A stretch of DNA of 64,000 nucleotides from Reyranella sp. (GTDB taxonomy: Bacteria > Pseudomonadota > Alphaproteobacteria > Reyranellales > Reyranellaceae). The first letter of the stretch is position 1, and each line of letters starts with the position of its first letter. The stretch is from NCBI RefSeq assembly GCF_017305915.1, contig NZ_JAFKJN010000005.1:1-64000 (forward strand), given 5' to 3'. The notes beneath the pieces were generated by a model. The model ran no database searches. It worked only from the letters and a program-made list of their open reading frames with translations, and had not been told where the DNA came from. A program made the translations under genes and the position numbers. Shown here one piece after another: positions 1 to 64,000 of this stretch.

Positions 1-85
1 GGTGCATCTCGGCCAGAAACACCTCGCGGCGGGTCCGTTTGCGCTTCCCGCCGTACTCTGCGTCCGAAAAACTCAGCTGCTTCAT
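1..85 (-). mobile_element. IS5-family transposase, N-terminal fragment cut by window edge
   Basis: The minus strand from 85 encodes 28 residues beginning MKQLSFSDAEYGGKRKRTRR, then REVFLAEMH. This is the recognisable N-terminus of IS5-family (IS4/IS5 superfamily, DDE) transposases of the type that continues with 'MDQVVPWKALLALIEPHYP'. A GGAGG ribosome-binding site lies 6 bases before the ATG. The rest of the gene is beyond the left edge, so intactness cannot be judged. I could not define the terminal inverted repeat; it should lie between about 86 and 130, where the next gene ends. Confidence 0.8.
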
Positions 86-106
86 CACCGCCTCCACCAG
101 ATCACT

Positions 107-610
107 CTAGCAGAGCCGCTCGATCGACAGCTTGTTCAGAGAATCCCTAAATCTAATCTTTTCGACGCCCGCATCGGCCAAGACCAACATGATCTCGCGT
201 GCATATGAGTACGCCTCTGGATCACTCGTCTGGAATTCGACCACGACATCATATTCGGATGCTTTGTTGTCCAGAGCGGCGACAAGCTGGTCGGCTTCTT
301 CTGCCGACAAATGCCGTGAACCTGTGACGCGCTGGATTTCGGCAACGCGCTCGTTCGCTTCGGCGATTTGCTTTCTTTGCCCAGTGAGAAGGGCATCGGC
401 AGCCGTGCTTGATATGTGGGCGAAGAGAACCTCACCTCCCACGCCTCCAAACACGAATATGTTGGCTAGGACGCTCCAGAACTTGTCCTTTTCATCGACA
501 ATCACACATACAAGTTCGATTCCGAGGCCGACGATTAGAACTACCGCGGATACCTCAGCCAGGATTCCAAACACGCGGTATCTCCACTCAAGCGTAGCAT
601 GGTCCGCCAT
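107..610 (-). CDS. Orphan membrane protein with two TM helices and a coiled coil
   Basis: This 167-residue protein is not one I recognise. Two hydrophobic helices at about residues 14-36 and 46-66 are followed by a charged helix (about 70-95, rich in Q, A, E and R) likely to form a coiled coil. A soluble C-terminal part follows (YDVVVEFQTSDPEAYSYARE, then IMLVLADAGV), which looks like a small alpha/beta fold. GGGGGAG lies about a dozen bases before the ATG. Base composition is visibly less GC-rich than the chromosome to the right. It ends only 21 bases before the IS5 transposase start, so its last residues may be altered by the insertion. Function unknown; acquisition together with the integrase is inferred. 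Confidence 0.6.
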   Translation of the reverse strand: MADHATLEWRYRVFGILAEVSAVVLIVGLGIELVCVIVDEKDKFWSVLANIFVFGGVGGEVLFAHISSTAADALLTGQRKQIAEANERVAEIQRVTGSRHLSAEEADQLVAALDNKASEYDVVVEFQTSDPEAYSYAREIMLVLADAGVEKIRFRDSLNKLSIERLC

Positions 611-847
611 GGCCTACATTCTCCCCCCGTTTGGCGCTGGCCGTAGACGCAGCGGCGCGATCAGCCTAATCGCGGCGGCCCTGAACGACCATCCCAAGGC
701 TACCAGAGCCTATGCATGGTCCAGCCCGATAGCGATGAGCGTCGATTCCATGCCGTGCTGCATCTAGGCGGGATAAGATCGCCCTTGGATGCCGTGCGGC
801 CGGCTATCGTGGCAGAGCGGCGCTCACAAGCGCGACAGGAGGAACTT

Positions 848-916
848 ATGGCCCATTTTGGAGTCGGGGCAGCCAAGGATGACGCGTCAGGCAAATGGCT
901 TGCGCCGCTCCGGTGA
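848..916 (+). CDS. Possible 22-residue ORF with a perfect Shine-Dalgarno
   Basis: AGGAGG is placed 5 bases before an ATG that opens MAHFGVGAAKDDASGKWLAP and ends two residues later. The strong ribosome-binding site in an otherwise gene-free 357-base stretch (611-967) suggests either a small peptide or the severed 5' end of a longer gene lost when the island rearranged. No similarity recognised. Apart from this ORF and the hairpin at 927-946, I see nothing else in 611-967. Confidence 0.25.
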   Translation: MAHFGVGAAKDDASGKWLAPLR

Positions 917-926
917 GTTGTTATCG

Positions 927-946
927 GGCGCTCAGTGAGGAGCGCC
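927..946. terminator. Hairpin downstream of the integrase gene
   Basis: GGCGCTC, a 6-base loop, then GAGCGCC form a perfect 7-bp stem 21 bases past the integrase stop codon. There is no U-tract on the minus-strand side, so intrinsic termination is only a possibility. Confidence 0.25.
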
Positions 947-967
947 GCTTTCGTCGACGAACATCGC

Positions 968-2095
968 CTACCGCATCGCCGCAACTCGCGCGGCCGGGCG
1001 GAGCTTAACCACGTCAGCCGGCTGCGTCCCAAGCAACCCCAGCAACCAAGTCGACCACGCTTCCAGGGCTTCCCGGCGCTCGGCATCGTAGGTGGCGCGA
1101 TTGTAGACGCTCATCATGCCCTCGAATGTGTGGTTGAGCATCTTTTCCACCACGTAGGGCGCGACGCCCATATCGTTGTTCCGAGTGCTGAAGGTCCGGC
1201 GCAGATCGTGCGCGGTCCATCCCCCGGCCTTGTAGGTGGCCCAATTCTGAACCGCTTCGCGGGCCGCCTCCCATGGATGCGCTTCCAACTGAGCCAGCGC
1301 CAACTCGGACAGCCAAACGCGATGCTCACGGCCGTTCTTAGAGGCGCTGGCTGGCACGATCCAATACTGCCCCTTGCGATCACCGTTGTAAGCCTCGCCC
1401 AGCCGTAGCCCCGTCGCCAGCAGGAAGCGCAGCACCGGACCGGGCTTGATATCGGTGGTCATGACGAACCGGATTTCGTCATCGCTCAGGACGCGCTCGC
1501 GGGCCTGCGGCGGTGCGCCGGTAATGGCCGCCGTGAGCTGCGCGGCCGGCGATACGGTGATCAAGCCATTGGCCACGGCGTATCCAAATAGGCCCTTGAA
1601 CACGGCCAGGAGCGCACGTGCCGCAGGGCGGCCGCCCGTGCGAGCCCTGGGCAGCTTGGCGACGCGGTCGCGGTAGGAGCGGATAACAGCGGCAATGTCC
1701 GAAGGCTCGATATCCCGCACCCGCCGATCGCCCAGTTCGGGAATAATCGCGCGATCGACGTAGCCCCGGACCTGATCGGCCTTACTGTGGGTGTGATCGA
1801 CCCGCTCGGCCAGCCACTGGCTAGCAACCTCCTCCACCGTCTCGTTGCTCATCTTGCGCTTGGTGGCCAGCTCGGCGGCCTTCAGGCGGGCCTCCCTGAT
1901 CGACAGCCCCGGATAGGTGCCCAACGTCGTGATCGACGGCCGGCCCTTCTCCTTGCGGCGGAATTGCCACGTTCTGGTAAACTCGCCACGGGCCGACCGG
2001 ACTCGGATATAGAGCCCGTTGCCGTCAGCGACGAGCCGTTCGTCTTTGCCCTTTTCGGGCTTGAGTGTGCGAAGCCGGGTATCCGTAAGTGCCAT
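968..2095 (-). CDS. P4-type tyrosine recombinase/integrase (DUF4102 N-terminus)
   Basis: A site-specific recombinase of the P4/prophage integrase family, 375 residues. Residues 1-80 are the DUF4102 arm-binding domain (MALTDTRLRTLKPEKGKDER, DGNGLYIRV, LGTYPGLSIREARLKA). A SAM-like core-binding domain follows, then the catalytic domain from about 200. The catalytic set appears complete: R231 in ATGLRLGE, K253, H296-x-x-R299 in HDLRRT, H322 in MLNH and tyrosine Y331 in SVYNRA. It is slightly shorter than the usual ~400 residues, with little sequence between R231 and K253, so a small internal deletion is possible. Such enzymes mobilise genomic islands, often at tRNA genes, but no tRNA lies beside its start here. 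Confidence 0.9.
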   Translation of the reverse strand: MALTDTRLRTLKPEKGKDERLVADGNGLYIRVRSARGEFTRTWQFRRKEKGRPSITTLGTYPGLSIREARLKAAELATKRKMSNETVEEVASQWLAERVDHTHSKADQVRGYVDRAIIPELGDRRVRDIEPSDIAAVIRSYRDRVAKLPRARTGGRPAARALLAVFKGLFGYAVANGLITVSPAAQLTAAITGAPPQARERVLSDDEIRFVMTTDIKPGPVLRFLLATGLRLGEAYNGDRKGQYWIVPASASKNGREHRVWLSELALAQLEAHPWEAAREAVQNWATYKAGGWTAHDLRRTFSTRNNDMGVAPYVVEKMLNHTFEGMMSVYNRATYDAERREALEAWSTWLLGLLGTQPADVVKLRPAARVAAMR

Positions 2096-2116
2096 GTCGC
2101 TCCATTCTATCGCAGA

Positions 2117-2138
2117 TTTGGGTAACCTTTGGGTAACC
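2117..2138. repeat. 11-bp perfect tandem repeat next to integrase start
   Basis: TTTGGGTAACC occurs twice head to tail, 22 bases upstream of the integrase ATG. A GTGGGTG at about 2152 and an inverted CACCCAC at about 2222 flank the same region. Paired short direct repeats at this position resemble arm-type binding sites of tyrosine recombinases. No tRNA and no second attachment copy was found in the window. Confidence 0.45.
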
Positions 2139-2245
2139 CTTTGCGATGGATGTGGGTGGACACTGGCGGACGGTGATGGGCGAAGGAGCCAATGGATTCG
2201 GTACTTCTAGAACGTCAGTAGACACCCACGGACACGCTATCCCTC

Positions 2246-2371
2246 TCAGGGCAAGATGTAGCCGGCCTGCGCGCCCGACGGAGTGCCGGGCCCGGTGACG
2301 CTCGCGCCGTTGCCGTTCTCCTCGACCTCGTACCAAGGCGCCGATTCCAAGAGGGCGAACGGTCGCTCAGC
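2246..2371 (-). pseudogene. Protein-like tail, possibly the frame-shifted end of the next gene
   Basis: This minus-strand frame has no start codon but reads like real protein: AERPFALLESAPWYEVEENG, then NGASVTGPGTPSGAQAGYILP and a stop. It begins where the small membrane ORF at 2367-2519 ends, in a different frame. The two could be halves of one roughly 90-residue membrane-anchored protein broken by a frameshift. Not recognised; the call is speculative. Confidence 0.25.
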
Positions 2372-2519
2372 GCGGTGACGCGGCGATGCTCGGCGCCTCG
2401 CGCATGTTGCGCGAGGTGCCGGCGGCGGCGCCCCAGGCCAGGGAATAGAACTGCCAGAGCGCCACGGCGATCAGCACGACGAGCGCCAGCACCATCAGGA
2501 GGAACGGCCTGTTGTCCAC
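2367..2519 (-). CDS. Possible small single-TM membrane protein
   Basis: A GTG start gives about 50 residues: (M)DNRPFLLMVLALVVLIAVAL forms one strong N-terminal transmembrane helix, followed by WQFYSLAWGAAAGTSRNMRE and a short tail. The hydrophobicity pattern is clear. The start codon is uncertain and the frame may continue, after a shift, into the sequence at 2246-2371. It is divergent from the GNAT gene at 2637. Confidence 0.35.
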   Translation of the reverse strand: MDNRPFLLMVLALVVLIAVALWQFYSLAWGAAAGTSRNMREAPSIAASPR

Positions 2520-2636
2520 GCGGCGATAACGAACATGTCGGCCCGAGGTCGCAGCGACGATATGGCCGATACAACTTTCGGCCCTTCTGTATCTCGTGCA
2601 AATTGCCCGACAAACCTGAGAAATCGAGGTGAGATC

Positions 2637-3083
2637 ATGAAGCCTGTCGTCCGGCCCGTCATGGAAGCGGATTTCACGCAGTGGCTTCCGCTGTGGACCG
2701 GCTACAACACCTTCTACAAGCGGACGCTGCCGGACGAGATCACGCGCACCACCTGGGCGCGCTTCCTCGATCCCGCCGAGCCGGTGCACGCGCTGGTCGC
2801 CGAGCAGGACGGCCGGCTGCTCGGCCTCACCCACTACCTGTTCCATCGCGCCACGGCGACGATCGAGCCGAACTGCTACCTCTCCGACCTGTTCACCAAC
2901 CAGCACGCGCGCGGCAAGGGGATCGGCCGATTGCTGATCGAGGCGGTGTACGAGGCCGCGCGCCGCGCCGGCTGCAGCCGCGTCTACTGGCAGACGCACG
3001 AGACCAACGCGGTGGCGCAGGTCCTCTACAACGGGATCGCCGACCGCTCGGGCTTCATCGTCTACCGCAAGCAGCTCCGATGA
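2637..3083 (+). CDS. GNAT-family N-acetyltransferase
   Basis: A cytoplasmic acetyl-CoA-dependent acetyltransferase of 148 residues; the acceptor is unknown. It begins [20 protein letters not shown] and carries the acetyl-CoA-binding motif A in [18 protein letters not shown] (R-x-x-G-x-G). The C-terminal block [20 protein letters not shown] is typical of GNAT motif B. The ATG at 2637 is chosen because GAGGTGAG lies just upstream; longer in-frame starts have no site. Its stop overlaps the thiE start (ATGA), so the two are translationally coupled. Confidence 0.88.
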
Positions 3084-3718
3084 CCGACTGCCGCCTCTAC
3101 CTGATCTCGCCCCAGCGGATCGACCATCCGTCGATCTTCGCCGCCGAGCTGCGCGCCGCGCTCGACGGCGGCGACGTCGCCGCCTTCCAGCTCCGCCTCA
3201 AGGACGTCGACGACGCGGCGATCGCCCGCGCCGCCGACACGCTGCGGCCGATCTGCCAGCAGCGCGGCGTCGCCTTCATCCTCAACGACCGGCCCGATCT
3301 CGCCGCGTCGCTCGATTGCGACGGCGTGCATATCGGCCAGGACGACATGCCCTATCGCGAGGCGCGCCGCCTCGTCGGTCCCGATCGCCAGGTCGGCGTC
3401 ACCGCCAAGGCCTCGCGCCATCTCGCGATGGAAGCGGCCGAAGCCGGCGCCGACTACGTCGCGTTCGGCGCCTTCTTCGCCTCCACCACCAAGACCGTCA
3501 CCGCGCCGGCCAGCCTCGAGATCGTCGAATGGTGGAGCGGCCTGATGGAGGTGCCGTGCGTGGCGATCGGCGGCATCACCGTCGAGAACTGCCGGCCGGT
3601 GATCGCCGCCGGCGCCGACTTCCTCGCCGTCGCCGGCGGCGTGTGGAACCACAAGGACGGTCCCGAGGCCGCGGTACGGGCGTTCAATGACCTCTTCGCA
3701 GCTCGATCCGGCGCATAA
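3080..3718 (+). CDS. thiE: Thiamine-phosphate synthase
   Basis: Joins the pyrimidine (HMP-PP) and thiazole (THZ-P) halves to make thiamine phosphate. The 212-residue TIM barrel shows family signatures: QLRLKDVDD near residue 33, [20 protein letters not shown] (pyrophosphate/HMP pocket), [32 protein letters not shown] (the ThiE 'GPVxxTxTK' region, slightly divergent) and [14 protein letters not shown]. It overlaps the GNAT gene by four bases. Its 3' end overlaps the convergent ABC-F gene by 35 bases. It is isolated from other thiamine genes here, so a salvage or stand-alone role is inferred. Confidence 0.85.
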
Positions 3719-5270
3719 TGCCGATCGCCTCGAGAAACGCCTCGTCGTGGCTGACGACGATCAGCGCGCCGTCGTAAGCCTGAAGTCCCGCCTCCACCGC
3801 CGCGATCGACTCGATGTCGAGATGGTTGGTCGGCTCGTCGAGAATCAGGAGCGGCGGCGGATCGTCGCCCAGCACACAGGCAAGTCCCGCGCGCAGCATC
3901 TGCCCGCCGCTCAAGGTCGCGACGATCTGCAGGGCCGCGCCTGCGCGGAACATGAAGCGCGCCAGCGCGGCCCGGCAGGCATTTTCGTCGGCTCGAGGAT
4001 TGATCTGCCGGAAATTGTCGCGGATCGACACGGCAGGATCGAGCAGGCTCACCTGCTGATCGAGCAGGGCGAAGCGCGTCATCACCCGCACGCTTCCGCT
4101 CGCCGGCTGCAGCCGTCCGGCGATCAGGGCCAACAACGTCGTCTTCCCCGAGCCGTTCGGGCCGGCGACCGCGACACGCTCGGGACCGACGATGTCGAAC
4201 GACAGCTCGCGCAGGATCGGCCGCTCCGGTTCGTAGCCCGCGCTCGCGTCGTCGATTTTCAGCACGGTCTTGCTCGCGGCCAGGCCAGTCGACGGCAACG
4301 CCACGGTGAGCGGCTGCAGCACCTCGACCTTGCGCCGCGCCGCCGCAGCATCGTCGAGCGCCTGCGTGCGCAAACGCTCGGCCGTCCGCGCATTGGCGCC
4401 GCCGGTGTTCTCGCTGCGGCTCTTCATGGCGTTCAACTGGATGCGCGGGATGTCGCCGCGCGCCCGTGTGCGCGCGCCGCCACGATCCTTGCGCGCCTTG
4501 CGCTCCGCCATCTCCCGGGTGCGCCGCACGATCCCGTCGACACGGCGTTCCGCGTCGGCGAGCTGGTGCCTGGTCGCCGCCAATTCTATGGCCTTGCGCT
4601 CACGATAGTAGCTCCAGTTGCCGCCATAGCGCGTGGCGCCGAGCGTCGTCAGCTCGACGATGGCGTCCATGGCGGCGAGCAGCTCGCGATCGTGGCTGAC
4701 GACGATCGCACCGCCGTCCCAGCCCGCCAGCAGGTCGATCACCGCCCGCCGTCCCGCACGATCGAGATCGTTGGTCGGCTCGTCGAGCAGGATGAAGTCG
4801 GGCTCGGCGAACAGCAATGCGGCCAGCCCGACGCGAGTGCGCTGGCCGCCCGACAAGGTCGACAGCCTGGTCTGCGGTGCCGCGTCGAGCCCGAGCCGTG
4901 CCAGCGCCCCGGTGAGGCGCGCTTCCAGCGTCCAGTCGGCGCGGGCGAGTTCTTCGGCGTCCGCCTCGCCCGCCTCGGCACGTTCGAGCAGCGCCAGTGC
5001 GGGGCGCACGTCGAACAAGTCGGCCACGGTTTCGTCTGCACCGACCTGCACCGCCTGGCGCAGCACGCCCAGCGTGCCGTTCACCGACACCCGACCGGCC
5101 TGCGGCACGAGATCACCGGCTATGAGCTTCAAGAGCGTCGTCTTGCCCGCGCCGTTGCGGCCGACGAGCCCGGCGCGCTCCGCGATGAAGCTCAGACTTA
5201 TGTTGGAAAGAAGTAGTCGGCCCTCAGGCGTGGACCACGACAGATTGGCAAGAGCGATGGAAGCGGACAT
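3684..5270 (-). CDS. ABC-F family ATPase (translation-type, no TM domain)
   Basis: 528 residues with two ABC ATPase domains and no membrane segments. The first has [25 protein letters not shown] and [12 protein letters not shown]. The second has [20 protein letters not shown] and [13 protein letters not shown] basic linker rich in R and K ([15 protein letters not shown]) joins them. ABC-F proteins act on the ribosome (EttA/Uup type) or in ribosome protection; which role applies cannot be told here. The ATG at 5270 follows a GGGGAAA site; an upstream TTG would add six residues. Confidence 0.87.
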
Positions 5271-5422
5271 GGATTTCCCCGGCGGCAAGACAGAGCGACG
5301 TTGCGGTCGGGAAGAAATCCATTGCTCTCGGTGTCCTCGTGGATGAAGGGGCTTACATAGTCGCGCGTTGCAATTTGTTCAACCTTGCACGCAAAGTGCG
5401 CATTGATTAGGCTGGCTCAACC

Positions 5423-5803
5423 ATGCCGATCGTCGACACCGATACGCTCCCGGAAATCCTGATGCGGACGGGCGTGGCCGGTCGCTGGCTGTCCGGTCCC
5501 GAGCACGGCGCTGCAAGCGTCAGCGTGCTGCGCAACTGGGTCGAGCCGGGTGTCACGATCCCGCGCCATCTGCACGACCAGGAGGAGATCGTCCTGGTCG
5601 AGGCCGGTGAGATCTGGGTCGAGATCGACGGCAAGCGCGACGAAGCCAAGCCGGGACAGACGGTCATCATTCCACCACGTGCCGCTCATGCCTGGGGCAC
5701 CGAGCACAGCAAGGCTCAGGTGCTGTTCATCTGGCCGGTGCTCGATCCCTTCGCGCCGGGCAGGAGCACCTATCTGGAGGGCGAGCCGCCAACCGTCGCA
5801 TGA
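5423..5803 (+). CDS. Small cupin-domain protein
   Basis: A single-domain cupin of 126 residues. Cupin motif 1 is RHLHDQEEIVLVEAGEIWV (two His and Glu ligands) and motif 2 is PGQTVIIPPRAAHAWG (third His), so a mononuclear metal site is likely. Substrate unknown. It overlaps the following NTF2-like gene by four bases (ATGA), implying co-translation. The 152 bases upstream separate it from the divergent ABC-F gene and presumably hold promoters in both directions. Confidence 0.8.
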   Translation: MPIVDTDTLPEILMRTGVAGRWLSGPEHGAASVSVLRNWVEPGVTIPRHLHDQEEIVLVEAGEIWVEIDGKRDEAKPGQTVIIPPRAAHAWGTEHSKAQVLFIWPVLDPFAPGRSTYLEGEPPTVA

Positions 5804-6426
5804 TCCAACGACGCACCATCTTCACCAGGCTGCGGCACGCCCTCTTCGCGGTGGCGGTGGCCGCGGTCGCCCTGCCCTCGGCCTTGCGCAGCGCACAGGC
5901 CAAGGAGACGGCGCCGCTCGACCGCAAGGCGATGCTCGACCTGTTCGACAGGCACGTGAACGCCGAGCTCGCGGGCAATCTCGACGTCACCATGGCGACG
6001 ATGAGCGACAGCCCTCACCTCAACCACGTGCCGACCATGGCCGGCGGCGTCGGCCGCGACGGCGTCCACGCCTTCTATCGCGACCATCTCGTCGGCAAGT
6101 TCTTTCCGCCCGACGTGAAGATGACCTCGGTGTCGCGCACGGTCGGCGAGACCGGCATCGTCGACGAGGTGGTGATCGGCTTCACCCATACGACAGCGAT
6201 CGACTGGCTGCTGCCGGGCGTCGCGCCGACCGGCAAGCCGGTCGAGATGGCGGTGGCGGTGATCGTCGGCGTCGAGGACGGCAAGATCACGCACGAGCAC
6301 ATCTACTGGGACCAGGCGAGCGTGCTGGTCCAGATCGGCCTGCTCGATCCCAAGGGCCTGCCGGTCGCCGGCGCGGAGGTCGCCCGCAAGGTCGCCAATC
6401 CCAGCCTGCCGTCCCGCCGCTACTGA
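5800..6426 (+). CDS. Exported SnoaL/NTF2-like protein
   Basis: 208 residues. An N-terminal signal (RHALFAVAVAAVALPSALRS, AQA|KE) predicts export. The mature part has the NTF2-like cone fold pattern: MLDLFDRHVNAELAGNLDVT, HLNHVPTMAGGVGRDGVHAF, YRDHLVG, then a beta-rich half ending GKITHEHIYWDQASVLVQIG. This resembles SnoaL-like polyketide cyclase or ester-cyclase relatives, but the reaction is unknown. It is translationally coupled to the cupin, suggesting a two-gene oxidative or detoxification unit (inference). It ends 10 bases before the convergent epmA. Confidence 0.75.
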   Translation: MIQRRTIFTRLRHALFAVAVAAVALPSALRSAQAKETAPLDRKAMLDLFDRHVNAELAGNLDVTMATMSDSPHLNHVPTMAGGVGRDGVHAFYRDHLVGKFFPPDVKMTSVSRTVGETGIVDEVVIGFTHTTAIDWLLPGVAPTGKPVEMAVAVIVGVEDGKITHEHIYWDQASVLVQIGLLDPKGLPVAGAEVARKVANPSLPSRRY

Positions 6427-6436
6427 GACGGCCCGA

Positions 6437-7444
6437 TCAGCGTACCGGCAGCCACAGCACGTCCTCGATGTGTGCGGCCCCGGTCGCCAGCATGACCAGG
6501 CGATCGAAGCCGAGCGCGATGCCGGCGCAATCCGGCAGGCCGTGATCGAGCGCCGCCAAAAAGTCCCCGTCGACCGGCCAGCGCACGCCGTATAGCCGCT
6601 CCTTCTCGGCCATGTCGGCCTCGAGCCGGGCGCGCTGGATCGCGGGATCGGTCAGCTCGCCAAAGGCGTTGGCCAGCTCGACACCGCAGGCATAGAGCTC
6701 GAAGCGCTCGGCGACGCGCGGATCGCCGGGCTTGGCGCGGGCGAGCGCCGCCATGCCGATCGGGTACTCGCACAGGATGGTCGGCCGGCCGACGCCGAGA
6801 TGCGGCTCGATCCGGTCGAACATGATGCGGAAGAAGACGTCGTCCCACGAATCGCCGTCGTGCTTCCTGACGCCCGACAGCCGCGACAGCGCGTCGGCGT
6901 CGCCGCCCCTGTCGCCGATCGTCGCGAACAGGTCGACACCGGCATGGCGCTCGAACGCCTCCGCCACCGTCAGCCGCTCGGGGGTCGCGCGCGGATCGCA
7001 GGTCCTGTCCTGCCAACGCAGCTCGTTCGCACCGGTCAATGCCAGCAGCGCGGCGCAATCCTCCATGATGGTCCGGTAGCCCGCGCCGGCACGGTACCAT
7101 TCGAGCATGGTGAACTCCGGATGATGCAGCGCCGAGCCCTCGCCGTTGCGGAACACCCGGGCGAACTGGAAGAGCTGCGGCACGCCGCCGGCCAGCAGCT
7201 TCTTCATCGCGAACTCGGGCGAGCTGTGCAGCCAGCGGATGCGCCCGATGCCGTCCGGCGTCTTCCATTCCGTGGTGAAGCCCGCGAGATGCACCTCCGC
7301 GCCCGGCGCGACCTGCAGGATCGGCGTCTCGACCTCGACGAAGCCGTGATCCGCGAACCACTGGCGCATCGCCGCAAGGATGTGCGCCCGCGCCTGCAGG
7401 TACGGCAGGCGGCGAGCAAGCTTGTCGGCGCGCCAGTCGGTCAT
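6437..7444 (-). CDS. epmA: Elongation factor P (R)-beta-lysine ligase
   Basis: A class II lysyl-tRNA-synthetase-like enzyme lacking the anticodon-binding domain (335 residues, usual for EpmA/PoxA/GenX). It ligates (R)-beta-lysine to a lysine of EF-P. Visible are motif 2 (FARVFRNGEGSALHHPEFTM, then LEWYRAG), an active-site block HSSPEFAMKKLLAGG, and motif 3 (GIALGFDRLVML). It starts MTDWRADKLARRLPYLQARA at the ATG at 7444. The likely target, efp, lies 0.6 kb away. The partner aminomutase EpmB is not in the window. It is divergent from the MmcQ-family gene. Confidence 0.92.
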   Translation of the reverse strand: MTDWRADKLARRLPYLQARAHILAAMRQWFADHGFVEVETPILQVAPGAEVHLAGFTTEWKTPDGIGRIRWLHSSPEFAMKKLLAGGVPQLFQFARVFRNGEGSALHHPEFTMLEWYRAGAGYRTIMEDCAALLALTGANELRWQDRTCDPRATPERLTVAEAFERHAGVDLFATIGDRGGDADALSRLSGVRKHDGDSWDDVFFRIMFDRIEPHLGVGRPTILCEYPIGMAALARAKPGDPRVAERFELYACGVELANAFGELTDPAIQRARLEADMAEKERLYGVRWPVDGDFLAALDHGLPDCAGIALGFDRLVMLATGAAHIEDVLWLPVR

Positions 7445-7488
7445 GCCCGACCATCGCACGCGCCGTCCGCGCCGTGTAGGGTGATCGC

Positions 7489-7839
7489 GTGACGCCCAAA
7501 CAGATCGACCGGTTCTGCGCCAGCCTGCCCGCCGCCACGCGCATCGTGCAGTGGGAGGGCGTCGCCGTATTCAAGGTCGGCGGCAAGATGTTCTGCCTGA
7601 TCGCGCCCGACGATCATTCGGTCGGCCGCATCTCGTTCAAGTCGGCGCCCGAGCACTACGACGCGCTGAGCCGCTCACCCGGCTTCCGGCCCGCCCCCTA
7701 CCTCGCGCGCGCCAAATGGGTGTCGGTCGACGATCCGGCGGCGCTGACCGATGCCGAAATGAAGGCCTATATCAAGCGCGCGCACGCGGTGATCGCCGCG
7801 GCGCTGCCCAAGAGGAAGCAGAAGGAACTCGGCCTCTAG
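7489..7839 (+). CDS. MmcQ/YjbR family protein
   Basis: A 116-residue MmcQ/YjbR-fold protein (double-wing-like fold, often annotated DNA-binding; exact role unknown). Sequence marks are IVQWEGVAVFKVGGKMFCLI, RISFKSAPEHYDAL and ARAKWVSVDD. It begins with GTG, with GGGTGA a few bases upstream, 44 bases from the divergent epmA start, so the two share a promoter region. Confidence 0.8.
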   Translation: MTPKQIDRFCASLPAATRIVQWEGVAVFKVGGKMFCLIAPDDHSVGRISFKSAPEHYDALSRSPGFRPAPYLARAKWVSVDDPAALTDAEMKAYIKRAHAVIAAALPKRKQKELGL

Positions 7840-8043
7840 TCTTTCGCTGGGGGCGCGGGCGAGCGCCAGGGCCTCGACCGGCCGCTGCCGCCGCACCACC
7901 AGAACCGGCATTGCGCAGCCGGCGTAACACGCCCAAAGGCTGCCAAGTTGCAGGTACCGCCGCCCTTTGATACAAGCCCGCGCCGGCCTCGCCCTGACCT
8001 GGGTACGAGGCCGAATTCCATTCATCGACCGAGCGGTAACCTT

Positions 8044-8613
8044 ATGAAAGTCCAAGTAAACTCGATCCGCGCCGGCAACGTCATCGACTACAACGGCAAG
8101 CTCTGGGTCGCTTCCAAGGTGCAGCACATCAGCCCCGGCAAGGGCGGCGCCTTCGTCGCCATCGAGGCCAAGGCCCTGCGCGAGGGCAACAAGCTGCAGG
8201 AGCGCTTCCGGTCGGGTGAGATGATCGAGCAGGCGCACATCGAGGAGCGCGACTGCACCTACCTGTACAAGGACGACAACGGCTACACGTTCATGGACAA
8301 GGAGAACTACGAGCAGCTCTCGGTCGGCGGCGACGTGCTCGATCCCGACCAGGCGCGCTGGCTGCAGGACGGCATGGAAGTCCAGGTCTCGCTGCATGAG
8401 GGCTCCCCGGTGGGCGTCACCTTGCCCAAGAGCGTCGTGCTCGCCGTCACCGAGGCCGACGCCGTCGTGAAGGGCCAGACCGCCTCCTCTTCCTACAAGC
8501 CCGCCGTGGTCGAAGGCGGCATCCGCGTGATGGTGCCGCCGCACATCGCCGTCGGCACCCGCCTGGTGATCAACACCGAGGACGGCAGCTACATGGAACG
8601 CGCCAAGGACTGA
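8044..8613 (+). CDS. efp: Translation elongation factor P
   Basis: EF-P relieves ribosome stalling at polyproline and related sequences. The 189-residue three-domain protein has the conserved loop HISPGKGGAF; K33 is the position modified in EF-P proteins of EpmA-containing bacteria. The signature region VTEADAVVKGQTASSSYKPA and VVEGGIRVMVPPHI matches the family. A lysine at the loop tip agrees with the nearby epmA and argues for beta-lysylation rather than rhamnosylation, which uses arginine. Upstream from 7840 to 8043 is a 204-base gap likely holding its own promoter. Confidence 0.96.
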   Translation: MKVQVNSIRAGNVIDYNGKLWVASKVQHISPGKGGAFVAIEAKALREGNKLQERFRSGEMIEQAHIEERDCTYLYKDDNGYTFMDKENYEQLSVGGDVLDPDQARWLQDGMEVQVSLHEGSPVGVTLPKSVVLAVTEADAVVKGQTASSSYKPAVVEGGIRVMVPPHIAVGTRLVINTEDGSYMERAKD

Positions 8614-8630
8614 GACAGATCTTCGTTGAG

Positions 8631-8738
8631 TCCCCTCCCCCCGAAGGGGGAAGGGTTAGGGAGGGGGCTTCAAGGTGATTGTTTCCGATTCTGTGGCTTT
8701 CCCCCTCCTCTATCCTCCCCCTGCGGGGGAGGAGGATT
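8631..8738. repeat. Purine/pyrimidine mirror and inverted intergenic repeat
   Basis: The spacer between efp and the IMPase gene contains CCCCTCCCC-type arms facing GGGAGGGGG (8632-8668) and a second hairpin CTCCCCC-TGC-GGGGGAG near 8714-8730. C-rich and G-rich strands alternate. This resembles the short palindromic elements common in alphaproteobacterial spacers. It could terminate efp transcription, and its last arm supplies the GGAGG before the ATG at 8743. Confidence 0.6.
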
Positions 8739-8742
8739 GAAA

Positions 8743-9639
8743 ATGACATTGCCCCCTCGAGATAGACCTGTCGCCCGAGTCGGCCGCGGCCCCCTCGTCA
8801 TGGGCCGCGAGCGTTCCGGCCCGCCCGAGCGCAAGTCGCTGGCGCCGCGCTCGGCCACGATCACGGTGATGATCCGCGCCGTCTTCGCCGCGGCCAAGTC
8901 GCTGAAGCGCGACTTCGGCGAAGTCGAGCAACTGCAGGTTTCCGAGAAGGGCCCGGGCGATTTCGTCAGCCGCGCCGACATCATGGCCGAGCGCACGCTG
9001 CGCAAGGAGCTCGAGCGCACCCGTCCCGAGTACGGCTTCCTCGGCGAGGAAGGCGGCGAGACCAAGGGCGACGGCCGCAACCGCTGGATCGCCGATCCGC
9101 TCGACGGCACCACGAATTTCCTGCACGGCGTGCCGCACTTCGCGATCTCGCTGGCGCTCGAGCGCGACGGCGAGGTGATCGCGGGCGTGATCTACCAGCC
9201 GATCTCCGACGAGTTGTTCTGGTCCGAGAAGGGCAACGGCGCCTTCATCGACACGCCCAACGCCCGCTCGCGCCGCCTGCGCGTCTCGGGCCGCAAGGAT
9301 CCGGCGCGGGCGCTGGTCGCCACCGGCATCCCGCATGTCGGCCGAGGCGATCATCCGACGTACTTGAAGAAGCTCGAAACCGTGATGGGCAAGACCGCCG
9401 GCGTGCGCCGCTGGGGCGCCGGGGCGCTCGACCTCGCCTTCGTCGCCGCCGGCCGCTACGACGCCTTCTTCGAGTTCGGCCTGGCGCCGTGGGACGTCGC
9501 CGCCGGCCTGCTGATGGTGCGCGAGGCGGGCGGCCTGGTGAACGAGGTCGGCGGCGGTGCCTACGCCCTCGGCACGTCGACCAGCATCCTCGCCACCAAT
9601 GCCAGCCTGCGCGACGCGATGGTCGAGATCCTCGCCTGA
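8743..9639 (+). CDS. Inositol monophosphatase family protein
   Basis: A Mg2+-dependent phosphatase of the IMPase/SuhB/CysQ superfamily (substrates: inositol phosphate, PAP or fructose bisphosphate). It shows FLGEEGGETKGDGRNRWIAD and PLDGTTNFLHGVPHFAISLA (metal-binding motif 1) and APWDVAAGLLMVREAGG (motif 2). The core starts near SATITVMIRAVFAAAKSLKR. I chose the ATG at 8743 because a GGAGG sits 9 bases upstream, but that site is part of the repeat; an ATG at 8800 would fit the family length better. Confidence 0.88.
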   Translation: MTLPPRDRPVARVGRGPLVMGRERSGPPERKSLAPRSATITVMIRAVFAAAKSLKRDFGEVEQLQVSEKGPGDFVSRADIMAERTLRKELERTRPEYGFLGEEGGETKGDGRNRWIADPLDGTTNFLHGVPHFAISLALERDGEVIAGVIYQPISDELFWSEKGNGAFIDTPNARSRRLRVSGRKDPARALVATGIPHVGRGDHPTYLKKLETVMGKTAGVRRWGAGALDLAFVAAGRYDAFFEFGLAPWDVAAGLLMVREAGGLVNEVGGGAYALGTSTSILATNASLRDAMVEILA

Positions 9640-9781
9640 TCATCGGACCGCGCCACTCCAGCGGCGCTCATGATCCTCCGGACTGCCGTCGGGGACGGTC
9701 CACCCCAACGCGCGTTTTCGATGTAAGAGGACAAGGGTACCCGGGGGCCTGCTCTCCCACGGGAGGTGTCCGCGAGACTTT

Positions 9782-9831
9782 GAGACTCGACGGCCCACAA
9801 GCCTTGCGCCGTCGGCATTCGATCGAGTCTC
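9782..9831. terminator. Inverted repeat between convergent genes
   Basis: GAGACTCGA (9782-9790) pairs with TCGAGTCTC (9823-9831), and the inner CGACGGC pairs with GCCGTCG. Additional GAGACT copies occur at 9774 and 9839. It sits between the converging IMPase-family and M20 genes, a natural place for a bidirectional terminator, but lacks a clear T-run. The remainder of 9640-9854 shows no convincing gene. Confidence 0.35.
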
Positions 9832-9854
9832 ACCGCATGAGACTCGTGAGAGTC

Positions 9855-11165
9855 CTACTTCTTCTGCAGCACATCGAGCAGCACCAGGCTCATCGCCTCG
9901 GCGCCGGTGCGGATGCTGGGCTCGGGAATGGGCGCGAACTCCGGCGAATGGTTGCCGGGAATCGGCTTCTTGGCCGCCATCGCCTCGGCGTAAGCCTTGG
10001 GATCGAGGCCGCCGATGCTGAAATAGAACGACGGCACGCCGGCGATGACGAACTCCGAATAGTCCTCGCTGGCCGAGCCGGGCTCGGGCATCAGCCGCGC
10101 CTTGTCGCCGAACGCCGCCTTCAGCACCGCACCGCTGCGCGCGGCCAGCGCGTCGTCGTTGACCACCGCCTTGGCGCCGGCGGTGAGCTTGATCTCGGGC
10201 TCGGGCGCATTGGCCATCATCGCCACCGCCTTGGCGGTGCGCTCGATGCCGGCCAGCATCCTGGTGCGGGTCTCGTTGTCGTAGGAGCGGATGGTGCCGC
10301 GCACCGTCGCGGTGTCGGGGATGACGTTGCCGGCGTTGCCCGCCTGCACCGAGCCGACGGTGATGACGCCGAACTTCGCGGCATCCTTCTCGCGGCTGAT
10401 CACGCTCTGCACGTCGACGATGAAATGCGCCGCCATCATCACCGGGTCGATGGTGGTGTGCGGCCGCGAGCCGTGGCCGCCCTTGCCGACGAAGGTGATC
10501 TGCAGGCCGTCCGAGGTCGAATTGATGACGCCGGGCTTGTAGCTGACATAGCCGAACGGATAGGGCCCGACATGCAGGGCGAAGCCGTAGTCGGGCTTGG
10601 GGAAGCGCGTGAACAGGCCGTCCGCGACCATGCTGTGAGCGCCGCCGCCGCCCTCCTCCGCCGGCTGGCCGACGAACATCAGGGTGCCGCTCCACTGGTC
10701 CTTCATCTCGAGCATGGTCCGGGCGACGGCAGTCCAGGCTGCCATGTGGATGTCATGGCCGCAGGCATGCATCACCGGCGTCTCGGCGCCGCGCAGCGTC
10801 TGCTTCGCCTTGCTGGAATAGGGCAGACCGGTCTTCTCCTCGAGCGGCAGGGCGTCGAGCTCGGTCCGCACCATGACGGTCGGGCCGGGGCCGTTCCTGT
10901 AGATGCCGACGATGCCGGTCTTGCCGACGCCTTCGGTGACCTCGTAGCCCAGCGCCTTCAGCTCGGCGGCGAGCTTGGCCGCCGTGCGCTGCTCCTGGAA
11001 GCCGAGCTCGGGATGCTGATGGATGTCCCTGTAGAGCGCGTCGAGGCGCGAATACTGCGCGTCGAGGCTGCGCGCGATCGCCGCGCGCGTTCCGGCCACG
11101 TCGGCTGCCTGTGCAGCACCCGGCAAGAGCGCCAGCAGCAGCCCGAACGTCCTCAATCTCGCCAT
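9855..11165 (-). CDS. Exported M20 family amidohydrolase
   Basis: A metallopeptidase-like amidohydrolase (M20D, hippurate/IAA-amino-acid hydrolase type), 436 residues. A signal peptide (MARLRTFGLLLALLPGAAQA|AD) indicates the periplasm. Zinc-binding segments: HQHPELGFQE, VRTELDALPLEE, VMHACGHDIHMAAW (the conserved Cys-Gly-His-Asp), FVGQPAEEGGGGAHSM. The dimerisation domain includes GKGGHGSRPHTTIDP. The ATG at 11165 follows GGGGAGA; the upstream extension lacks a site. Substrate unknown: N-acyl amino acids or peptides are plausible. Monocistronic and divergent from the OmpA-like operon. Confidence 0.9.
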   Translation of the reverse strand: MARLRTFGLLLALLPGAAQAADVAGTRAAIARSLDAQYSRLDALYRDIHQHPELGFQEQRTAAKLAAELKALGYEVTEGVGKTGIVGIYRNGPGPTVMVRTELDALPLEEKTGLPYSSKAKQTLRGAETPVMHACGHDIHMAAWTAVARTMLEMKDQWSGTLMFVGQPAEEGGGGAHSMVADGLFTRFPKPDYGFALHVGPYPFGYVSYKPGVINSTSDGLQITFVGKGGHGSRPHTTIDPVMMAAHFIVDVQSVISREKDAAKFGVITVGSVQAGNAGNVIPDTATVRGTIRSYDNETRTRMLAGIERTAKAVAMMANAPEPEIKLTAGAKAVVNDDALAARSGAVLKAAFGDKARLMPEPGSASEDYSEFVIAGVPSFYFSIGGLDPKAYAEAMAAKKPIPGNHSPEFAPIPEPSIRTGAEAMSLVLLDVLQKK

Positions 11166-11285
11166 GGATCTCCCCTCAGCCGTTCGCCTCGAGGTTACCC
11201 CGCGCCCTATTGGCCGCGCCACCGTCATTGGCTATTGTCGCTCGGGTGTCTCCCCGTCCGGGGCCAAAAAATCCTTGAAGGACTG

Positions 11286-11678
11286 ATGCTTATCCCAAGC
11301 TGTTCGGTCGCCGTACGGCGCGTCGCCGTGGCCGTGGCGATGCTGTGCGCGACGGGCGCCATCGCCCAGCAGGCGCTCCCCGCGCCGGCCGTCACCGTTC
11401 CCTTCGTAGCCCAGTCGGTCGAGATCGCCGAGGCCGGCCGCGGTGCGCTCGACGGGCTCGCCAGGTCGCTGTCGGAGCGCGGCGTGCGCCAGCTCGAGGT
11501 GCGCGGCTATGCCAGCGGCGAGGATACCGGCGATGCCCGCAAGATGGCGCTCGCCCGGGCGCTCGCGGTGCGCAGCTACCTGATCGACCAGGGCGTCAAG
11601 GCGCGCATCGAGGTCGGCGCCAATGCCCAGCCGGCGCGGACCGCGCCCAAGGAGCGCGTCGACGTGGTGTTGCAGTGA
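11286..11678 (+). CDS. Small exported OmpA-like protein
   Basis: 130 residues. The signal (VAVAVAMLCATGAIAQQ) is followed by a compact OmpA C-terminal-like domain: VPFVAQSVEIAEAGRGALDG, LEVRGYASGEDTGDARKMAL, ARALAVRSYLIDQGVKARIE. The typical TDxxG...N...R peptidoglycan-binding residues are partly altered (SGEDTGDARKMALARA), so diaminopimelate binding is uncertain. It is the first gene of a three-gene operon with the MotA-like and MotB-like proteins (24-base and 3-base spacers), so it may be an accessory envelope subunit of that complex. Confidence 0.75.
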   Translation: MLIPSCSVAVRRVAVAVAMLCATGAIAQQALPAPAVTVPFVAQSVEIAEAGRGALDGLARSLSERGVRQLEVRGYASGEDTGDARKMALARALAVRSYLIDQGVKARIEVGANAQPARTAPKERVDVVLQ

Positions 11679-11702
11679 CGGCGCCCGCATGAGCACCCCC
11701 TT

Positions 11703-13220
11703 ATGAGCAGCCCCTTCCCCTACCTGATCCGCATGCTGGTGTTCCTCGCCGCCGTGGCGGGGCTCGCCTGGGTGCTGCACGAGGACCTGCTGCGCATCTT
11801 CGAGCACACGCCGACGCTCGACAGCGTCATCCTGGCGGTCCTGGCGCTCGGCATCTTCTTCGTCTTCCGCCAGGTCGTCATCCTGTGGCCGGAGATCCGC
11901 TGGATGCGCCGCTACATGACGCGCGAGCCCGACGCGCCGCCGCCGGAAGCCGAGTCGGTCAACCTGCTGGCGCCGATGGCCGCCATGCTGGGCGAGCGGC
12001 AGGACGAGATCCGGCTGTCACCGACCGCCACGCGCGCGGTGCTGGACGGCATCGCGACCCGGCTCGACGAGCGGCGCGAGCTCGCCCGCTACATGATCGG
12101 CCTGCTGATCTTCCTCGGCCTGCTCGGCACCTTCTGGGGTCTGCTGCAGACCATCGGCGCGGTCGCCGACGCGATCAACAGCCTGCAGGTCAATGCCGGC
12201 GACGCGGTGCAGATGTTCGCCAAGCTCAAGGGCAGCATCGAGGGCCCGCTCAAGGGCATGTCGACGGCGTTCGGCGCCTCGCTGTTCGGCCTCTCGGGCT
12301 CGCTGGTGCTGGGCTTTCTCGAATTGCAGGCCAGCCAGGCGCAGGGCCGCTTCCACAGCGAGCTCGAGCAGTGGCTGGCGCGCGCCACCAGCCTCGGCGG
12401 CTCGAGCCTGGGGCCGATCGCGGCGCAGAGCGTGCCGGCCTATATCGAGGCGCTGCTCGAGCGCAACGCCGAGAGCGCCGACGGGCTGATCCGCGCCGTG
12501 CAGTATGTCGAGGAGAGCCGGCAGGCGGGCGTGGCCGGCAATGCCACCCTGGTCGAGCGGCTGGCGGCGCTGGCCGAGACCATGCGCGAGCAGCAGGGCC
12601 TGCTGGCCCGCTTCACCGAGATGTCGATCGAATTGCGCGGCGCGGTGGCGCGGCTCAGCGAGCGCTTCACCGCCGCCGAATCCGACAGCCAGGCGGCGAT
12701 CGCCCACCAGCAGGCCATCGAGGCCCATCTCGGCCGGCTGGTCGAGGAGACGCTGCGCGCCCGCACCTCGATCGCCGAGGAGCTGCGCGGCGGCCTCGAT
12801 CGCCTCGCCCAGGAGCAGGCGCGCAGCCGCACCCAGGTCGTCGAGGACATGAGCCGCGAGATCGGCCGGCTCGCCGCGCGGCCCGACGCCGAGGCCAACC
12901 GCGAGGCGCTGGCCAACCTGCAGCGCGCGGTCGAGGGCCGGCTCGCCCGCCTGGTCGAGGAGAACGAGCGCAACCGGGGCGCGCTCGCCGAGGAGATGAG
13001 GGTGGCGATCGGCAAGCTCGCCGACCGCTTCGCCGACCTCGACCGCGATTCGGTCTCGGCGCACCGGCGCAACATCGAGGTCAACCTCGCCCATCTGGTC
13101 GAGGGCACGACGCAGAACCGCATCGCGCTCGCCGAGGAGATCCGCGGCGAGATCCGCCTGCTCGCCCGCACCATCGCGCTGACCCAGGTGCAGCGCCAGG
13201 AAACGCCGACCGGCGAATAG
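11703..13220 (+). CDS. MotA/TolQ/ExbB-type proton-channel protein with long coiled coil
   Basis: 505 residues. Transmembrane helices near 8-26 and 38-58, then a cytoplasmic part, a third helix (YMIGLLIFLGLLGTFWGLLQ) and a fourth (TAFGASLFGLSGSLVLGFLE). These carry the conserved Gly/Thr/Pro pattern of MotA/TolQ channel proteins. From about residue 230 to the end it is almost wholly alpha-helical with repeated 'Ahx..LveE..r.r..iaEEirge' units, a long coiled coil. It is the partner of the MotB-like gene 3 bases downstream. The layout resembles ZorA of Zorya systems, but ZorC, ZorD and ZorE are absent. Confidence 0.82.
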   Translation: MSSPFPYLIRMLVFLAAVAGLAWVLHEDLLRIFEHTPTLDSVILAVLALGIFFVFRQVVILWPEIRWMRRYMTREPDAPPPEAESVNLLAPMAAMLGERQDEIRLSPTATRAVLDGIATRLDERRELARYMIGLLIFLGLLGTFWGLLQTIGAVADAINSLQVNAGDAVQMFAKLKGSIEGPLKGMSTAFGASLFGLSGSLVLGFLELQASQAQGRFHSELEQWLARATSLGGSSLGPIAAQSVPAYIEALLERNAESADGLIRAVQYVEESRQAGVAGNATLVERLAALAETMREQQGLLARFTEMSIELRGAVARLSERFTAAESDSQAAIAHQQAIEAHLGRLVEETLRARTSIAEELRGGLDRLAQEQARSRTQVVEDMSREIGRLAARPDAEANREALANLQRAVEGRLARLVEENERNRGALAEEMRVAIGKLADRFADLDRDSVSAHRRNIEVNLAHLVEGTTQNRIALAEEIRGEIRLLARTIALTQVQRQETPTGE

Positions 13221-13223
13221 CCC

Positions 13224-14384
13224 ATGGCCGCCATTTCCCGCCGCCGCGAAAGCGCCGACTACACCTGGCCGGGCTATGTCGACGCGCTGACCACGCTCCT
13301 GATGGTGCTGATCTTCCTGCTGTCGATCTTCAGCGTGGCGCAATTCACCCTGTCGACCGTGCTGTCGAGCCGCGAGACGGCGATCGACACGCTCAACAAG
13401 CAGATCGGCGACCTCGCCAGCCAGCTTTCGCTCGAGAAGCGCTCGGCCGAGGATCTGCAGAAGGACGTCGCGCGCCTCACCCTGCTCAGCCGCCAACTGC
13501 AGGCCGAGCGCGAGAAGCTCAACGCCGACGTGACGGCGCAAAAGCGCAGCGCCGACGACCTCAAGGCCGAGCGCGACCGCCTCAGCGCCATGCTCAAGGA
13601 CGCGACCCGCGAGGTCGAGACCAAGGCGGCGACCGCCGGGGACATGCAGAAGGAGATCGAGCGGCAGAAGCTCGAGCTGACCCGGCTCGCCGCGGCGCTG
13701 GCGGCGGCCAACAACGAGAAGGGCAAGCTGTTCTCCGACCTCACCGAGGAGCAGAAGCAGACGGCCGAGCAGAAGGCCAACACGGTGCGGCTGGCCGCGG
13801 AGATGAATGCGCTGAGGCAAGAGCTCACCCGGCTCAACGCCGCGCTCGAGGCGGCCGACGCCAAGGCCAAGGAGCAGAACGCGCAGATCATCGACCTCGG
13901 CCAGAAGCTCAATAGGGCGCTCGCCAGCAAGGTCGAGGAGCTGGCGCGCTACCGCTCGGAGTTCTTCGGCAAGCTGCGCGAGGCGCTGGCCGGCCAGCGC
14001 GACGTGCAGATCGTCGGCGACCGCTTCGTCTTCCAGTCCGAGGTGCTGTTCCCGTCGGGCTCGGCGCAGCTCCAGCAGAGCGGCGAGAAGCAGCTCGCCT
14101 CGGTGGCGCAGCGGCTGGTCGACATCAGCAGCAAGATCCCCAAGGAGATCAACTGGGTGCTGCAGGTCGACGGCCACACCGACAACAAGCCGATCAACAC
14201 CCGCGAGTTCCCGTCCAACTGGGAGCTCTCCGCAGCTCGCGCCATCGCGGTGGTGAAGTTCCTGAACGCGCAGGGGATTCCCAACGAGCGGTTGGCCGCC
14301 GCGGGCTACGGCGAGTACCAGCCCCTGTCGATGATGGACACCGCGCGCAACCGGCGCATCGAGCTCAAGCTCACCAACCGCTGA
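13224..14384 (+). CDS. MotB/OmpA-family peptidoglycan-anchored protein
   Basis: 386 residues. A single N-terminal helix (DYTWPGYVDALTTLLMVLIF) contains Asp20, at the position of the proton-carrying aspartate of MotB-type proteins. Residues about 50-240 are a periplasmic coiled coil (repeated L-x-x-E/Q-x-x heptads). The C-terminus is an OmpA domain: FPSGSAQLQQSGEKQLASVA, LQVDGHTDNKPINTREFPSN, WELSAARAIAVVKFL, NRRIELKL, with the usual D..TDN..R binding residues. Together with the previous gene it should form an ion-driven force-transducing complex between inner membrane and cell wall. Housekeeping, not flagellar, is inferred from context. Confidence 0.85.
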   Translation: MAAISRRRESADYTWPGYVDALTTLLMVLIFLLSIFSVAQFTLSTVLSSRETAIDTLNKQIGDLASQLSLEKRSAEDLQKDVARLTLLSRQLQAEREKLNADVTAQKRSADDLKAERDRLSAMLKDATREVETKAATAGDMQKEIERQKLELTRLAAALAAANNEKGKLFSDLTEEQKQTAEQKANTVRLAAEMNALRQELTRLNAALEAADAKAKEQNAQIIDLGQKLNRALASKVEELARYRSEFFGKLREALAGQRDVQIVGDRFVFQSEVLFPSGSAQLQQSGEKQLASVAQRLVDISSKIPKEINWVLQVDGHTDNKPINTREFPSNWELSAARAIAVVKFLNAQGIPNERLAAAGYGEYQPLSMMDTARNRRIELKLTNR

Positions 14385-14403
14385 GCCCGCGCGAGCGGCG
14401 CCG

Positions 14404-14940
14404 TCAGGGCTTGGCCTTGGCCAGCTTGAAATCGCGCCAGCTCAGCACGCCGGTCCAGTTCTGGATGGTCGGCCCGTCGATCTGCTGCTTGAGCACGTTC
14501 GCGCTCGGCCGCCAGGTCATCGTGCTTTCGCCCGAGACGCCGGCGAAGCGGCCGGAGCCGCCGTTCAGGGTGAGCTTGCCGCGACAGCCGAGCAGCAGGT
14601 AGCCGGTGCACTCCCATTCGCCCCAGGCAGCAGCGGCATCGTCGGCGACGAACGAGCAGGCGCCGCCCCCGGTCACGCGACGGCTGCCCTGGTCGACCTT
14701 GACCATGGCCGAGCAGGTCACCCGGCCGGCCTCGATCGGGCCCTCGTCGGTCTCGACGAACATCGGACCGGCCACCGTGCCGGCGATCGTCGCCTGCTTC
14801 TCGGCCGACCGCACGATGGCGCCGTTGGCGACGGCAATGGCGAAGGCGTTGAAGACCTGCGGTTCGTCCTGCGCCAGCGCGGGCGCGGTTGCGATCAGCA
14901 GCGAAGCACAGAGGGCAAGCGGGCCGTTGAACATCCTCAT
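14404..14940 (-). CDS. Exported protein of unknown function
   Basis: 178 residues with a signal peptide (GPLALCASLLIATAPALAQ|DE). The mature part is beta-rich and glycine-rich (AGTVAGPMFVETDEGPIEAG, VTGGGACSFVADDAAAAWGE, LTLNGGSGRFAGVSGES) with cysteines in GACSF, WECTGY and LLGCRG. The text 'GSGRFAGVSGESTM' resembles allene-oxide-cyclase-barrel-like secreted proteins, but that is only a resemblance. It is last in the long minus-strand series and lies 11 bases after the preceding exported protein. It converges on the MotB-like gene with 19 bases between. Confidence 0.65.
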   Translation of the reverse strand: MRMFNGPLALCASLLIATAPALAQDEPQVFNAFAIAVANGAIVRSAEKQATIAGTVAGPMFVETDEGPIEAGRVTCSAMVKVDQGSRRVTGGGACSFVADDAAAAWGEWECTGYLLLGCRGKLTLNGGSGRFAGVSGESTMTWRPSANVLKQQIDGPTIQNWTGVLSWRDFKLAKAKP

Positions 14941-14951
14941 GGTGGCTGCCC

Positions 14952-15395
14952 TCACTTGAAATCGATGTAGACGGCGTCGGCGCCGAGCGACAACGCCAGT
15001 CCGCTGCGACGCGTACGCAGGCTGATCATCACGCCGTTGGGATTCTCGAGCCACATCTCGCCTCCGCCCTTGTCGCCGAGCGCAGAGCCGTAGCGCGCCT
15101 GGCCGTAGGCGCCAGGAAACTGGTTGAGCTGCTTGAGATTGTAGACGTCGCCGTAGGCCTGCATCTTGGAGATGCCGAAACCGCCGACGCCCAGCCCGCC
15201 GACCGAGAAGCGATGGCTCTTGCCTTCGAAATGCAACGTGCCGCCGCCGACATTGCCGCTGCCGATGAAGGCGACCTGAACCTGCTCGATCTCGATCGTG
15301 CCGGTCTTGATCCTGTCCTGCGCCCTGAGGCCGGCCGGCATGGCGGCGCCCGCCAGGACTCCGCCTAACAACATTCGTCTACGCACGCTCGTCAT
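14952..15395 (-). CDS. Conserved Tat-type exported protein, glycine-rich beta fold
   Basis: 147 residues. N-terminal RRRMLLGGVLAGAAMPAGLR is a twin-arginine-like signal. The mature sequence GTIEIEQVQVAFIGSGNVGG, GTLHFEGKSHRFSVGGLGVG, YGQARYGSALGDKGGGEMWL and LALSLGADAVYIDF recalls small conserved proteobacterial exported proteins of unknown function. The ATG at 15395 directly abuts AGGGGAG, which is too close; a GTG six codons into the gene gives better spacing and may be the true start. 40 bases downstream of the DUF2252 stop. Confidence 0.65.
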   Translation of the reverse strand: MTSVRRRMLLGGVLAGAAMPAGLRAQDRIKTGTIEIEQVQVAFIGSGNVGGGTLHFEGKSHRFSVGGLGVGGFGISKMQAYGDVYNLKQLNQFPGAYGQARYGSALGDKGGGEMWLENPNGVMISLRTRRSGLALSLGADAVYIDFK

Positions 15396-15435
15396 CTCCC
15401 CTACTTTCAGTTGAGCACATCGGCCGGTGGGCAAG

Positions 15436-16911
15436 CTAGCCCACACCGCGGGCGACCTCGATGCGGCCGCTGCGCTGCGCCTTCTTGAGCGCGGCGTGAT
15501 CCTGCTCGGTCTGCTTGGCATAGGCCAGCGCAAAGGTGCCGATCGCCTCGTCGAGCGCGGCCGAGGTGCCGCAATAGCCCGCGATCATCGCCGGGTCGCC
15601 GCTCTTGGCGTGGGCCAGCGCCAGGGCCCAGCCGCACAGGCCGCAATACTCGACAAAGCCCGACAGGTTGGCGGTCTCGTGCTCGCTAAACTTCACGCTG
15701 CCCTTCATATCGGCGAGCTGGCGGACATAGAAGTGCCGGCCGTCGACCTCGCCCCAACCGAGGAAGATGTCGGGCGAGCCCTGGGTCAGGCGCTGGCCGA
15801 TCACCACCCGCTCGCCGTGCTGGCGGGTATGCAGGTCGAACGACACGTAGGGCGCCAGCACCGAGGGCTGCGCCTGCTTGACCTGCAGGAACAGCGGGTC
15901 GTCGGCATCAACGCCCTGCAGCAGTAGCACCCAGCAGCTGGTGCCGACGCTGCCGACGCCCACCACTTTGCGCGCCGCGTCGACCAGGCGGTAGCGCGAC
16001 AGCAGCGCCTGCCGGTCGGCGGTCAGCGACGCGACGTAGGCGTGCAGCATCTCGTCGAGCGCGACGTCGGCCGGCAGGCCGCTGTCGGAATGGGTCTCGC
16101 GCACGATCAGCGGCACGTCCTCGATCAGGCGGTGCTCGCCGTCGACCTTGGCGGTGAGCTTGTCGAGCGCCTGGACGTGGCCCTTGGTGCGCGCCTTGCT
16201 CATGAAGCGCTCGGCGCCGGCACGCAGGCGCGGCGAGATCGCGTCGAGCACGGCGCGGTCGTCGATGCGCTCGTACCAGACCTGCAGGTAGCTCATCTCG
16301 GCGTAGCGCCGCATGCGCTTGCGGTAGGATTTGACGCATTCGCGCGCCGCCGCCTCGGCCTGAGCGCGGTCGCCGCCCATGAAGCGCACGGCGACGGCGG
16401 CGCTGGCGGCGAGCCGCTTGAGGTCCCATTCCCACGGGCCGGGATGGATCTCGTCGAAGTCGTTGATGGCGAAGATCAGGTTGCGCTCGGCCGAGGCATA
16501 GACGCCGAAGTTGGAGACGTGCATGTCGCCGCACGCCGCCACCTGCAAGCCGCTGACCGGCGTCGCCGCCAGGTCGTCCGTCATCACCGCCGCCGAGCCG
16601 CGCAGGAAGGTGAAGGGCGACGCCAGCATGCGGCCATAGCGCACCGGCACCAGCTTCTGCACCCTGAGCTCGTTCTGCTTCTCGAGGATCGCCACCGGAT
16701 CGGGCCGGTTGGCGCGCGGCGCGTACTCGGCATGGACGCTGCGCGGCACTTTCTGGCGCAGCGCCTTGCCGGCCGCCGCGCGCTCCTCGACAGAGGGCCG
16801 CGGCTTCATGAAGGTCTGGACCAGCGCCTTCTCGCCAACCGCCTCGTGGAGGCCCTCGTGCAGGCGCTGGTAGGCCGGATCCAGATTGGCCGTGAGTTTG
16901 GCCGCGGTCAT
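15436..16911 (-). CDS. DUF2252 protein (kinase-like fold)
   Basis: 491 residues of DUF2252 (COG4320), a family of unknown function with a fold related to aminoglycoside phosphotransferases and kinases. Motifs supporting that fold are CGDMHVSNFGVYASAERNLI (catalytic-loop-like D and N) and FAINDFDEIHPGPWEWDLKR (metal-binding DFD-like). Other family blocks are VPVRYGRMLASPFTFLRGSA and VGVGSVGTSCWVLLLQG. No signal peptide. Its ATG overlaps the BatD stop (ATGA), so it is translated with the MoxR/VWA genes. Its phosphoacceptor, if any, is unknown. Confidence 0.83.
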   Translation of the reverse strand: MTAAKLTANLDPAYQRLHEGLHEAVGEKALVQTFMKPRPSVEERAAAGKALRQKVPRSVHAEYAPRANRPDPVAILEKQNELRVQKLVPVRYGRMLASPFTFLRGSAAVMTDDLAATPVSGLQVAACGDMHVSNFGVYASAERNLIFAINDFDEIHPGPWEWDLKRLAASAAVAVRFMGGDRAQAEAAARECVKSYRKRMRRYAEMSYLQVWYERIDDRAVLDAISPRLRAGAERFMSKARTKGHVQALDKLTAKVDGEHRLIEDVPLIVRETHSDSGLPADVALDEMLHAYVASLTADRQALLSRYRLVDAARKVVGVGSVGTSCWVLLLQGVDADDPLFLQVKQAQPSVLAPYVSFDLHTRQHGERVVIGQRLTQGSPDIFLGWGEVDGRHFYVRQLADMKGSVKFSEHETANLSGFVEYCGLCGWALALAHAKSGDPAMIAGYCGTSAALDEAIGTFALAYAKQTEQDHAALKKAQRSGRIEVARGVG

Positions 16912-18113
16912 GGTAGCCCTCCTGTCGAAAGCGGATTGAGCGGCGGAAGGGCAGTTGTCAATCGATGGTGCGTTTGGCGGAGGCCGGCGACGCCCCGCAG
17001 CAGCGCCCGGCTGCGCGCCGGCGTCCACGGCGCCCCGGCGAACAGCGCCTCCTCCAGCGCCTCGGCCAGCGCGCCGCCCTCGACCGCCCGCGATGCACGG
17101 CGGCGCCAGACGGTGAAAGCGCTGTAAACGGCAGGCAGGTCGCCCGTCCGGCAGGCGTCGGCGAGATCGCGATAGGCCTTCGGCTCGGACACCAGCCAGC
17201 GGTCGCGGCGGGCGTCGTACCACCGCCGGACCCCAGGCTCGATCCGCCGCTCGACGGCCAGCAAGACCAGCAGCGCCAGCATCGGCAGGAGGAATAGCCA
17301 GGGATCGGGCGGTGCCGGCGGCGCTGCAACCTCGACGGTGACGGCCGGCAGCGTCGGCGTCTCGAGCCGCCGCGCCCCGAGGTCCCACCAGAGCTGAGCC
17401 AGCCCGGCCAGGGTGAACCGGCCGCCGGCCTCGAAGACGTAGGTCGCCCTGTCGATGCGCCGGCCGGTCACCGCGCCGCGATCCTGCCGGTCCTCGCTCT
17501 GCGGCGGGTCGACATAGACCCGCACGCCCTGCGGCGCGGCAAAGACGAGCGCGGGCATTGCCATCGCCGGCACGTCGTCGGCCTCGCGCGTCACGATGCG
17601 CACCAGCGCATCGCCCGCCTTGAAAGGGCCCTTCGGCGCAGGGCTCCATTGCTCCGACAAGGTGGCGTGCGCGGTTGCGATCAAGGGCTGCGTGGCATCG
17701 ACGCCGGGCGGCACGGCTATTTCGACCGACGCGGTCGGGCCGGTTGCCGTGCCCGTCACGGTGCCGTCGCGATCGAGCAGGCTGACCTGGGGGGCCGGCA
17801 CCTCGAGCCTGCCGCCGCGGCGGGCGTAGAGCGCGAACTCGAAGCGCTGGCCGGTGTAGGACGCGCCGTCGATCCGGTCGGACATGGTCGTGGCCTGGCT
17901 CTCGAAGCGCAGGATCTGGGCACCGGCGATCTCGGGAAGGACGACCCGCGGCGGCCGCGTCATCTCGCCGGCGAACAGCACGTCGACATAGACGGCGACC
18001 CGCTGGCCGATAAAGCCGTTTTCCGGTTTGACGCTGGTCCGCACGACCACCGGCTGTTGCGCGAAAACCGGCGCGGCGAGCAGCAGCGCCAGCAGAGCGA
18101 GGACGGCCCTCAC
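16908..18113 (-). CDS. BatD-like (Aerotolerance BatD/oxygen tolerance) membrane protein
   Basis: 401 residues. A signal (VRAVLALLALLLAAPVFAQQ) precedes a periplasmic beta-sandwich region: VVVRTSVKPENGFIGQRVAV, YVDVLFAGEMTRPPRVVLPE, RFEFALYARRGGRLEVPAPQ, VYVDPPQSEDRQDRGAVTGR. One transmembrane helix follows (WLFLLPMLALLVLLAVE), then a cytoplasmic helical tail of about 110 residues. This is the BatD layout seen next to BatA/BatB. The start is a GTG that overlaps the TPR gene's TGA. It overlaps DUF2252 downstream. Confidence 0.78.
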   Translation of the reverse strand: MRAVLALLALLLAAPVFAQQPVVVRTSVKPENGFIGQRVAVYVDVLFAGEMTRPPRVVLPEIAGAQILRFESQATTMSDRIDGASYTGQRFEFALYARRGGRLEVPAPQVSLLDRDGTVTGTATGPTASVEIAVPPGVDATQPLIATAHATLSEQWSPAPKGPFKAGDALVRIVTREADDVPAMAMPALVFAAPQGVRVYVDPPQSEDRQDRGAVTGRRIDRATYVFEAGGRFTLAGLAQLWWDLGARRLETPTLPAVTVEVAAPPAPPDPWLFLLPMLALLVLLAVERRIEPGVRRWYDARRDRWLVSEPKAYRDLADACRTGDLPAVYSAFTVWRRRASRAVEGGALAEALEEALFAGAPWTPARSRALLRGVAGLRQTHHRLTTALPPLNPLSTGGLP

Positions 18114-18676
18114 GGCTTTTGCTCGAGCTGGAACAAAAAGCGCGAGCGCAGGAACTCGGCCGGCCGCGGCTCGATGCGCTTCAGCCACAGCGCGCGCACC
18201 GACTGGTCGGACATGGCGCCCTCGGTCCGCGTGTCCTGTCCGCCGCTCTTCTTGTCCTTGTCGTAGACGATCTGATCGGCGCCCTCGCGCTGGTCGCCGG
18301 CGTCGCTGCCGCTCTTGTTGATCTTCGCTCCGCGCGCCGCGGCGAGCGCGCGATTGGCCATCGCATCCGCCCAGCCCGGCCGCAGGGCCAGCGCCTGGTC
18401 GAGGCGCTGGATCGCTTCGTCGTACTTGCCGAGCATGATCAGCGCCGTGCCCTGGTCGTAGGCGGCATCGGCGATGTCGATCCCGCCGAAGGTCTCGGCG
18501 GCAGCCTTGAAGTCGCCGGCGCGGAACTGCGCCACGCCGCGGCGCATCGGATCGGCGAACTCGGCGGCGGCCTCGGCGTAGCGGCCGGCCGCCATCAGGC
18601 GCTGGCCGCGCTGGTCGGGCGTCGACCACACGTCCTGCCAGCCGATCAGCAGGAACAGGAGCGCCAGCCGCTTCAT
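18110..18676 (-). CDS. TPR-containing BatC-like exported protein
   Basis: 188 residues with an N-terminal signal (MKRLALLFLLIGWQDVWSTP). TPR-type helices: GQRLMAAGRYAEAAAEFADP, GVAQFRAGDFKAAAETFGGI, GTALIMLGKYDEAIQRLDQA and LALRPGWADAMANRALAAAR. A charged low-complexity spacer follows, then the C-terminal block SVRALWLKRIEPRPAEFLRS, RFLFQLEQ, typical of BatC/BatB-associated TPR proteins. It likely acts as an adaptor for the VWA proteins at the membrane. Overlaps both neighbours by four bases. Confidence 0.8.
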   Translation of the reverse strand: MKRLALLFLLIGWQDVWSTPDQRGQRLMAAGRYAEAAAEFADPMRRGVAQFRAGDFKAAAETFGGIDIADAAYDQGTALIMLGKYDEAIQRLDQALALRPGWADAMANRALAAARGAKINKSGSDAGDQREGADQIVYDKDKKSGGQDTRTEGAMSDQSVRALWLKRIEPRPAEFLRSRFLFQLEQKP

Positions 18677-19539
18677 GCCAGCACCCAGCCGCGGCGGAAC
18701 CAGCCGATCGCCAGCAGTGCCAGCAGCGGCGTCAGCCAGTAGCCCGCCTCCTGCCAGCGCTCGCCCTCGCCCGGCGCCGCCGGCGGAGCGCCAGCCGTCG
18801 CGAAACGTCGCGACAGCGCCTTGATGTCGGCATCGTCGACGGTGACGCGCACGATGCGCTGGTCGACGACCGGCAAGGGCGTCGGCTCGGGCAGCATGGC
18901 AAGCAGGGTGAACGGCGCATCGAACGCCTGCCCCGGCGCCACCGCGTCGGCGACGACCAGGATCGAGCCGCCCTGCCCGCCCTCCTTCAGGATGCGGCCG
19001 GCGAGCGCCACCGCTTCGTCCAGCCGGTCGCCTTCGCGCGGCATGATCGCCGGCGACAGCGCATGCGCCAGATCGAGCACGATGCCGCGATCCTGGGTCG
19101 GCGGCAGCACCAGATGGGCCGAGCCCGAATAGGCGATCAGCCCGGCCGGCATGCCGTCATGTGCCTTCAGGAGATCGGCGATCTTCTGCCGCGCGCGGTC
19201 GAGGCGGCTTGGCGCCAGGTCACCGGTGGTCATCGACGGCGTAACCTTGAGCACGATCATCAGTGGCCGCTCGGCATCGGCGAAGGGCGACGGCTCGCGC
19301 TGCCACGCCGGCCCCGCGATCGCCAGCGCGCCGACGATCCAGCCGACCAGCAGCAGGTCGTGCGGCGCGATCCGCCAGCGCGAGGAACCGCCGACCACCA
19401 GCAGCTTGAGCAGGTCGGGCTCGATCACCCGCGCCCAGCGGCGCGTGGTGTCCGAGGCGCGGCGGCTCGCCAGCCACAGCAGCAGCGCCGGCACGATCAG
19501 CGCCAGCGCCCACGGCCGCAGGAAATGGAGCTCGCTCAT
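18673..19539 (-). CDS. BatB-like VWA-domain membrane protein with degenerate MIDAS
   Basis: 288 residues. TM helices at about 8-23 (FLRPWALALIVPALLLWLAS) and 50-68 flank a VWA domain that ends in a C-terminal helix (LTPLLALLAIGWF). The expected metal-ion site 'D-x-S-x-S' is read as VLKVTPSMTTGD, so the first aspartate is lysine and metal coordination is probably lost. Otherwise VWA landmarks remain (MPAGLIAYSGSAHLVLPPTQ, GGSILVVADAV). The ATG at 19539 overlaps the BatA stop. A structural or regulatory partner of BatA is inferred. Confidence 0.8.
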   Translation of the reverse strand: MSELHFLRPWALALIVPALLLWLASRRASDTTRRWARVIEPDLLKLLVVGGSSRWRIAPHDLLLVGWIVGALAIAGPAWQREPSPFADAERPLMIVLKVTPSMTTGDLAPSRLDRARQKIADLLKAHDGMPAGLIAYSGSAHLVLPPTQDRGIVLDLAHALSPAIMPREGDRLDEAVALAGRILKEGGQGGSILVVADAVAPGQAFDAPFTLLAMLPEPTPLPVVDQRIVRVTVDDADIKALSRRFATAGAPPAAPGEGERWQEAGYWLTPLLALLAIGWFRRGWVLA

Positions 19540-20501
19540 GCCCGCCGGACCTTCGGCAGCTCTATCAGCATCGCCAGCAGCACGGCGACCAGCAGCGGCA
19601 GCCAGAAGAAGTCCGTCTTCGGCCGGAAGCTCACCGTGTCGACCTTGCGCGTCTCGATCCGGTCGAGCCGGGTGTAGATGTCCGCGAGCTGGGCGCGATC
19701 CATCGCACGGTAGAAGCCGCCGCCGGTCGCCTGCGCCACGTCGCGCAGCGCGGCTTCGTCGAGCTTGTCCTCGCCGGCCGCGGCGGGATCGCCGACGGCG
19801 ATGGTGTGGATGGTGATCTTGTGGTCGTGCGCCACGCGCGCGGCATCGGAAGGCGGCACCTTGCTCGCGGTGTCGTTGCCGTCGGTCAGGGCGATGATGG
19901 TGCGGGCGGGCACGGTCGAGCGCGCGAACAGGTTGACGCCGAGGCCGATGGCATCGCCCAGCGCGGTGCGCGGGCCCGCCATGCCGACCTGCATCTCCTG
20001 CACCAATTGGCGGCAGAGCTTCAGGTCGGTGGTGAACGGCACCAGGCTGTAGGGCGCGTCGCCGAACACCACGACGCCGACCCGGTCGCCTTCGCGCCTG
20101 GCGAGGAACTCGTCGAGCACCTGCTTCACCGCGGTCAGGCGGTCGACCTGCTGGCCAGCGGGATCGGTGAAGTCCTTTGTGTCCATCGAGCCCGAGAGAT
20201 CGACCAGCAGCAGCAGATCGCGCGCCGGCTTGTCCTTGTGCAGCGGCGGCTCGATCCATTGCGGCCGCATCAGCGCGCCGAGGATCAGCAGCCAGGCGAG
20301 CGCCAAGGCGATCGAGCGCCAGACGCCGCGGCGGCCGACCACGATGCCGGGCCGCGGCTCTAGCCCGGTGAGCGCGACCAGGCCGGCGAAGAACGGCACC
20401 CGCACGCCGCGCCGGCTCTGCGCATAGGGCGGCACGAAGCGCCAGACCAGCCACGGCAAGGGCAGCAGCAGGGCGAGCCAGGGGTGCGCGAAGGTCAGCA
20501 T
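19536..20501 (-). CDS. BatA-like VWA-domain membrane protein
   Basis: 321 residues. N-terminal hydrophobic segments (LTFAHPWLALLLPLPWLVW and a second near 62-78), then a von Willebrand factor A domain with an intact MIDAS: LLLLVDLSGSMDTKDF (D101-x-S103-x-S105), the later Thr in GPRTALGDAIG and the Asp in IIALTDGNDT. A C-terminal helix (FFWLPLLVAVLLAMLIE) anchors it, so the VWA domain faces the periplasm. It belongs to the MoxR-associated VWA proteins. It overlaps DUF4381 by 7 bases and BatB by 4. Confidence 0.88.
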   Translation of the reverse strand: MLTFAHPWLALLLPLPWLVWRFVPPYAQSRRGVRVPFFAGLVALTGLEPRPGIVVGRRGVWRSIALALAWLLILGALMRPQWIEPPLHKDKPARDLLLLVDLSGSMDTKDFTDPAGQQVDRLTAVKQVLDEFLARREGDRVGVVVFGDAPYSLVPFTTDLKLCRQLVQEMQVGMAGPRTALGDAIGLGVNLFARSTVPARTIIALTDGNDTASKVPPSDAARVAHDHKITIHTIAVGDPAAAGEDKLDEAALRDVAQATGGGFYRAMDRAQLADIYTRLDRIETRKVDTVSFRPKTDFFWLPLLVAVLLAMLIELPKVRRA

Positions 20502-20917
20502 CGATGACGCTCGATCCAGCGCCGCGCCTGGGCGACCGCGGCATCGCGATCGCCGCGGCCGCCGTAGGTCATCTCAAGCAGCGCGGTGTTCGCGAACGCC
20601 GTGCCGCCGGTGCGGTCGAGGAAGGCGAGCCACGCCGCGCCGCTCAGCGACGCCACCTGCTCGCGCGGGAACGCCGCCAGTGCCGCGCGCTTCAGGATTG
20701 TGGAGATGTCGGCGCCCTCCGCCGTTGTCAGCGCGCGCAGGGCCTCGCGCCGATAGGCGTTGCGTCGCCGGTGACGGGCGGCAGCGGCCACCGCGACGCC
20801 GGCCGCGACGGCGCAGACCGCCCCGACCGCCCACCAGCCCGGCGCCGGCGGCCAGAACGACACGTCGGGCGGCACGACGATGTCGCGCAGGTTGGAAAGG
20901 TCGGTCGGGTCGCTCAT
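20495..20917 (-). CDS. DUF4381 membrane protein
   Basis: 140 residues of DUF4381, almost always found in MoxR/VWA operons. It begins MSDPTDLSNLRDIVVPPDVS, FWPPAPGWW, followed by one TM helix (VGAVCAVAAGVAVAAAA) and a cytoplasmic helical domain (REALRALTTAEGADISTILK, FPREQVASLSGAAWLAFLDR). Function unknown. Overlaps DUF58 (ATGA) and BatA. Confidence 0.87.
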   Translation of the reverse strand: MSDPTDLSNLRDIVVPPDVSFWPPAPGWWAVGAVCAVAAGVAVAAAARHRRRNAYRREALRALTTAEGADISTILKRAALAAFPREQVASLSGAAWLAFLDRTGGTAFANTALLEMTYGGRGDRDAAVAQARRWIERHRC

Positions 20918-21840
20918 GCCGCCGGCCTCATCCGGCGGCCGATCAGGGCCCGCAGTTGCTGCGCCGGATCGAGATCGGTGCGGATCGGCAGCACCGGGAT
21001 GGCGCGCTGCAACGCCGCCCGCTCGATGCGAGCGCGGCCCTCGACGAAGCCCGCCGCGAAGCGGCGGCGCAGGTCGGCGGCCGAGAGATCGACCTCGATC
21101 TGGCGGTCGCCCTCGGCCAGCACGGCGCGGCCGATGTCGGGCAGGTCGGCCTCCAGCGGGTCGTAGACGAAGATCGCGATCAGGTCGTTGTGCGCGGCGA
21201 GCCCGGTGGCGAGCTTCATGGTCTCCGGCGTCTGCCCGGAGCCGTCGGAGATCAGCACGACCAGGCAGTCGTGCTTGGCATAGCGCGACGCGCGGCGCAG
21301 CGCCTCGTCGTACAGGCCGGCATCCGGCGGATGCGGCACATCGGCCTTGAGCGCGTTGTTGTGCCGGACCAGCGCGCCCAGCAGGCGGCGGACGCCGGCC
21401 TGGCGCGCCTGCGGCTCGATCTCGTCGATTCCCTGCTCGGAGTAGACGATGCCGCCCACCCGGTCGCCGAGCGAGGCGACGCGGAATGCCGCGAGAGCCG
21501 CGACCTCGGCCGCGACCACCGACTTGGTGGCGCGTTTGCTGCCGAAGAACATCGATACCCGCTGGTCGACCAGCAGCAGGACCGGCCGGTCGCGTTCCTC
21601 GCGATAGACGCGCACGTAAGGCGTGCCGAGCCGCGCCGTCGCCGCCCAGTCGATGGTGCGGGTGTCGTCGCCTTCGTAGTAGTGCCGCAGCTCGTCGAAA
21701 TCGAGGCCGCGGCCGCGCAGCCGCGAGGCGTGCCGGCCGGTCAGCAGCGAATGCACCGGCTGGCGCGGCAGGAAGCTGAAGCCCCGGGCGCGATGGTCGA
21801 GCTTCAGTAGGTCGTCGAGCGTGACCCAGGCGCGCGCCAT
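20914..21840 (-). CDS. DUF58 protein
   Basis: 308 residues. DUF58 proteins are VWA-like partners of MoxR ATPases. The core block is present: RGRGLDFDELRHYYEGDDTR, TIDWAATARLGTPYVRVYRE, ERDRPVLLLVDQRVSM. The MIDAS-like site is DQRVSM rather than D-x-S-x-S, so one serine is lost. No TM segments, unlike many DUF58 proteins, so it is likely cytoplasmic with MoxR. The start directly follows the MoxR stop with no gap. Confidence 0.87.
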   Translation of the reverse strand: MARAWVTLDDLLKLDHRARGFSFLPRQPVHSLLTGRHASRLRGRGLDFDELRHYYEGDDTRTIDWAATARLGTPYVRVYREERDRPVLLLVDQRVSMFFGSKRATKSVVAAEVAALAAFRVASLGDRVGGIVYSEQGIDEIEPQARQAGVRRLLGALVRHNNALKADVPHPPDAGLYDEALRRASRYAKHDCLVVLISDGSGQTPETMKLATGLAAHNDLIAIFVYDPLEADLPDIGRAVLAEGDRQIEVDLSAADLRRRFAAGFVEGRARIERAALQRAIPVLPIRTDLDPAQQLRALIGRRMRPAA

Positions 21841-22796
<956 letters not shown>

Positions 22797-22800
<4 letters not shown>

Positions 22801-23159
22801 GTGCAGGTGCCCGAATAGTAGGCCTCGGCGCTGCAGGTCTTGCCGTTGGGCAAGGCGCAGGCCTTGGTGGCGTCATCGTAGCGCCCGCCGGCGATGGCGC
22901 AAAAGCGCGACGCCGGCGTGAGGTAGCAAGTGACCTTCAGCCCAGCCGCCGGGCACTGGCCGCGAAACAATGCCCATTCCTCGCATTGGCGATTGTCCGC
23001 GAAAACACGAACGCCGAGTTGCCCGCCGTCCGGCCGCTGCTCGATCTGCAAACTACCGCCACTCGCCACGCAGCGCTGCGAGGCCGGGTTGGCGAACTGC
23101 GCCTGAGCCCAGGCTCTGGTGCAGCTCGCCAGCCAGATCGCCCCCGCGGGACGGCGCAT
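22797..23159 (-). CDS. DUF333 cysteine-rich exported protein
   Basis: 120 residues. The DUF333 domain (often annotated 'putative hemolysin' without proof) is ANPASQRCVASGGSLQIEQR, LGVRVFADNRQCEEWALFRG, QCP. A second cysteine-rich part follows (VTCYLTPASRFCAIAGGRYD, ACALPNGKTCSAEAYYSGTC). About ten cysteines point to disulfides and a periplasmic location; RRPAGAIWLASCTRAWAQAQ is a short signal-like N-terminus. Its ATG overlaps the sulfatase stop by one base, and its stop overlaps moxR. A soft link between the two modules. Confidence 0.72.
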
Positions 23160-24763
23160 CAGCGCGTCTTGATGGCGGCGTTGACCTTCTCCATGACCTG
23201 ATCGATCGAGAACGAGGCCGGCCGCTGGCGCGGCGGGAAGTCCTTGTAGGTCGCCAGGTAGGCCGCGACCTTGGAGATCGCCGGCAGCATGAGAAACGCG
23301 TGCTCCATCGTCCATCGCTCGTAGTAGGCCGAACCGTCAAAAGCATTCTCGAACGGATCGGTCATCAGGTCGATGATGATCGGTGCGCGGACGGCGGTGG
23401 TCGGCATGCGCCACACGTCCATGCCTTTGGAGAACTGGACGTTGAAGTTGTATTTGAAGCGCTCGTCGCGATAGGCCATCAGATCGCCGTCGTCGCTGAA
23501 ATAGACGAACTCCTTGCGCGGCGACTTGGTCGTCTCGCCCTTCAGCACCGGCAGCTGGTTGTAGCCGTCGAGATGGACCTTGAAGGTCTTGTTGCCGGCC
23601 TGATAGCCCTTGAGCAGCTTGTCCTTGAGGTCGGCGTCGCCGCCGCCCGCCGCCACCAGCGTCGGCAGCCAGTCTTCGGCCGAGAACAGCCCGTCGATGA
23701 TCGTGCCCGGCTTGATGACACCTGGCCAGCGCGCCGCGCATGGCACCCGGACGGCACCTTCCCAGTTGGTGTCCTTCTCCGAACGGAACGGCGAGGCGCC
23801 GCCGTCGGGCCACTGGTTCTTCATGGCGCCGTTGTCGGTCGAATAGATCACCAGCGTGTTGTCGGCGATCTTCTGGTCCTCGAGGAATTTCAGCAGATCG
23901 CCGACCTGGCCGTCATGCTCGACCATGCCGTCGCCCTGGATGCCAAGGCCGGTCTTTCCGTCCGACGCCGGCTTGAGATGGGTGAAGATGTGCATGCGGG
24001 TCGAATTGAACCAGCAGAAGAACGGCTTGCTGGCCTTGACCTGCCGCTCCATGAAGTCCTTGGCCGCGGCGAGGAACTCCTCGTCCACCGTCTCCATGCG
24101 CTTCTTGGTGAGCGGTCCGGTATCCTGGATCTTGCCGTCGGCCGAGGTCTTCAGCACGCCACGCGGGCCGAATTTCTTGCGGAACTCCGGATCCTTCGGA
24201 TAGTCGGGATTCTCCGGCTCCTCCTCTGCATTGAGATGGTAGAGGTTGCCGAAGAACTCGTCGAAGCCGTGCGCGGTCGGCAGGAACTCGTCGCGGTCGC
24301 CGAGATGGTTCTTGCCGAACTGGCCGCACATGTAACCGAGCGGCTTCAGCATCTCGGCGATGGTCGGGTCCTCCTTCTGCAAGCCGACGGTCGCTCCCGG
24401 CAGGCCGACCTTGGTAAGGCCGGTGCGGAACGGACATTGACCGGTAATGAAGGCGGCACGGCCGGCGGTGCAGCTCTGCTGGCCGTAATATTGCGACATG
24501 ATCGCGCCCTCGTTGGCGATGCGATCGATGTTCGGCGTACGGAAGCCCATCATGCCCTTGTTCCAGACCGAGAGGTTCCACAGGCCGATATCGTCGCCGA
24601 AAATGACGAGGATGTTGGGCTTCTTCCCGGACGCCGGCGTTGTCTGTGCCTGGGCTTGCTCCACCGCCCGGTCGAGCCCGACTGCCCCCAGCACCGCAAG
24701 CGATGCACCGGCCAGCATGCGGCGCCGGCCGGCCTTCACTTCCTTCGACTCTTCACTCATCAT
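23159..24763 (-). CDS. Tat-exported sulfatase (arylsulfatase type), copy 1
   Basis: 534 residues. RRRMLAGASLAVLGAVGL is a twin-arginine signal. The type I sulfatase motif QQSCTAGRAAF carries C98, the residue converted to formylglycine (C-x-A-x-R form). Ca2+ ligands appear in LVIFGDDIG and in YSTDNGAMK; FGKNHLGD is a second active-site block. A formylglycine-generating enzyme is encoded just upstream. It closely resembles copy 2 in its middle (HGFDEFFGNLYHLNAEEEPE, FFCWFNSTRMH), indicating duplication. Substrate unknown. Stop overlaps the DUF333 start. Confidence 0.9.
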   Translation of the reverse strand: MMSEESKEVKAGRRRMLAGASLAVLGAVGLDRAVEQAQAQTTPASGKKPNILVIFGDDIGLWNLSVWNKGMMGFRTPNIDRIANEGAIMSQYYGQQSCTAGRAAFITGQCPFRTGLTKVGLPGATVGLQKEDPTIAEMLKPLGYMCGQFGKNHLGDRDEFLPTAHGFDEFFGNLYHLNAEEEPENPDYPKDPEFRKKFGPRGVLKTSADGKIQDTGPLTKKRMETVDEEFLAAAKDFMERQVKASKPFFCWFNSTRMHIFTHLKPASDGKTGLGIQGDGMVEHDGQVGDLLKFLEDQKIADNTLVIYSTDNGAMKNQWPDGGASPFRSEKDTNWEGAVRVPCAARWPGVIKPGTIIDGLFSAEDWLPTLVAAGGGDADLKDKLLKGYQAGNKTFKVHLDGYNQLPVLKGETTKSPRKEFVYFSDDGDLMAYRDERFKYNFNVQFSKGMDVWRMPTTAVRAPIIIDLMTDPFENAFDGSAYYERWTMEHAFLMLPAISKVAAYLATYKDFPPRQRPASFSIDQVMEKVNAAIKTR

Positions 24764-24782
24764 TCCACTCCTTCTTTTGCCT

Positions 24783-26399
24783 TCACCGCGGTTTCAGGCT
24801 CTCCAGGTCCTTGAGACGCTTCATCGCCGCCTGCTGCGCCAGCATGCCATAGTTGATGCTAGCGACGTTGAGCGAGCTGCCGGTCTGGAAGGGAAACTGG
24901 TCGAAGTCGGCGAAGAGCTCCTTGACCTTGCCTCCGACGGGCACGAGCAGCCACATCTGCTGGGCAAAGAACTTCATCGCTTCTCCGCCTTCCTTGAGGC
25001 CCCGCTCGTAGGGATCCATTCGCAGGTTGGTGATGGTAGCCCACGACGGAACCTCGCGCGTCGCCGTCGCGATGTTACCCTCCGACGCGACCGCGAACGA
25101 GACCTTCCAGTCGTTCCAGCGGATGGCGTTCAGGTTGCCGCCCTGGTCGAAGTAGTAGACCACGTCGCGCGGCCCCTGCTTCGCCTCGCCCTTGAAGTAG
25201 GGCAAGAAGTTGTAGCCATCGAGATGGACCTTGAAGGTCTTCGATCCGGCCTGGAAGCCAGCCTTCAGCTTGTCTTTGATGTTCGGCTCGCCCGCCGCCG
25301 CCAGCAGCGTCGGGAACCAGTCCATCAGGGTGATGATGTCGTTGTACTCGGTGCCGGGTTTGATGACGCCCGGCCAGCGCACCATCATCGGGATGCGGAA
25401 GCCGCCTTCCCAGGTCGTGCCCTTCTCGCCATGGAACATGGTCATGGCGCCGTCCGGCCACAGCGCGAGCTCGGCGCCGTTGTCGGTGGTGTAGAGCACG
25501 ATGGTGTTGTCGGCGATCTTGAGGTCGTCGAGCTGCTTCAGGAGCTCGCCCACCATGCCGTCATGCTCGGCCATGCCGTCGGCGTGGATGCCCTTGCCGG
25601 TCTTGCCGACCGAGGCCTGCTTGAGATGCGTGAAGACGTGCATGCGGGTCGAGTTGAACCAGCAGAAGAACGGCTTGTTGGCCTTGACCTGGCGGTCGAT
25701 GAAGTCCTTGGCTCCGGCCAGGAACTCCTCGTCGATCGTCTCCATGCGCTTGGTGTTGAGCGGGCCGGTGTCCTGGATCTTGCCGTCGGCCGAGCACTTG
25801 AGCACGCCGCGCGGGCCGTACGTCTTCCGGAACTCCGGATCCTTGGGATAGAAATAGCCTTCTGGCTCCTCCTCGGCATTGAGATGGTAGAGGTTGCCGA
25901 AGAACTCGTCGAAGCCGTGCCGGGTCGGCAGGTGCTCGTCGTGGTCGCCAAGATGGTTCTTGCCGAACTGCCCGGTGGCGTAGCCCTGGGTCTTGAGCGC
26001 ATCGGCGATGGTCGGCATCCAGTCGGTGATGCCGTGCGGGTCGCCCGGCATGCCGATGGTGAGCAGACCGGTGCGGAACGGCTCCTCGCCCAGGATGAAC
26101 GAGGCGCGGCCGGCGGTGCAGCTCTGCTGGCCGTAGGAATCGGTGAAGATCGCGCCTTCCTTGGCGATGCGGTCGATGTTGGGCGTGCGGTAGCCCATCA
26201 TGCCCATGGTGTAGGCACTGATCTGCGGGATGCCGATGTCGTCGCCGAAGATCACCAGGATGTTCGGCTTCTTGCCGCCGGGCGGCGTCTGCGCCTGCGC
26301 CTGCTGCACGGTTCGCAGGCCGCCCACGACTCCGAGTGTCGCCAGGGCGGTGCCCGCCAAAAGAATACGCCGACGTTCACCGCTGACCTTGTCGCTCAT
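24783..26399 (-). CDS. Tat-exported sulfatase (arylsulfatase type), copy 2
   Basis: 538 residues. RRRILLAGTALATLGVVGGL is a twin-arginine signal. The motif QQSCTAGRASF carries C94 for formylglycine conversion; metal-site segments LVIFGDDIG and YTTDNGAEL and the block FGKNHLGDHDE match copy 1. The C-terminal third diverges from copy 1 (VPSWATITNLRMDPYERGLK, MWLLVPVGGKVKELFADF), suggesting distinct substrates. The ATG at 26399 follows AGGAGAG and overlaps the FGE stop (ATGA). 19 bases separate it from copy 1. Confidence 0.9.
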   Translation of the reverse strand: MSDKVSGERRRILLAGTALATLGVVGGLRTVQQAQAQTPPGGKKPNILVIFGDDIGIPQISAYTMGMMGYRTPNIDRIAKEGAIFTDSYGQQSCTAGRASFILGEEPFRTGLLTIGMPGDPHGITDWMPTIADALKTQGYATGQFGKNHLGDHDEHLPTRHGFDEFFGNLYHLNAEEEPEGYFYPKDPEFRKTYGPRGVLKCSADGKIQDTGPLNTKRMETIDEEFLAGAKDFIDRQVKANKPFFCWFNSTRMHVFTHLKQASVGKTGKGIHADGMAEHDGMVGELLKQLDDLKIADNTIVLYTTDNGAELALWPDGAMTMFHGEKGTTWEGGFRIPMMVRWPGVIKPGTEYNDIITLMDWFPTLLAAAGEPNIKDKLKAGFQAGSKTFKVHLDGYNFLPYFKGEAKQGPRDVVYYFDQGGNLNAIRWNDWKVSFAVASEGNIATATREVPSWATITNLRMDPYERGLKEGGEAMKFFAQQMWLLVPVGGKVKELFADFDQFPFQTGSSLNVASINYGMLAQQAAMKRLKDLESLKPR

Positions 26400-27361
26400 G
26401 GCTCTCTCCTCCTGACGACACAACGAAAGCCGACATGGCTGGTCGACGTATCGACCGGCTCGGCATGGCGCGCCGCCGGCCGATAGCGCCGACAATAGTT
26501 GGGCGCGCAGAGATGCGAGCCGCCCTTCAGGACCCTGCGGGGAATCTTGATCGTAGGTTGGCGCGGGTCATAGCTGCCCTCCATCGGTGCGCCGCGTGGG
26601 TTCTCGGGAATGCAGCAGGCCTTCGCCGCATCCGCCGCGTGCCTGGGCGAATACCAGTCGGCCGTCCACTCCCAGACGTTGCCGATCATGTCGAAGACGC
26701 CGTAGCCGTTGGCCGGAAAGGTCTGCACCGGCGAGGTCCGAGACCAGCCGTCGGCCTGCAGGTTCTCGATCGGGAAGTTGCCCTGCCAGGTGTTGGCCAT
26801 GTGCTTGCCGTTGGGCGTGAACTCGTCGCCCCACGCGAATTCGGCATCCTCGAACCCGCCGCGAGCCGCGAGCTCCCATTCGGCTTCGGTCGGCAATTCC
26901 TTGCCGGCCCATTGCGCGTAGGCCTCGGCGTCCTTGTAGGCGATCTGCACCGCCGGATGATCGTCGAGCCCGCCGATGTGGCTGCCCTTGCCGTACGGCC
27001 GCTTCCAGGTCGCGCCGAAGGTGAAGCGCCACCACTGGCTCCAGTCGCGCAGGTCGACCTCGCGCTTGGGCGGCGTGAAGACCAAACCGCCGGCCTTCAG
27101 CATGTTGGGCTTGGCGCCGGGATAGTCCTTCGGATCAGGGTCGATCTCGGCCCAGGTGATGTAGCCGGTGGCGGCAACGAACGCGCGGAACTGGGCATTG
27201 GTCACCGGCGTGGCATCGATCCAGAACGGATCGACCGTGACGAGGTGCGCCGGCGCCTCCTCGGGATAATGCCGGTCCGATCCCATGCGGAAGGTGCCGC
27301 CGGGAATGCGGATCATGCCGGCCGTAACGGCCGGTTCGGCCACTACAGCTTGGCCGACCAT
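26396..27361 (-). CDS. Formylglycine-generating enzyme (SUMF1 family)
   Basis: Oxidises the sulfatase active-site cysteine to formylglycine. 321 residues; MIRIPGGTFRMGSDRHYPEE, DATPVTNAQFRAFV, LPTEAEWELAARGG, GNVWEWTADWY and VLKGGSHLCAPNYCRRYRP are typical. The two catalytic (copper-binding) cysteines C285 and C290 are present, so it should be a true FGE rather than a generic SUMF1-fold protein. No signal peptide, so it acts on sulfatases before Tat export. The start at 27361 overlaps the upstream gene by 19 bases; an internal ATG at MIRIPGG is an alternative. Confidence 0.92.
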   Translation of the reverse strand: MVGQAVVAEPAVTAGMIRIPGGTFRMGSDRHYPEEAPAHLVTVDPFWIDATPVTNAQFRAFVAATGYITWAEIDPDPKDYPGAKPNMLKAGGLVFTPPKREVDLRDWSQWWRFTFGATWKRPYGKGSHIGGLDDHPAVQIAYKDAEAYAQWAGKELPTEAEWELAARGGFEDAEFAWGDEFTPNGKHMANTWQGNFPIENLQADGWSRTSPVQTFPANGYGVFDMIGNVWEWTADWYSPRHAADAAKACCIPENPRGAPMEGSYDPRQPTIKIPRRVLKGGSHLCAPNYCRRYRPAARHAEPVDTSTSHVGFRCVVRRREP

Positions 27362-27687
27362 TTGCAGCCGAGGTTGTTGCCGCGCACAGAAATGGTCTTC
27401 GTCCCGAGATCGGCCACGTAGTCCAGGCGCTCGCCGGAGAGTTGGAGCACCATCTCGTAGACGTTCGGCTTCGCGAGCTTCATCGGCTCGCTGAGATTGC
27501 CGGGGCCGGTGAGCCGCACGGCGTCGCCCGCGACGGTGAGCGTGTGCTCGCGCTCGAACTGCGGTGCCATGGCGATGCAGGCCGACATGTTCGCGGGATC
27601 CGGCGCGAACCGGAAGGTCGAGGTCATGTCAGCGGCGTGAGCCGCAACGGGGGCGGCGATCGCGAGGACCAAAAGAGACATGCGCAT
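27343..27687 (-). CDS. Small exported protein of unknown function
   Basis: 114 residues. Signal MRMSLLVLAIAAPVAAHAA, then a beta-rich mature domain: DMTSTFRFAPDPANMSACIA, LTVAGDAVRLTGPGNLSEPM, YEMVLQLSGERLDYVADLGT, TISVRGNNLGCKW. Two cysteines may pair. Not recognised. It is squeezed between the HAD gene (2 bases) and the FGE gene (19-base overlap), so it belongs to the sulfatase operon, perhaps as an envelope accessory. Confidence 0.65.
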   Translation of the reverse strand: MRMSLLVLAIAAPVAAHAADMTSTFRFAPDPANMSACIAMAPQFEREHTLTVAGDAVRLTGPGNLSEPMKLAKPNVYEMVLQLSGERLDYVADLGTKTISVRGNNLGCKWSAKL

Positions 27688-27689
27688 GG

Positions 27690-28697
27690 CTATCTCCTAT
27701 CGAAAGGATAGATCGTCTTCCAGTCGGACTTCATGTCGACGATGGTCCACTTGCGCCGCGTCCCTTCGTCGAGCGCCTTGTCGAGCCGGCCGACGTGGCT
27801 CTGGCGGTCGTAGGCGAACTCGCGCTCGGCATCGGTGTGATGGACGATGCCCATGAAGCGCAGGCCGGCGCCGCCCGCGATGTATTCCAGCATCTGCTGG
27901 TCGCCGTCGGAGTTGCCGAAGGCGAAGACCGGGCGGCGGCCGATGAAGCGGTTGATGCCGACCGGCTTGCCCGGCCCGTCGTCGACGAACTCGACCTTCG
28001 GCTCCTTGACCAGCACCGGCTTGCCGTCGCGCAGCTCGAACTTCACCACGCCGGAGGAGCCGACGACCTGCTCGGGCGGGATGCCGTAGACCTTCTCCGT
28101 CCACGGCCGCATGAACTCGATGCCGCCGCCCGAGACGATGAAGGTCTTGAACTGGTGGGCGCGCAGCAGCGCCATCAGCTCGAGCATCGGCTGGTAGACA
28201 AGCTCGGTATAGGGCCGCTTGAAGCGCGGATGACGCGCCGTCTCGAGCCAGTCCTCGACCGCCTTGGTGAAGTCCTCGGTCGTCATGCCGGCATGGGTGG
28301 CGGCGACGATCTCGAGCAGGCCCGTCTCGCCAGTGGCCGCGAGGCCCGCCATGTCGCCGGCCAGCACCGACATGAACGGCTCGCGCTCCTTCCATTCCGG
28401 ATGCTGCGGCGCCAGCGCCTTCACCCTGTCGATGGCGAAGGCGAACTGGAAGTAGATCGGCTGCTCGCTCCACAGGGTGCCGTCATTGTCGAAGACGGCG
28501 ATGCGTTCGGGCACGGCGACGAAGTCGGCGCTTCCCGTGGTCCTGGTCCGCGCGACGAAGTCGAGGATGGCCCTTTTGGGCGCGCTGTCGGTCCAGGACG
28601 GGAGCGGATCGGATTGGGCAAAGGCAGTGGAGGCAGCGACCAGTGGTGCTGCGACGATCGCCAAACTCACCGAGCGACGTCCAATCATGTGTCTCAC
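27690..28697 (-). CDS. Exported HAD-family phosphatase
   Basis: 335 residues. The signal (RRSVSLAIVAAPLVAASTAF) predicts export. HAD motif I is AVFDNDGTLWSEQP, motif II FIVSGGGIEFMRPW and motif IV FAFGNSDGDQQML; the large cap between resembles phosphoserine-phosphatase-like members. It probably hydrolyses a phosphate ester in the periplasm. It is the first gene of the long minus-strand series, with 175 bases of spacer before the patatin-like gene, where the operon promoter should lie. Confidence 0.82.
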   Translation of the reverse strand: MRHMIGRRSVSLAIVAAPLVAASTAFAQSDPLPSWTDSAPKRAILDFVARTRTTGSADFVAVPERIAVFDNDGTLWSEQPIYFQFAFAIDRVKALAPQHPEWKEREPFMSVLAGDMAGLAATGETGLLEIVAATHAGMTTEDFTKAVEDWLETARHPRFKRPYTELVYQPMLELMALLRAHQFKTFIVSGGGIEFMRPWTEKVYGIPPEQVVGSSGVVKFELRDGKPVLVKEPKVEFVDDGPGKPVGINRFIGRRPVFAFGNSDGDQQMLEYIAGGAGLRFMGIVHHTDAEREFAYDRQSHVGRLDKALDEGTRRKWTIVDMKSDWKTIYPFDRR

Positions 28698-28872
28698 TCC
28701 GATGAAACTCTACGTCGATGGCCCGCCGGCGCGAATCAAATCGAAATGCGCGCGCGACATTGATCTGCATTTCCCGATGCAAGATATGCAACGTCACTCG
28801 GAAGACCACTATAAGTTGTAGAGATTCGCAGCCCCGCCACGAGCCGTTGAAGCGCCTCGCGACATAATTTTC

Positions 28873-30054
28873 TCAAGGGACACCGCGATCGAGCGCGGGC
28901 GGCGCCTTGTGCCAGATCGGCCCCGCGTTGCCCTGCCGGTAGCCGTAGTCGTAGAGCGCGCGCATGAAAGCCTGGTCGAACTCGCCCTTCTTCTCCGGCC
29001 CCTGGAAGTCGCGGCCGATGTATTCGAGGTTGTAGTCGACGCCGTCGCGCCGGCTGATGAAGTAGACGCGCATCACGTCGTTGTGGCCGCTCGCCGACAG
29101 CATGGTGCTGATCGCCCGGCCGGCGATCGAGATGGTGCGCCGCTCCGACTGGGCAAAGTCGGGATCGAGCCGGGCGTTGCGGATGATGTAGGCGTGCCGC
29201 TCGCGCTTGAGACCCATTTGGCTGAGCTGGAGCGACGGTGGATAGAGGAAGAGCTGGGCGATCGCGCCGCCGTCGACATGCAGCTCCTGGTACTTCTTGC
29301 CGTCGAGCTCGACATCGATCAGCATCGGCTGGAAGGCGCCCGGCACCGCCGCCGAGGCGCGCAGGATCTTGCGGATCAGGTCGAGCGCGCCGGGATGGCC
29401 GCTGTCGGCGATAGCGCCGATGTTCCAGATCACCGGCCGCTGGGCATCGAGATTGGTGGTGCCGATCAGCAGCAGCCGTCCCTTGCGGTACTCGGCGGCG
29501 ATGGCGTCGAGCAGCTTCTGGTCGAGATACTTGGCGATCACTTCCGACAGCGGCGTGGTATCGGCCATGGCATCGTCGAACAGCGCCGCCGACAGGCCGC
29601 GGAAGCGGAAGACCCTGTCGGCATTCATGGTCGTATACACGTCGCGCAGCGCGCCGTCGTACTCCGGCCCCAGGAAGGCGAAGGGTGCGATCAGGGCGCC
29701 GGTGCTGACGCCGGTCACGCCCTTGAACTGCGGCCGCGTGCCGGTCTCGGTCCAGCCGTTCAGCAGGCCGGCGCCGAACGCGCCGTTGTCGCCGCCGCCG
29801 GACACGGCCAGGAAATGGGCGGGCCCCAGGCGCTTGCCGGGCGGCAGCGCCGCGATCTCGCGCTCGAGCGCCCGCTCGGCATCCTCGATCATCGGCCGCG
29901 GATCGGAATCGGCAAAGAAGCGCGCATTCGGAATGCCGAGCGGCAATGCCCTCTCGGTGTCGGCCACCGGCACCGCCGGCTCGCGTGCGGGAATCGAGCA
30001 GCCGCCGACGCCGGGGGCCAAGATCAACAGAATCAAAACAGTCAGCGCGCGCAT
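28873..30054 (-). CDS. Patatin-like phospholipase lipoprotein
   Basis: 393 residues. The lipobox LILAPGVGGC gives an acylated cysteine after a hydrophobic signal. Patatin signature: oxyanion loop FLAVSGGGDNGAFGAGLLNG, nucleophile G-V-S-T-G (GXSXG), and catalytic Asp in HVDGGAIAQ. Likely a surface or periplasmic lipid acyl hydrolase using a Ser-Asp dyad. The ATG at 30054 follows GGAGGGG. It is divergent from DUF3300 with an FNR-like palindrome between. Confidence 0.88.
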   Translation of the reverse strand: MRALTVLILLILAPGVGGCSIPAREPAVPVADTERALPLGIPNARFFADSDPRPMIEDAERALEREIAALPPGKRLGPAHFLAVSGGGDNGAFGAGLLNGWTETGTRPQFKGVTGVSTGALIAPFAFLGPEYDGALRDVYTTMNADRVFRFRGLSAALFDDAMADTTPLSEVIAKYLDQKLLDAIAAEYRKGRLLLIGTTNLDAQRPVIWNIGAIADSGHPGALDLIRKILRASAAVPGAFQPMLIDVELDGKKYQELHVDGGAIAQLFLYPPSLQLSQMGLKRERHAYIIRNARLDPDFAQSERRTISIAGRAISTMLSASGHNDVMRVYFISRRDGVDYNLEYIGRDFQGPEKKGEFDQAFMRALYDYGYRQGNAGPIWHKAPPALDRGVP

Positions 30055-30109
30055 GATTGCCGTCCCCTCCCTGCCATGCTTCTCTGGCGGACAAGTAGCG
30101 CTTCGGTCG

Positions 30110-30123
30110 TTGACCTTTGTCAA
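30110..30123. promoter_or_regulatory. FNR/FixK-like palindrome TTGAC-N4-GTCAA
   Basis: TTGACCTTTGTCAA fits the TTGA-N6-TCAA consensus of Crp/Fnr-family oxygen regulators (FnrL, FixK). It lies in the 103-base divergent spacer, 34 bases before the DUF3300 start and 55 before the patatin start. One such match can occur by chance. Confidence 0.4.
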
Positions 30124-30157
30124 AGCCATGCCGGATACGGCGGGTCAAAGTGGTGTC

Positions 30158-31375
30158 ATGCAGCGACGTATTTTCATCGCGGGATCGTTCTTGCTCTACG
30201 CGCTGGGCGTGGCGCGCAACTCCTACGCGCAAGGCGACAGCAAGAACTTCAAGCCCGAGGAGCTCGACCAGTTGCTGGCGCCGATCGCGCTCTATCCGGA
30301 TTCGCTGCTGTCGCAGATCCTGATGGCGAGCGGCTACCCGCTGGAGGTCGTCGAGGCGGCGCGCTGGTCCAAGGCCAATCCGAACCTCAAGGGCGACGCC
30401 GCCGTCAACGCCGTCAAGGACAAGGACTGGGATACCAGCATCAAGTCGCTGGTCGCCTTCCCCGACGTGCTGAAGCAGCTCAACGAGCATCTCGATTGGA
30501 CGCAGAAGCTCGGCGACGCGATGATCGGCCAGGAATCCGACGTCGCCGATTCGATCCAGCGGCTGCGCGCCAAGGCCTCTGCCGCCGGAAATTTGCAGAG
30601 CACGCCGCAGCAGGCCGTCACGACGCAGGGGTCAGGCGACACCATCCAGTACATCATCCAGCCGACCAATCCCCAGGTCGTCTACGTCCCGCAGTACAAT
30701 CCGGGCTGGGCGTACGGGCCGTGGCCCTATCCTGCCTATCCGCCAGTCTACTATCCTTTCGGCGCCGCGCTTGCGACCGGCTTCTTCTGGGGCCTCGGCA
30801 TCGCCGCCGGCGCGGCGCTGATCGGCGGCTGGAACTGGGGTGGGCGCGGCCAGTCCTACGCCAACATCAACGTCAACAGGGCCGTCAACATCGACAACAA
30901 CTTCAATCGCAACCGGCCCGATCGACCGGACCGGCCCGACCGCCCCGGCGCTGGCGGCGGCGAGCGCTGGCAGCATCAGCCCGAGCATCGCAAGGGCGTC
31001 GCCTATCGCGACCCCGCCACGCGCCAGCGCTTCAACCAGGCGCAGCGGCCGGGCGCCGCGCAGCGCGACCAGTTCCGCGGCCGCCTCGACGGCGGTCCCG
31101 GCGGTAGCCGGCCGGGCGGCGGCGGCGGACAAGGCATCGCCAATCGGCCCGGTGGCGGGCAAGGCATCGGCAACCGGCCGGGCGGCGGCCAGGTCAACCG
31201 GCCGCAGCAGCGGCCCAACGCCTTGGGCGGCGTCAATCGCGGCCAGCAGATCAATCGCGAGGGGGCGCGCGGCCGCCAGCAGATGAACCGCGCACAATCT
31301 CATCCCAACTACAACCGCGGCGGCGGCGGCCATCTCGGCGGCGGCGGTGCGCGGGGCGGAGGAGGACGGCGATGA
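30158..31375 (+). CDS. DUF3300 exported protein with Gly/Arg/Pro-rich tail
   Basis: 405 residues. Signal (RRIFIAGSFLLYALGVARNSYAQ), then the DUF3300 domain: FKPEELDQLLAPIALYPDSL, LSQILMASGYPLEVVEAARW, LVAFPDVLKQLNEHLDWTQK, LGDAMIGQESDVADSIQRLR. A hydrophobic patch with W/Y/P-rich motifs follows (YNPGWAYGPWPYPAYPPVYY), then a low-complexity basic C-terminus with repeats such as RPDRPDRPDRP and NRPGGGQGI. Function unknown; secreted or surface-exposed. Stop overlaps the DUF2950 start (ATGA). Confidence 0.87.
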   Translation: MQRRIFIAGSFLLYALGVARNSYAQGDSKNFKPEELDQLLAPIALYPDSLLSQILMASGYPLEVVEAARWSKANPNLKGDAAVNAVKDKDWDTSIKSLVAFPDVLKQLNEHLDWTQKLGDAMIGQESDVADSIQRLRAKASAAGNLQSTPQQAVTTQGSGDTIQYIIQPTNPQVVYVPQYNPGWAYGPWPYPAYPPVYYPFGAALATGFFWGLGIAAGAALIGGWNWGGRGQSYANINVNRAVNIDNNFNRNRPDRPDRPDRPGAGGGERWQHQPEHRKGVAYRDPATRQRFNQAQRPGAAQRDQFRGRLDGGPGGSRPGGGGGQGIANRPGGGQGIGNRPGGGQVNRPQQRPNALGGVNRGQQINREGARGRQQMNRAQSHPNYNRGGGGHLGGGGARGGGGRR

Positions 31376-32358
31376 GCAAGCTGCTGCACGCCCTTCTGGC
31401 GCTCGGGCTGGCCGCGACCTTGGCCCTGCCGGCTGCCGCGCAGGCGCCGGCCCAATCCCCTCAGGCGGCCCCTCAGGCCGCGCCGATACCGCAGACCCGG
31501 CCGGTTGCCGCGGCGGTCAAGCAACGTCATTTCCCGACCGCCGGCGCGGCGGCCGATGCGATGACCGAGGCAGTGCGCAAGGATGACGACAAGGCGATCG
31601 CCGCGATGCTGGGCTCGAGCTGGCGCGACTTCGTGCCGGGCACCCGCGAGGACGAGGACAGGGCGCGCGAGGACTTCCTCAAGGCCTGGGACCAGAACCA
31701 CAAGGTCGCTCCCGACGGCGACAACGCCAACAAGATGCTGGTCGAGGTCGGCACGACCGGCTTCAAGATGCCGATCCCGATCGTCAAGGACGACGAGGGC
31801 TGGCGCTTCGACATCGAGGCCGGCTACGACGAGATGATCGCGCGCCAGATCGGCCGCAACGAGCTCGCAGTGGTGCAGAGCCTGCTCGCCATCGTCGACG
31901 CGCAGTACGACTACGCCACGAACGACCCGACGAAGACCGGCACCACCGCCTATGCGCGCCGGCTGCTCAGCTCGCCCGGCAAGAAGGACGGCCTCTACTG
32001 GGAGACCAAGCCCGGCGAGCCGGACAGCCCGCTCGGCCCGCTGGTCGCCAAGGCGCAGCCCGGCGACCGCGAGGGTGCGGGCTATCACGGCTATCACTAC
32101 CGCCTGCTCTACGGCCAGGGGTCGAATGCGCCGGGCGGCGCCTACAGCTACCTGCTGAACAACCGCATGCTCGGCGGCTTCGGCGTCATCGCCTGGCCGG
32201 TGAAGTACGGCGAGACCGGCGTGATGACCTTCGTCGTGAACCAGAGCGGCGAGGTCTATGAGCGCGACCTCGGGCCCGAGACACCGCAGCGCGCCGCCCA
32301 GATCACGCTCTTCGATCCGGACAAGGACTGGCAGAAGGCGGACACCACGCCGCCGTGA
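31372..32358 (+). CDS. DUF2950 exported protein
   Basis: 328 residues. Signal (LLHALLALGLAATLALPAAAQ), a Pro/Ala/Gln-rich linker, then DUF2950: FPTAGAAADAMTEAVRKDDD, MLVEVGTTGFKMPIPIVKDD, EGWRFDIEAGYDEMIARQIG, RNELAVVQSLLAIVDAQYDY and GYHYRLLYGQG. DUF2950 and DUF3300 genes are regularly adjacent, as here with a four-base overlap, and probably act together in the envelope. Mechanism unknown. Confidence 0.88.
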   Translation: MSKLLHALLALGLAATLALPAAAQAPAQSPQAAPQAAPIPQTRPVAAAVKQRHFPTAGAAADAMTEAVRKDDDKAIAAMLGSSWRDFVPGTREDEDRAREDFLKAWDQNHKVAPDGDNANKMLVEVGTTGFKMPIPIVKDDEGWRFDIEAGYDEMIARQIGRNELAVVQSLLAIVDAQYDYATNDPTKTGTTAYARRLLSSPGKKDGLYWETKPGEPDSPLGPLVAKAQPGDREGAGYHGYHYRLLYGQGSNAPGGAYSYLLNNRMLGGFGVIAWPVKYGETGVMTFVVNQSGEVYERDLGPETPQRAAQITLFDPDKDWQKADTTPP

Positions 32359-32374
32359 GCAAGGAGGGAGAACG

Positions 32375-32599
32375 ATGATGCGGACAAAAATCGCAGCGGT
32401 TGCCTTGGCCGCGTGCCTGCTGGGGGCCTGCGACCGGCCCTGGAGCAATCCCGAGAAGGGCGCCGCCGTCGGCGCCGCGGCCGGCACCGGCATCGGCCTG
32501 GTCACCGGCGGCAGCTTCGGCACGGTGGTCGGCGCCGGCCTGATCGGCGGTGCGGTCGGTTATCTCGGCGGCGCGGCCGTCGACGCCAGCCGGAGGTAG
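32375..32599 (+). CDS. Small glycine-zipper lipoprotein
   Basis: 74 residues. Lipoprotein signal with lipobox ALAACLLGACD; the mature part is a glycine-zipper pair (GAAVGAAAGTGIGLVTGGSF, GTVVGAGLIGGAVGYLGGAA) that could insert in a membrane. AAGGAGGGAG lies upstream of adjacent ATGs at 32375 and 32378. 16 bases follow DUF2950, same operon. Confidence 0.78.
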   Translation: MMRTKIAAVALAACLLGACDRPWSNPEKGAAVGAAAGTGIGLVTGGSFGTVVGAGLIGGAVGYLGGAAVDASRR

Positions 32600-32606
32600 G
32601 GACGCC

Positions 32607-32930
32607 ATGAAGACCATCGCTCTCGTCGGTGCCCTGCTGCTGTCCGCGACCGCAGCCTTCGCCCAGACCGCTCCGCTCAACTTCGAGCAGGCGGTCTATG
32701 TCTCCTGCCGCGAGGCGCAGGCGATGAACGTCGAGGCGCGCAAGTCGCTCGCCGTCTACCTCGCCGAGCATTCGGCACGCTATCGCGGCGTCGTGCTGCC
32801 CGACGGCGAGCACGGCGCGCATCTCGCGCTGCTGGTGCGCGGCGGCTGCACCCTGGCACCCGACGCCTACCTGTTCACCGTGATCGATCGTGCGATCGTC
32901 GCCGAGAAGGACAAGTTGCCCAAACGCTGA
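32607..32930 (+). CDS. Small exported protein, HdeA/HdeB-like in appearance
   Basis: 107 residues. Signal (MKTIALVGALLLSATAAFAQ), then an all-helical mature domain with two cysteines (AVYVSCREAQAMNVEARKSL and VRGGCTLAPDAYLF). Size, export and the pair of cysteines recall acid-stress chaperones of the HdeA/HdeB type, but the similarity is weak. It is seven bases past the glycine-zipper gene. Confidence 0.6.
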   Translation: MKTIALVGALLLSATAAFAQTAPLNFEQAVYVSCREAQAMNVEARKSLAVYLAEHSARYRGVVLPDGEHGAHLALLVRGGCTLAPDAYLFTVIDRAIVAEKDKLPKR

Positions 32931-32958
32931 CCTGCCCGACACCGGGAGATGAGTGACC

Positions 32959-33063
32959 ATGCCCACGACCATGAAGGCTGCCGTGGTCCATGAATTTCGC
33001 GCACCGCCGTCGATCGAAGAGGTCCCGGTGCCGGAGGTCGGCTTCGGCCAGATCCTGGTGAAG
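32959..33063 (+). pseudogene. Alcohol dehydrogenase 5' fragment (first ~35 codons)
   Basis: MPTTMKAAVVHEFRAPPSIE and EVPVPEVGFGQILVK are the start of a zinc-dependent, AdhP-type medium-chain alcohol dehydrogenase. The next expected block, 'VEASGVCHTDLHA', is missing. Its own ribosome-binding site (GGGAGATGAG) survives. The fragment is joined in frame, without a stop, to the porin-like gene downstream. It is a remnant of recombination or deletion. Confidence 0.7.
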
Positions 33064-34053
33064 GGCGGCGTTGTCGTGTGCACGGCTTGCGGCCAGGCGA
33101 GAGCGAAGGCATCCAGGAAGACCTCCAAAAGGTTGATCTGGGCGGCGGGGCTTGCAGCCTGCGTCGTTGCGCATTCGGCTGAAGCAAGCGAGGGCGCCGC
33201 GAGCTACTACTTCGCCGGCGGCTTCGGCTCGTTCATGGTTGCGGTGCCGCCGGCCCCCGGCTTCAGCATCGCCAGTCAGACGCTGATGTACGGCGGCCAG
33301 GCCTCGCGCGCGGTGCTGAACGGCCGCGCGACCTCCGGCCTCAATGCCTTCGCGCTCTACGAATTCCTCGGCGCCAGCTATGTCTTCGATCAGCCGGTGC
33401 TGGGCGGCCGCCTGCAGGTCGGCGCCGCCGTGCCCATTCCCAGCTACGCCACCACGATGGTGTCGCTGCAGACGCGGAATTTCGGTGCCTTCTCCGGCAG
33501 CGCATCGGATTTCGGCATCGGCGACAGCCTGCTGAATCCGTTCGCGCTCTACTGGAGCTTCGGCGAATTCAACGTCAAACTTACCGAATACGTCGTCGTG
33601 CCGACCGGCCACTACGACATCAACGGCACGATCAATGTCGGGCGCAACTACTGGGCGTTCGACACGCAGCTCGGCTTGACCTGGTTCCACAAGGCGACCC
33701 GCACCGAAGTTTCGCTGCTGCCGGGCCTCATGCTCAACACCACCAACCCGGCAACCGACTACAAGACCGGAGCCGAGTTCCATCTCGACTTCATGGTCAA
33801 CCAATTCGTCACCGACGACGTCGCGATCGGCCTGCAGGGCTACTGGTACAAGCAGATCGAGGGCGACAGCGGCTCGGGCGCGATCCTCGGGCCCTTCATG
33901 GGCGAGTCGTTCGGTCTCGGCCCGGCCGTGCTGTGGGCGCCCGAGCAGCTCAAGGGCCGCTACGCGTTGATCCTGAAGTGGACCCACGACGTGTCCAACA
34001 CCAACCGCCTCAACGGCGACTGGGGTCAGGTGACGATGTCCTGGCGTTTCTGA
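32959..34053 (+). CDS. MetA-pathway/SphA-type outer-membrane protein with ADH-derived N-terminal extension
   Basis: The open frame is 364 residues. Residues 36 onward are the real protein: a basic stretch and signal (SKRLIWAAGLAACVVAHSAE, A) followed by SEGAASYYFAGGFGSFMVAV, a beta-barrel-like body (NFGAFSGSASDFGIGDSLLN, VVVPTGHYDINGTINVGRNY, FHLDFMVNQFVTDDVAIGLQ) and the C-terminal aromatic residue TMSWRF. This is the 'phenol degradation meta pathway' outer-membrane family (COG4313), a probable hydrophobic-compound channel. The native start may be GTG at 33076; starting at 32959 places about 50 residues ahead of the signal and would probably block export. Confidence 0.75.
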   Translation: MPTTMKAAVVHEFRAPPSIEEVPVPEVGFGQILVKGGVVVCTACGQARAKASRKTSKRLIWAAGLAACVVAHSAEASEGAASYYFAGGFGSFMVAVPPAPGFSIASQTLMYGGQASRAVLNGRATSGLNAFALYEFLGASYVFDQPVLGGRLQVGAAVPIPSYATTMVSLQTRNFGAFSGSASDFGIGDSLLNPFALYWSFGEFNVKLTEYVVVPTGHYDINGTINVGRNYWAFDTQLGLTWFHKATRTEVSLLPGLMLNTTNPATDYKTGAEFHLDFMVNQFVTDDVAIGLQGYWYKQIEGDSGSGAILGPFMGESFGLGPAVLWAPEQLKGRYALILKWTHDVSNTNRLNGDWGQVTMSWRF

Positions 34054-34064
34054 AGGGGAGGGTG

Positions 34065-34871
34065 ATGATTAAACGTCTATCGGCACTGGCCTTGATCGCT
34101 GGAGCCTTTGCCACGAACGGTCATGCGCAGCAGACGAAAGGGGACGCCGCCACGGAGCTTGCCAAGCAGACCCAGAACCCGGTTGCCAGTCTGGTCAGCG
34201 TCCCGCTTCAGAGCAATTTCAATATCCACACCGGCCCCTTCAACCGTCTTCAGTATGAAGGTCTGCTGCAGCCGGTGGTCCCCCTCGGCTTGACCGACGA
34301 ATGGAATGTGATCGTGCGGCCGATCATTCCCTTCGTCGGCCAACCGGTCGGCGCCTCGTCGAGCACGTTCGGCCTGGGCGACATCGCCTTGCAGACCTAT
34401 TTCACGCCGCAGCATACCGGCAACGTAATCTGGGGCGTCGGCCCGATCGGCCAATTCCCGACCCGCACCGCTCCGGTGCTGGGCGAAGGCATGTGGGGCG
34501 CGGGCCTCGGCGGCGTCGCGCTGGTGCAGCCCGGCCCATGGGTGATCGGCACATTGCTCAATCATGTTTGGTCGATCGGCTCGCCCGGACCCGACCAGCA
34601 GGCCTTCAGCCTCACCACCATTCAGCCGTTCATCAACTACAATTTCGGACACGGCACGGCCATCGCGTTCACCTCGCAGATGACCCGCGACGGTGCGCAG
34701 CCCGAAGGCCAGCAGTGGACGGTGCCGCTCGGCGGCCAAGTCTCCCAGATCCTGCCGATCGGACATCAGCCGATCCAGCTATCGGCCGGTGCCTTCTACA
34801 ACGTAGCGCGGCCGAGCGGCGTCTCCGATTGGCAGGTCCGCTTCCAGGTCACCCTGCTTTTCCCGAAGTAG
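34065..34871 (+). CDS. Outer-membrane transporter-like protein ('neuromedin U' type)
   Basis: 268 residues. Signal (MIKRLSALALIAGAFATNGHAQ), then a beta-barrel-like domain: NPVASLVSVPLQSNFNIHTG, LQPVVPLGLTDEWNVIVRPI, STFGLGDIALQTYFTP, GFTPRT-like IGQFPTRTAP and a C-terminal strand VRFQVTLLFPK. Databases often call this group 'neuromedin U' or transporter; a channel for small hydrophobic compounds is inferred. AAGGGGAGGG precedes the ATG, 11 bases after the previous gene. Confidence 0.75.
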   Translation: MIKRLSALALIAGAFATNGHAQQTKGDAATELAKQTQNPVASLVSVPLQSNFNIHTGPFNRLQYEGLLQPVVPLGLTDEWNVIVRPIIPFVGQPVGASSSTFGLGDIALQTYFTPQHTGNVIWGVGPIGQFPTRTAPVLGEGMWGAGLGGVALVQPGPWVIGTLLNHVWSIGSPGPDQQAFSLTTIQPFINYNFGHGTAIAFTSQMTRDGAQPEGQQWTVPLGGQVSQILPIGHQPIQLSAGAFYNVARPSGVSDWQVRFQVTLLFPK

Positions 34872-34878
34872 GCGATCG

Positions 34879-35121
34879 ATGCTCGACCTCTTCGCGTGGC
34901 TCGTCTTGCTCATCCTCGTGGCGAGCGCGATCGCCATGATCGTCATCGCGGGCTCCCTGCCCGGCCACGTCGCCCGCACGCGACGTCATCCGCAGGAGCA
35001 GGCGGTGCGGATGGCCGGGTGGATCACGCTGTTCCTCGCCCTGCCTCTGTGGCCGGTCGTTCTGATCTGGGCCTATGTCGACTGGCCCCGTTCGCCGCAA
35101 GGCGTGGAGGACGCGCGATGA
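34879..35121 (+). CDS. DUF3302 inner-membrane protein
   Basis: 80 residues with two TM helices (FAWLVLLILVASAIAMIVIA and MAGWITLFLALPLWPVVLIW). DUF3302 proteins (like E. coli YiaW and YibI) pair with an HlyD-family adaptor, as here with a four-base overlap. The pair probably forms part of an export or envelope-maintenance unit. Confidence 0.82.
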   Translation: MLDLFAWLVLLILVASAIAMIVIAGSLPGHVARTRRHPQEQAVRMAGWITLFLALPLWPVVLIWAYVDWPRSPQGVEDAR

Positions 35122-36059
35122 TCGTCGCGATCTTCAACGTCTACCTGGTGATCCTGTTCGGGCTGGTGAAGCTCCGGATTGTGCCGTTCAACACCTTCTG
35201 GAAGATCTCGCCGGCGATCGTGCTCGTGCTGCTGCTGTTCGGCCTGTTCATCCCGATGGGCTGGGGCGCGCCGGAAGGCTCGGCCGTGGTCGTCCGCAAC
35301 TCCGTCGCGATCGTCCCCGACGTGGCGGGCGAGGTGATCGAGGTGCCGGTCACGGCCAACACGCCGATCAAGGCGGGCGACGTGCTGTTCCGCATCGATC
35401 CGGTGCCCTTCCAGAGCCAGGTCGATGCGCTCGCCGCGCAGCTCAAGCTCGAGGAGACGCGGCTCGCCGAGACCACGCAGCTCGCGCGCACCAATGCCGG
35501 CCGCGTCTACGACGTCGAGCAGCGCCAGGCCTCGGTCGACCAGCTCCGGGCGCAGCTCGTCGGTGCCCAATGGAACCTCGACAAGACGGTGGTGCGCGCC
35601 CCGGCCGACGGCTACGTGACCAACCTGGCGCTGCGCAAGGGCGCGCGGGTCGGCAACCTGCCGCTGTCGCCGGTGATGGCCTTCATCGACACGTCCGAGA
35701 CCTTCATCGGCATGGAGGTCAATCAGATCGACACCCGCTTCATCGCCCCGGGCCAGCCGGTCGAGGCCACCTTCAAGTTCCTGCCCGGCAGGGTCCACAG
35801 CGGCACGGTCGTGTCGGTGCTGCAGGCCCTGTCGACCGGCCAGGTCCAGGCCTCGGGCAGCGCGCCGACGCCGCGCGCCCTGCAGGCGGCACCCTTCGCC
35901 GTGCGGGTGAAGCTCGACGACGACGCGCTCGCCGCCCGCCTCCCCGCCGGCAGCGTCGGCGACGCCGCGGTCTTCACCGAGCACGTCAAGGCCTCGCACG
36001 TCATCCGCAAGGTGCTGCTGCGCCAGATCGCGATCCTGAACTACGTTGTGCCATTCTGA
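35118..36059 (+). CDS. HlyD-family membrane-fusion protein (YibH/YiaV-like)
   Basis: 313 residues. N-terminal TM helices (IVAIFNVYLVILFGLVKLRI; ISPAIVLVLLLFGLFIPMGW), then the lipoyl-like half-motifs VPDVAGEVIEVPVTANTPIK, AGDVLFRIDPVPFQSQVDAL and RAPADGYVTNLALRKGARVG, with a coiled-coil hairpin between (LAAQLKLEETRLAETTQLAR). It is a periplasmic adaptor; no inner-membrane pump is encoded beside it. The partnership with DUF3302 matches YibI-YibH of enterobacteria. Confidence 0.86.
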   Translation: MIVAIFNVYLVILFGLVKLRIVPFNTFWKISPAIVLVLLLFGLFIPMGWGAPEGSAVVVRNSVAIVPDVAGEVIEVPVTANTPIKAGDVLFRIDPVPFQSQVDALAAQLKLEETRLAETTQLARTNAGRVYDVEQRQASVDQLRAQLVGAQWNLDKTVVRAPADGYVTNLALRKGARVGNLPLSPVMAFIDTSETFIGMEVNQIDTRFIAPGQPVEATFKFLPGRVHSGTVVSVLQALSTGQVQASGSAPTPRALQAAPFAVRVKLDDDALAARLPAGSVGDAAVFTEHVKASHVIRKVLLRQIAILNYVVPF

Positions 36060-36070
36060 GGAGGGTCGTC

Positions 36071-37501
36071 ATGCGTTCGATGTCGATTGTCGCCGGCCTG
36101 TTGCTGGCGTTCGCTGCCTGCGCCCATGCGCAAAGCGGTGGCGGCTTCGTCAACGGCTATCCGACGCCGGAGTTCGCGCAGCGTGCGCAGAACGAGGCCG
36201 ATTTCCAGCGCGCCGTCGTCGCCTACCGTTTCTGGTATCCCGCCGTCTCCGCCGAAGGCATCTTCAACGGCAACCGCATTGCCGGCATGAAGGACAACGA
36301 GGCGATGGGCATCACCTCGACCGGTCCGCGCCAGGTCGGTTTCACGTTGAACTCGGACACGCCCTACGGGTCGGCGATCCTCGACCTGCGCAACGGCCCG
36401 ATGGTGATCGAGCTGCCGTCCGGCCCCTTCATCGGCCTGGTCAACGACCACTATCAGAGCTGGATCCTCGACATAGGCCTGCCCGGCCCCGACGCCGGCA
36501 AGGGCGGCAAGCATGTCATCCTGCCGCCGGGCTACACCGGAGCGGTGCCGACCGATCACCAGGTCGGCCGCTCTTCCTCCTACAAGGTGCTGGTGGCGGC
36601 GCGCTCCATGCCGGTCGGTGGCGACGTCGACAAGGCACTGGCGGCACTGCGCACCATCAGGATCCATCCTCTGAACGGCGATAAGACGCTCGCCTTCATC
36701 GACACCACGAAGACGGCGATGGATTCGACCAGCCTGCGCTGGGAAGACAATTTCCAGTTCTGGCAGGTCCTGGCCAAGATCGTCGACGAAGAGCCGGTGA
36801 ACGAGGCGTGGCTGCCGTTCTACGGCGAGCTGGCGGCGCTCGGCATCCTCAAGGGTAAACCCTTCCAGCCCGACGCCCGCCTGAAGGGCATCCTCGAGCG
36901 CGCCGCCAAGGCCGGCCGCGATCAGATGCTGGTCTCCGCCTTTGCGAGCACGCGGCCTGACCGTCAGGCCTGGCCCGACCGCAAATGGGAATGGGTCGGC
37001 TTGGTCGCAGAGAACGGCGATTTCCGCACACCCGGCGGCTACGACCTCGAGGCACGCGACCGCTGGTTCGCCCAGGCGATCGTCACCTCGCCCGCCATGT
37101 TCCGTCGCAATGCCGGCGCGGGCTCGCTCTATTGGCTGGGCGTACGCGACAGCGGCGGCGCCTATCTCGACGGCGGCAAGAGCTATCGGCTCGTGATACC
37201 CCAGCCGGTGCCAGGCAAGCTCTTCTGGTCGGTGACAGTGTACGACGCGCAGACGCGCTCTCAGGTCCAGACCGACCAGGACAAGGCGGCGCTGCGCTCG
37301 CTGTTCGAGCTGAAGGACGCCGGTGGCAGCGCCCCGGTCACGCTCCATTTCGGCCCGACCTCGCCGGCCGGCAGCGACGCTGCGCGCTGGATCAAGACCG
37401 CGCCCGGCCGCGGCTGGTTTGCCTACATCCGCATCTACGGCCCCGAAGGTGCGGCGTTCGACGGCACCTGGAAGCCTGGCGATTTCGAGCCGGTGCCCTG
37501 A
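36071..37501 (+). CDS. DUF1254/DUF1214 exported protein
   Basis: 476 residues with a signal (MRSMSIVAGLLLAFAACAHAQ). The DUF1254 part includes FQRAVVAYRFWYPAVSAEGI, GITSTGPRQVGFTLNSDTPY and GPFIGLVNDHYQSWILDIGL. The C-terminal DUF1214 part includes LYWLGVRDSGGAYLDGGKSY, KLFWSVTVYDAQTRSQVQTD and a final WKPGDFEPV. The family is widespread and unassigned. 11 bases past the HlyD gene, end of the envelope operon or nearly so. Confidence 0.88.
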   Translation: MRSMSIVAGLLLAFAACAHAQSGGGFVNGYPTPEFAQRAQNEADFQRAVVAYRFWYPAVSAEGIFNGNRIAGMKDNEAMGITSTGPRQVGFTLNSDTPYGSAILDLRNGPMVIELPSGPFIGLVNDHYQSWILDIGLPGPDAGKGGKHVILPPGYTGAVPTDHQVGRSSSYKVLVAARSMPVGGDVDKALAALRTIRIHPLNGDKTLAFIDTTKTAMDSTSLRWEDNFQFWQVLAKIVDEEPVNEAWLPFYGELAALGILKGKPFQPDARLKGILERAAKAGRDQMLVSAFASTRPDRQAWPDRKWEWVGLVAENGDFRTPGGYDLEARDRWFAQAIVTSPAMFRRNAGAGSLYWLGVRDSGGAYLDGGKSYRLVIPQPVPGKLFWSVTVYDAQTRSQVQTDQDKAALRSLFELKDAGGSAPVTLHFGPTSPAGSDAARWIKTAPGRGWFAYIRIYGPEGAAFDGTWKPGDFEPVP

Positions 37502-37505
37502 GCCC

Positions 37506-37940
37506 ATGGGGTTGGGCGTTCGTCGCTTCGATCCCCTGCCCGACCAGCCGCGCGACGCTGCGCGCTTCGAGCAGCTCATGCTGGCGTCACTGGTCGTCGG
37601 CGCGATCATCGCCGTGCTGATGACCCGACACGTGATCCGGCATGTCGGCTTGCAGACCGGCGCGATCCTGATGCTGATCCTGTTCGGCGGCGCGTTCGCG
37701 CTCACGCTGCTCGCCAGCCGCCGCGCCAGCCGGGTCGCGCGCTGGCTGCTGGTGATCGGCACGGTGCTCGCCCTCGTGCCGTGGCTCGCCCACGTGCCCA
37801 ACATGGCCGCGCGCGGTTACGTGCTCTACCTCTCGCTGCTGCAGCTCGTGCTGCAGGTCGGCGCGCTGGTCTATCTCTTCACCGCCCGGTCGCGGGCCTG
37901 GTTCGCACGCCGGGCCTACGCGTCCGACGGCCAGACTTAG
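37506..37940 (+). CDS. Four-helix inner-membrane protein of unknown function
   Basis: 144 residues. About four TM helices: LMLASLVVGAIIAVLMT, GAILMLILFGGAFALTLLAS, WLLVIGTVLALVPWLAHVP and GYVLYLSLLQLVLQVGALVY. The N-terminus (RRFDPLPDQPRDAARFEQ) is cytoplasmic. Not recognised. Four bases after DUF1254, probably the last gene of that operon. Confidence 0.65.
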   Translation: MGLGVRRFDPLPDQPRDAARFEQLMLASLVVGAIIAVLMTRHVIRHVGLQTGAILMLILFGGAFALTLLASRRASRVARWLLVIGTVLALVPWLAHVPNMAARGYVLYLSLLQLVLQVGALVYLFTARSRAWFARRAYASDGQT

Positions 37941-38272
37941 TTCGTCGGGCTTCATCGGCGGCAGCGGCGCGTGGAAACGGATGGTCAACCCGGTGATTGC
38001 GATGATCTTGCGATCACTCGATCGACACCCGGTACGCTTCCTTCGTCGCGGGACGGAGTAGCAATCGTCGGCCGGCCCTACGACCTGCGGGAGGTCGATC
38101 AGGCGGCAAAGGCCCTGCCGACCGGCGCTCTCGGCCGCAATTGAAGAGGTTCTGCAACGTTCCGGTGCTCGGCCGAATGTAACTTTTCGCACCATCGGGC
38201 GTTCTTTCCGCGAAAATTTGTTACGCGCGCGTCACAATTCGGTGTGGGGCAGCGTGCTCGGTTGGGGAGAGA
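37941..38272. other. Gene-free spacer before the response regulator
   Basis: No frame in these 332 bases reads convincingly as protein. It becomes less GC-rich near 38140-38240 (GTAACTTTTCGC, CGAAAATTTG), as expected of a promoter for the gene at 38273, and contains the imperfect palindrome described at 38219. No clear terminator for the preceding operon was found. Confidence 0.5.
38219..38236. promoter_or_regulatory. Imperfect palindrome upstream of response regulator
   Basis: TGTTACGCGCGCGTCACA is symmetrical at 16 of 18 positions (TGT-x-ACGCGCGCGT-x-ACA) and lies 37 bases before the start codon. It could be an operator, possibly autoregulatory, but the protein encoded has no DNA-binding domain. 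Confidence 0.25.
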
Positions 38273-38671
38273 ATGGTTCCACCCTTGGTGACGACGGGGG
38301 AGACGCCGCAGCCTGACCCCATCGTCCTCATCGTCGAAGACGACGTGCTGATCCGGGCTGCCGCAGCGCAATATCTGCGCGGCGCGGGATTGGACGTGCT
38401 CGAGGCGGTCAACGTCGACGAGGCGGTGCAGATCCTGCGCGCGACGGCGGACATCAAGGTGGTGTTCAGCGACGTCAAGCTGGCCGGCCCGCGCAGCGGC
38501 TTCGACCTGCTGGAGATCATCCGCCAGGATTTCCCGAAGGTGCGGGTGCTGTTCACCAGCGGCGTGGTGCCGGCCGACGAGGTCGGTCGCACCGGCATCC
38601 CGTTCGTCCGCAAGCCCTACTTCCTGTTCGAGATCGAGCGGCATATCAAGACGTTGCTGGCGGCTGGCTGA
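38273..38671 (+). CDS. Single-domain response regulator (CheY-like receiver)
   Basis: 132 residues, receiver domain only. Phosphoacceptor D67 in VVFSDVKLAGPRSGFDLL, acidic pocket E22-D23-D24 in LIVEDDVLI, Thr/Ser in LFTSGVV and lysine K114 in FVRKPYFLFE. No output domain, so it acts by protein contact, e.g. in a phosphorelay or as an inhibitor. No histidine kinase is adjacent; an orphan. Confidence 0.9.
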   Translation: MVPPLVTTGETPQPDPIVLIVEDDVLIRAAAAQYLRGAGLDVLEAVNVDEAVQILRATADIKVVFSDVKLAGPRSGFDLLEIIRQDFPKVRVLFTSGVVPADEVGRTGIPFVRKPYFLFEIERHIKTLLAAG

Positions 38672-38966
38672 CGCTTCTGCCCGCTCGGCCAAGGTCGTCC
38701 ACTGCGGCAAGGTCATCGACGCGGCGACGTGCGAGCGGCTCACCGTGATCGAGCCCGCCGCGAGCCGGAGCCGCCGCAACCGGACCGCCGACGCACTGCA
38801 CACTGGCCGCAATCGTCGTGGCGCCGCCCGGTACGGTGACACGCCCCCGACGATCGATGGCAAATGGCAAAACAGGCTGAAAAGTCACGCCCGCCTGCAT
38901 TTCACTCGTGCCAGATTGGCAAAACCCGTTGCGTGCCATTTCTCATCACGCGCGCTCGCGATGGTT
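38672..38966. other. Spacer without a supported gene
   Basis: 295 bases between the response regulator and the convergent DUF1489 gene. A plus-strand stretch right after the stop reads SAKVVHCGKVIDAATCERL, faintly like the N-terminus of an imidazolonepropionase-type amidohydrolase, but no start or continuation supports this. Confidence 0.4.
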
Positions 38967-39398
38967 CTACAGCAGGCCGAGCCGCTTCAGCTCGTCGGCC
39001 ATCTCCTTGGGCATGTCGCCGGTGTCGCCCTTGGAAAGATCGGGCGGGGCATCGTCGCCGTTGTAGTAGCGCCAGCCCTGGAAGGCGCGACAGGCGCGCG
39101 GCGCGGTCGGGATGATGGTGCGCTTGACCTGGATACGGCAGTACTTGTGCGCCTCTTCCTTGTCGAAGTCCTCCTCGAAGCCGACCAGCTCCTGACGGCA
39201 GCGAATGACCCCGCGCACCACCCAGTAGAGCGAGCCGCCCCGCAGCAGCTCGTCGACCCGCTTGGGCATGTGCCGCGTGTACACCCAGTGCGGCGAGCGC
39301 GGGCCCTGGCGGCGCTGCTTTCGCCGGGCGGCCTGAAGCTTCTTCATGTGGGCAAGGTCGTCCACGCCAACTGCGAGCTTGATCAGATTCAGCACCAT
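38967..39398 (-). CDS. DUF1489 family protein
   Basis: 143 residues of DUF1489, a small alphaproteobacterial family of unknown function. It matches at the start (MVLNLIKLAVGVDDLAHMKK, LQAARR), at the central RHMPKRVDELLRGGSLYWVV and RGVIRCRQELVGFEEDF, and at the end (RACRAFQGWRYYNGDDAPPD, L). The start at 39398 is chosen by family alignment; upstream in-frame sequence does not look coding. Divergent from the alpha-2-macroglobulin gene. Confidence 0.85.
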   Translation of the reverse strand: MVLNLIKLAVGVDDLAHMKKLQAARRKQRRQGPRSPHWVYTRHMPKRVDELLRGGSLYWVVRGVIRCRQELVGFEEDFDKEEAHKYCRIQVKRTIIPTAPRACRAFQGWRYYNGDDAPPDLSKGDTGDMPKEMADELKRLGLL

Positions 39399-39525
39399 GA
39401 CGCCGAGGGTGATAGCGTGACTTCGCCGCCACAGCACCGGATTATTTCGGCGGGGATACAAGCTCTCCACAGTCCCTGCACAATTGCGGCGATAGAGTCC
39501 GCGCACTCGCTCGCGGGGGATTCCG

Positions 39526-42500
39526 ATGAACAGGTCGACGTGGACTGCTCTGGTCGTGGCTTTGATGCTGGGATCGGGCATCGCCGGTTATCTCATCGGG
39601 AGGCCGGCCGACACCGTCGATCAGGCACCGCCGCACGCACGCACCGCCACCACCAGTACGTCCCCCGTGCCCGCCCCGACGCCGTCGCGTCCTGCGCCGA
39701 TGCCGGTCGCGCAACCGACGTCGCCGGCCCCCGTCGAACCCTTCCGCTACCAGTTGCTCAGCCTCGACAACAGCGCGGCCGAAGCGGAGGCCTGCCTGTT
39801 CTTCAACAAGCCGCTGGCCGGCGACGGCGTCAAATACGCCGACTACCTGCGCGTCGAACCGGAGGTGAAGTCGACGGTCAAGGCGGTCGCCAACAAGCTG
39901 TGCATCGGCGGCCTCGCCTACGGCCAGGACTACTCGGTGACCCTGCTCGCCGGCTTTCCCGGTGCCGGCAACGTCAAGCTCGACGAGGAGCGCAAGGTCT
40001 CGGTGGCGCTCGGCCCGCGCCCCGCGTCGATCACCCTGCCGGGCAAGGGCTTCATCCTGCCGCGCGGCATCGCTGCCGGCCTGCCGGTCACCACGGTGAA
40101 CGTGAGCAAGGTCGCCATCGCGGTCTATCGCGTCAACGAGCGCGGCCTCGATAAATTCACGCAGCAGTACTACTACGGCGGCACCTTCCCGGCGACCGAA
40201 CCGATCACCGAATCGTGGACGCTGCGCCAGTGGCTGAACGGCCAGAACGCCAAGCGCGTGTGGCGCGGCAGCATGGAGGTCAAGAACGTCCTGAACCAGG
40301 CGACCACCACCGCCTTCCCGATCCGCGAAACCATCCAGGACTGGAAGCCCGGCGCCTATTTCGTCGTGGTCTGGAACGCCGCCAAGCCGCCGGCCAAGGA
40401 GGGCGAGGACGACAGCGCTGGCGACGAGGACGAGCAGAACGGCACCAACCTCGCCGGCATGTGGGTGATGGATACCGACATTGCCCTCACCAGCCTGACC
40501 GGCCGCGACGGGCTCACCGTGTTCGCCCGTTCGCTCGCCTCGGCGCAGCCGCTGCCCGATTGCGAGGTCGTGCTGCTGTCGCGCGGCAACGAGCCGATCG
40601 GCAAGGCGGTGACCGACGCCCGGGGTCAAGCCCGCTTCGATGCCGGTCTGCTGCGCGGCCGCGGCGCCGCCGAGGCGGCGTCGATCATGGTGACCGACCA
40701 GGCCAAGCAGGAGTTCTCGCGGCTCGAGCTCACCAAGGCTGCGTTCGACCTCAGTGACCGCGGCATCGAGGGCCGAGCCCTTCCTGGCCCGGTCGATGCC
40801 TTCCTCTACACCGAGCGCGGCGTCTATCGGCCCGGCGAGACGGTGCACCTGATGGCCATGCTGCGCGACGACGGCGCGACGGCGTTGAAGGACATGCCGG
40901 TGACGCTGATCGTCAAGCGGCCCGACGGCAGCGAGTTCACCCGCTACACGCAGCAACTGCCGGCCTCGGGGTCGCTCTACCAGGCGGTCGACCTGCCTAA
41001 GTCGTCGCGCCGCGGCCTGTGGTCGGTGGCGGCCCATATCGATCCCAAGGGATCGCCGGTCGGCCGGGTCGAATTCTCGGTCGAGGACTTCGTGCCGGAG
41101 AAGCTCAAGGTCGAGCTGTCGACCGACCAGAGCGTCCTGCGCACCGGCCGGAGCACGACCTTCGATCTCGCCGCGGACTTCCTCTACGGCGCGCCGGCCT
41201 CGGGGCTCCGCGTCGAGAGCGACCTGCGCGTCACCGTCGACTCCACCCCCTTCCCGGCCTTCTCGAAGTACACCTTCGGCTCGCAGGAGGAGCGCCGGAC
41301 CTACGAGCCGCCGCTGATCACCCTCACCGGCCCCGAGACCGACGACAAGGGCAAGTCGAAGATCGTCTGGGACGGCAGCCAGGTGAAGGAGACCAACCTG
41401 CCGCTGCGCGCGCAGATCACCGCGCGAGTGTTCGAGCCGGGCAACGGCCGCGCCACCAAGACGGAGAAGTCGCTGCCTTTGCGCACCCGCGACGTCTATC
41501 TCGGCATCCGGCCGACCTTCGAGGGCCGCTACGCCCGCGAAGGCAGCGACACCGCCTTCGACATCGTGGCGCTCGGCGCCGACGGCAAGCAGGTCGCGCG
41601 CGAGGTCGAATATTCGATCGAGCGCATCAGCTACGACTACCAGTGGTACCAGAGCGACGGCCGCTGGCGCTGGCAGAGCCTCACCCACGAGCGCGAGATC
41701 GATAGCGGCACGCTGGCGCTCAAGGCCGACGCACCGGTCAACCTGTCCAAGCGCCTGCAGTGGGGTCCGCACCGCCTGGTCGTGAAGGATCCGCGCACCG
41801 GCAACTCGACCACCACCACCTTCTATGTCGGCTGGTGGGGCGGCAGCCGCGGCGCCGAGGATGCGCCCGACACGCTCAAGGTCGCGAGCGACCGCGAGAA
41901 GTACGCGCCGGGCGAGTCGGCCAAGCTTCGGATCGAAGCGCCGTTCGCCGGCGAGGCGATCGTCACCATCGCCAGCGACCATGTGCTCGCGACCTACACT
42001 GCGCAGCTCCCGGCCGGCGGCACGACCATCGACGTGCCGGTGAAGGACGACTGGGGCGCCGGCGCCTATGCGCTGGTCACCGCCTGGCGGCCGCTCGCCG
42101 CGCCCGCCGAGCGCACCCCGGTGCGCGCCATCGGCGCGGTTTGGCTGGCGCTCGATCCCAGCCTGCGCACCCTCAATGTGCAGATCGCGGCACCGGAGAA
42201 GGTAGCGCCGCGCCAGCGCATCGAGGTGCCGCTGCACGTCGCCAACGCCAGCGGACCGGAGGCCTATGTCACCCTGGCCGCGGTCGACGAGGGCATCCTG
42301 CAGCTCACGCGCTTCAAGACCCCGCGGCCGGCCGACTACTACTTCGGTAAGCGCCAGCTCGGCCTCGCGGTGCGCGACGACTATGGCCGCCTGCTCGACG
42401 CCCGCGCCGACGAGCTCGGCAAGATCCGCACCGGCGGCGACGCCGGCGACATCGGCGGGCTCGACGTCGTGCCGACCCGCACCGTGGCGCTGTTCAGCGG

Positions 42501-44490
42501 CCCGGTGAAGCTCGACGACAAGGGCGAGGCCAAGATCGCCCTCGAGATCCCCGACTTCATCGGCCAGCTCCGCCTGATGGCGGTCGCCTACGACAAGAGC
42601 AAGGTCGGCTCGGTTGACCAGCGGCTGATCGTGCGCGATGCCGTCACTGCCGACGTCATCCTGCCGCGGTTCCTGGCGCCCGACGACACCGGCCGCGTGG
42701 CGCTGTCGCTGCACAACGTCGAGGGCCAGCCGGGCGACTACAAGGTCACCCTGGAGGCGACCGGCTCGGTGTCGCTCGAGCGGCCGGTGGCTGAAACCAA
42801 GCGGCTCGCCGCCAACCAGCGCGAGCTGATGACCTGGCCGTTGAAGGCGGGCGACGTCGGCTTCGGCAAGGTCGCAGTCGCCGTCAGCGGCCCCGGCAAC
42901 TTCTCGGTCCGCCGCGAATGGGACATCCAGGTCCGCGCCTCCCAGACGCCGACCGCGGTCGACACCGTGGCGCCGCTCGACGGCTCGCGCGAGCTGACGG
43001 TCGATCGCGAGGTCATCTCGCCCTTCACCAACGGCACTGCGCAGGTCAGCGTGGCGCTGTCGCGCACGCCCGGCATCGACGTGCCCGGCCTGCTGCGGGC
43101 GCTCGACAAGTACCCGTACGGCTGCATCGAGCAGACGACCAGCCGTGCGCTGCCGCTGCTTTACTACAACGACGTGGCGCTGCTCGGGTACGGGCCGGCC
43201 GATCCGAAGATCACCGACCGCGTGCAGGAGGCGATCTATCGGATCGTCGACATGCAGATCGGCGACGGCTCGTTCGGCATGTGGGGCCCGTTCTCCTCGC
43301 CCGCCGCCGAATGGCTGCAGTCCTACGCCCTCGACTTCCTGCTCAGGGCGCGCGACCAGAAATTCGTGGTGCCGGCGGCCTCGCTGTCGCGCGGCCTCAC
43401 CTGGCTGGCGCGCTCGGTCGAGAAGATGTCGCCCAATGCGCAGGCCTATGGCTGGTACGTGCTGGCCAAGGCGGGGCAGGCCGATGCCGGCCGCGTCCGC
43501 TACTTCCAGGATGCCAAGGGCGGCGAGATCGTCGGCGGGCTGGCCTGGACGCACCTCGCCGCTGCGCTCAACCAGGTCGGCGAGCCCGGCCGCGCGCGGC
43601 TCGCCTTCTCGATCGCCCGCCAGCGCCTCGATCAGCGCGATTCGAGCGACTACTACGGCACCGGCCTGCGCGACCGCGCTGCCCTGCTGGCGCTCGCCCA
43701 GGAGGCGGCCGGCCGCGAGGGCCTGATCGCCGTCGCCAATGCCGTGCGCGAGCGCATGGTCGCCAGGGTCGAGTACACGACCACCCAGGAGAAGGCATGG
43801 CTGCTGATGGCGGCGCGCGCCATGGCCGGTGACGCCGAGCTCGCCTACTCGGTCGACGGCGAGAGCCGCAAGGAGACCAAGGAGCCGGTCGTGCTCAATC
43901 CCGATGCGGCGGCGATCCAGCGCGGCGTCAAGATCCGCAACCAGAGCGACCGGCCGATCTGGATGCAGGTCACCGCGCGCGGCGTGCCGAAGGAGCCGCA
44001 GCCGCCGGCCGAGCAGGGCCTCAGCGTCGACCGCACCTTCTACACGCTCGACGGCAAGGAGGCCGACCTCTCCAGGATCCGCCAGAACGACCGCCTGGTG
44101 GTGTCGATCTCGGGCTACGACGAGGATCGCGGCTATCACCAGATCGCGCTGCTCGACCTGCTGCCGGCCGGCTTCGAGATCGAATCAGTGGTGAACAAGG
44201 ACACGGTCAAGAACTTCCCGTTCCTGCCCAACCTTACCCGCACCCGCATCGCCGAGGCGCGCGATGACCGCTTCTTCGCCGCCTTCGATGTCGGCCGCCG
44301 GCCCTACTGGTCGTGGTGGGAGGCCAATCACGACGAGCTCGACGGCGGCTATCGCTACCACGTCGCCTACATCGTACGCGCCGTGACGCCGGGCCGCTTC
44401 GCGCTGCCCGCCGCGCACGTCTCCGACATGTACGCGCCGCGCGTCTTCGGCCGCACGGCGATGGGCACCGTCACGATCGCACCGCGATGA
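39526..44490 (+). CDS. Bacterial alpha-2-macroglobulin (thioester protease trap)
   Basis: 1654 residues. N-terminal hydrophobic anchor (WTALVVALMLGSGIAGYLIG) without a lipobox, then a Pro/Ala/Thr linker, an apple-like domain, repeated MG domains (e.g. DAFLYTERGVYRPGETVHLM) and the bait region. The thioester motif is intact: YGCIEQTTSR with C1200 and Q1203, followed by the all-helical thioester domain (LTWLARSVEKMSPNAQAYGW). Such proteins covalently trap attacking proteases in the periplasm, and work with PBP1C, encoded next. GGGGGA precedes the ATG. It is anchored by TM rather than lipid, unlike E. coli YfhM. Confidence 0.95.
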   Translation: MNRSTWTALVVALMLGSGIAGYLIGRPADTVDQAPPHARTATTSTSPVPAPTPSRPAPMPVAQPTSPAPVEPFRYQLLSLDNSAAEAEACLFFNKPLAGDGVKYADYLRVEPEVKSTVKAVANKLCIGGLAYGQDYSVTLLAGFPGAGNVKLDEERKVSVALGPRPASITLPGKGFILPRGIAAGLPVTTVNVSKVAIAVYRVNERGLDKFTQQYYYGGTFPATEPITESWTLRQWLNGQNAKRVWRGSMEVKNVLNQATTTAFPIRETIQDWKPGAYFVVVWNAAKPPAKEGEDDSAGDEDEQNGTNLAGMWVMDTDIALTSLTGRDGLTVFARSLASAQPLPDCEVVLLSRGNEPIGKAVTDARGQARFDAGLLRGRGAAEAASIMVTDQAKQEFSRLELTKAAFDLSDRGIEGRALPGPVDAFLYTERGVYRPGETVHLMAMLRDDGATALKDMPVTLIVKRPDGSEFTRYTQQLPASGSLYQAVDLPKSSRRGLWSVAAHIDPKGSPVGRVEFSVEDFVPEKLKVELSTDQSVLRTGRSTTFDLAADFLYGAPASGLRVESDLRVTVDSTPFPAFSKYTFGSQEERRTYEPPLITLTGPETDDKGKSKIVWDGSQVKETNLPLRAQITARVFEPGNGRATKTEKSLPLRTRDVYLGIRPTFEGRYAREGSDTAFDIVALGADGKQVAREVEYSIERISYDYQWYQSDGRWRWQSLTHEREIDSGTLALKADAPVNLSKRLQWGPHRLVVKDPRTGNSTTTTFYVGWWGGSRGAEDAPDTLKVASDREKYAPGESAKLRIEAPFAGEAIVTIASDHVLATYTAQLPAGGTTIDVPVKDDWGAGAYALVTAWRPLAAPAERTPVRAIGAVWLALDPSLRTLNVQIAAPEKVAPRQRIEVPLHVANASGPEAYVTLAAVDEGILQLTRFKTPRPADYYFGKRQLGLAVRDDYGRLLDARADELGKIRTGGDAGDIGGLDVVPTRTVALFSGPVKLDDKGEAKIALEIPDFIGQLRLMAVAYDKSKVGSVDQRLIVRDAVTADVILPRFLAPDDTGRVALSLHNVEGQPGDYKVTLEATGSVSLERPVAETKRLAANQRELMTWPLKAGDVGFGKVAVAVSGPGNFSVRREWDIQVRASQTPTAVDTVAPLDGSRELTVDREVISPFTNGTAQVSVALSRTPGIDVPGLLRALDKYPYGCIEQTTSRALPLLYYNDVALLGYGPADPKITDRVQEAIYRIVDMQIGDGSFGMWGPFSSPAAEWLQSYALDFLLRARDQKFVVPAASLSRGLTWLARSVEKMSPNAQAYGWYVLAKAGQADAGRVRYFQDAKGGEIVGGLAWTHLAAALNQVGEPGRARLAFSIARQRLDQRDSSDYYGTGLRDRAALLALAQEAAGREGLIAVANAVRERMVARVEYTTTQEKAWLLMAARAMAGDAELAYSVDGESRKETKEPVVLNPDAAAIQRGVKIRNQSDRPIWMQVTARGVPKEPQPPAEQGLSVDRTFYTLDGKEADLSRIRQNDRLVVSISGYDEDRGYHQIALLDLLPAGFEIESVVNKDTVKNFPFLPNLTRTRIAEARDDRFFAAFDVGRRPYWSWWEANHDELDGGYRYHVAYIVRAVTPGRFALPAAHVSDMYAPRVFGRTAMGTVTIAPR

Positions 44491-44497
44491 GCGTTCT

Positions 44498-44590
44498 CCG
44501 TCGTCCCGAGCGAAGCCGAGGGACCTTGTCATGATTAGACAAGGTCTCTCCACTGCGCTCCGCTTCGCTTCGCTCCGGTCGAGACGACGG
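44498..44590. repeat. Palindromic intergenic repeat, family A copy 1, overlapping pbpC start
   Basis: Outer arms CCGTCGTCCCGAGCGAAGCC and GGTCGAGACGACGG flank inner arms AGGGACCTTGTC and GACAAGGTCTCT. The same arms recur at 58461-58587. The gap between the macroglobulin and pbpC consists of this element, and the pbpC start codon lies in its centre. Confidence 0.8.
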
Positions 44591-46609
44591 GCGGCGCTGG
44601 CCTACGCAGCGCTGGCCGTCACCCTCACGGTGACGGCGGCGCTGGCGCTCGACCGGATCTTCCCGCCGGACCTCACACGCTACCACGAGCGCTCGACCGA
44701 GGTGGTCGACGCCAACGGCCGCCTGCTGCGCGCCTTCACCACCGCCGACGGCCGCTGGCGGCTCAAGACCACGATCGACGACGTCGATCCGAGCTACATC
44801 GCCCTGCTCAAGGCCTACGAGGATTGCCGCTTCGACTGGCATCCCGGCGTCGATCTGATGGCGGTGGTTCGCGCCACCGGCCTGCTGATCGCGCGCGGCC
44901 ATGTCGTGTCCGGCGCCTCGACGCTCACCATGCAGGCCGCCCGCCTGCTCGAGCCGCGCAAGCGCACCTTCCGCAACAAGGTGATCGAGGCGGCGCGCGC
45001 GCTGCAGCTCGAATGGCGCTTCTCCAAGCGCGAGGTGATGGCGATCTACCTCACGCTGACGCCGATGGGCGGCAACCTCGAGGGCGTGCGCGCGGCCTCG
45101 CTTGCCTATTTCGGCAAGGAGCCACGCCATCTCAGCGCCGCCGAAGCGGCCTTGCTAGTCGCCATCCCGCAGGCGCCGAGCAAGCGCCGGCCCGACCGCT
45201 TCGCCGCGGCCGCCCAGGCCGGCCGCGACGGCGTGCTGGCGCGCGGCCTGGAGGACGGCGTGATCGACCGCGCGCTGTACGACAAGGCGATGAGCCGCCC
45301 GGTGCCGACACAGCGCCTCGCCCTGCCGATGAACGCGCCGCACTTGTCGGCATGGCTGGCCGGCCAATCGCCGAACGCCGCCGTGCCGACCACCATCCGC
45401 CTGCAGCTCCAGCAGAGCCTCGAGCAGCTGGTCGCCGAGGAACGCGGCCAGCTCACCGACAAGGCGCAGATCGCCATGGTGGTGATGGACAACCGCACCG
45501 GCGGCGTCGTGGCATGGCTGGGCGGCGGCGATTTCTTCGGCCGCGCCGGCCAGGTCGACCTGGTGCGCGCCCATCGCTCGCCGGGCTCGGCCTTGAAGCC
45601 GATGATCTATGCGCTGGCCTTCGACGACCGCACCCTGCATCCCGAGTCGCTCGTCGAGGACGTGCCGGTGCGCTTCAAGGACTGGCTGCCGCGCAACTTC
45701 GATCGCGATCACCAGGGCGCCGTCACCGTGCGCCACGCGCTGCAGCAGTCGCTCAATGTGCCGGCGGTGCTGGCGCTGGAGCGCGTCGGGCCGGCGCGCT
45801 TCCTGTCCGCGCTGCGCTCGGCCGGCGCCACGCCGATCCTGCCGCCGGGCGATCCCGGTACCTCGCTCGGGATGGCGCTGGGCAGCGCCACCATCTCGCC
45901 GCTGGAGATGGCCGGGCTCTACTCGGGCCTCGCCAATGGCGGCCGTTTCTCGCTGCCGCAGGTACGCCGCGACCAGCCGCGGCCCGCGCCGGTGCAGATC
46001 GTGGGCGACGACGCCGCCTGGTATGTCGCCGACGTGCTGGCCGACGCGCCTCTGCCCGACGGCTTCGCCTCGCTGCCGGTGGCGCTGCGCGAGCGGCGGA
46101 TCGCCTACAAGACCGGCACCTCGGCCGGCTTCCGCGACGCCTGGGCAGCGGGCTACAGCGCGAACTGGACGGTCGTGGTCTGGGTCGGCCATGCCGACGG
46201 CACGCCGCGGCCGGGCCAGCTCGGCCGCGCCGCCGCGCTGCCGATCCTGTTCAAGGCGTTCGGCCGACTGCCCGGCGAAGACAATCGCGGCACCCGGCCG
46301 CCGGCCGACGTGCTGCGGGTCGGCTCGTGGAAGGAGCTGCCGCTGCGCATGCAGCGCCTGGCGCCGACCGCCGTCGAGGGTGCGCCGCGCATCGCCTATC
46401 CACCGCCCGACGCTCGGCTCGAGCTCGGCACGCACGACACGGTGACGCTCGCCGCCAGCGGCACCGGCCGCCTGCACTGGCTGGTCAACGGCCGGCCTAT
46501 CGCGGGCACCAGTTGGACGCCCGACGGCGCCGGCGAGATGCGGCTCGCGGTGGTCGACGACACCGGCCGCTCCAGCGCCGTGCTGGTGCACATCGTCAGG
46601 CGGCAGTGA
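44531..46609 (+). CDS. pbpC: Penicillin-binding protein 1C
   Basis: 692 residues; bifunctional-type peptidoglycan glycosyltransferase/transpeptidase. TM helix at about 23-41. The GT51 domain has catalytic Glu97 in LLKAYEDCRFDWHPGVD, GASTLTMQAARLLEP and RKRTFRNKVIEAARALQLEW. The transpeptidase domain has SxxK as S353-ALK356, SLN in ALQQSLNVPAV, and KTGT at 527-530. The C-terminal PBP1C (BiPBP_C) domain follows from about 610. Partner of the upstream alpha-2-macroglobulin. The first ~18 residues (MIRQGLSTALRFASLRSR) are encoded by the palindromic repeat, so the annotated N-terminus is unusual or the start lies downstream. Confidence 0.94.
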   Translation: MIRQGLSTALRFASLRSRRRAALAYAALAVTLTVTAALALDRIFPPDLTRYHERSTEVVDANGRLLRAFTTADGRWRLKTTIDDVDPSYIALLKAYEDCRFDWHPGVDLMAVVRATGLLIARGHVVSGASTLTMQAARLLEPRKRTFRNKVIEAARALQLEWRFSKREVMAIYLTLTPMGGNLEGVRAASLAYFGKEPRHLSAAEAALLVAIPQAPSKRRPDRFAAAAQAGRDGVLARGLEDGVIDRALYDKAMSRPVPTQRLALPMNAPHLSAWLAGQSPNAAVPTTIRLQLQQSLEQLVAEERGQLTDKAQIAMVVMDNRTGGVVAWLGGGDFFGRAGQVDLVRAHRSPGSALKPMIYALAFDDRTLHPESLVEDVPVRFKDWLPRNFDRDHQGAVTVRHALQQSLNVPAVLALERVGPARFLSALRSAGATPILPPGDPGTSLGMALGSATISPLEMAGLYSGLANGGRFSLPQVRRDQPRPAPVQIVGDDAAWYVADVLADAPLPDGFASLPVALRERRIAYKTGTSAGFRDAWAAGYSANWTVVVWVGHADGTPRPGQLGRAAALPILFKAFGRLPGEDNRGTRPPADVLRVGSWKELPLRMQRLAPTAVEGAPRIAYPPPDARLELGTHDTVTLAASGTGRLHWLVNGRPIAGTSWTPDGAGEMRLAVVDDTGRSSAVLVHIVRRQ

Positions 46610-47192
46610 CCGCCAGCACGACCGACGCCAGCAGCAGGATCGCGAACGCGACGTTGACGATCCGGTTGGTGCGCGGATCGCGGAAGAAGCGCGTCAGCGC
46701 CGCGCCCGATATCAGCCACAGCACGTTCACCGCGGTGATCACGACCGTCAGCACCGCGATCTTCGCCACGGCGTCGGCCGTCACCCGGTCGCGCAGCAGC
46801 ACGAAGCTCGAGAACAGCGCCGCCATCGCGGCATAGCCCTTGGGATTGATCAGCGACAGCGTGAAGCCCGCGCCGAAGCTCGGCGGCTGGCGCTGCGCAT
46901 TGCCTTCCGTCAGCGGCGGCGCCATCGCGATGCGCCAGGCGAGCCACAGGAAATACGCCGCGGCGGCGACGGTGACGACCGGCGCGACGCCAGGCAACGC
47001 CAGCATCAGCCCGATCACGCCCGAGGCGGTGATCGCCATCACCGCGACCATGCCGACGCCGATCCCGACGAGATAGCCCGCGACGCGGCGCACGCCGAAC
47101 GCGGCACCCGACGCCGCGAGGCTCAGCGTCGCCGGGCCAGGGCTGCCGGCCAGCGCCACGGCCGCCAGCAGGAAACCGGACAGACCTTCCAT
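46596..47192 (-). CDS. LysE/RhtB-family amino-acid exporter
   Basis: 198 residues, about six TM helices. Family marks: FLLAAVALAGSPGPATLSLA (the SPGP motif), VRRVAGYLVGIGVGM, YFLWLAWRIA and FTLSLINPKGYAAMAALFSS (NPK motif). It exports amino acids or related small metabolites by proton exchange. The 3' end overlaps pbpC by 14 bases (convergent). It may be last in a unit with the GFA, HMG-CoA lyase and TauE genes (19-base spacer). Confidence 0.87.
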   Translation of the reverse strand: MEGLSGFLLAAVALAGSPGPATLSLAASGAAFGVRRVAGYLVGIGVGMVAVMAITASGVIGLMLALPGVAPVVTVAAAAYFLWLAWRIAMAPPLTEGNAQRQPPSFGAGFTLSLINPKGYAAMAALFSSFVLLRDRVTADAVAKIAVLTVVITAVNVLWLISGAALTRFFRDPRTNRIVNVAFAILLLASVVLAVTAA

Positions 47193-47211
47193 GCCGGCCG
47201 CTATGGGCCGG

Positions 47212-47586
47212 TTAGGCGCCGCCGTCTTGAACGTTCGTGCAAAGCCAGGCCAGCCGGCCGTGGTTGACCACACTGCGCGTCGGCGGCGGCAGCGGATCGA
47301 CGAGGCAGCCGCCGGCGATGCCGGTCCGTCCCGGCTGGCTGTCGATCGTCCAGAAAAGGGTGGTGCCGCAGGTCGCGCAGAACCAGCGCCGCTGCTCACG
47401 GGCGAGAATCTCGTAGCAGCGCAGCTCTCCGGATCGGCCGACCACCTGCTCGTCGGCGAAGTAGATCGACCAGCCGAAGGCGCTGCCGGTGCGCCGCTTG
47501 CAGTTGTCGCAATGGCAGATCGCATTCATCACCGGCGCACCTTCGACCTCGATCGAGCACGCACCGCAACAGCAGCGCGCGGTCAT
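47212..47586 (-). CDS. GFA (CENP-V/formaldehyde-activating-like) zinc protein
   Basis: 124 residues of the GFA family. Zinc ligands are seen in TARCCCGACSIEVEG, AICHCDNCKRRTGSAFGW and RRWFCATCGTTLFW. Named after glutathione-dependent formaldehyde-activating enzyme, but most members are unassigned. Its start overlaps the stop of the HMG-CoA lyase gene (ATGA). Confidence 0.85.
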   Translation of the reverse strand: MTARCCCGACSIEVEGAPVMNAICHCDNCKRRTGSAFGWSIYFADEQVVGRSGELRCYEILAREQRRWFCATCGTTLFWTIDSQPGRTGIAGGCLVDPLPPPTRSVVNHGRLAWLCTNVQDGGA

Positions 47587-48488
47587 GCCGCCTTGGCCTT
47601 GAGCGCCTGCGCCACCTTCGAGGCGGGCTCGCGGCCGAGCTCGACACAGATCGCGCGGCCCGCCGCGGCGATCACCTCGAGGTCGACGCCGTGGGCGATG
47701 CCAAGGCCGTTCATCAGGTAGATCACGTCCTCGGTCCCGACATTGCCCGACGCGCCCTTGGCATAGGGGCAGCCGCCCAGCCCGGCGACGGCGGTGTCGA
47801 ACACCGCGACGCCGCGCTCCATCACCGCCATGATGTTCGCCAAGGACTGGCCGTAGGTATCGTGGAAGTGCGCCGCCAGCTTCTCACGCGGCACCTTCTC
47901 GGCGACGGCGTCGATCATGGCGACGCATTCGCCTGGCGTGCCGACGCCGATCGTGTCGCCGAGCGAGACCTCGTAGCAGCCCATCCTGAACAGCCGATCC
48001 GACACCTCGGCGACCTTGGCCGGCGCGACCTTGCCGTCATAGGGACAGGCGATCACGGTCGAGACGTAGCCGCGCACCTTCATGCCGTGCCTTTGCGCCG
48101 CTTCCATCACCGGCGCGAAGCGCTCGAAGCTCTCGTCGATCGAGCAGTTGGTGTTCTTGCGGCAGAACGCCTCCGACGCGGCAGTGAAGACCGCGATCTC
48201 GCCGCAATGCGCCTCGACCGCGCCGTTCATGCCCTGCTTGTTGGGTACCAGCACGGGATAGGAGACGCCCGGCTTGCGCTTGATCTGCGCCATCACCGCG
48301 TCGGTGTTCGCCATCTGCGGCACCCATTTGGCCGACACGAAGCTGCCGGCCTCGACGGCGCTGTGGCCGGCCGCCGACAGCGCGTCGATCAGCCTGACCT
48401 TGGCCTCGACCGATACGGGCTTGGCCTCGTTCTGCAGCCCATCGCGCGGGCCCACTTCCACCAGCCGCACCGACTTGGGGTAATTCAT
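47583..48488 (-). CDS. mvaB: Hydroxymethylglutaryl-CoA lyase
   Basis: Cleaves HMG-CoA to acetyl-CoA and acetoacetate, the last step of leucine degradation. 301 residues, DRE-TIM barrel: VRLVEVGPRDGLQNEAKPV (the catalytic Arg-Asp), VGTP/SLGDTIGVGTPGE, AAHFHDTYGQSLAN (metal His), and AVAGLGGCPYAKGASGNVGT, EDV with the catalytic cysteine. It complements the methylcrotonyl-CoA carboxylase genes 13 kb to the right. 20 bases separate it from the TauE gene upstream. Confidence 0.92.
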   Translation of the reverse strand: MNYPKSVRLVEVGPRDGLQNEAKPVSVEAKVRLIDALSAAGHSAVEAGSFVSAKWVPQMANTDAVMAQIKRKPGVSYPVLVPNKQGMNGAVEAHCGEIAVFTAASEAFCRKNTNCSIDESFERFAPVMEAAQRHGMKVRGYVSTVIACPYDGKVAPAKVAEVSDRLFRMGCYEVSLGDTIGVGTPGECVAMIDAVAEKVPREKLAAHFHDTYGQSLANIMAVMERGVAVFDTAVAGLGGCPYAKGASGNVGTEDVIYLMNGLGIAHGVDLEVIAAAGRAICVELGREPASKVAQALKAKAA

Positions 48489-48508
48489 GCTTCGCCTCCG
48501 GCGTGATC

Positions 48509-49234
48509 TTACGCCAAAGCTAGGGTCGCCCCGAGCAGAAGCAAGCCAGCAAAGAACACCTTGCGGAACGTGGCGGCCGAGAAGCGCCCGCGCAGCCATT
48601 GCCCCGCGTACATCCCGGCCAGGGCGGGCACCAGGGCGAGCAGCGAGATCCAGACATCGTTCACCCGCCACGCATCGACCCGCAGCAGGCCGAGCGCCAG
48701 CGCCACCGTCGACACGGTGAAGGAAAGGCCCAGCGCCTGGATCAGATCGTCCTTCTCCAGCCCGATCGCCTGCAGGTACGGCACTGCCGGGACGACGAAC
48801 ACGCCGGTCGCGCCGGTGACCAGCCCGGTCACCGCGCCGATCGTCGGCCCCAGCCAGCCTTCGTGGCGCGGCGCCACCGACCAGCGGAAACCCGCCAGCC
48901 CGACCGCCGCATACAGCGCCAGCGTGATGCCGAGCCCGACCTTGGCCAGTCCCGCGACATTACCTGCCAGCACGCCGGCGCCGGCAACCGTGCCGACCAG
49001 GACGCCCAGCATCATCGGCCACAGCCGGCGCAGCAGCGCGCCGAACGCCGGGCCGGCCATGAGCTGCCAGACATTGGTGACGAACGACGGCACGACCAGG
49101 ATCGCCGCCGCCTCGGCCGGCGGCAGGACGAGCGCCAGCACGCCCATCGCCACCGTCGGCAGGCCCATGCCGATCACGCCCTTCACTACGCCCGCCAGCA
49201 GGAACGTCGCACCGATCAGGATCCACACGCTCAT
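48509..49234 (-). CDS. TauE/SafE-family membrane permease
   Basis: 241 residues with about eight TM helices. Family pattern: FLLAGVVKGVIGMGLPTVAM near the start and the repeated half IGAVTGLVTGATGVFVVPAV, PYLQAIG. These transport sulfonates, sulfite or organic anions. Starts MSVWILIGATFLLAGVVKG at 49234, 88 bases from the divergent LysR gene, which probably controls it. Confidence 0.87.
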   Translation of the reverse strand: MSVWILIGATFLLAGVVKGVIGMGLPTVAMGVLALVLPPAEAAAILVVPSFVTNVWQLMAGPAFGALLRRLWPMMLGVLVGTVAGAGVLAGNVAGLAKVGLGITLALYAAVGLAGFRWSVAPRHEGWLGPTIGAVTGLVTGATGVFVVPAVPYLQAIGLEKDDLIQALGLSFTVSTVALALGLLRVDAWRVNDVWISLLALVPALAGMYAGQWLRGRFSAATFRKVFFAGLLLLGATLALA

Positions 49235-49322
49235 GCCAGCAAGCTGGAGCCGGCCGCAGCCGGTCACAATGCGGAAGTCGCCGCGATAGCCTTCGGCCCA
49301 GCCGAAGGCTACGCTTGGCGCC

Positions 49323-50216
49323 ATGCACTTCGACCTCGTCGACCTGCGGCTGGTGCTGAACGTCGCCGATGCCGGCAACATCACGCATGGCGCGAGCCGC
49401 AGCGGCCTCGCTCTCGCCTCGGCCAGCGAGCGCATCCGTGACATGGAGCGCGAATTCGGGGCGCCCCTATTCGAGCGCCAACGCCGCGGCGTGGTCCCGA
49501 CCGCGGCCGGGCTGGCGCTCGTCCATCACGCGCGTCTGGTGACGCAGCAGCTCGACACGATGCGCAGCGAGCTCGGCGACTTCGCCAAGGGCCTGCGCGG
49601 CCGGGTACGGCTACTGTCCAACACCGCGGCGACCTTCGAGGTGCTGCCGGCGCTGCTCGGTACCTTCCTCGCCCGCCATCCGCGACTCGATATCGAAATC
49701 GAGGAGCGGCCGAGCCCCGAGATCGTACGTGCCGTGGCACGCGGCCGCGCCGAGATCGGCATCGTCGCCGACGTCGTCGATTCGGCGGCCGAGCTCGAGA
49801 CCTTCCCTTTCGCCGAGGACCGGCTGGTGCTGGTGACACCGCAGAAGCACCCACTGGCCGGCAAGCGCCGCCTCGCCTTCAAGGACGTGCTGGCGCACGA
49901 CACGGTCGGCCTGCCGGCCGGCAGCGCGCTGCAGGAGCATCTCGACGGCCAGGCGGCGCGGCTCGGCGCGACGCTACGGCCACGCCTGCGATTACCGGGC
50001 TTCGACGCCTTGTGCCGCGTGGTCGAGAGCGGCATTGGCGTCGCGGTGGTATCGCGGAGCGCGGCATTGCGCTGCCGAAAGTCGATGGCGATCCGGATCG
50101 TGCCGCTGCTCGATACGTGGACACAGCGCAAGTTGCGGCTGTGCGTCAAATCCGAACGCGCCCTGCCAGCTCCGGCCCGGGCACTGTTGGAGCACCTCAG
50201 ACGATCGTCTGCTTGA
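49323..50216 (+). CDS. LysR-family transcriptional regulator
   Basis: 297 residues. N-terminal winged HTH: FDLVDLRLVLNVADAGNITH, GASRSGLALASASERIRDME, FGAPLFERQRRGVVPTAAG. The effector domain starts with GRVRLLSNTAATFEVLPALL and includes EIGIVADVVDSAAELETFPF. Divergent from the TauE permease across 88 bases, the usual LysR-target arrangement. It converges on the ABC permease with a 20-base overlap. Inducer unknown. Confidence 0.9.
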   Translation: MHFDLVDLRLVLNVADAGNITHGASRSGLALASASERIRDMEREFGAPLFERQRRGVVPTAAGLALVHHARLVTQQLDTMRSELGDFAKGLRGRVRLLSNTAATFEVLPALLGTFLARHPRLDIEIEERPSPEIVRAVARGRAEIGIVADVVDSAAELETFPFAEDRLVLVTPQKHPLAGKRRLAFKDVLAHDTVGLPAGSALQEHLDGQAARLGATLRPRLRLPGFDALCRVVESGIGVAVVSRSAALRCRKSMAIRIVPLLDTWTQRKLRLCVKSERALPAPARALLEHLRRSSA

Positions 50217-51003
50217 GCTTTCCGGCGCGGGCCAGGATCACGGTGACGGCTGCCAGCGCCAGCACGGTCAGGCCGATCAGCAGGGTCGCCACGGCGGTGA
50301 TGGTCGGGTTCACCTCGAGGATCAGCTCGTTGAACATCTTCTTCGGCACGGTGTCGTACTTGCCGGCGATGAAGGACGTGACGATCACCTCGTCGAAGCT
50401 GCCGATGAAGGCGAAGATCCAGGCGGCGAACACGCTGGGCGCCAGGTTGGGCAGCATCACTTTCCACACCGTGTAGCGCCACGACGCGCCGAGGCTCCAG
50501 GCGACCTGCTCGATCCTGGGGTCGAACTCGCGGATCGCCACGCCCATCACCATCATCACCAGCGGCACGTTGAGCAGGGTGTGCGCCACGATCAGGCCGG
50601 CCAGCGAGCCGAGCAGGCCGATCTTGGCCAAGCCGAGATAGAGCGCGATCGCGACGATGATGGTCGGCACGATCAGCGGCGCCATGAAGTTGCCCTCGGC
50701 CCAGTCGCGGCCGCCGAACGTGCCGCGGCGGAGGCCGTAGGCGGCCAGGCTGCCCAGCAGCAGCGCCGCCACCGACGCGACCAGCGCCACCAGGGTCGAG
50801 GTCCACATCGCGTCCATCCAGCGCGGATCGCCGAAGAAGGCCTGGTACCAGCGCAGCGAGAAGCTCGGCGGCGGGAAGGTCAGCGCCTTGGCCGAGGAGA
50901 ACGACATCGGGATCACGACCAGGATCGGCACGCCGAGGAACACCAGGCCGATCACGCCGGTCGTTGCCAGAAGGCGCCGCGTCCAGGGCGAACCGCCGAT
51001 CAT
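50197..51003 (-). CDS. ABC transporter permease, PotC-like
   Basis: 268 residues, about six TM helices. First helix LLATTGVIGLVFLGVPILVV; the EAA loop is EQVAWSLGASWRYTVWKVML and PNLAPSV. Matches PotC/YdcV-type permeases of spermidine/putrescine uptake. Overlaps the PotB-like gene (ATGA). Last gene of the transporter operon. Confidence 0.9.
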   Translation of the reverse strand: MIGGSPWTRRLLATTGVIGLVFLGVPILVVIPMSFSSAKALTFPPPSFSLRWYQAFFGDPRWMDAMWTSTLVALVASVAALLLGSLAAYGLRRGTFGGRDWAEGNFMAPLIVPTIIVAIALYLGLAKIGLLGSLAGLIVAHTLLNVPLVMMVMGVAIREFDPRIEQVAWSLGASWRYTVWKVMLPNLAPSVFAAWIFAFIGSFDEVIVTSFIAGKYDTVPKKMFNELILEVNPTITAVATLLIGLTVLALAAVTVILARAGKLKQTIV

Positions 51004-51818
51004 GCCGATGCCTTGCGGTCGAGCCGGCGGTAGGCGGCAAAGATCAGCAGCGTCACGATCAGCAGGATGGTCGAGATCGCCGACGCCTGCTCCCAGCGCG
51101 GGATCTGGTTGATCAGCGTGTCGAGCAGGTTGGAGATCATCGGCACCCGGCCGCCCCCCAGGATCGCCGGGGTGACGTAGAAGCCGAGGCAGAGGATGAA
51201 GACCAGCAGCGTGCCCGCCGCCAGCGCGGGCAGTGTCAGCGGGAAGTAGACCTTCCAGAAGATGGTGCGCGGCGGTGCGCCGAGCGAGGCCGCCGCCTGC
51301 ATCAGCCGGTCGTCGATCCGGATCATCGCCGCGAACAAGGGCAGCACCAGGAACGGCAGCAGCACGTTGGCCATGCCGATGGTGACGCCGAGCTCGTTGT
51401 AGAGGAACGACACAGGCGCATCGGTCAGGCCGAGCCACATCAGCGCGCGGTTGACCAGCCCGCCATTGCCCAGCACGACGATCCAGGCATAGGTGCGCAC
51501 CAGGATCGACACCCAGAACGGCAGCACGACCAGCGCGATCGCGATCAGCCGGGCGCGGTTCTGCAGGCCGCGCATCCAGTGCGCCAGCGGATAGCCGATG
51601 ATCACGTTGGCGAGCGTCGCGATCAGGGCGATGCGCATGGTGTTGCCGAGCACCCGCAGATAGACGGGAGCCTCGACCAGGCCCTCGTAGTGCTCGAGCG
51701 TGAAGCCCTGCCCCTTCGACCAGAAGGCAAGGCCCAGCATGTAGAGGATGGGCAGGTTGAAGGCGAAGACCATCAGCACCAGAAGCGGTGCGATGAAGGA
51801 GAAGCCGGAGGAGCGCAT
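51000..51818 (-). CDS. ABC transporter permease, PotB-like
   Basis: 272 residues, six TM helices: FSFIAPLLVLMVFAFNLPIL at the start, GNTMRIALIATLANVIIGYP, and the EAA loop MQAAASLGAPPRTIFWKVYF, PLTLPAL. PotB/YdcU-like. The ATG at 51818 follows the nested inverted repeat directly; an in-frame start at 51836 would lie inside that repeat. Confidence 0.9.
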   Translation of the reverse strand: MRSSGFSFIAPLLVLMVFAFNLPILYMLGLAFWSKGQGFTLEHYEGLVEAPVYLRVLGNTMRIALIATLANVIIGYPLAHWMRGLQNRARLIAIALVVLPFWVSILVRTYAWIVVLGNGGLVNRALMWLGLTDAPVSFLYNELGVTIGMANVLLPFLVLPLFAAMIRIDDRLMQAAASLGAPPRTIFWKVYFPLTLPALAAGTLLVFILCLGFYVTPAILGGGRVPMISNLLDTLINQIPRWEQASAISTILLIVTLLIFAAYRRLDRKASA

Positions 51819-51825
51819 CAGAACA

Positions 51826-51955
51826 CACCTCCCCATTCAAATGGGGAGGTGGCGTGGTAATCCGCGACGGAGGGGTCATGCCTCTTCCTCTTGGCACGGC
51901 CTATGACCCCTCCGTCGGCGTATGACGCCGACACCTCCCCATTTGAATGGGGAGG
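51826..51955. repeat. Nested inverted-repeat element inside the ABC operon
   Basis: Two near-identical hairpins, CACCTCCCCATT-CA-AATGGGGAGGTG (51826-51851) and CCTCCCCATT-TG-AATGGGGAGG (51934-51955), flank a 14-bp inverted pair GACGGAGGGGTCAT (51866-51879) and ATGACCCCTCCGTC (51903-51916). The whole block mirrors itself. It sits between the binding-protein stop and the permease start, where stem-loops often stabilise or separate the binding-protein message. Confidence 0.85.
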
Positions 51956-51978
51956 ACAATGAAAGAGCGTTCCGTTCA

Positions 51979-53001
51979 TCACAGGCTGAGCTTGAACGCC
52001 TCCCATTTCTTGTTCACCGCCTCGCCGTTGTCGGCCCACCATTCGGCGTTCTCGAAGTACTGCACCGCCTTGTTCTGCTTGCTGGTCGGGAACTGCCAGA
52101 GCTTGTCCTTGGGCAGCAGCGCATCGAGGTTCGGACTGGGGCCGGTGTAGGAGATCACTTCGGCCGCTTTGGCCTGGTTCTCCGGCAGCGACATCTCGTG
52201 GAACAGCTTGTAGGCCGCTGCCTTGTTCTCGGGCGACGAGCCCTTGACGATGGCGATGAACGAAAGGTCGGCCTTGCCGCCGGCGAAGTTCAGCCCGAAC
52301 GCCGGATCGCCGACGACGCGGCCCGACCAGCAGATCGAGTACTGCACCTCGTTGTCCTTCATGAGCTGCGGCGGCTGGGCGCCCGCCTTCCACCACACCG
52401 CGACGTCCTTCTTGATCTCGTTCAGCTTCTTGAAGGCAAGATCGACATCGAGTGGGAACAGCTTGTCGATCGGCACGCCCGCCGCCTGCAGCGCGAACGG
52501 CAGGCAGTAGTGCGGGAAGTCGGGCAGGCAGCGCTTGCCCGGGAAGGCCTTGGTGTCGAAGAACTCGGCGAAGCTTTTCGGCTCCTTCACGCCCTTGCGC
52601 CACGCCATGATGGTCGAGAAGTACTGGTAGCCGAAGCCGTACTCGTTCTTGGCCTCGGGGAACATCTCCGCCGGATTGACCGCGGCCCAATCGACCTTCT
52701 CGATCAGGCCGAGCTTCTTGGCCTGCAGGATGATGCCCGAGCCCAGCTCGAACAGCGTCGTGGTGGTCTGGCCGCTCTCGACCAGGGCACGCAGCTTGCC
52801 GAGCGAGCTCGGGTTCTCGCGCACCACCTTGATGCCGGTCTTCTTGAACAGCGGCTCGATATAGCCCTTCTCGATCGAATCGCCCGAGGCGCCGCCCGAT
52901 TCGATCATGCGGATCTCCTTGGACTGCGCCCGCGCCGTCCCGGAGAGGATGTTGACCGCCGGCAGGCTCGCCGCAGCCGCCACGAAAGTACGCCTCTTCA
53001 T
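51979..53001 (-). CDS. ABC transporter substrate-binding protein, PotD-like
   Basis: 340 residues. Signal with a twin-arginine-like start (MKRRTFVAAAASLPAVNILS, GTARAQ). Mature fold is the PotD/PotF class: IRMIESGGASGDSIEKGYIE, LFELGSGIILQAKKLGLIEK, YGFGYQYFSTIMAWRKGVKE and a C-terminal WWADNGEAVNKKWEAFKLSL. The ligand is an amine, polyamine or amino-acid derivative by analogy; the aminotransferase in the same operon agrees. 20 bases after the ATPase gene. Confidence 0.88.
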   Translation of the reverse strand: MKRRTFVAAAASLPAVNILSGTARAQSKEIRMIESGGASGDSIEKGYIEPLFKKTGIKVVRENPSSLGKLRALVESGQTTTTLFELGSGIILQAKKLGLIEKVDWAAVNPAEMFPEAKNEYGFGYQYFSTIMAWRKGVKEPKSFAEFFDTKAFPGKRCLPDFPHYCLPFALQAAGVPIDKLFPLDVDLAFKKLNEIKKDVAVWWKAGAQPPQLMKDNEVQYSICWSGRVVGDPAFGLNFAGGKADLSFIAIVKGSSPENKAAAYKLFHEMSLPENQAKAAEVISYTGPSPNLDALLPKDKLWQFPTSKQNKAVQYFENAEWWADNGEAVNKKWEAFKLSL

Positions 53002-53021
53002 CGTCGTCCCCCTTCTGCTGA

Positions 53022-53992
<971 letters not shown>

Positions 53993-53996
<4 letters not shown>

Positions 53997-55297
53997 GCGA
54001 TGGCGGCCATCGCACGGTCGGCCGCCGCCAGCGTCTCGTCGATGATCGCCTCGTCGTGAGCGACCGACAGGAAGAACTTCGCGTTCTGGTTGGTGCGGAT
54101 GCCCTCTTCCTGCAGCGCCGTGTGGAAGGCCAGCGCCTTGTCTCGATCGCAGGCGACTGATTCGCGGTAGTTGCGCGGCGGTGCGCCCTCGGTGAAGTAG
54201 ACCTGGAAGATCGCCGGCAGGCCTTGCACCTTCACCGGCATCTTGTGCTTCTCGGCGATCGCGGCGAGCCCCTGCATCAACCGCGTGCCGCGCGCTTCGA
54301 GGTCGCGATAGACCGCGCCATCATTGGCCTCCAGGACGTCGAGCGCCGCCAGCGCCGCCGCCATGCTCTGGACATTGCCGTTGTAAGTACCGCCGTGCAT
54401 CACGCCCTTGTCGAGTAGCGTGTCCATGACGTCGCGCCAGCCGCCGACCACGGCGAGCGGAAAGCCCGCGGCGACCGCCTTGGCGTAGATCGTGAGGTCG
54501 GCGGTGACGCCGTAGCGGCCCTGGGCACCGCGCAGGCCGACGCGGAAGCCGGTGATCACCTCGTCGCAGATGAACAGCGCACCGTTGTCGCGGCAGAGCG
54601 CGCGGACGCCGTCGAGATAGCCGGGAGCAGGCTCGGTCGGCCCGCCATTCACCATCACCGGCTCCATGATGACGGCGGCGATCTCGCCCTCGTGACGCTC
54701 GAACGCCTGCTTCAGGAGATCGAGGTCATTCCAGCCGGCGACGACGGTGTCTTCCAGCACGCTCGGCGGCATGCCGGGCGAGCCGGCCACCGGCACGGGT
54801 GAATCGGCCGGACCGGCCTCGTTCAGCGACGGGCGGGCGCTGATATAGGCCTGGTCGGTCCAGCCGTGATAATGGCCCTCGAACTTCAGGATCTTGGTGC
54901 GCCCGGTGAAGGCGCGGGCCAGGCGGAACGCCATCAGCACGGCCTCGGTGCCCGAGGTCGCGAAGCGCACCACCTCGATGCCCGGCAGCAGCCGGCAGAG
55001 CCGTTCGGCCAACTCGGTCTCGCGCGGATGCTGCGCGGCATAGACCTGGCCCTGCGCCAGCGAGGCGGCGACGGCGTCGATCACCGGCTTGGGCGCGTGC
55101 CCCAGGATGGCCGGGCCGTTGCCCAGCACGTAGTCGATGTGGACATTGCCGTCGATGTCGTAGAGCCGGGCGCCCTCGCCGCGCTCGAAGAACAGCGGCA
55201 CCGGCGCCGAGGCGTAGCGCACGTTGCTGCTGACGCCGCCGGCCAGCGTCCTGCGGGTGCGTTCATACAGTGCGATCGACTTGGCGTAGTTGCGCAT
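53993..55297 (-). CDS. Class III aminotransferase (glutamate-1-semialdehyde aminomutase-like)
   Basis: 434 residues, PLP-dependent. PLP-phosphate loop FATSGTEAVLMAFRLARAF, aromatic stack GHYHGWTDQ, LFICDEVITGFRVG (Asp245) and Schiff-base lysine K273 in LTIYAKAVAAGFPLAVVGG. Close in form to HemL but in a transporter operon, hence more likely a catabolic amine or beta-amino-acid aminotransferase. Start at 55297 is set by family length. First gene of the operon, 97 bases from the divergent GntR gene. Confidence 0.88.
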
Positions 55298-55350
55298 GGT
55301 CCCTCGACGAGCAAGAACGATGCCTTGCGCGCAACCCAGGGGCAATCGAA

Positions 55351-55366
55351 ATTTGTGATCACAAAT
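55351..55366. promoter_or_regulatory. Perfect 16-bp palindrome, candidate GntR operator
   Basis: ATTTGTGATCACAAAT lies midway in the 97-base divergent spacer, 53 bases before the aminotransferase start and 28 before the GntR start. TTGTGATCACAA-type sites fit the two-fold symmetric operators of FadR/VanR-group GntR regulators. It probably controls both directions. Confidence 0.7.
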
Positions 55367-55394
55367 CGGCGCGGCTGGTCTATGCTGCGGGCCG

Positions 55395-56138
55395 ATGGCA
55401 CCCAAGGCGCCCGTCGACACCTCGCTGCGCTCGCAGGTCTACGACTCCCTGCGCGATGCGCTGACGGCCGGCCGGTTCGCGCCGGGTCAAAAGCTTTCCT
55501 TCCGTTTCATCGCCGGCACCCTCGGCGTCAGCATGACCCCGGTGCGCGAGGCGGTGCGCCGGCTGGTCGCCGAGGGCGCGTTCGAGATGCGGCCCAACCG
55601 TTCGGTCCGTGTTCCGCTGATGACCCGCGACAAGATCCTCGAGCTGCGCGACATCCGCCTGGCGCTCGAGGGCCTGGCGACCGAGAAGGCGGCCGCCCTG
55701 ACGACGCGCGAGCACGCCACCAACCTGCGGCGGATCGCGACCGAGCTGATGGCCGTGCGCGCCCGCGGCGACACGGTCGCCGACCGCCAGAAGATCCGCG
55801 AGTTCCACTTCACCCTCTACGCCATCGCCAACCAGCCGACCTTGCTGCGCGTGATCGGGGGCCTGTGGCTGCAGACCGGCCCGTACCTGAACCTGCTCTA
55901 TCCCGACTTCATCGCCTCGTCGCGCGGTCCCGAACGGCGCCTGCGGATCGTCAAGGCGCTGCAGGCGCATGACGGCGCCACGGCGCAGCGCGAGATGCAG
56001 GGCGACATCGGCGACGCCCTCACCTACGTCGCCGGCCTTGCCGACGCCGAGGGCAACATTGCGCCGGCCCAGCCGGTCGAATCCAAACGCCGGCGGCGGC
56101 CTTCCCCGTCGCCCGCCGGCGCTCTAGCCTTCGCCTAA
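55395..56138 (+). CDS. GntR-family regulator (FCD domain)
   Basis: 247 residues. Winged HTH at the N-terminus: SLRSQVYDSLRDALTAGRFA, PGQKLSFRFIAGTLGVSMTP, VREAVRRLVAEGAFEMRPNR. The FCD effector domain follows (RDIRLALEGLATEKAAALTT, REFHFTLYAIANQPTLLRVI) with the metal-ligand-type His. Divergent from the aminotransferase/ABC operon and 16 bases ahead of the class IV aminotransferase, so both are likely targets. Confidence 0.9.
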   Translation: MAPKAPVDTSLRSQVYDSLRDALTAGRFAPGQKLSFRFIAGTLGVSMTPVREAVRRLVAEGAFEMRPNRSVRVPLMTRDKILELRDIRLALEGLATEKAAALTTREHATNLRRIATELMAVRARGDTVADRQKIREFHFTLYAIANQPTLLRVIGGLWLQTGPYLNLLYPDFIASSRGPERRLRIVKALQAHDGATAQREMQGDIGDALTYVAGLADAEGNIAPAQPVESKRRRRPSPSPAGALAFA

Positions 56139-56154
56139 CTGGAAAGGAAACGAG

Positions 56155-57084
56155 ATGGCCCAGCAGCTCAGCAATCAACGCATCGCGTGGTTCAACGGCA
56201 AGTTCATGCCGGAGAACCAGGTCATGATCCCGTTCCGCGACCGCAGCTGGAAGTACGGCGACGGCGCCTTCGACATGACCCGCACCTTCGAGGGCACGCC
56301 GTTCCGCCTCAAGGAGCACATCGACCGCTTCTACCGCTCGCTGCGCTACCTGCAGATCGACCCCGGCCTCTCGCCCAAGGAGATGGTGGCGCACAGCGAG
56401 GCTGTCGTGGAGAAGAACGAGCACCTGCGCGCCGCCGCCGGCGACTGGTGGGTCGGCCAGCGGGTCAGCCGCGGCGTCGACGCGGTCGGCGACGAGGGCT
56501 GGGAGCATACTGGCCCGAACGTGGTGATCGAGGTGCTGCCGCTGCCCTTCGCCAAGCGAGCCAAGCTCTACCGCGACGGCGCCGAGGTGTTCACGACGAC
56601 GACGCGCCGAATCGCGCCGTCGATGCTGTCGCCGCGCGCCAAGACGCACAACTACCTCAATATGATCATGGCCGAAAAACCGGTTAAGGCGCTCAAAGAA
56701 GACGCTTGGCCGCTGCTGCTCGACGAAAACGGCAACCTCGCCGAGGGCCTGGGCTCCAACATCTTCATCGTGCGCGAGGGCGAGCTGTTCACGCCGTCTG
56801 AGCGCTACGTGCTGCCGGGCGTCAGCCGGCAGATGACCATGGACATGGGCAAGAAGCTCGGCGTGAAGTGCACCGTCGGCGACATCGACATGTTCGACGC
56901 CGCCAACGCCGAGGAGATGTTCCTGACCTCGACCAGCCTCTGCATCCTGCCGGTCCGGGCGTTCAATGGCGCGGCCGTGGGCGACGGCAAGATCCCGGGC
57001 CCGATCACCAAGAAGCTGATCAACGCCTACTCCAAGGATGTCGGCTGCGATTTCGTCGCCCAGTACCTGAAATTCCTGAACTAG
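56155..57084 (+). CDS. Class IV aminotransferase (BCAT/D-amino-acid transaminase fold)
   Basis: 309 residues, PLP fold type IV. IAWFNGKFMPENQVMIPFRD, RSWKYGDGAFDMTRTFEGTP, FRLKEHIDRFYRSLRYLQID, Schiff-base lysine K163 in SPRAKTHNYLNMIMAE, and phosphate-binding LAEGLGSNIFIVREGELFTP. Could be a branched-chain, D-amino-acid or (R)-amine transaminase; sequence alone does not settle it. GGAAAGGAAA precedes the ATG. Grouped with the GntR gene. Confidence 0.87.
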   Translation: MAQQLSNQRIAWFNGKFMPENQVMIPFRDRSWKYGDGAFDMTRTFEGTPFRLKEHIDRFYRSLRYLQIDPGLSPKEMVAHSEAVVEKNEHLRAAAGDWWVGQRVSRGVDAVGDEGWEHTGPNVVIEVLPLPFAKRAKLYRDGAEVFTTTTRRIAPSMLSPRAKTHNYLNMIMAEKPVKALKEDAWPLLLDENGNLAEGLGSNIFIVREGELFTPSERYVLPGVSRQMTMDMGKKLGVKCTVGDIDMFDAANAEEMFLTSTSLCILPVRAFNGAAVGDGKIPGPITKKLINAYSKDVGCDFVAQYLKFLN

Positions 57085-57164
57085 GAAGGAATCGACTGAG
57101 GGGTATCGTTCCACAGCCGAAATCTGGACAATAGCGGGGCACGAACGAGGGGGAGACTCGGGAC

Positions 57165-58436
57165 ATGCTCTGGTACCAGAAACCCGCCGTCGAGGGCGTC
57201 GTCGTGGCGCCCGATGAGCGCCTGCCGTGGCCACAGACCACGGCGCTCGGCCTGCAGCACGTTGTCGCCATGTTCGGCTCGACAGTGCTGGCGCCGATCC
57301 TGATGGGCTTCGATCCCAATGTCTGCGTGCTGATGAGCGGCGTCGGCACGCTGATCTTCTTCGCCGTCACCGGCGGCAAGGTGCCGAGCTATCTCGGTTC
57401 CTCCTTCGCCTTCATCTCGGTGGTGATCGTGGCGAGCGCCTACGGCGGCAAGGGCGCCAACGGCAACATCGCGGTGGCGCTGGGCGGCATCATCGCCGCC
57501 GGCGCGGTCTATGCCGTGATCGCCTTCGCCGTCATGGCGACCGGCACGCGCTGGATCGAGCGGCTGATGCCGCCGGTCGTCACCGGCTCGATCGTCGCCG
57601 TGATCGGCCTCAACCTGGCGTCTATCCCGGTCAAGAACATGGCGTCGACCGAGTTCGACGCCTGGATGGAGCTGGTGACCTTCGTCTCGATCGCCCTGGT
57701 GGCCGTGTTCACGCGCGGCATGGTGAGGCGACTGCTGATCCTGGTCGGCCTGGCGATCGCCACCATCGTTTATGCCGTGCTGGCCAACGGCATGGGCCTC
57801 GGCAAGCCGGTCGACGGCACGGCGATCGCCAATGCCGCCTGGCTCGGCGTGCCACACTTCACGACGCCGGTGTTCGACGCCAAGGCGCTGGTGCTGATCG
57901 CGCCGGTCGCGCTGATCCTGGTGGCGGAGAATCTCGGCCACCTGAAGGCCGTCTCCGCCATGACCGGACGCGACATGGACCCCTATCTCGGCCGCGCCTT
58001 CCTGGGCGATGCCATCGCCACCATGGCCTCGGGCGCGGTCGGCGGCACCGGCGTCACCACTTACGCCGAGAATATCGGCGTGATGGCGGCGACCCGCATC
58101 TATTCGACGGCGCTGTTCGTGGTCGCCGCGCTGTTCGCCATCCTGCTCGGCTTTTCCCCGAAGTTCGGCGCGCTGATCACATCGATCCCGCTCGCGGTCA
58201 TGGGCGGCGTCAGCATCGTGATCTTCGGCCTGATCACCGTGACCGGCGTGCGCATCTGGGTCGACAACAAGGTCGACTTCGCCGACAGCCGCAACCTGCT
58301 GGTCGCGGCGATCACCCTGGTGCTGGGCACCGGCGACTTCACCCTGAAGTTCGGCGGCTTCGCGCTGGGCGGCATCGGCACGGCTACCTTCGGCGCCATC
58401 CTCTTGTACGCCGTCCTGAGCCGCGGCCGCTCCTAG
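57165..58436 (+). CDS. Nucleobase:cation symporter NCS2 (uracil/xanthine permease type)
   Basis: 423 residues, about 14 TM segments of the UraA fold. TALGLQHVVAMFGSTVLAPI, GGKVPSYLGSSFAFISVVIV, LVAENLGHLKAVSAMTGRDM (substrate-site Glu/His block) and GGTGVTTYAENIGVMAATRI are diagnostic, near UraA/RutG. Imports uracil or a related pyrimidine with protons. 80 bases after the aminotransferase; a link to pyrimidine or beta-alanine metabolism is inferred. Confidence 0.9.
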   Translation: MLWYQKPAVEGVVVAPDERLPWPQTTALGLQHVVAMFGSTVLAPILMGFDPNVCVLMSGVGTLIFFAVTGGKVPSYLGSSFAFISVVIVASAYGGKGANGNIAVALGGIIAAGAVYAVIAFAVMATGTRWIERLMPPVVTGSIVAVIGLNLASIPVKNMASTEFDAWMELVTFVSIALVAVFTRGMVRRLLILVGLAIATIVYAVLANGMGLGKPVDGTAIANAAWLGVPHFTTPVFDAKALVLIAPVALILVAENLGHLKAVSAMTGRDMDPYLGRAFLGDAIATMASGAVGGTGVTTYAENIGVMAATRIYSTALFVVAALFAILLGFSPKFGALITSIPLAVMGGVSIVIFGLITVTGVRIWVDNKVDFADSRNLLVAAITLVLGTGDFTLKFGGFALGGIGTATFGAILLYAVLSRGRS

Positions 58437-58460
58437 AGCGCGCTGACATTAGGTCGAATC

Positions 58461-58587
58461 CCGTCGTCCCGACCGGAGCGCCGAAGGCGCGTAGCCGAGG
58501 GACCTTGTCTCAACAACGAGCGGCAAACCGCGGAAACGAGGTCCCTCCACTGCGCCGAGCTTCGCTCGGCTTCGGTCGGGACGACGG
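58461..58587. repeat. Palindromic intergenic repeat, family A copy 2
   Basis: CCGTCGTCCCGACCGGAGCG at one end faces TTCGGTCGGGACGACGG at the other, with inner blocks AGCCGAGGGACCTTGTCTC and GAGGTCCCTCCACTGCGCC. It shares these blocks with the element in front of pbpC (44498-44590), but has a longer centre. It separates two convergent genes. Confidence 0.85.
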
Positions 58588-58606
58588 AAGCTCAAATCAT
58601 CCCGCT

Positions 58607-58966
58607 TTAAGCGCGGCGCCAGACGATCTGCTGCGACCGCTTGGTGCCCGGCAGGAAATCAGGGCCCGAGAGGGTCAACCGGTCGCCGTCGAGCGCGATG
58701 CGGCGGGTCGAGCGCACGCCGATCAGCGCCGGGTTGGTCGACAACTCGATCGAATGGAAGACCGTGCCGTCGGCGATCTCGTAGCGGCCGGCATAGGCGA
58801 AGCACTCGCTCCTGTCGGCGCGCATGATGGTGGCGCTGACCTGGCCCGTCGGCGTGTAGAGGATGTAGCCCTTGGCGTCCGGCCCCATTGGGTATTCCGG
58901 CGGCCGGCCGTCCTCGTAGACGAACGACCAGCTCTCGAGCCGCCAGCCGCCGAGCAGCTCCCTCAT
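58607..58966 (-). CDS. Lipocalin-like domain protein
   Basis: 119 residues of the small lipocalin-like family. It begins MRELLGGWRLESWSFVYEDG and shows GYILYTPTGQVSATIMRADR, YAGRYEIADGTVFHSIELST and RLTLSGPD. Binds an unknown small ligand. Its start overlaps the MccA stop (ATGA), so it is the last gene of the leucine-catabolism operon. Confidence 0.8.
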   Translation of the reverse strand: MRELLGGWRLESWSFVYEDGRPPEYPMGPDAKGYILYTPTGQVSATIMRADRSECFAYAGRYEIADGTVFHSIELSTNPALIGVRSTRRIALDGDRLTLSGPDFLPGTKRSQQIVWRRA

Positions 58967-60942
58967 TCGAACTCGACCAACTCGGCGCCTTCGGGCACCT
59001 GCTCGCCGACGCCGTAGCGCACGCTCTTGACCGTGCCGTCGGCCGGGGCGGCCAACGTGTGCTCCATCTTCATCGCCTCGAGCACCAGCAGCGGCTGGCC
59101 GCGGCTCACCGTGTCGCCGGCCTTGACCTTGAGGTCGATGATCTTGCCCGGCAGCGGCGAGCGCACTGAACCCTCGCCCGCCGCGACCGCCTCGTACTGC
59201 GTGACGTCGAGCGGATCGACCAGGCGCAGGCGCTGGCTGCCGCCGTCGGCGAACAGCGTGTAGTCGGTGCCGTCGGCCACCTGGCGACGCACCACCGCCG
59301 CGGTGAAGGTGTCGTTGCCGAGGCGAATCGCCAGCCGGCCGTCGCCGCGCTGCACGCTGGCTTCGACGGGTCCGCCCGGCAGGCCGAGCTCCAGCATGCC
59401 GGATCGCAAGCGGCGCACGATCACGGCGACCTCGCGTTCGCCGTCCTTCCAGTGGACCTCGTCATGACCGACTTCGAGGAGGCGGAAGCCGTTCTTCTGA
59501 TCCCATGGATCGTTCGATCGCGGCGTCGATTCGGCGACACGGGCGAGCGTCGCGATGGCGAAGGCGCGGTCGTCGGCCTGGCCCATCTTCGCGAACAGCT
59601 CGTCGCGGTGCCGCTCGATGAAGCCGGTGTCGACCTCGCCGCCGACGAAGGCCGGGTGCGAGCACAGCGCCTTCAGCAGGCCGGCATTGGTGGTGACGCC
59701 GACGACCTCGGTCTCGCCCATCAGCGCCGCCATGCGCCGCATCGTCGAGGTGCGGTCGCGGTCGTGCACGATCACCTTGGCGATCATCGGATCGTAGTAC
59801 GGCGTGACGGTGTCGCCTTCGCGCACGCCGGTGTCGACGCGCACATGCAGGCCCTCGGTCGGGAGCCGCAGATGCACCAGGGTGCCGGTCGAGGGCAGGA
59901 AGTTGCGGTTGGGATCCTCGGCATAGAGCCGGACCTCGACCGCGTGGCCGTCGATGCGAAGCTGGTCCTGGGTCAGCGGCATCTTCCCGCCCGAGGCGAC
60001 CACGAGCTGCCACTCCACCAGGTCCTGGCCGGTGATCATCTCGGTGACCGGATGCTCGACCTGCAGGCGGGTGTTCATCTCCATGAAGTAGAAGGTGCCG
60101 TCCTGATTGGCGATGAACTCGACGGTGCCGGCGCCGACATAGCCGATCGCCTTGGCCGCAGCGACGGCCGCTTCGCCCATCTGCTTGCGCCGCGCCGGGT
60201 CCATGTTGGGCGCCGGCGCCTCCTCGATCACCTTCTGATGGCGGCGCTGGATCGAGCAGTCGCGCTCGAACAGGTAGAGGCAGTTGCCGTGGCTGTCGGC
60301 GAAGACCTGGATCTCGATGTGGCGTGGCCGCGTCAGGTACTTCTCGACCAGCACGTGATCGTCGGCGAACGACGCCTTGGCTTCGCGCTTGGCGCCGGCG
60401 AGCGCGTCGCCGAACTTCGCGGCTTCCTCGACCACGCGCATGCCCTTGCCGCCGCCGCCGGCCGACGCCTTGATCAGCACCGGGAAGCCGATGCGCTGCG
60501 CCTCTTTCGCCAGCAGCTCCGGCGACTGGTCGTCGCCATGATAGCCCGGCACCAGAGGCACCCTGGCCTTCTCCATGATCTTCTTGGCTTCGCTCTTGGA
60601 ACCCATGGCGCGGATCGCCGCCGGCGGCGGGCCGATGAACACCACGCCCGCCTGCCCGCAGGCCTCGGCAAAGCCGGCATTCTCCGACAAAAAGCCGTAG
60701 CCCGGATGAATCGCCTGCGCGCCCGCCCGCTTCGCGGCGTCGAGGATCTTGTCGACCACCAGGTAGCTCTCGCGCGCCGCGGAGCCGCCGATATGCACCG
60801 CCTCGTCGGCCATCGCGACATGGCGAGCACCGCGGTCGGCGTCTGAATAGACGGCGGTCGTTTTGATGCCCATGCGCCGCGCCGTCTTGATGACGCGGCA
60901 GGCGATCTCGCCGCGGTTGGCGATCAGGATCTTGGAGAACAT
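58963..60942 (-). CDS. liuD: Methylcrotonyl-CoA carboxylase, biotin-containing alpha subunit
   Basis: 659 residues. Biotin carboxylase domain: FSKILIANRGEIACRVIKTA, HPGYGFLSENAGFAEACG, KASAGGGGKGMRVVE (ATP grasp) and FMEMNTRLQVEHPVTEMI. The C-terminal BCCP domain has VLEAMKMEHTLAAPADG with biotinyl lysine K625. The carboxyltransferase and crotonase genes beside it point to methylcrotonyl-CoA (leucine) rather than propionyl-CoA. TGATG overlap with the crotonase gene. Confidence 0.92.
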   Translation of the reverse strand: MFSKILIANRGEIACRVIKTARRMGIKTTAVYSDADRGARHVAMADEAVHIGGSAARESYLVVDKILDAAKRAGAQAIHPGYGFLSENAGFAEACGQAGVVFIGPPPAAIRAMGSKSEAKKIMEKARVPLVPGYHGDDQSPELLAKEAQRIGFPVLIKASAGGGGKGMRVVEEAAKFGDALAGAKREAKASFADDHVLVEKYLTRPRHIEIQVFADSHGNCLYLFERDCSIQRRHQKVIEEAPAPNMDPARRKQMGEAAVAAAKAIGYVGAGTVEFIANQDGTFYFMEMNTRLQVEHPVTEMITGQDLVEWQLVVASGGKMPLTQDQLRIDGHAVEVRLYAEDPNRNFLPSTGTLVHLRLPTEGLHVRVDTGVREGDTVTPYYDPMIAKVIVHDRDRTSTMRRMAALMGETEVVGVTTNAGLLKALCSHPAFVGGEVDTGFIERHRDELFAKMGQADDRAFAIATLARVAESTPRSNDPWDQKNGFRLLEVGHDEVHWKDGEREVAVIVRRLRSGMLELGLPGGPVEASVQRGDGRLAIRLGNDTFTAAVVRRQVADGTDYTLFADGGSQRLRLVDPLDVTQYEAVAAGEGSVRSPLPGKIIDLKVKAGDTVSRGQPLLVLEAMKMEHTLAAPADGTVKSVRYGVGEQVPEGAELVEFE

Positions 60943-61724
60943 CAGACGGCCCACTTCGGTTTGCGCTTGTCGAGGAATGCCCGCATGCCTTCGAGCGCTT
61001 CCTCGCTGACGCACTGGTTGGCGACCTCGCCGCCGAGGATCTCGGCGGCGTCGGAATCGTGCGGCAAGGCGCTGATCTGGGTGACCAGCTTCTTGACCAG
61101 CGTCTGCACCGACGGCGCGCCGAGCTTCAGCTCGCCGGCCAGTGTCGCGACCGTGGCGTCGAGCCCTGCCGGCTCGACCACCTGGTCGACCAGGCCGACG
61201 CGCAGCGCGGTCGCCGCGTCGAACGTGCCGCCATGCATCAGGAGCTGCCGCGCGACCCGCGGGCCGACCGCCTCGATCAGCACCGGGATGGCGATGCCGG
61301 CCAACAGGCCGTTGCGCACCGAGGTCAGCCCGAAGCGCGCCGCCGAGGACGCGACCGCGAAGTCGCAGGCCAGCATCAGTCCGACGCCGCCGCCGACGGC
61401 CGCGCCATGGACCCGAGCGATCGACGGCTTGGGAAACTCGTAGACCGCCTGCACCGCCGCCATCAGCGCGTCGGCGAAGGCATGCCGCGTGATGGCGTCG
61501 AGCCCGGGCCAGCCCAGCACCCAGTTGAAGTCGCCGCCGGCCGAGAAGATCGCGCCCTCGCCGGCCAGCACCATCACCCGCACCGAATCGTCGGCAGCGA
61601 AGGCCTCGACCGCGTCTCGGATCGCGCGCGCGGTGTCGGCGTCGAGCGAGTTCATATCGTCGCCGCGGTTGAGCCGCAGCGTGCCGACGCCGCCTGCGAC
61701 CGAGGTCAGGATCGACGGACGCAT
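60942..61724 (-). CDS. Enoyl-CoA hydratase/isomerase family protein with altered active site
   Basis: 260 residues, crotonase fold, in the position of methylglutaconyl-CoA hydratase (LiuC). Oxyanion-hole segments are kept: IFSAGGDFNWV and HGAAVGGGVGLMLACDF. The two usual acidic residues are missing: 'GGGxE' is GGGVG (G115), and the 'SEVRxGL' glutamate is S135 in FGLTSVRNGLLAG. It may be a poor hydratase or do other crotonase chemistry. ATG at 61724 (a GTG one codon earlier is possible). Confidence 0.85.
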   Translation of the reverse strand: MRPSILTSVAGGVGTLRLNRGDDMNSLDADTARAIRDAVEAFAADDSVRVMVLAGEGAIFSAGGDFNWVLGWPGLDAITRHAFADALMAAVQAVYEFPKPSIARVHGAAVGGGVGLMLACDFAVASSAARFGLTSVRNGLLAGIAIPVLIEAVGPRVARQLLMHGGTFDAATALRVGLVDQVVEPAGLDATVATLAGELKLGAPSVQTLVKKLVTQISALPHDSDAAEILGGEVANQCVSEEALEGMRAFLDKRKPKWAV

Positions 61725-61731
61725 CACGACC

Positions 61732-63339
61732 TCACATCCGGAACACGCCGAACCTGGTCGGGCCGATCGGCTGGTTCATCGCCGCCGACAGGCCGAGCGC
61801 CAGCGCCATGCGCGTGTCGACCGGATCGAGGATGCCGTCGTCCCACAGCCGCGCCGTAGCGTAGTAGGGATGGCCCTCGCGCTCGTACTGGTCGAGGATC
61901 GGCTGCTTGAAAGCGGCCTCTTCCTCCTTCGACCACTGCCCGCCCTTGGCCTCGATGTTGTCGCGCCGCACGGTCGCCAGCACCGACGCCGCCTGCTCGC
62001 CGCCCATCACCGAAATACGCGCCGACGGCCACATCCACAGGAAGCGCGGGCTGTAGGCGCGGCCGCACATGCCGTAGTTGCCGGCGCCGTAGCTGCCGCC
62101 GACGATCACCGTGAACTTCGGCACGCCGACGGTCGAAACCGCGGTCACCATCTTGGCGCCGTCGCGCGCGATGCCGCCCGCCTCGTACTTGCGGCCGACC
62201 ATGAAGCCCGTGATGTTCTGCAGGAACAAGAGCGGAATGCCGCGCTGGCCGCACAGCTCGATGAAGTGCGCGGCCTTGAGCGCCGATTCGTTGAACAGGA
62301 TGCCGTTGTTGCCGACGATGCCGATCGGATGGCCCCAGATGCGGGCGAAGCCGGTGACCAGCGTCGTGCCGTAGAGGTGCTTGAACTCGTCGAGCTCGCT
62401 GTTGTCGACCAGGCGCGCGATCACCTCGCGGATGTCGTAGGGCGTGCGGCCGTCGGTCGGGATCACGCCGTACAGCTCCTCGGCGGCGTAGCGCGGCTCG
62501 ACCGGCGGCAGCAGCGCGAGCGACGGCTGCTTCTTCCAGTTGAGGTTGGCGACGATGCGCCTGACCATGCCCAGCGCATGGCTGTCGTTGTGCGCGTAGT
62601 GGTCGGCGACCCCCGACGTGCGGGCATGCACGTCGGCGCCGCCCAGGTCCTCGGCGCTCACGATCTCGCCGATCGCCGCCTTCACCAGCGGCGGGCCACC
62701 GAGGAAGATCGTGCCCTGCTTGCGCACGATGATGGTCTCGTCGCTCATCGCCGGCACGTAGGCGCCGCCCGCCGTGCACGAGCCCATAACGCAGGCGATC
62801 TGCGGAATGCCTTGCGCCGACATGTTGGCCTGGTTGTAGAAGATGCGGCCGAAGTGGGTCTTGTCGGGGAAGACCTCAGGCCATTGCGGCAGGTTGGCGC
62901 CGCCGGAGTCCACGAGGTAGATGCATGGCAGCCGGTTCTCCATCGCGACTTCCTGCGCCCGGAGATGCTTCTTCACCGTCATCGGATAGTAGGTGCCGCC
63001 CTTCACCGTGGCGTCGTTGCACACGATCACGCACTCGACGCCGCTCACCCGGCCGACGCCGGTGATCACGCCCGAGCCCGGCGCCTCGTTGTCGTACATG
63101 TCCATGGCGGCAAGCGGCGACAGCTCGAGGAACGGCGAGCCTGGATCGAGCAGCGCCCTGACCCGCTCGCGCGGCAACAGCTTGCCGCGCGAGACGTGGC
63201 GCTTGCGCGAGTCCTTGCCGCCGCCCAGCCGCACTTGGTCGGTGCGCGTCTTGAGGTCGGCGACCAGCCCGCGCATCGCCTCGGCGTTGCGCTTGAAGGT
63301 GTCGGAACGGGTATCGATCTGCGAAGCGAGGACTGTCAT
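61732..63339 (-). CDS. liuB: Methylcrotonyl-CoA carboxylase, carboxyltransferase beta subunit
   Basis: 535 residues of the acyl-CoA carboxyltransferase family. [56 protein letters not shown] and [27 protein letters not shown] are characteristic of MccB/LiuB. Transfers CO2 from biotin to 3-methylcrotonyl-CoA. First gene of the minus-strand operon liuB, crotonase, liuD, lipocalin-like; the isovaleryl-CoA dehydrogenase gene is not in the window. Confidence 0.93.
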
Positions 63340-63382
63340 GTCCCGGCCAAACTGCCCGGACCACGCCGCCGGTTCAAGTGCA

Positions 63383-63467
63383 CCTCACCCTGAGGAGCGG
63401 CCCGCAGGGCCGCGTCTCGAAGGGTGGGATCAAAAACTTGTCTGTACGCGAGCTCCTCAGGATGAGG
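63383..63467. repeat. Palindromic intergenic repeat, family B
   Basis: CCTCACCCTGAGGAGC (63383-63398) faces GCTCCTCAGGATGAGG (63452-63467), with an inner GCGGCCC-GCA-GGGCCGC stem and the tail CGTCTCGAAGGGTGGG. This is a type of short palindromic repeat common between alphaproteobacterial genes. It lies between the TRAP gene and liuB. Confidence 0.8.
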
Positions 63468-63474
63468 TATCCCG

Positions 63475-64000
63475 TTACGGCAGACGCGACATTGTCCGCC
63501 AGTCCATGCCCTGCGCCATGAACTTCCTCAGGTCGACCCAGGCAGCGGCGAACTCGGCGTCCATCTCGGCGCGCTCCTTGAGCACCGCCTCGGCGTTCCT
63601 GCGGAAGGCGTCGAGGATTGCCGGCGACCACTGCTTGATGGTGACGCCCGCGGCGCGCAGTTTCTCCAGCGCCAGCGACTGGGTGTGCGGCGAGCGGCTC
63701 AGCATCAGCGCGATGTTGGCGCGGCAGGCGGTTTCGATCTGCGCGCGCTGTGCGGCCGGCAGAGCCGCCCACTTGTCCTTGCGCATCAGGAAGTCGATCA
63801 CCGCCGAGGGCTGCTGCCAGCCCGGCATGTAGTACGGCAGGCCGAGCTTGTCGAAGCCGAGGGCCGCGTCCATGGCCGGGGTCGACATCTCGCCGCCATC
63901 CACCTTGCCCTGCTGCAGCTTGTAGAAGAACTCGCCTGCCGGCACCGGCTCCAGCGTGGCGCCCATGCGGGCGAGCACATCGCCGGCGAGCTTGCCGTAG
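63475..64000 (-). CDS. TRAP transporter solute-binding protein (DctP family), C-terminal part
   Basis: The gene runs off the right edge; about 174 C-terminal residues are visible. GKLAGDVLARMGATLEPVPA, GEFFYKLQQGKVDGGEMSTP, YYMPGWQQPSAVIDFLMRKD, WAALPAAQRAQIETACRAN and QWSPAILDAFRRNAEAVLKE are characteristic of DctP/TakP receptors, close to the 2-keto-acid binding subgroup. It is periplasmic, upstream parts unseen. The family-B repeat follows its stop. Confidence 0.88.
   Translation of the reverse strand, partial: YGKLAGDVLARMGATLEPVPAGEFFYKLQQGKVDGGEMSTPAMDAALGFDKLGLPYYMPGWQQPSAVIDFLMRKDKWAALPAAQRAQIETACRANIALMLSRSPHTQSLALEKLRAAGVTIKQWSPAILDAFRRNAEAVLKERAEMDAEFAAAWVDLRKFMAQGMDWRTMSRLP

What the first reader, a model, noticed from the sequence alone, without database searches (positions are those of the whole stretch)
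11286..14384. Three-gene envelope motor: OmpA-like protein, MotA-like protein with long coiled coil, MotB-like protein
The channel pair has long helical extensions on both sides, Asp20 in the MotB-like TM helix and an OmpA peptidoglycan domain. The layout matches ZorA/ZorB of Zorya defence, but with an additional small OmpA protein in front and none of the effector genes. It may be a housekeeping ancestor or relative of that sensor.
Basis: partly seen in the sequence, partly recalled or inferred. Interest (0 to 1): 0.5.

Follow-up and report, generated by a model that had tools for sequence, protein, structure and literature searches.

The report
Zorya-like wall motor in Alphaproteobacteria
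This is a widespread but hardly studied ion-driven membrane motor that grips the bacterial cell wall; its nearest known relative is a phage-defence machine, yet its setting suggests an everyday job in building or dividing the cell envelope.

Summary
In detail: a small OmpA-fold protein, a MotA/TolQ/ExbB-type A subunit with a long helical tail, and a MotB-like B subunit (Asp20, long arm, OmpA domain) lie in a row. The A family matches 250 of 385 sampled Alphaproteobacteria, mostly once per genome, often beside suhB, efp and thiE, so it looks like inherited core machinery. It is not the flagellar stator: the own genome's only two Pfam MotA_ExbB matches are TolQ/ExbB-type. The nearest described relative is type III Zorya ZorAB (tree 97/91, profile scores, a Thr/Ser channel signature), but AU tests do not reject grouping with TolQ/ExbB or MotA. 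Zorya III partners ZorF and ZorG match 0 of 96 class genomes. In 34 of 80 named loci a Sel1-repeat gene lies nearby that fits the description of RgsF, an essential polar-growth protein. A probable orthologue in unflagellated Komagataeibacter sits at poles and lengthens cells when overexpressed. Best reading: a housekeeping, Zorya-type 5:2 motor that couples peptidoglycan to envelope growth or division. No function was tested here.

The parts
11286..11678 (+). P1: protein with signal-peptide-like start and one complete OmpA-like domain (130 aa)
   Evidence: Pfam OmpA 34.2 bits; AlphaFold block means of pLDDT 93-98 for residues 31-110, 84 and 90 after that, beta-alpha-beta-alpha-beta-beta; Foldseek first five hits PA0833, FopA1, a bacterial signalling complex (4zhy), OprF and Pal (E 1.5e-7 to 6.4e-7). 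The Asp that binds diaminopimelate in Pal/OmpA (role recalled) is absent in 26 of 26 rows (24 other residues, 2 gaps); the Arg is kept in 26 of 26.
11703..13220 (+). A subunit (505 aa): four TM helices (my estimate from the model: about 5-24, 37-60, 129-155, 180-210) and a cytoplasmic helical tail (about 246-499)
   Evidence: AlphaFold model; VIA-align Z 11.9 ExbB, 11.8 TolQ, 11.4 ZorA, 9.8 MotA; channel residues Thr143 and Ser193; PADLOC ZorA3 42.1 bits, ZorA1 40.8 bits.
12702..13178 (+). Tail stretch with diverged copies of one module; the last copy (residues 453-492) resembles the tail end of the rest of the family
   Evidence: Module hits at residues 334-363, 365-392, 405-434, 453-492; in a congener (L011) hits start at 332, 380, 428, 476, a 48-residue period.
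13143..13178 (+). Tail-tip motif RGEIRLLARTIA (residues 481-492)
   Evidence: Widened pattern near the C terminus in 40 of 51 A subunits, strict pattern in 28 of 51; widened pattern in 0 of 10,200 shuffled C termini.
13224..14384 (+). B subunit (386 aa): one TM helix with Asp20, long periplasmic helical arm (topology inferred), C-terminal OmpA domain with Asp320 and Arg339
   Evidence: NCBIfam NF006543 (PRK09039.1-2) 413.6 bits over cut-off 305; PADLOC ZorB3 81.6 bits; D20, D320 and R339 invariant in 23 rows.
8041..8613 (+). efp (elongation factor P), part of the conserved gene neighbourhood, not of the motor
   Evidence: Pfam EFP domains; efp cluster in 42 of 80 named loci.
8809..9639 (+). 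suhB-type inositol monophosphatase, part of the conserved gene neighbourhood, not of the motor
   Evidence: Pfam Inositol_P 195.6 bits; suhB cluster in 65 of 80 named loci.

Best explanation
P0002 and P0003 form a 5:2 ion-driven inner-membrane motor of a family spread through the Alphaproteobacteria, whose closest described kin is the ZorAB core of type III Zorya, but which does a housekeeping job at sites of envelope growth and division. Proposed mechanism: five A subunits surround two B helices. Ions pass along B Asp20 and the A ring of Thr143/Ser193. The B arm carries the OmpA domain out to the peptidoglycan, and its binding there sets the motor free. Rotation or torque is carried by the A tail bundle to its conserved tip, which docks on a cytoplasmic partner of the growth or division machinery. 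P1, where present, is a periplasmic OmpA-fold partner that has probably lost muropeptide binding. Shown here: gene set, family, fold of A and P1, channel residues, tip motif, distribution, synteny, nearest relatives. Inferred: 5:2 stoichiometry, ion flow, peptidoglycan binding, rotation, docking, localisation and cellular role.
For: Motor: A fold; Asp20 invariant; Thr143/Ser193 in 24 of 24 family rows; B OmpA domain with both muropeptide residues. Kinship: tree 97/91 with ZorA3; hhalign score 85 to ZorA3 against 58, 55, 43, 34 to ZorA2-like, tailX, TolQ/ExbB, MotA; in 299 genomes of the phylum the 10 weak hits of the A profile outside the family all lie inside ZorA3 genes. Housekeeping: 250 of 385 class genomes, mostly one match per genome; synteny with suhB/efp/thiE/gap/pgk; kept with its B gene and OmpA domain in a 0.9 Mb genome (G086). 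Growth/division: the Sel1-repeat neighbour (34 of 80 loci; L097 has a signal-peptide-like start and six Sel1 stretches) fits RgsF as described in PMC7327166, essential by knock-out (PMC5929573); Komagataeibacter motA+/motB+ cells are elongated and chained and the GFP fusions are polar (PMC6570709).
Against: AU tests do not reject grouping with TolQ/ExbB or MotA; the B tree leaves the sister open; structure matches tie ExbB, TolQ and ZorA; PADLOC's ZorA1 model scores P0002 almost as high as ZorA3 (40.8 and 42.1 bits). RgsF identity rests on matching features, not on the S. meliloti sequence, and no Sel1 gene was seen in the window's own locus. Komagataeibacter orthology is inferred from sizes, topology and BLAST hits printed in that paper, which used overexpression only and also reports increased colony spreading. 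suhB, efp and thiE have no evident link to envelope growth. No match was found in 135 of 385 class genomes, and in the control genome of Caulobacter vibrioides the named B family stays under its cut-off, so the system is not indispensable to the class. The passages of PMC7327166 that I read name TolQ and TolR as partners, not this pair; its text has no mention of MotA, MotB or ExbB.
Confidence: 0.5

Rival explanations
1. Tol/Ton-like energiser: the pair harvests ion flow and P1, with its Pro-rich linker in many relatives, works as the force-carrying third component towards the outer membrane, as TolA or TonB do.
For: Many P1 homologues carry long Pro-rich stretches between their start and the OmpA domain; P1 lies directly in front of the A gene; the AU test does not reject TolQ/ExbB kinship.
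Against: P1 was found in only 27 of 80 named loci, so it is not a required component; its N terminus looks like a cleaved signal peptide (by eye), and it is only 130 aa here; Tol-Pal genes exist separately in this genome (a TolQ and, by eye, a Pal-like OmpA lipoprotein within 4 kb); the B subunit has an OmpA domain, which TolR and ExbD lack (recalled).
Confidence: 0.2
2. A Zorya-type anti-phage system with unlinked or unrecognised effectors.
For: Closest described kin is type III Zorya, which protects E. coli when cloned (PMC8565338, passages).
Against: ZorF and ZorG profiles match 0 of 96 class genomes including this one (both profiles do match at three ZorA3 loci); broad, mostly single presence with recurring synteny, unlike the patchy spread usual for defence systems; scores far below NCBIfam's ZorA cut-offs.
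Confidence: 0.12
3. A stator for swimming or gliding motility.
For: MotB-type OmpA domain and four TM helices; Komagataeibacter overexpression raised colony spreading threefold (PMC6570709); the AU test does not reject a grouping with MotA (p 0.182).
Against: MotA forms a separate group at 100/99; MotA has Ala where the family has Thr143 (11 of 11 against 24 of 24); the window's genome has no flagellar MotA match with a profile that does find MotA in other class genomes; Komagataeibacter has no flagellum.
Confidence: 0.04

Closest known systems
Type III Zorya ZorA/ZorB (PADLOC ZorA3, ZorB3)
   Same: A subunit with long cytoplasmic tail, B subunit with TM Asp and OmpA domain, Thr/Ser signature, best profile and tree neighbour
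   Different: No ZorF/ZorG; B has a long periplasmic helical arm that ZorB3 (212-225 aa) lacks; recurring housekeeping synteny; optional P1
Type I and II Zorya ZorAB
   Same: 5:2 motor with long tail and peptidoglycan-binding B (PMC11890865, section 6 part 1 and passages read); same Thr/Ser signature
   Different: Separate branch of the tree (97/85); ZorC, ZorD and ZorE were not searched for here
NCBIfam NF006543 (PRK09039.1-2) 'peptidoglycan -binding protein'
   Same: P0003 is a member by the curated cut-off (413.6 over 305)
   Different: No difference found; the model's name gives neither partner nor function
TolQ/TolR and ExbB/ExbD
   Same: A fold (Z about 10-12), Thr at position 143
   Different: Thr instead of Ser at position 193 (13 of 13); three TM helices and no OmpA domain in B (recalled)
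Flagellar MotA/MotB, the FIT group of PMC12505986
   Same: Four TM helices, B subunit with Asp and OmpA domain
   Different: Ala/Thr signature (11 of 11), separate tree group; in the terms of that paper (abstract and passages read) the family would fall in the generic (GIT) group
Komagataeibacter hansenii MotA/MotB (PMC6570709)
   Same: 348 and 321 aa, neighbouring genes, four predicted TM helices, listed MotB hits in Rhizobium, Rhodospirillum and Magnetospirillum; probably orthologues
   Different: Published as motility homologues; sequence not available to align here

Membership tests
5:2 ion-driven motors (MotAB, ExbBD, TolQR, ZorAB) | A subunit with the conserved TM core and channel Thr/Ser | tested here: met
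   Fold and columns 143/193
5:2 ion-driven motors (MotAB, ExbBD, TolQR, ZorAB) | B subunit with TM Asp, encoded next to A | tested here: met
   D20 invariant in 23 rows; B gene found in 79 of 80 named loci, in 76 of these within -85 to +310 bp of the A gene. Two small-genome relatives lack a B gene next to A
5:2 ion-driven motors (MotAB, ExbBD, TolQR, ZorAB) | Five A and two B subunits, ion flow, rotation | not testable with these tools
   Needs cryo-EM and ion-flux assays
Zorya type III | ZorA3 and ZorB3 homologues | tested here: inconclusive
   Nearest kin but a separate clade (95/91 for the family, 100/100 for ZorA3); PADLOC 42.1 and 81.6 bits, far below full members (1089.3 bits for a ZorA3; 379.8 for a ZorB3)
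Zorya type III | ZorF and ZorG partner genes (DUF2894 and DUF3348; PADLOC-DB and the text of PMC8565338 use the two names the other way round) | tested here: not met
   0 of 96 class genomes for each profile; the tool warned that no control genome rang, but the profiles match at L244, L246 and L249
Zorya type III | Anti-phage activity | not testable with these tools
   Needs plating assays
Zorya (NCBIfam ZorA models) | Score over a curated ZorA cut-off | tested here: not met
   Best 17.7 bits against 100
Flagellar MotAB | Inside the MotA group; flagellar MotA column pattern | tested here: not met
   MotA one group at 100/99 without the family; Ala/Thr against Thr/Ser
TolQR / ExbBD | Inside the TolQ/ExbB group; Thr/Thr pattern | tested here: not met
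   TolQ/ExbB one group at 85/95, in 88% of 200 bootstrap trees; Thr against Ser at 193. A sister relation is not rejected (p 0.242)
NF006543 / PRK09039 peptidoglycan-binding protein | Score over curated cut-off | tested here: met
   413.6 over 305
Rhizobial growth and septation (Rgs) network | Physical or genetic link to Rgs proteins | tested here: inconclusive
   Only synteny with an RgsF-like Sel1 gene in 34 of 80 loci; none seen in the window's locus

The most novel reading that the evidence does not exclude
Zorya defence motors and this alphaproteobacterial core motor are two uses of one wall-sensing machine: a housekeeping 5:2 motor that reads peptidoglycan at growth and division sites and reports through a cytoplasmic tail with a fixed tip, which phage defence turned into an intruder sensor. 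The tail is a modular ruler, lengthened by copies of its own 48-residue end module while the tip is kept.
Probability: 0.3. Interest if true: 0.78.

Novelty: new variant of a known kind. Interest (0 to 1): 0.58.

Why it matters
Ion-driven 5:2 motors are known to power flagella, gliding, outer-membrane import, division and phage defence. Here a further branch sits in about two thirds of the sampled Alphaproteobacteria (250 of 385), with a named but functionless B subunit. Apart from the probable Komagataeibacter orthologues I saw no study of it in the listings of nine searches of the held library (several lists were cut). If it works at growth zones, it gives rhizobia and their kin a second envelope motor beside Tol-Pal. 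It would also offer a housekeeping system in which the open question of Zorya (how wall contact becomes a cytoplasmic signal through the tail) can be tested without phage.

Tried and rejected
Flagellar stator: rejected on tree, signature and absence of a flagellar MotA match in the own genome. TolQ/ExbB member: not inside that group, though sisterhood is not excluded. Mobile defence island: rejected on synteny and distribution. Structure as arbiter between ExbB, TolQ and ZorA: undecided, Z values tie; Foldseek gave no hit at E 0.001 or better for the whole A model, though with probability 1.00 for many. B-subunit tree: shows the family as one clade but not its sister. Proof of Komagataeibacter orthology: no locus titled Komagataeibacter was among those fetched; genomes of group f71 (L270-L273) could not be identified. 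Proof that the Sel1 neighbour is RgsF by locus tags: no paper held two of the six tags that I tried, which I had recalled. Rfam at gathering threshold, tRNA, promoter and terminator scans gave nothing.

Limits of the counts. The strict tail-tip pattern gave 28 of 51 rows; I widened it after seeing the near misses, giving 40 of 51, so the second count is fitted to the rows. Tree rows were chosen by me for spread. Labels: the four ZorA2-like rows scanned of five and both ZorA1 rows score below NCBIfam's cut-offs, and so does the one ZorA3 row scanned, so these carry PADLOC's labels only; the two single rows labelled ncbi2 and ncbi3 pass NCBIfam. ZorF and ZorG were confirmed at three of the seven ZorA3 loci; ZorB3-like genes at all seven.
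Full report
WHAT IS THERE. P0001 (11286-11678) is a short protein with a signal-peptide-like start and one OmpA-like domain. P0002 (11703-13220) is an A subunit of the MotA/TolQ/ExbB kind. P0003 (13224-14384) is a MotB-like B subunit with Asp20 in its membrane helix. P0003 already has a curated name, NCBIfam NF006543 'peptidoglycan -binding protein' (413.6 bits, cut-off 305), without a function. P0002 is barely seen by Pfam (17.4 bits against a cut-off of 22.9), which may be why it escapes routine naming.

FOLD AND CHANNEL. An AlphaFold model of P0002 from a 51-row alignment has, after the membrane part, helices 246-322, 329-392, 396-442 and 445-499 (block means of confidence in the tail are about 54-79). 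Structure comparison ties ExbB (Z 11.9), TolQ (11.8) and ZorA (11.4), with MotA at 9.8. Foldseek E-values stay above 0.001, so the fold evidence is supportive, not decisive. Two pore positions separate the families. At P0002 position 143, Thr is found in 24 of 24 family rows, 16 of 16 Zorya-labelled rows, 3 of 3 'tailX' rows and 13 of 13 TolQ/ExbB rows, but Ala in 11 of 11 MotA rows. At position 193, Ser is found in the family, Zorya and tailX rows without exception, but Thr in all 13 TolQ/ExbB and all 11 MotA rows. In E. coli TolQ the two Thr are 145 and 178.

KINSHIP. In a tree of 67 A subunits the family is one clade (95/91), joined with ZorA3 of type III Zorya (97/91). All Zorya-labelled and tailX rows and the family form one group (98/93), apart from MotA (100/99) and TolQ/ExbB (85/95). 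Against this, AU tests do not reject the family with TolQ/ExbB (p 0.242), with MotA (p 0.182), or the family plus ZorA3 with TolQ/ExbB (p 0.376). PADLOC's single models do not part ZorA3 from ZorA1 for P0002 (42.1 and 40.8 bits). Other measures agree with the tree: hhalign scores of 85 (ZorA3), 58 (ZorA2-like), 55 (tailX), 43 (TolQ/ExbB) and 34 (MotA); B-profile scores of 68-93 bits for 7 ZorB3, 26-53 for the 6 of 7 alphaproteobacterial MotB that were hit, 37-42 for 2 tailX B and 18-30 for 4 ZorB1/2-type proteins. Searched with the 51-row A profile, 74 of 299 genomes of the phylum match. Of these, 59 are in the class (the own genome included), 5 outside it are strong members, and the remaining 10 weak hits all lie inside ZorA3 genes found (which had 11 genomes with strong ZorA3 matches). 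The B tree shows the family as one clade (98/95) but leaves its sister open.

NOT ZORYA BY DEFINITION. Type III operons have ZorF and ZorG (shown at L244, L246 and L249). Both profiles match 0 of 96 class genomes, the window's included (the tool notes that none of its control genomes rang). P0002 stays far below NCBIfam's ZorA cut-offs. Type III Zorya was shown to protect E. coli when cloned (PMC8565338, passages read).

CORE, MOSTLY SINGLE, SYNTENIC. The A family matches 27 of 31 relatives, the own genome included, 250 of 385 class genomes and 214 of the 315 good ones, mostly with one match per genome. Matches occur in genomes of 0.7-0.9 Mb, and in one of 0.9 Mb (G086) both genes and the OmpA domain are in place. 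No match was found in 135 of 385, and the named B family is not over its cut-off in the Caulobacter vibrioides control. In 80 named loci (the best 80 of 584) a B gene is found in 79, and in 76 of these it lies within -85 to +310 bp of A. Upstream clusters are suhB (65 of 80), thiE (47), efp (42), Sel1-repeat (34), gap (29) and pgk (23). Among the 66 loci with at least 5 kb upstream, suhB is in 58. The window has thiE, efp and suhB in this order, with an M20 peptidase gene between suhB and P1 on the other strand.

P1 AND THE TAIL. P1 was found before A in 27 of 80 loci. Many relatives carry a Pro-rich stretch of varying length. Its OmpA fold is complete, yet the Asp that contacts diaminopimelate in OmpA/Pal (role recalled) is missing in 26 of 26 rows, while the Arg is kept in 26 of 26. 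The B domains keep Asp in 10 of 10 rows and Arg in the 9 that reach that far. The A tail ends in a conserved motif in 40 of 51 rows by a widened pattern, 28 of 51 by the first strict one. Of the 11 without it, ten are named loci, most with Hyphomicrobiales-type titles (Rhizobium, Bradyrhizobium, Mesorhizobium, Roseibium and others; a set I drew), and all 11 have short A subunits of 304-342 residues. In the window's genus the A subunit varies from 380 to 701 residues by copies of the end module, with a 48-residue period in L011.

FUNCTIONAL LEADS. (1) In 34 of 80 named loci the cluster contains a Sel1-repeat gene; the Rhizobium copy (L097) has a signal-peptide-like start and six Sel1 stretches (three other copies scanned have five, seven and five). 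That fits RgsF of S. [quoted passage not shown] The gene was confirmed essential by knock-out (PMC5929573, passages). The identity is by features, not by sequence. (2) In unflagellated K. hansenii, MotA and MotB homologues of 348 and 321 aa from neighbouring genes were overexpressed: cells were longer, mostly in chains with regions indicative of septa, colonies spread threefold more, and GFP fusions were polar (PMC6570709, abstract, sections 18, 19 and 22 and passages read).

VERDICT. A real, widespread, hardly studied branch of the 5:2 motors, nearest to type III Zorya, most likely working in envelope growth or division. Its cell role, ion, partner and stoichiometry are inferences.

Noticed in passing
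window 968-2095 (-): A 375-aa ORF that looks like a tyrosine-type phage or island integrase, near the left edge before thiE; no tRNA was found in the window. Family named by eye, not scanned.
   Followed up: no
window 9855-11228 (-): An M20 peptidase gene lies between suhB and P1 on the other strand, interrupting an otherwise recurring gene order.
   Followed up: partly
window 6437-7459 (-) and 8041-8613 (+): A class II tRNA-synthetase-like protein of 340 aa (EpmA/GenX-like, by recall) near elongation factor P.
   Followed up: partly
window 15436-17649 (-): ORF with a DUF2252 domain, 446 bits in Pfam.
   Followed up: no
window 18110-20501 (-): A TPR gene (18110-18676) and a VWA-domain gene (19536-20501), reminiscent of Bat/aerotolerance operons by recall.
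   Followed up: no
L258 370-5449 and L259 2789-7745: A further long-tailed A subunit family (ORFs of 1372 and 1334 aa) with its own OmpA-type B subunit in genomes of the phylum outside the class; the one copy scanned (as L168) is below all NCBIfam ZorA cut-offs.
   Followed up: partly
L036 and L037: The A gene is present without a recognisable B gene next to it in two small-genome relatives.
   Followed up: partly
L281 about 5111-7636: Gene order B before A in one divergent class member.
   Followed up: no
L052, L085, L105: Family loci in MAGs titled Thiohalocapsa, Gammaproteobacteria and Rhodanobacteraceae; L085 and L105 also carry P1, so the titles may be wrong.
   Followed up: no
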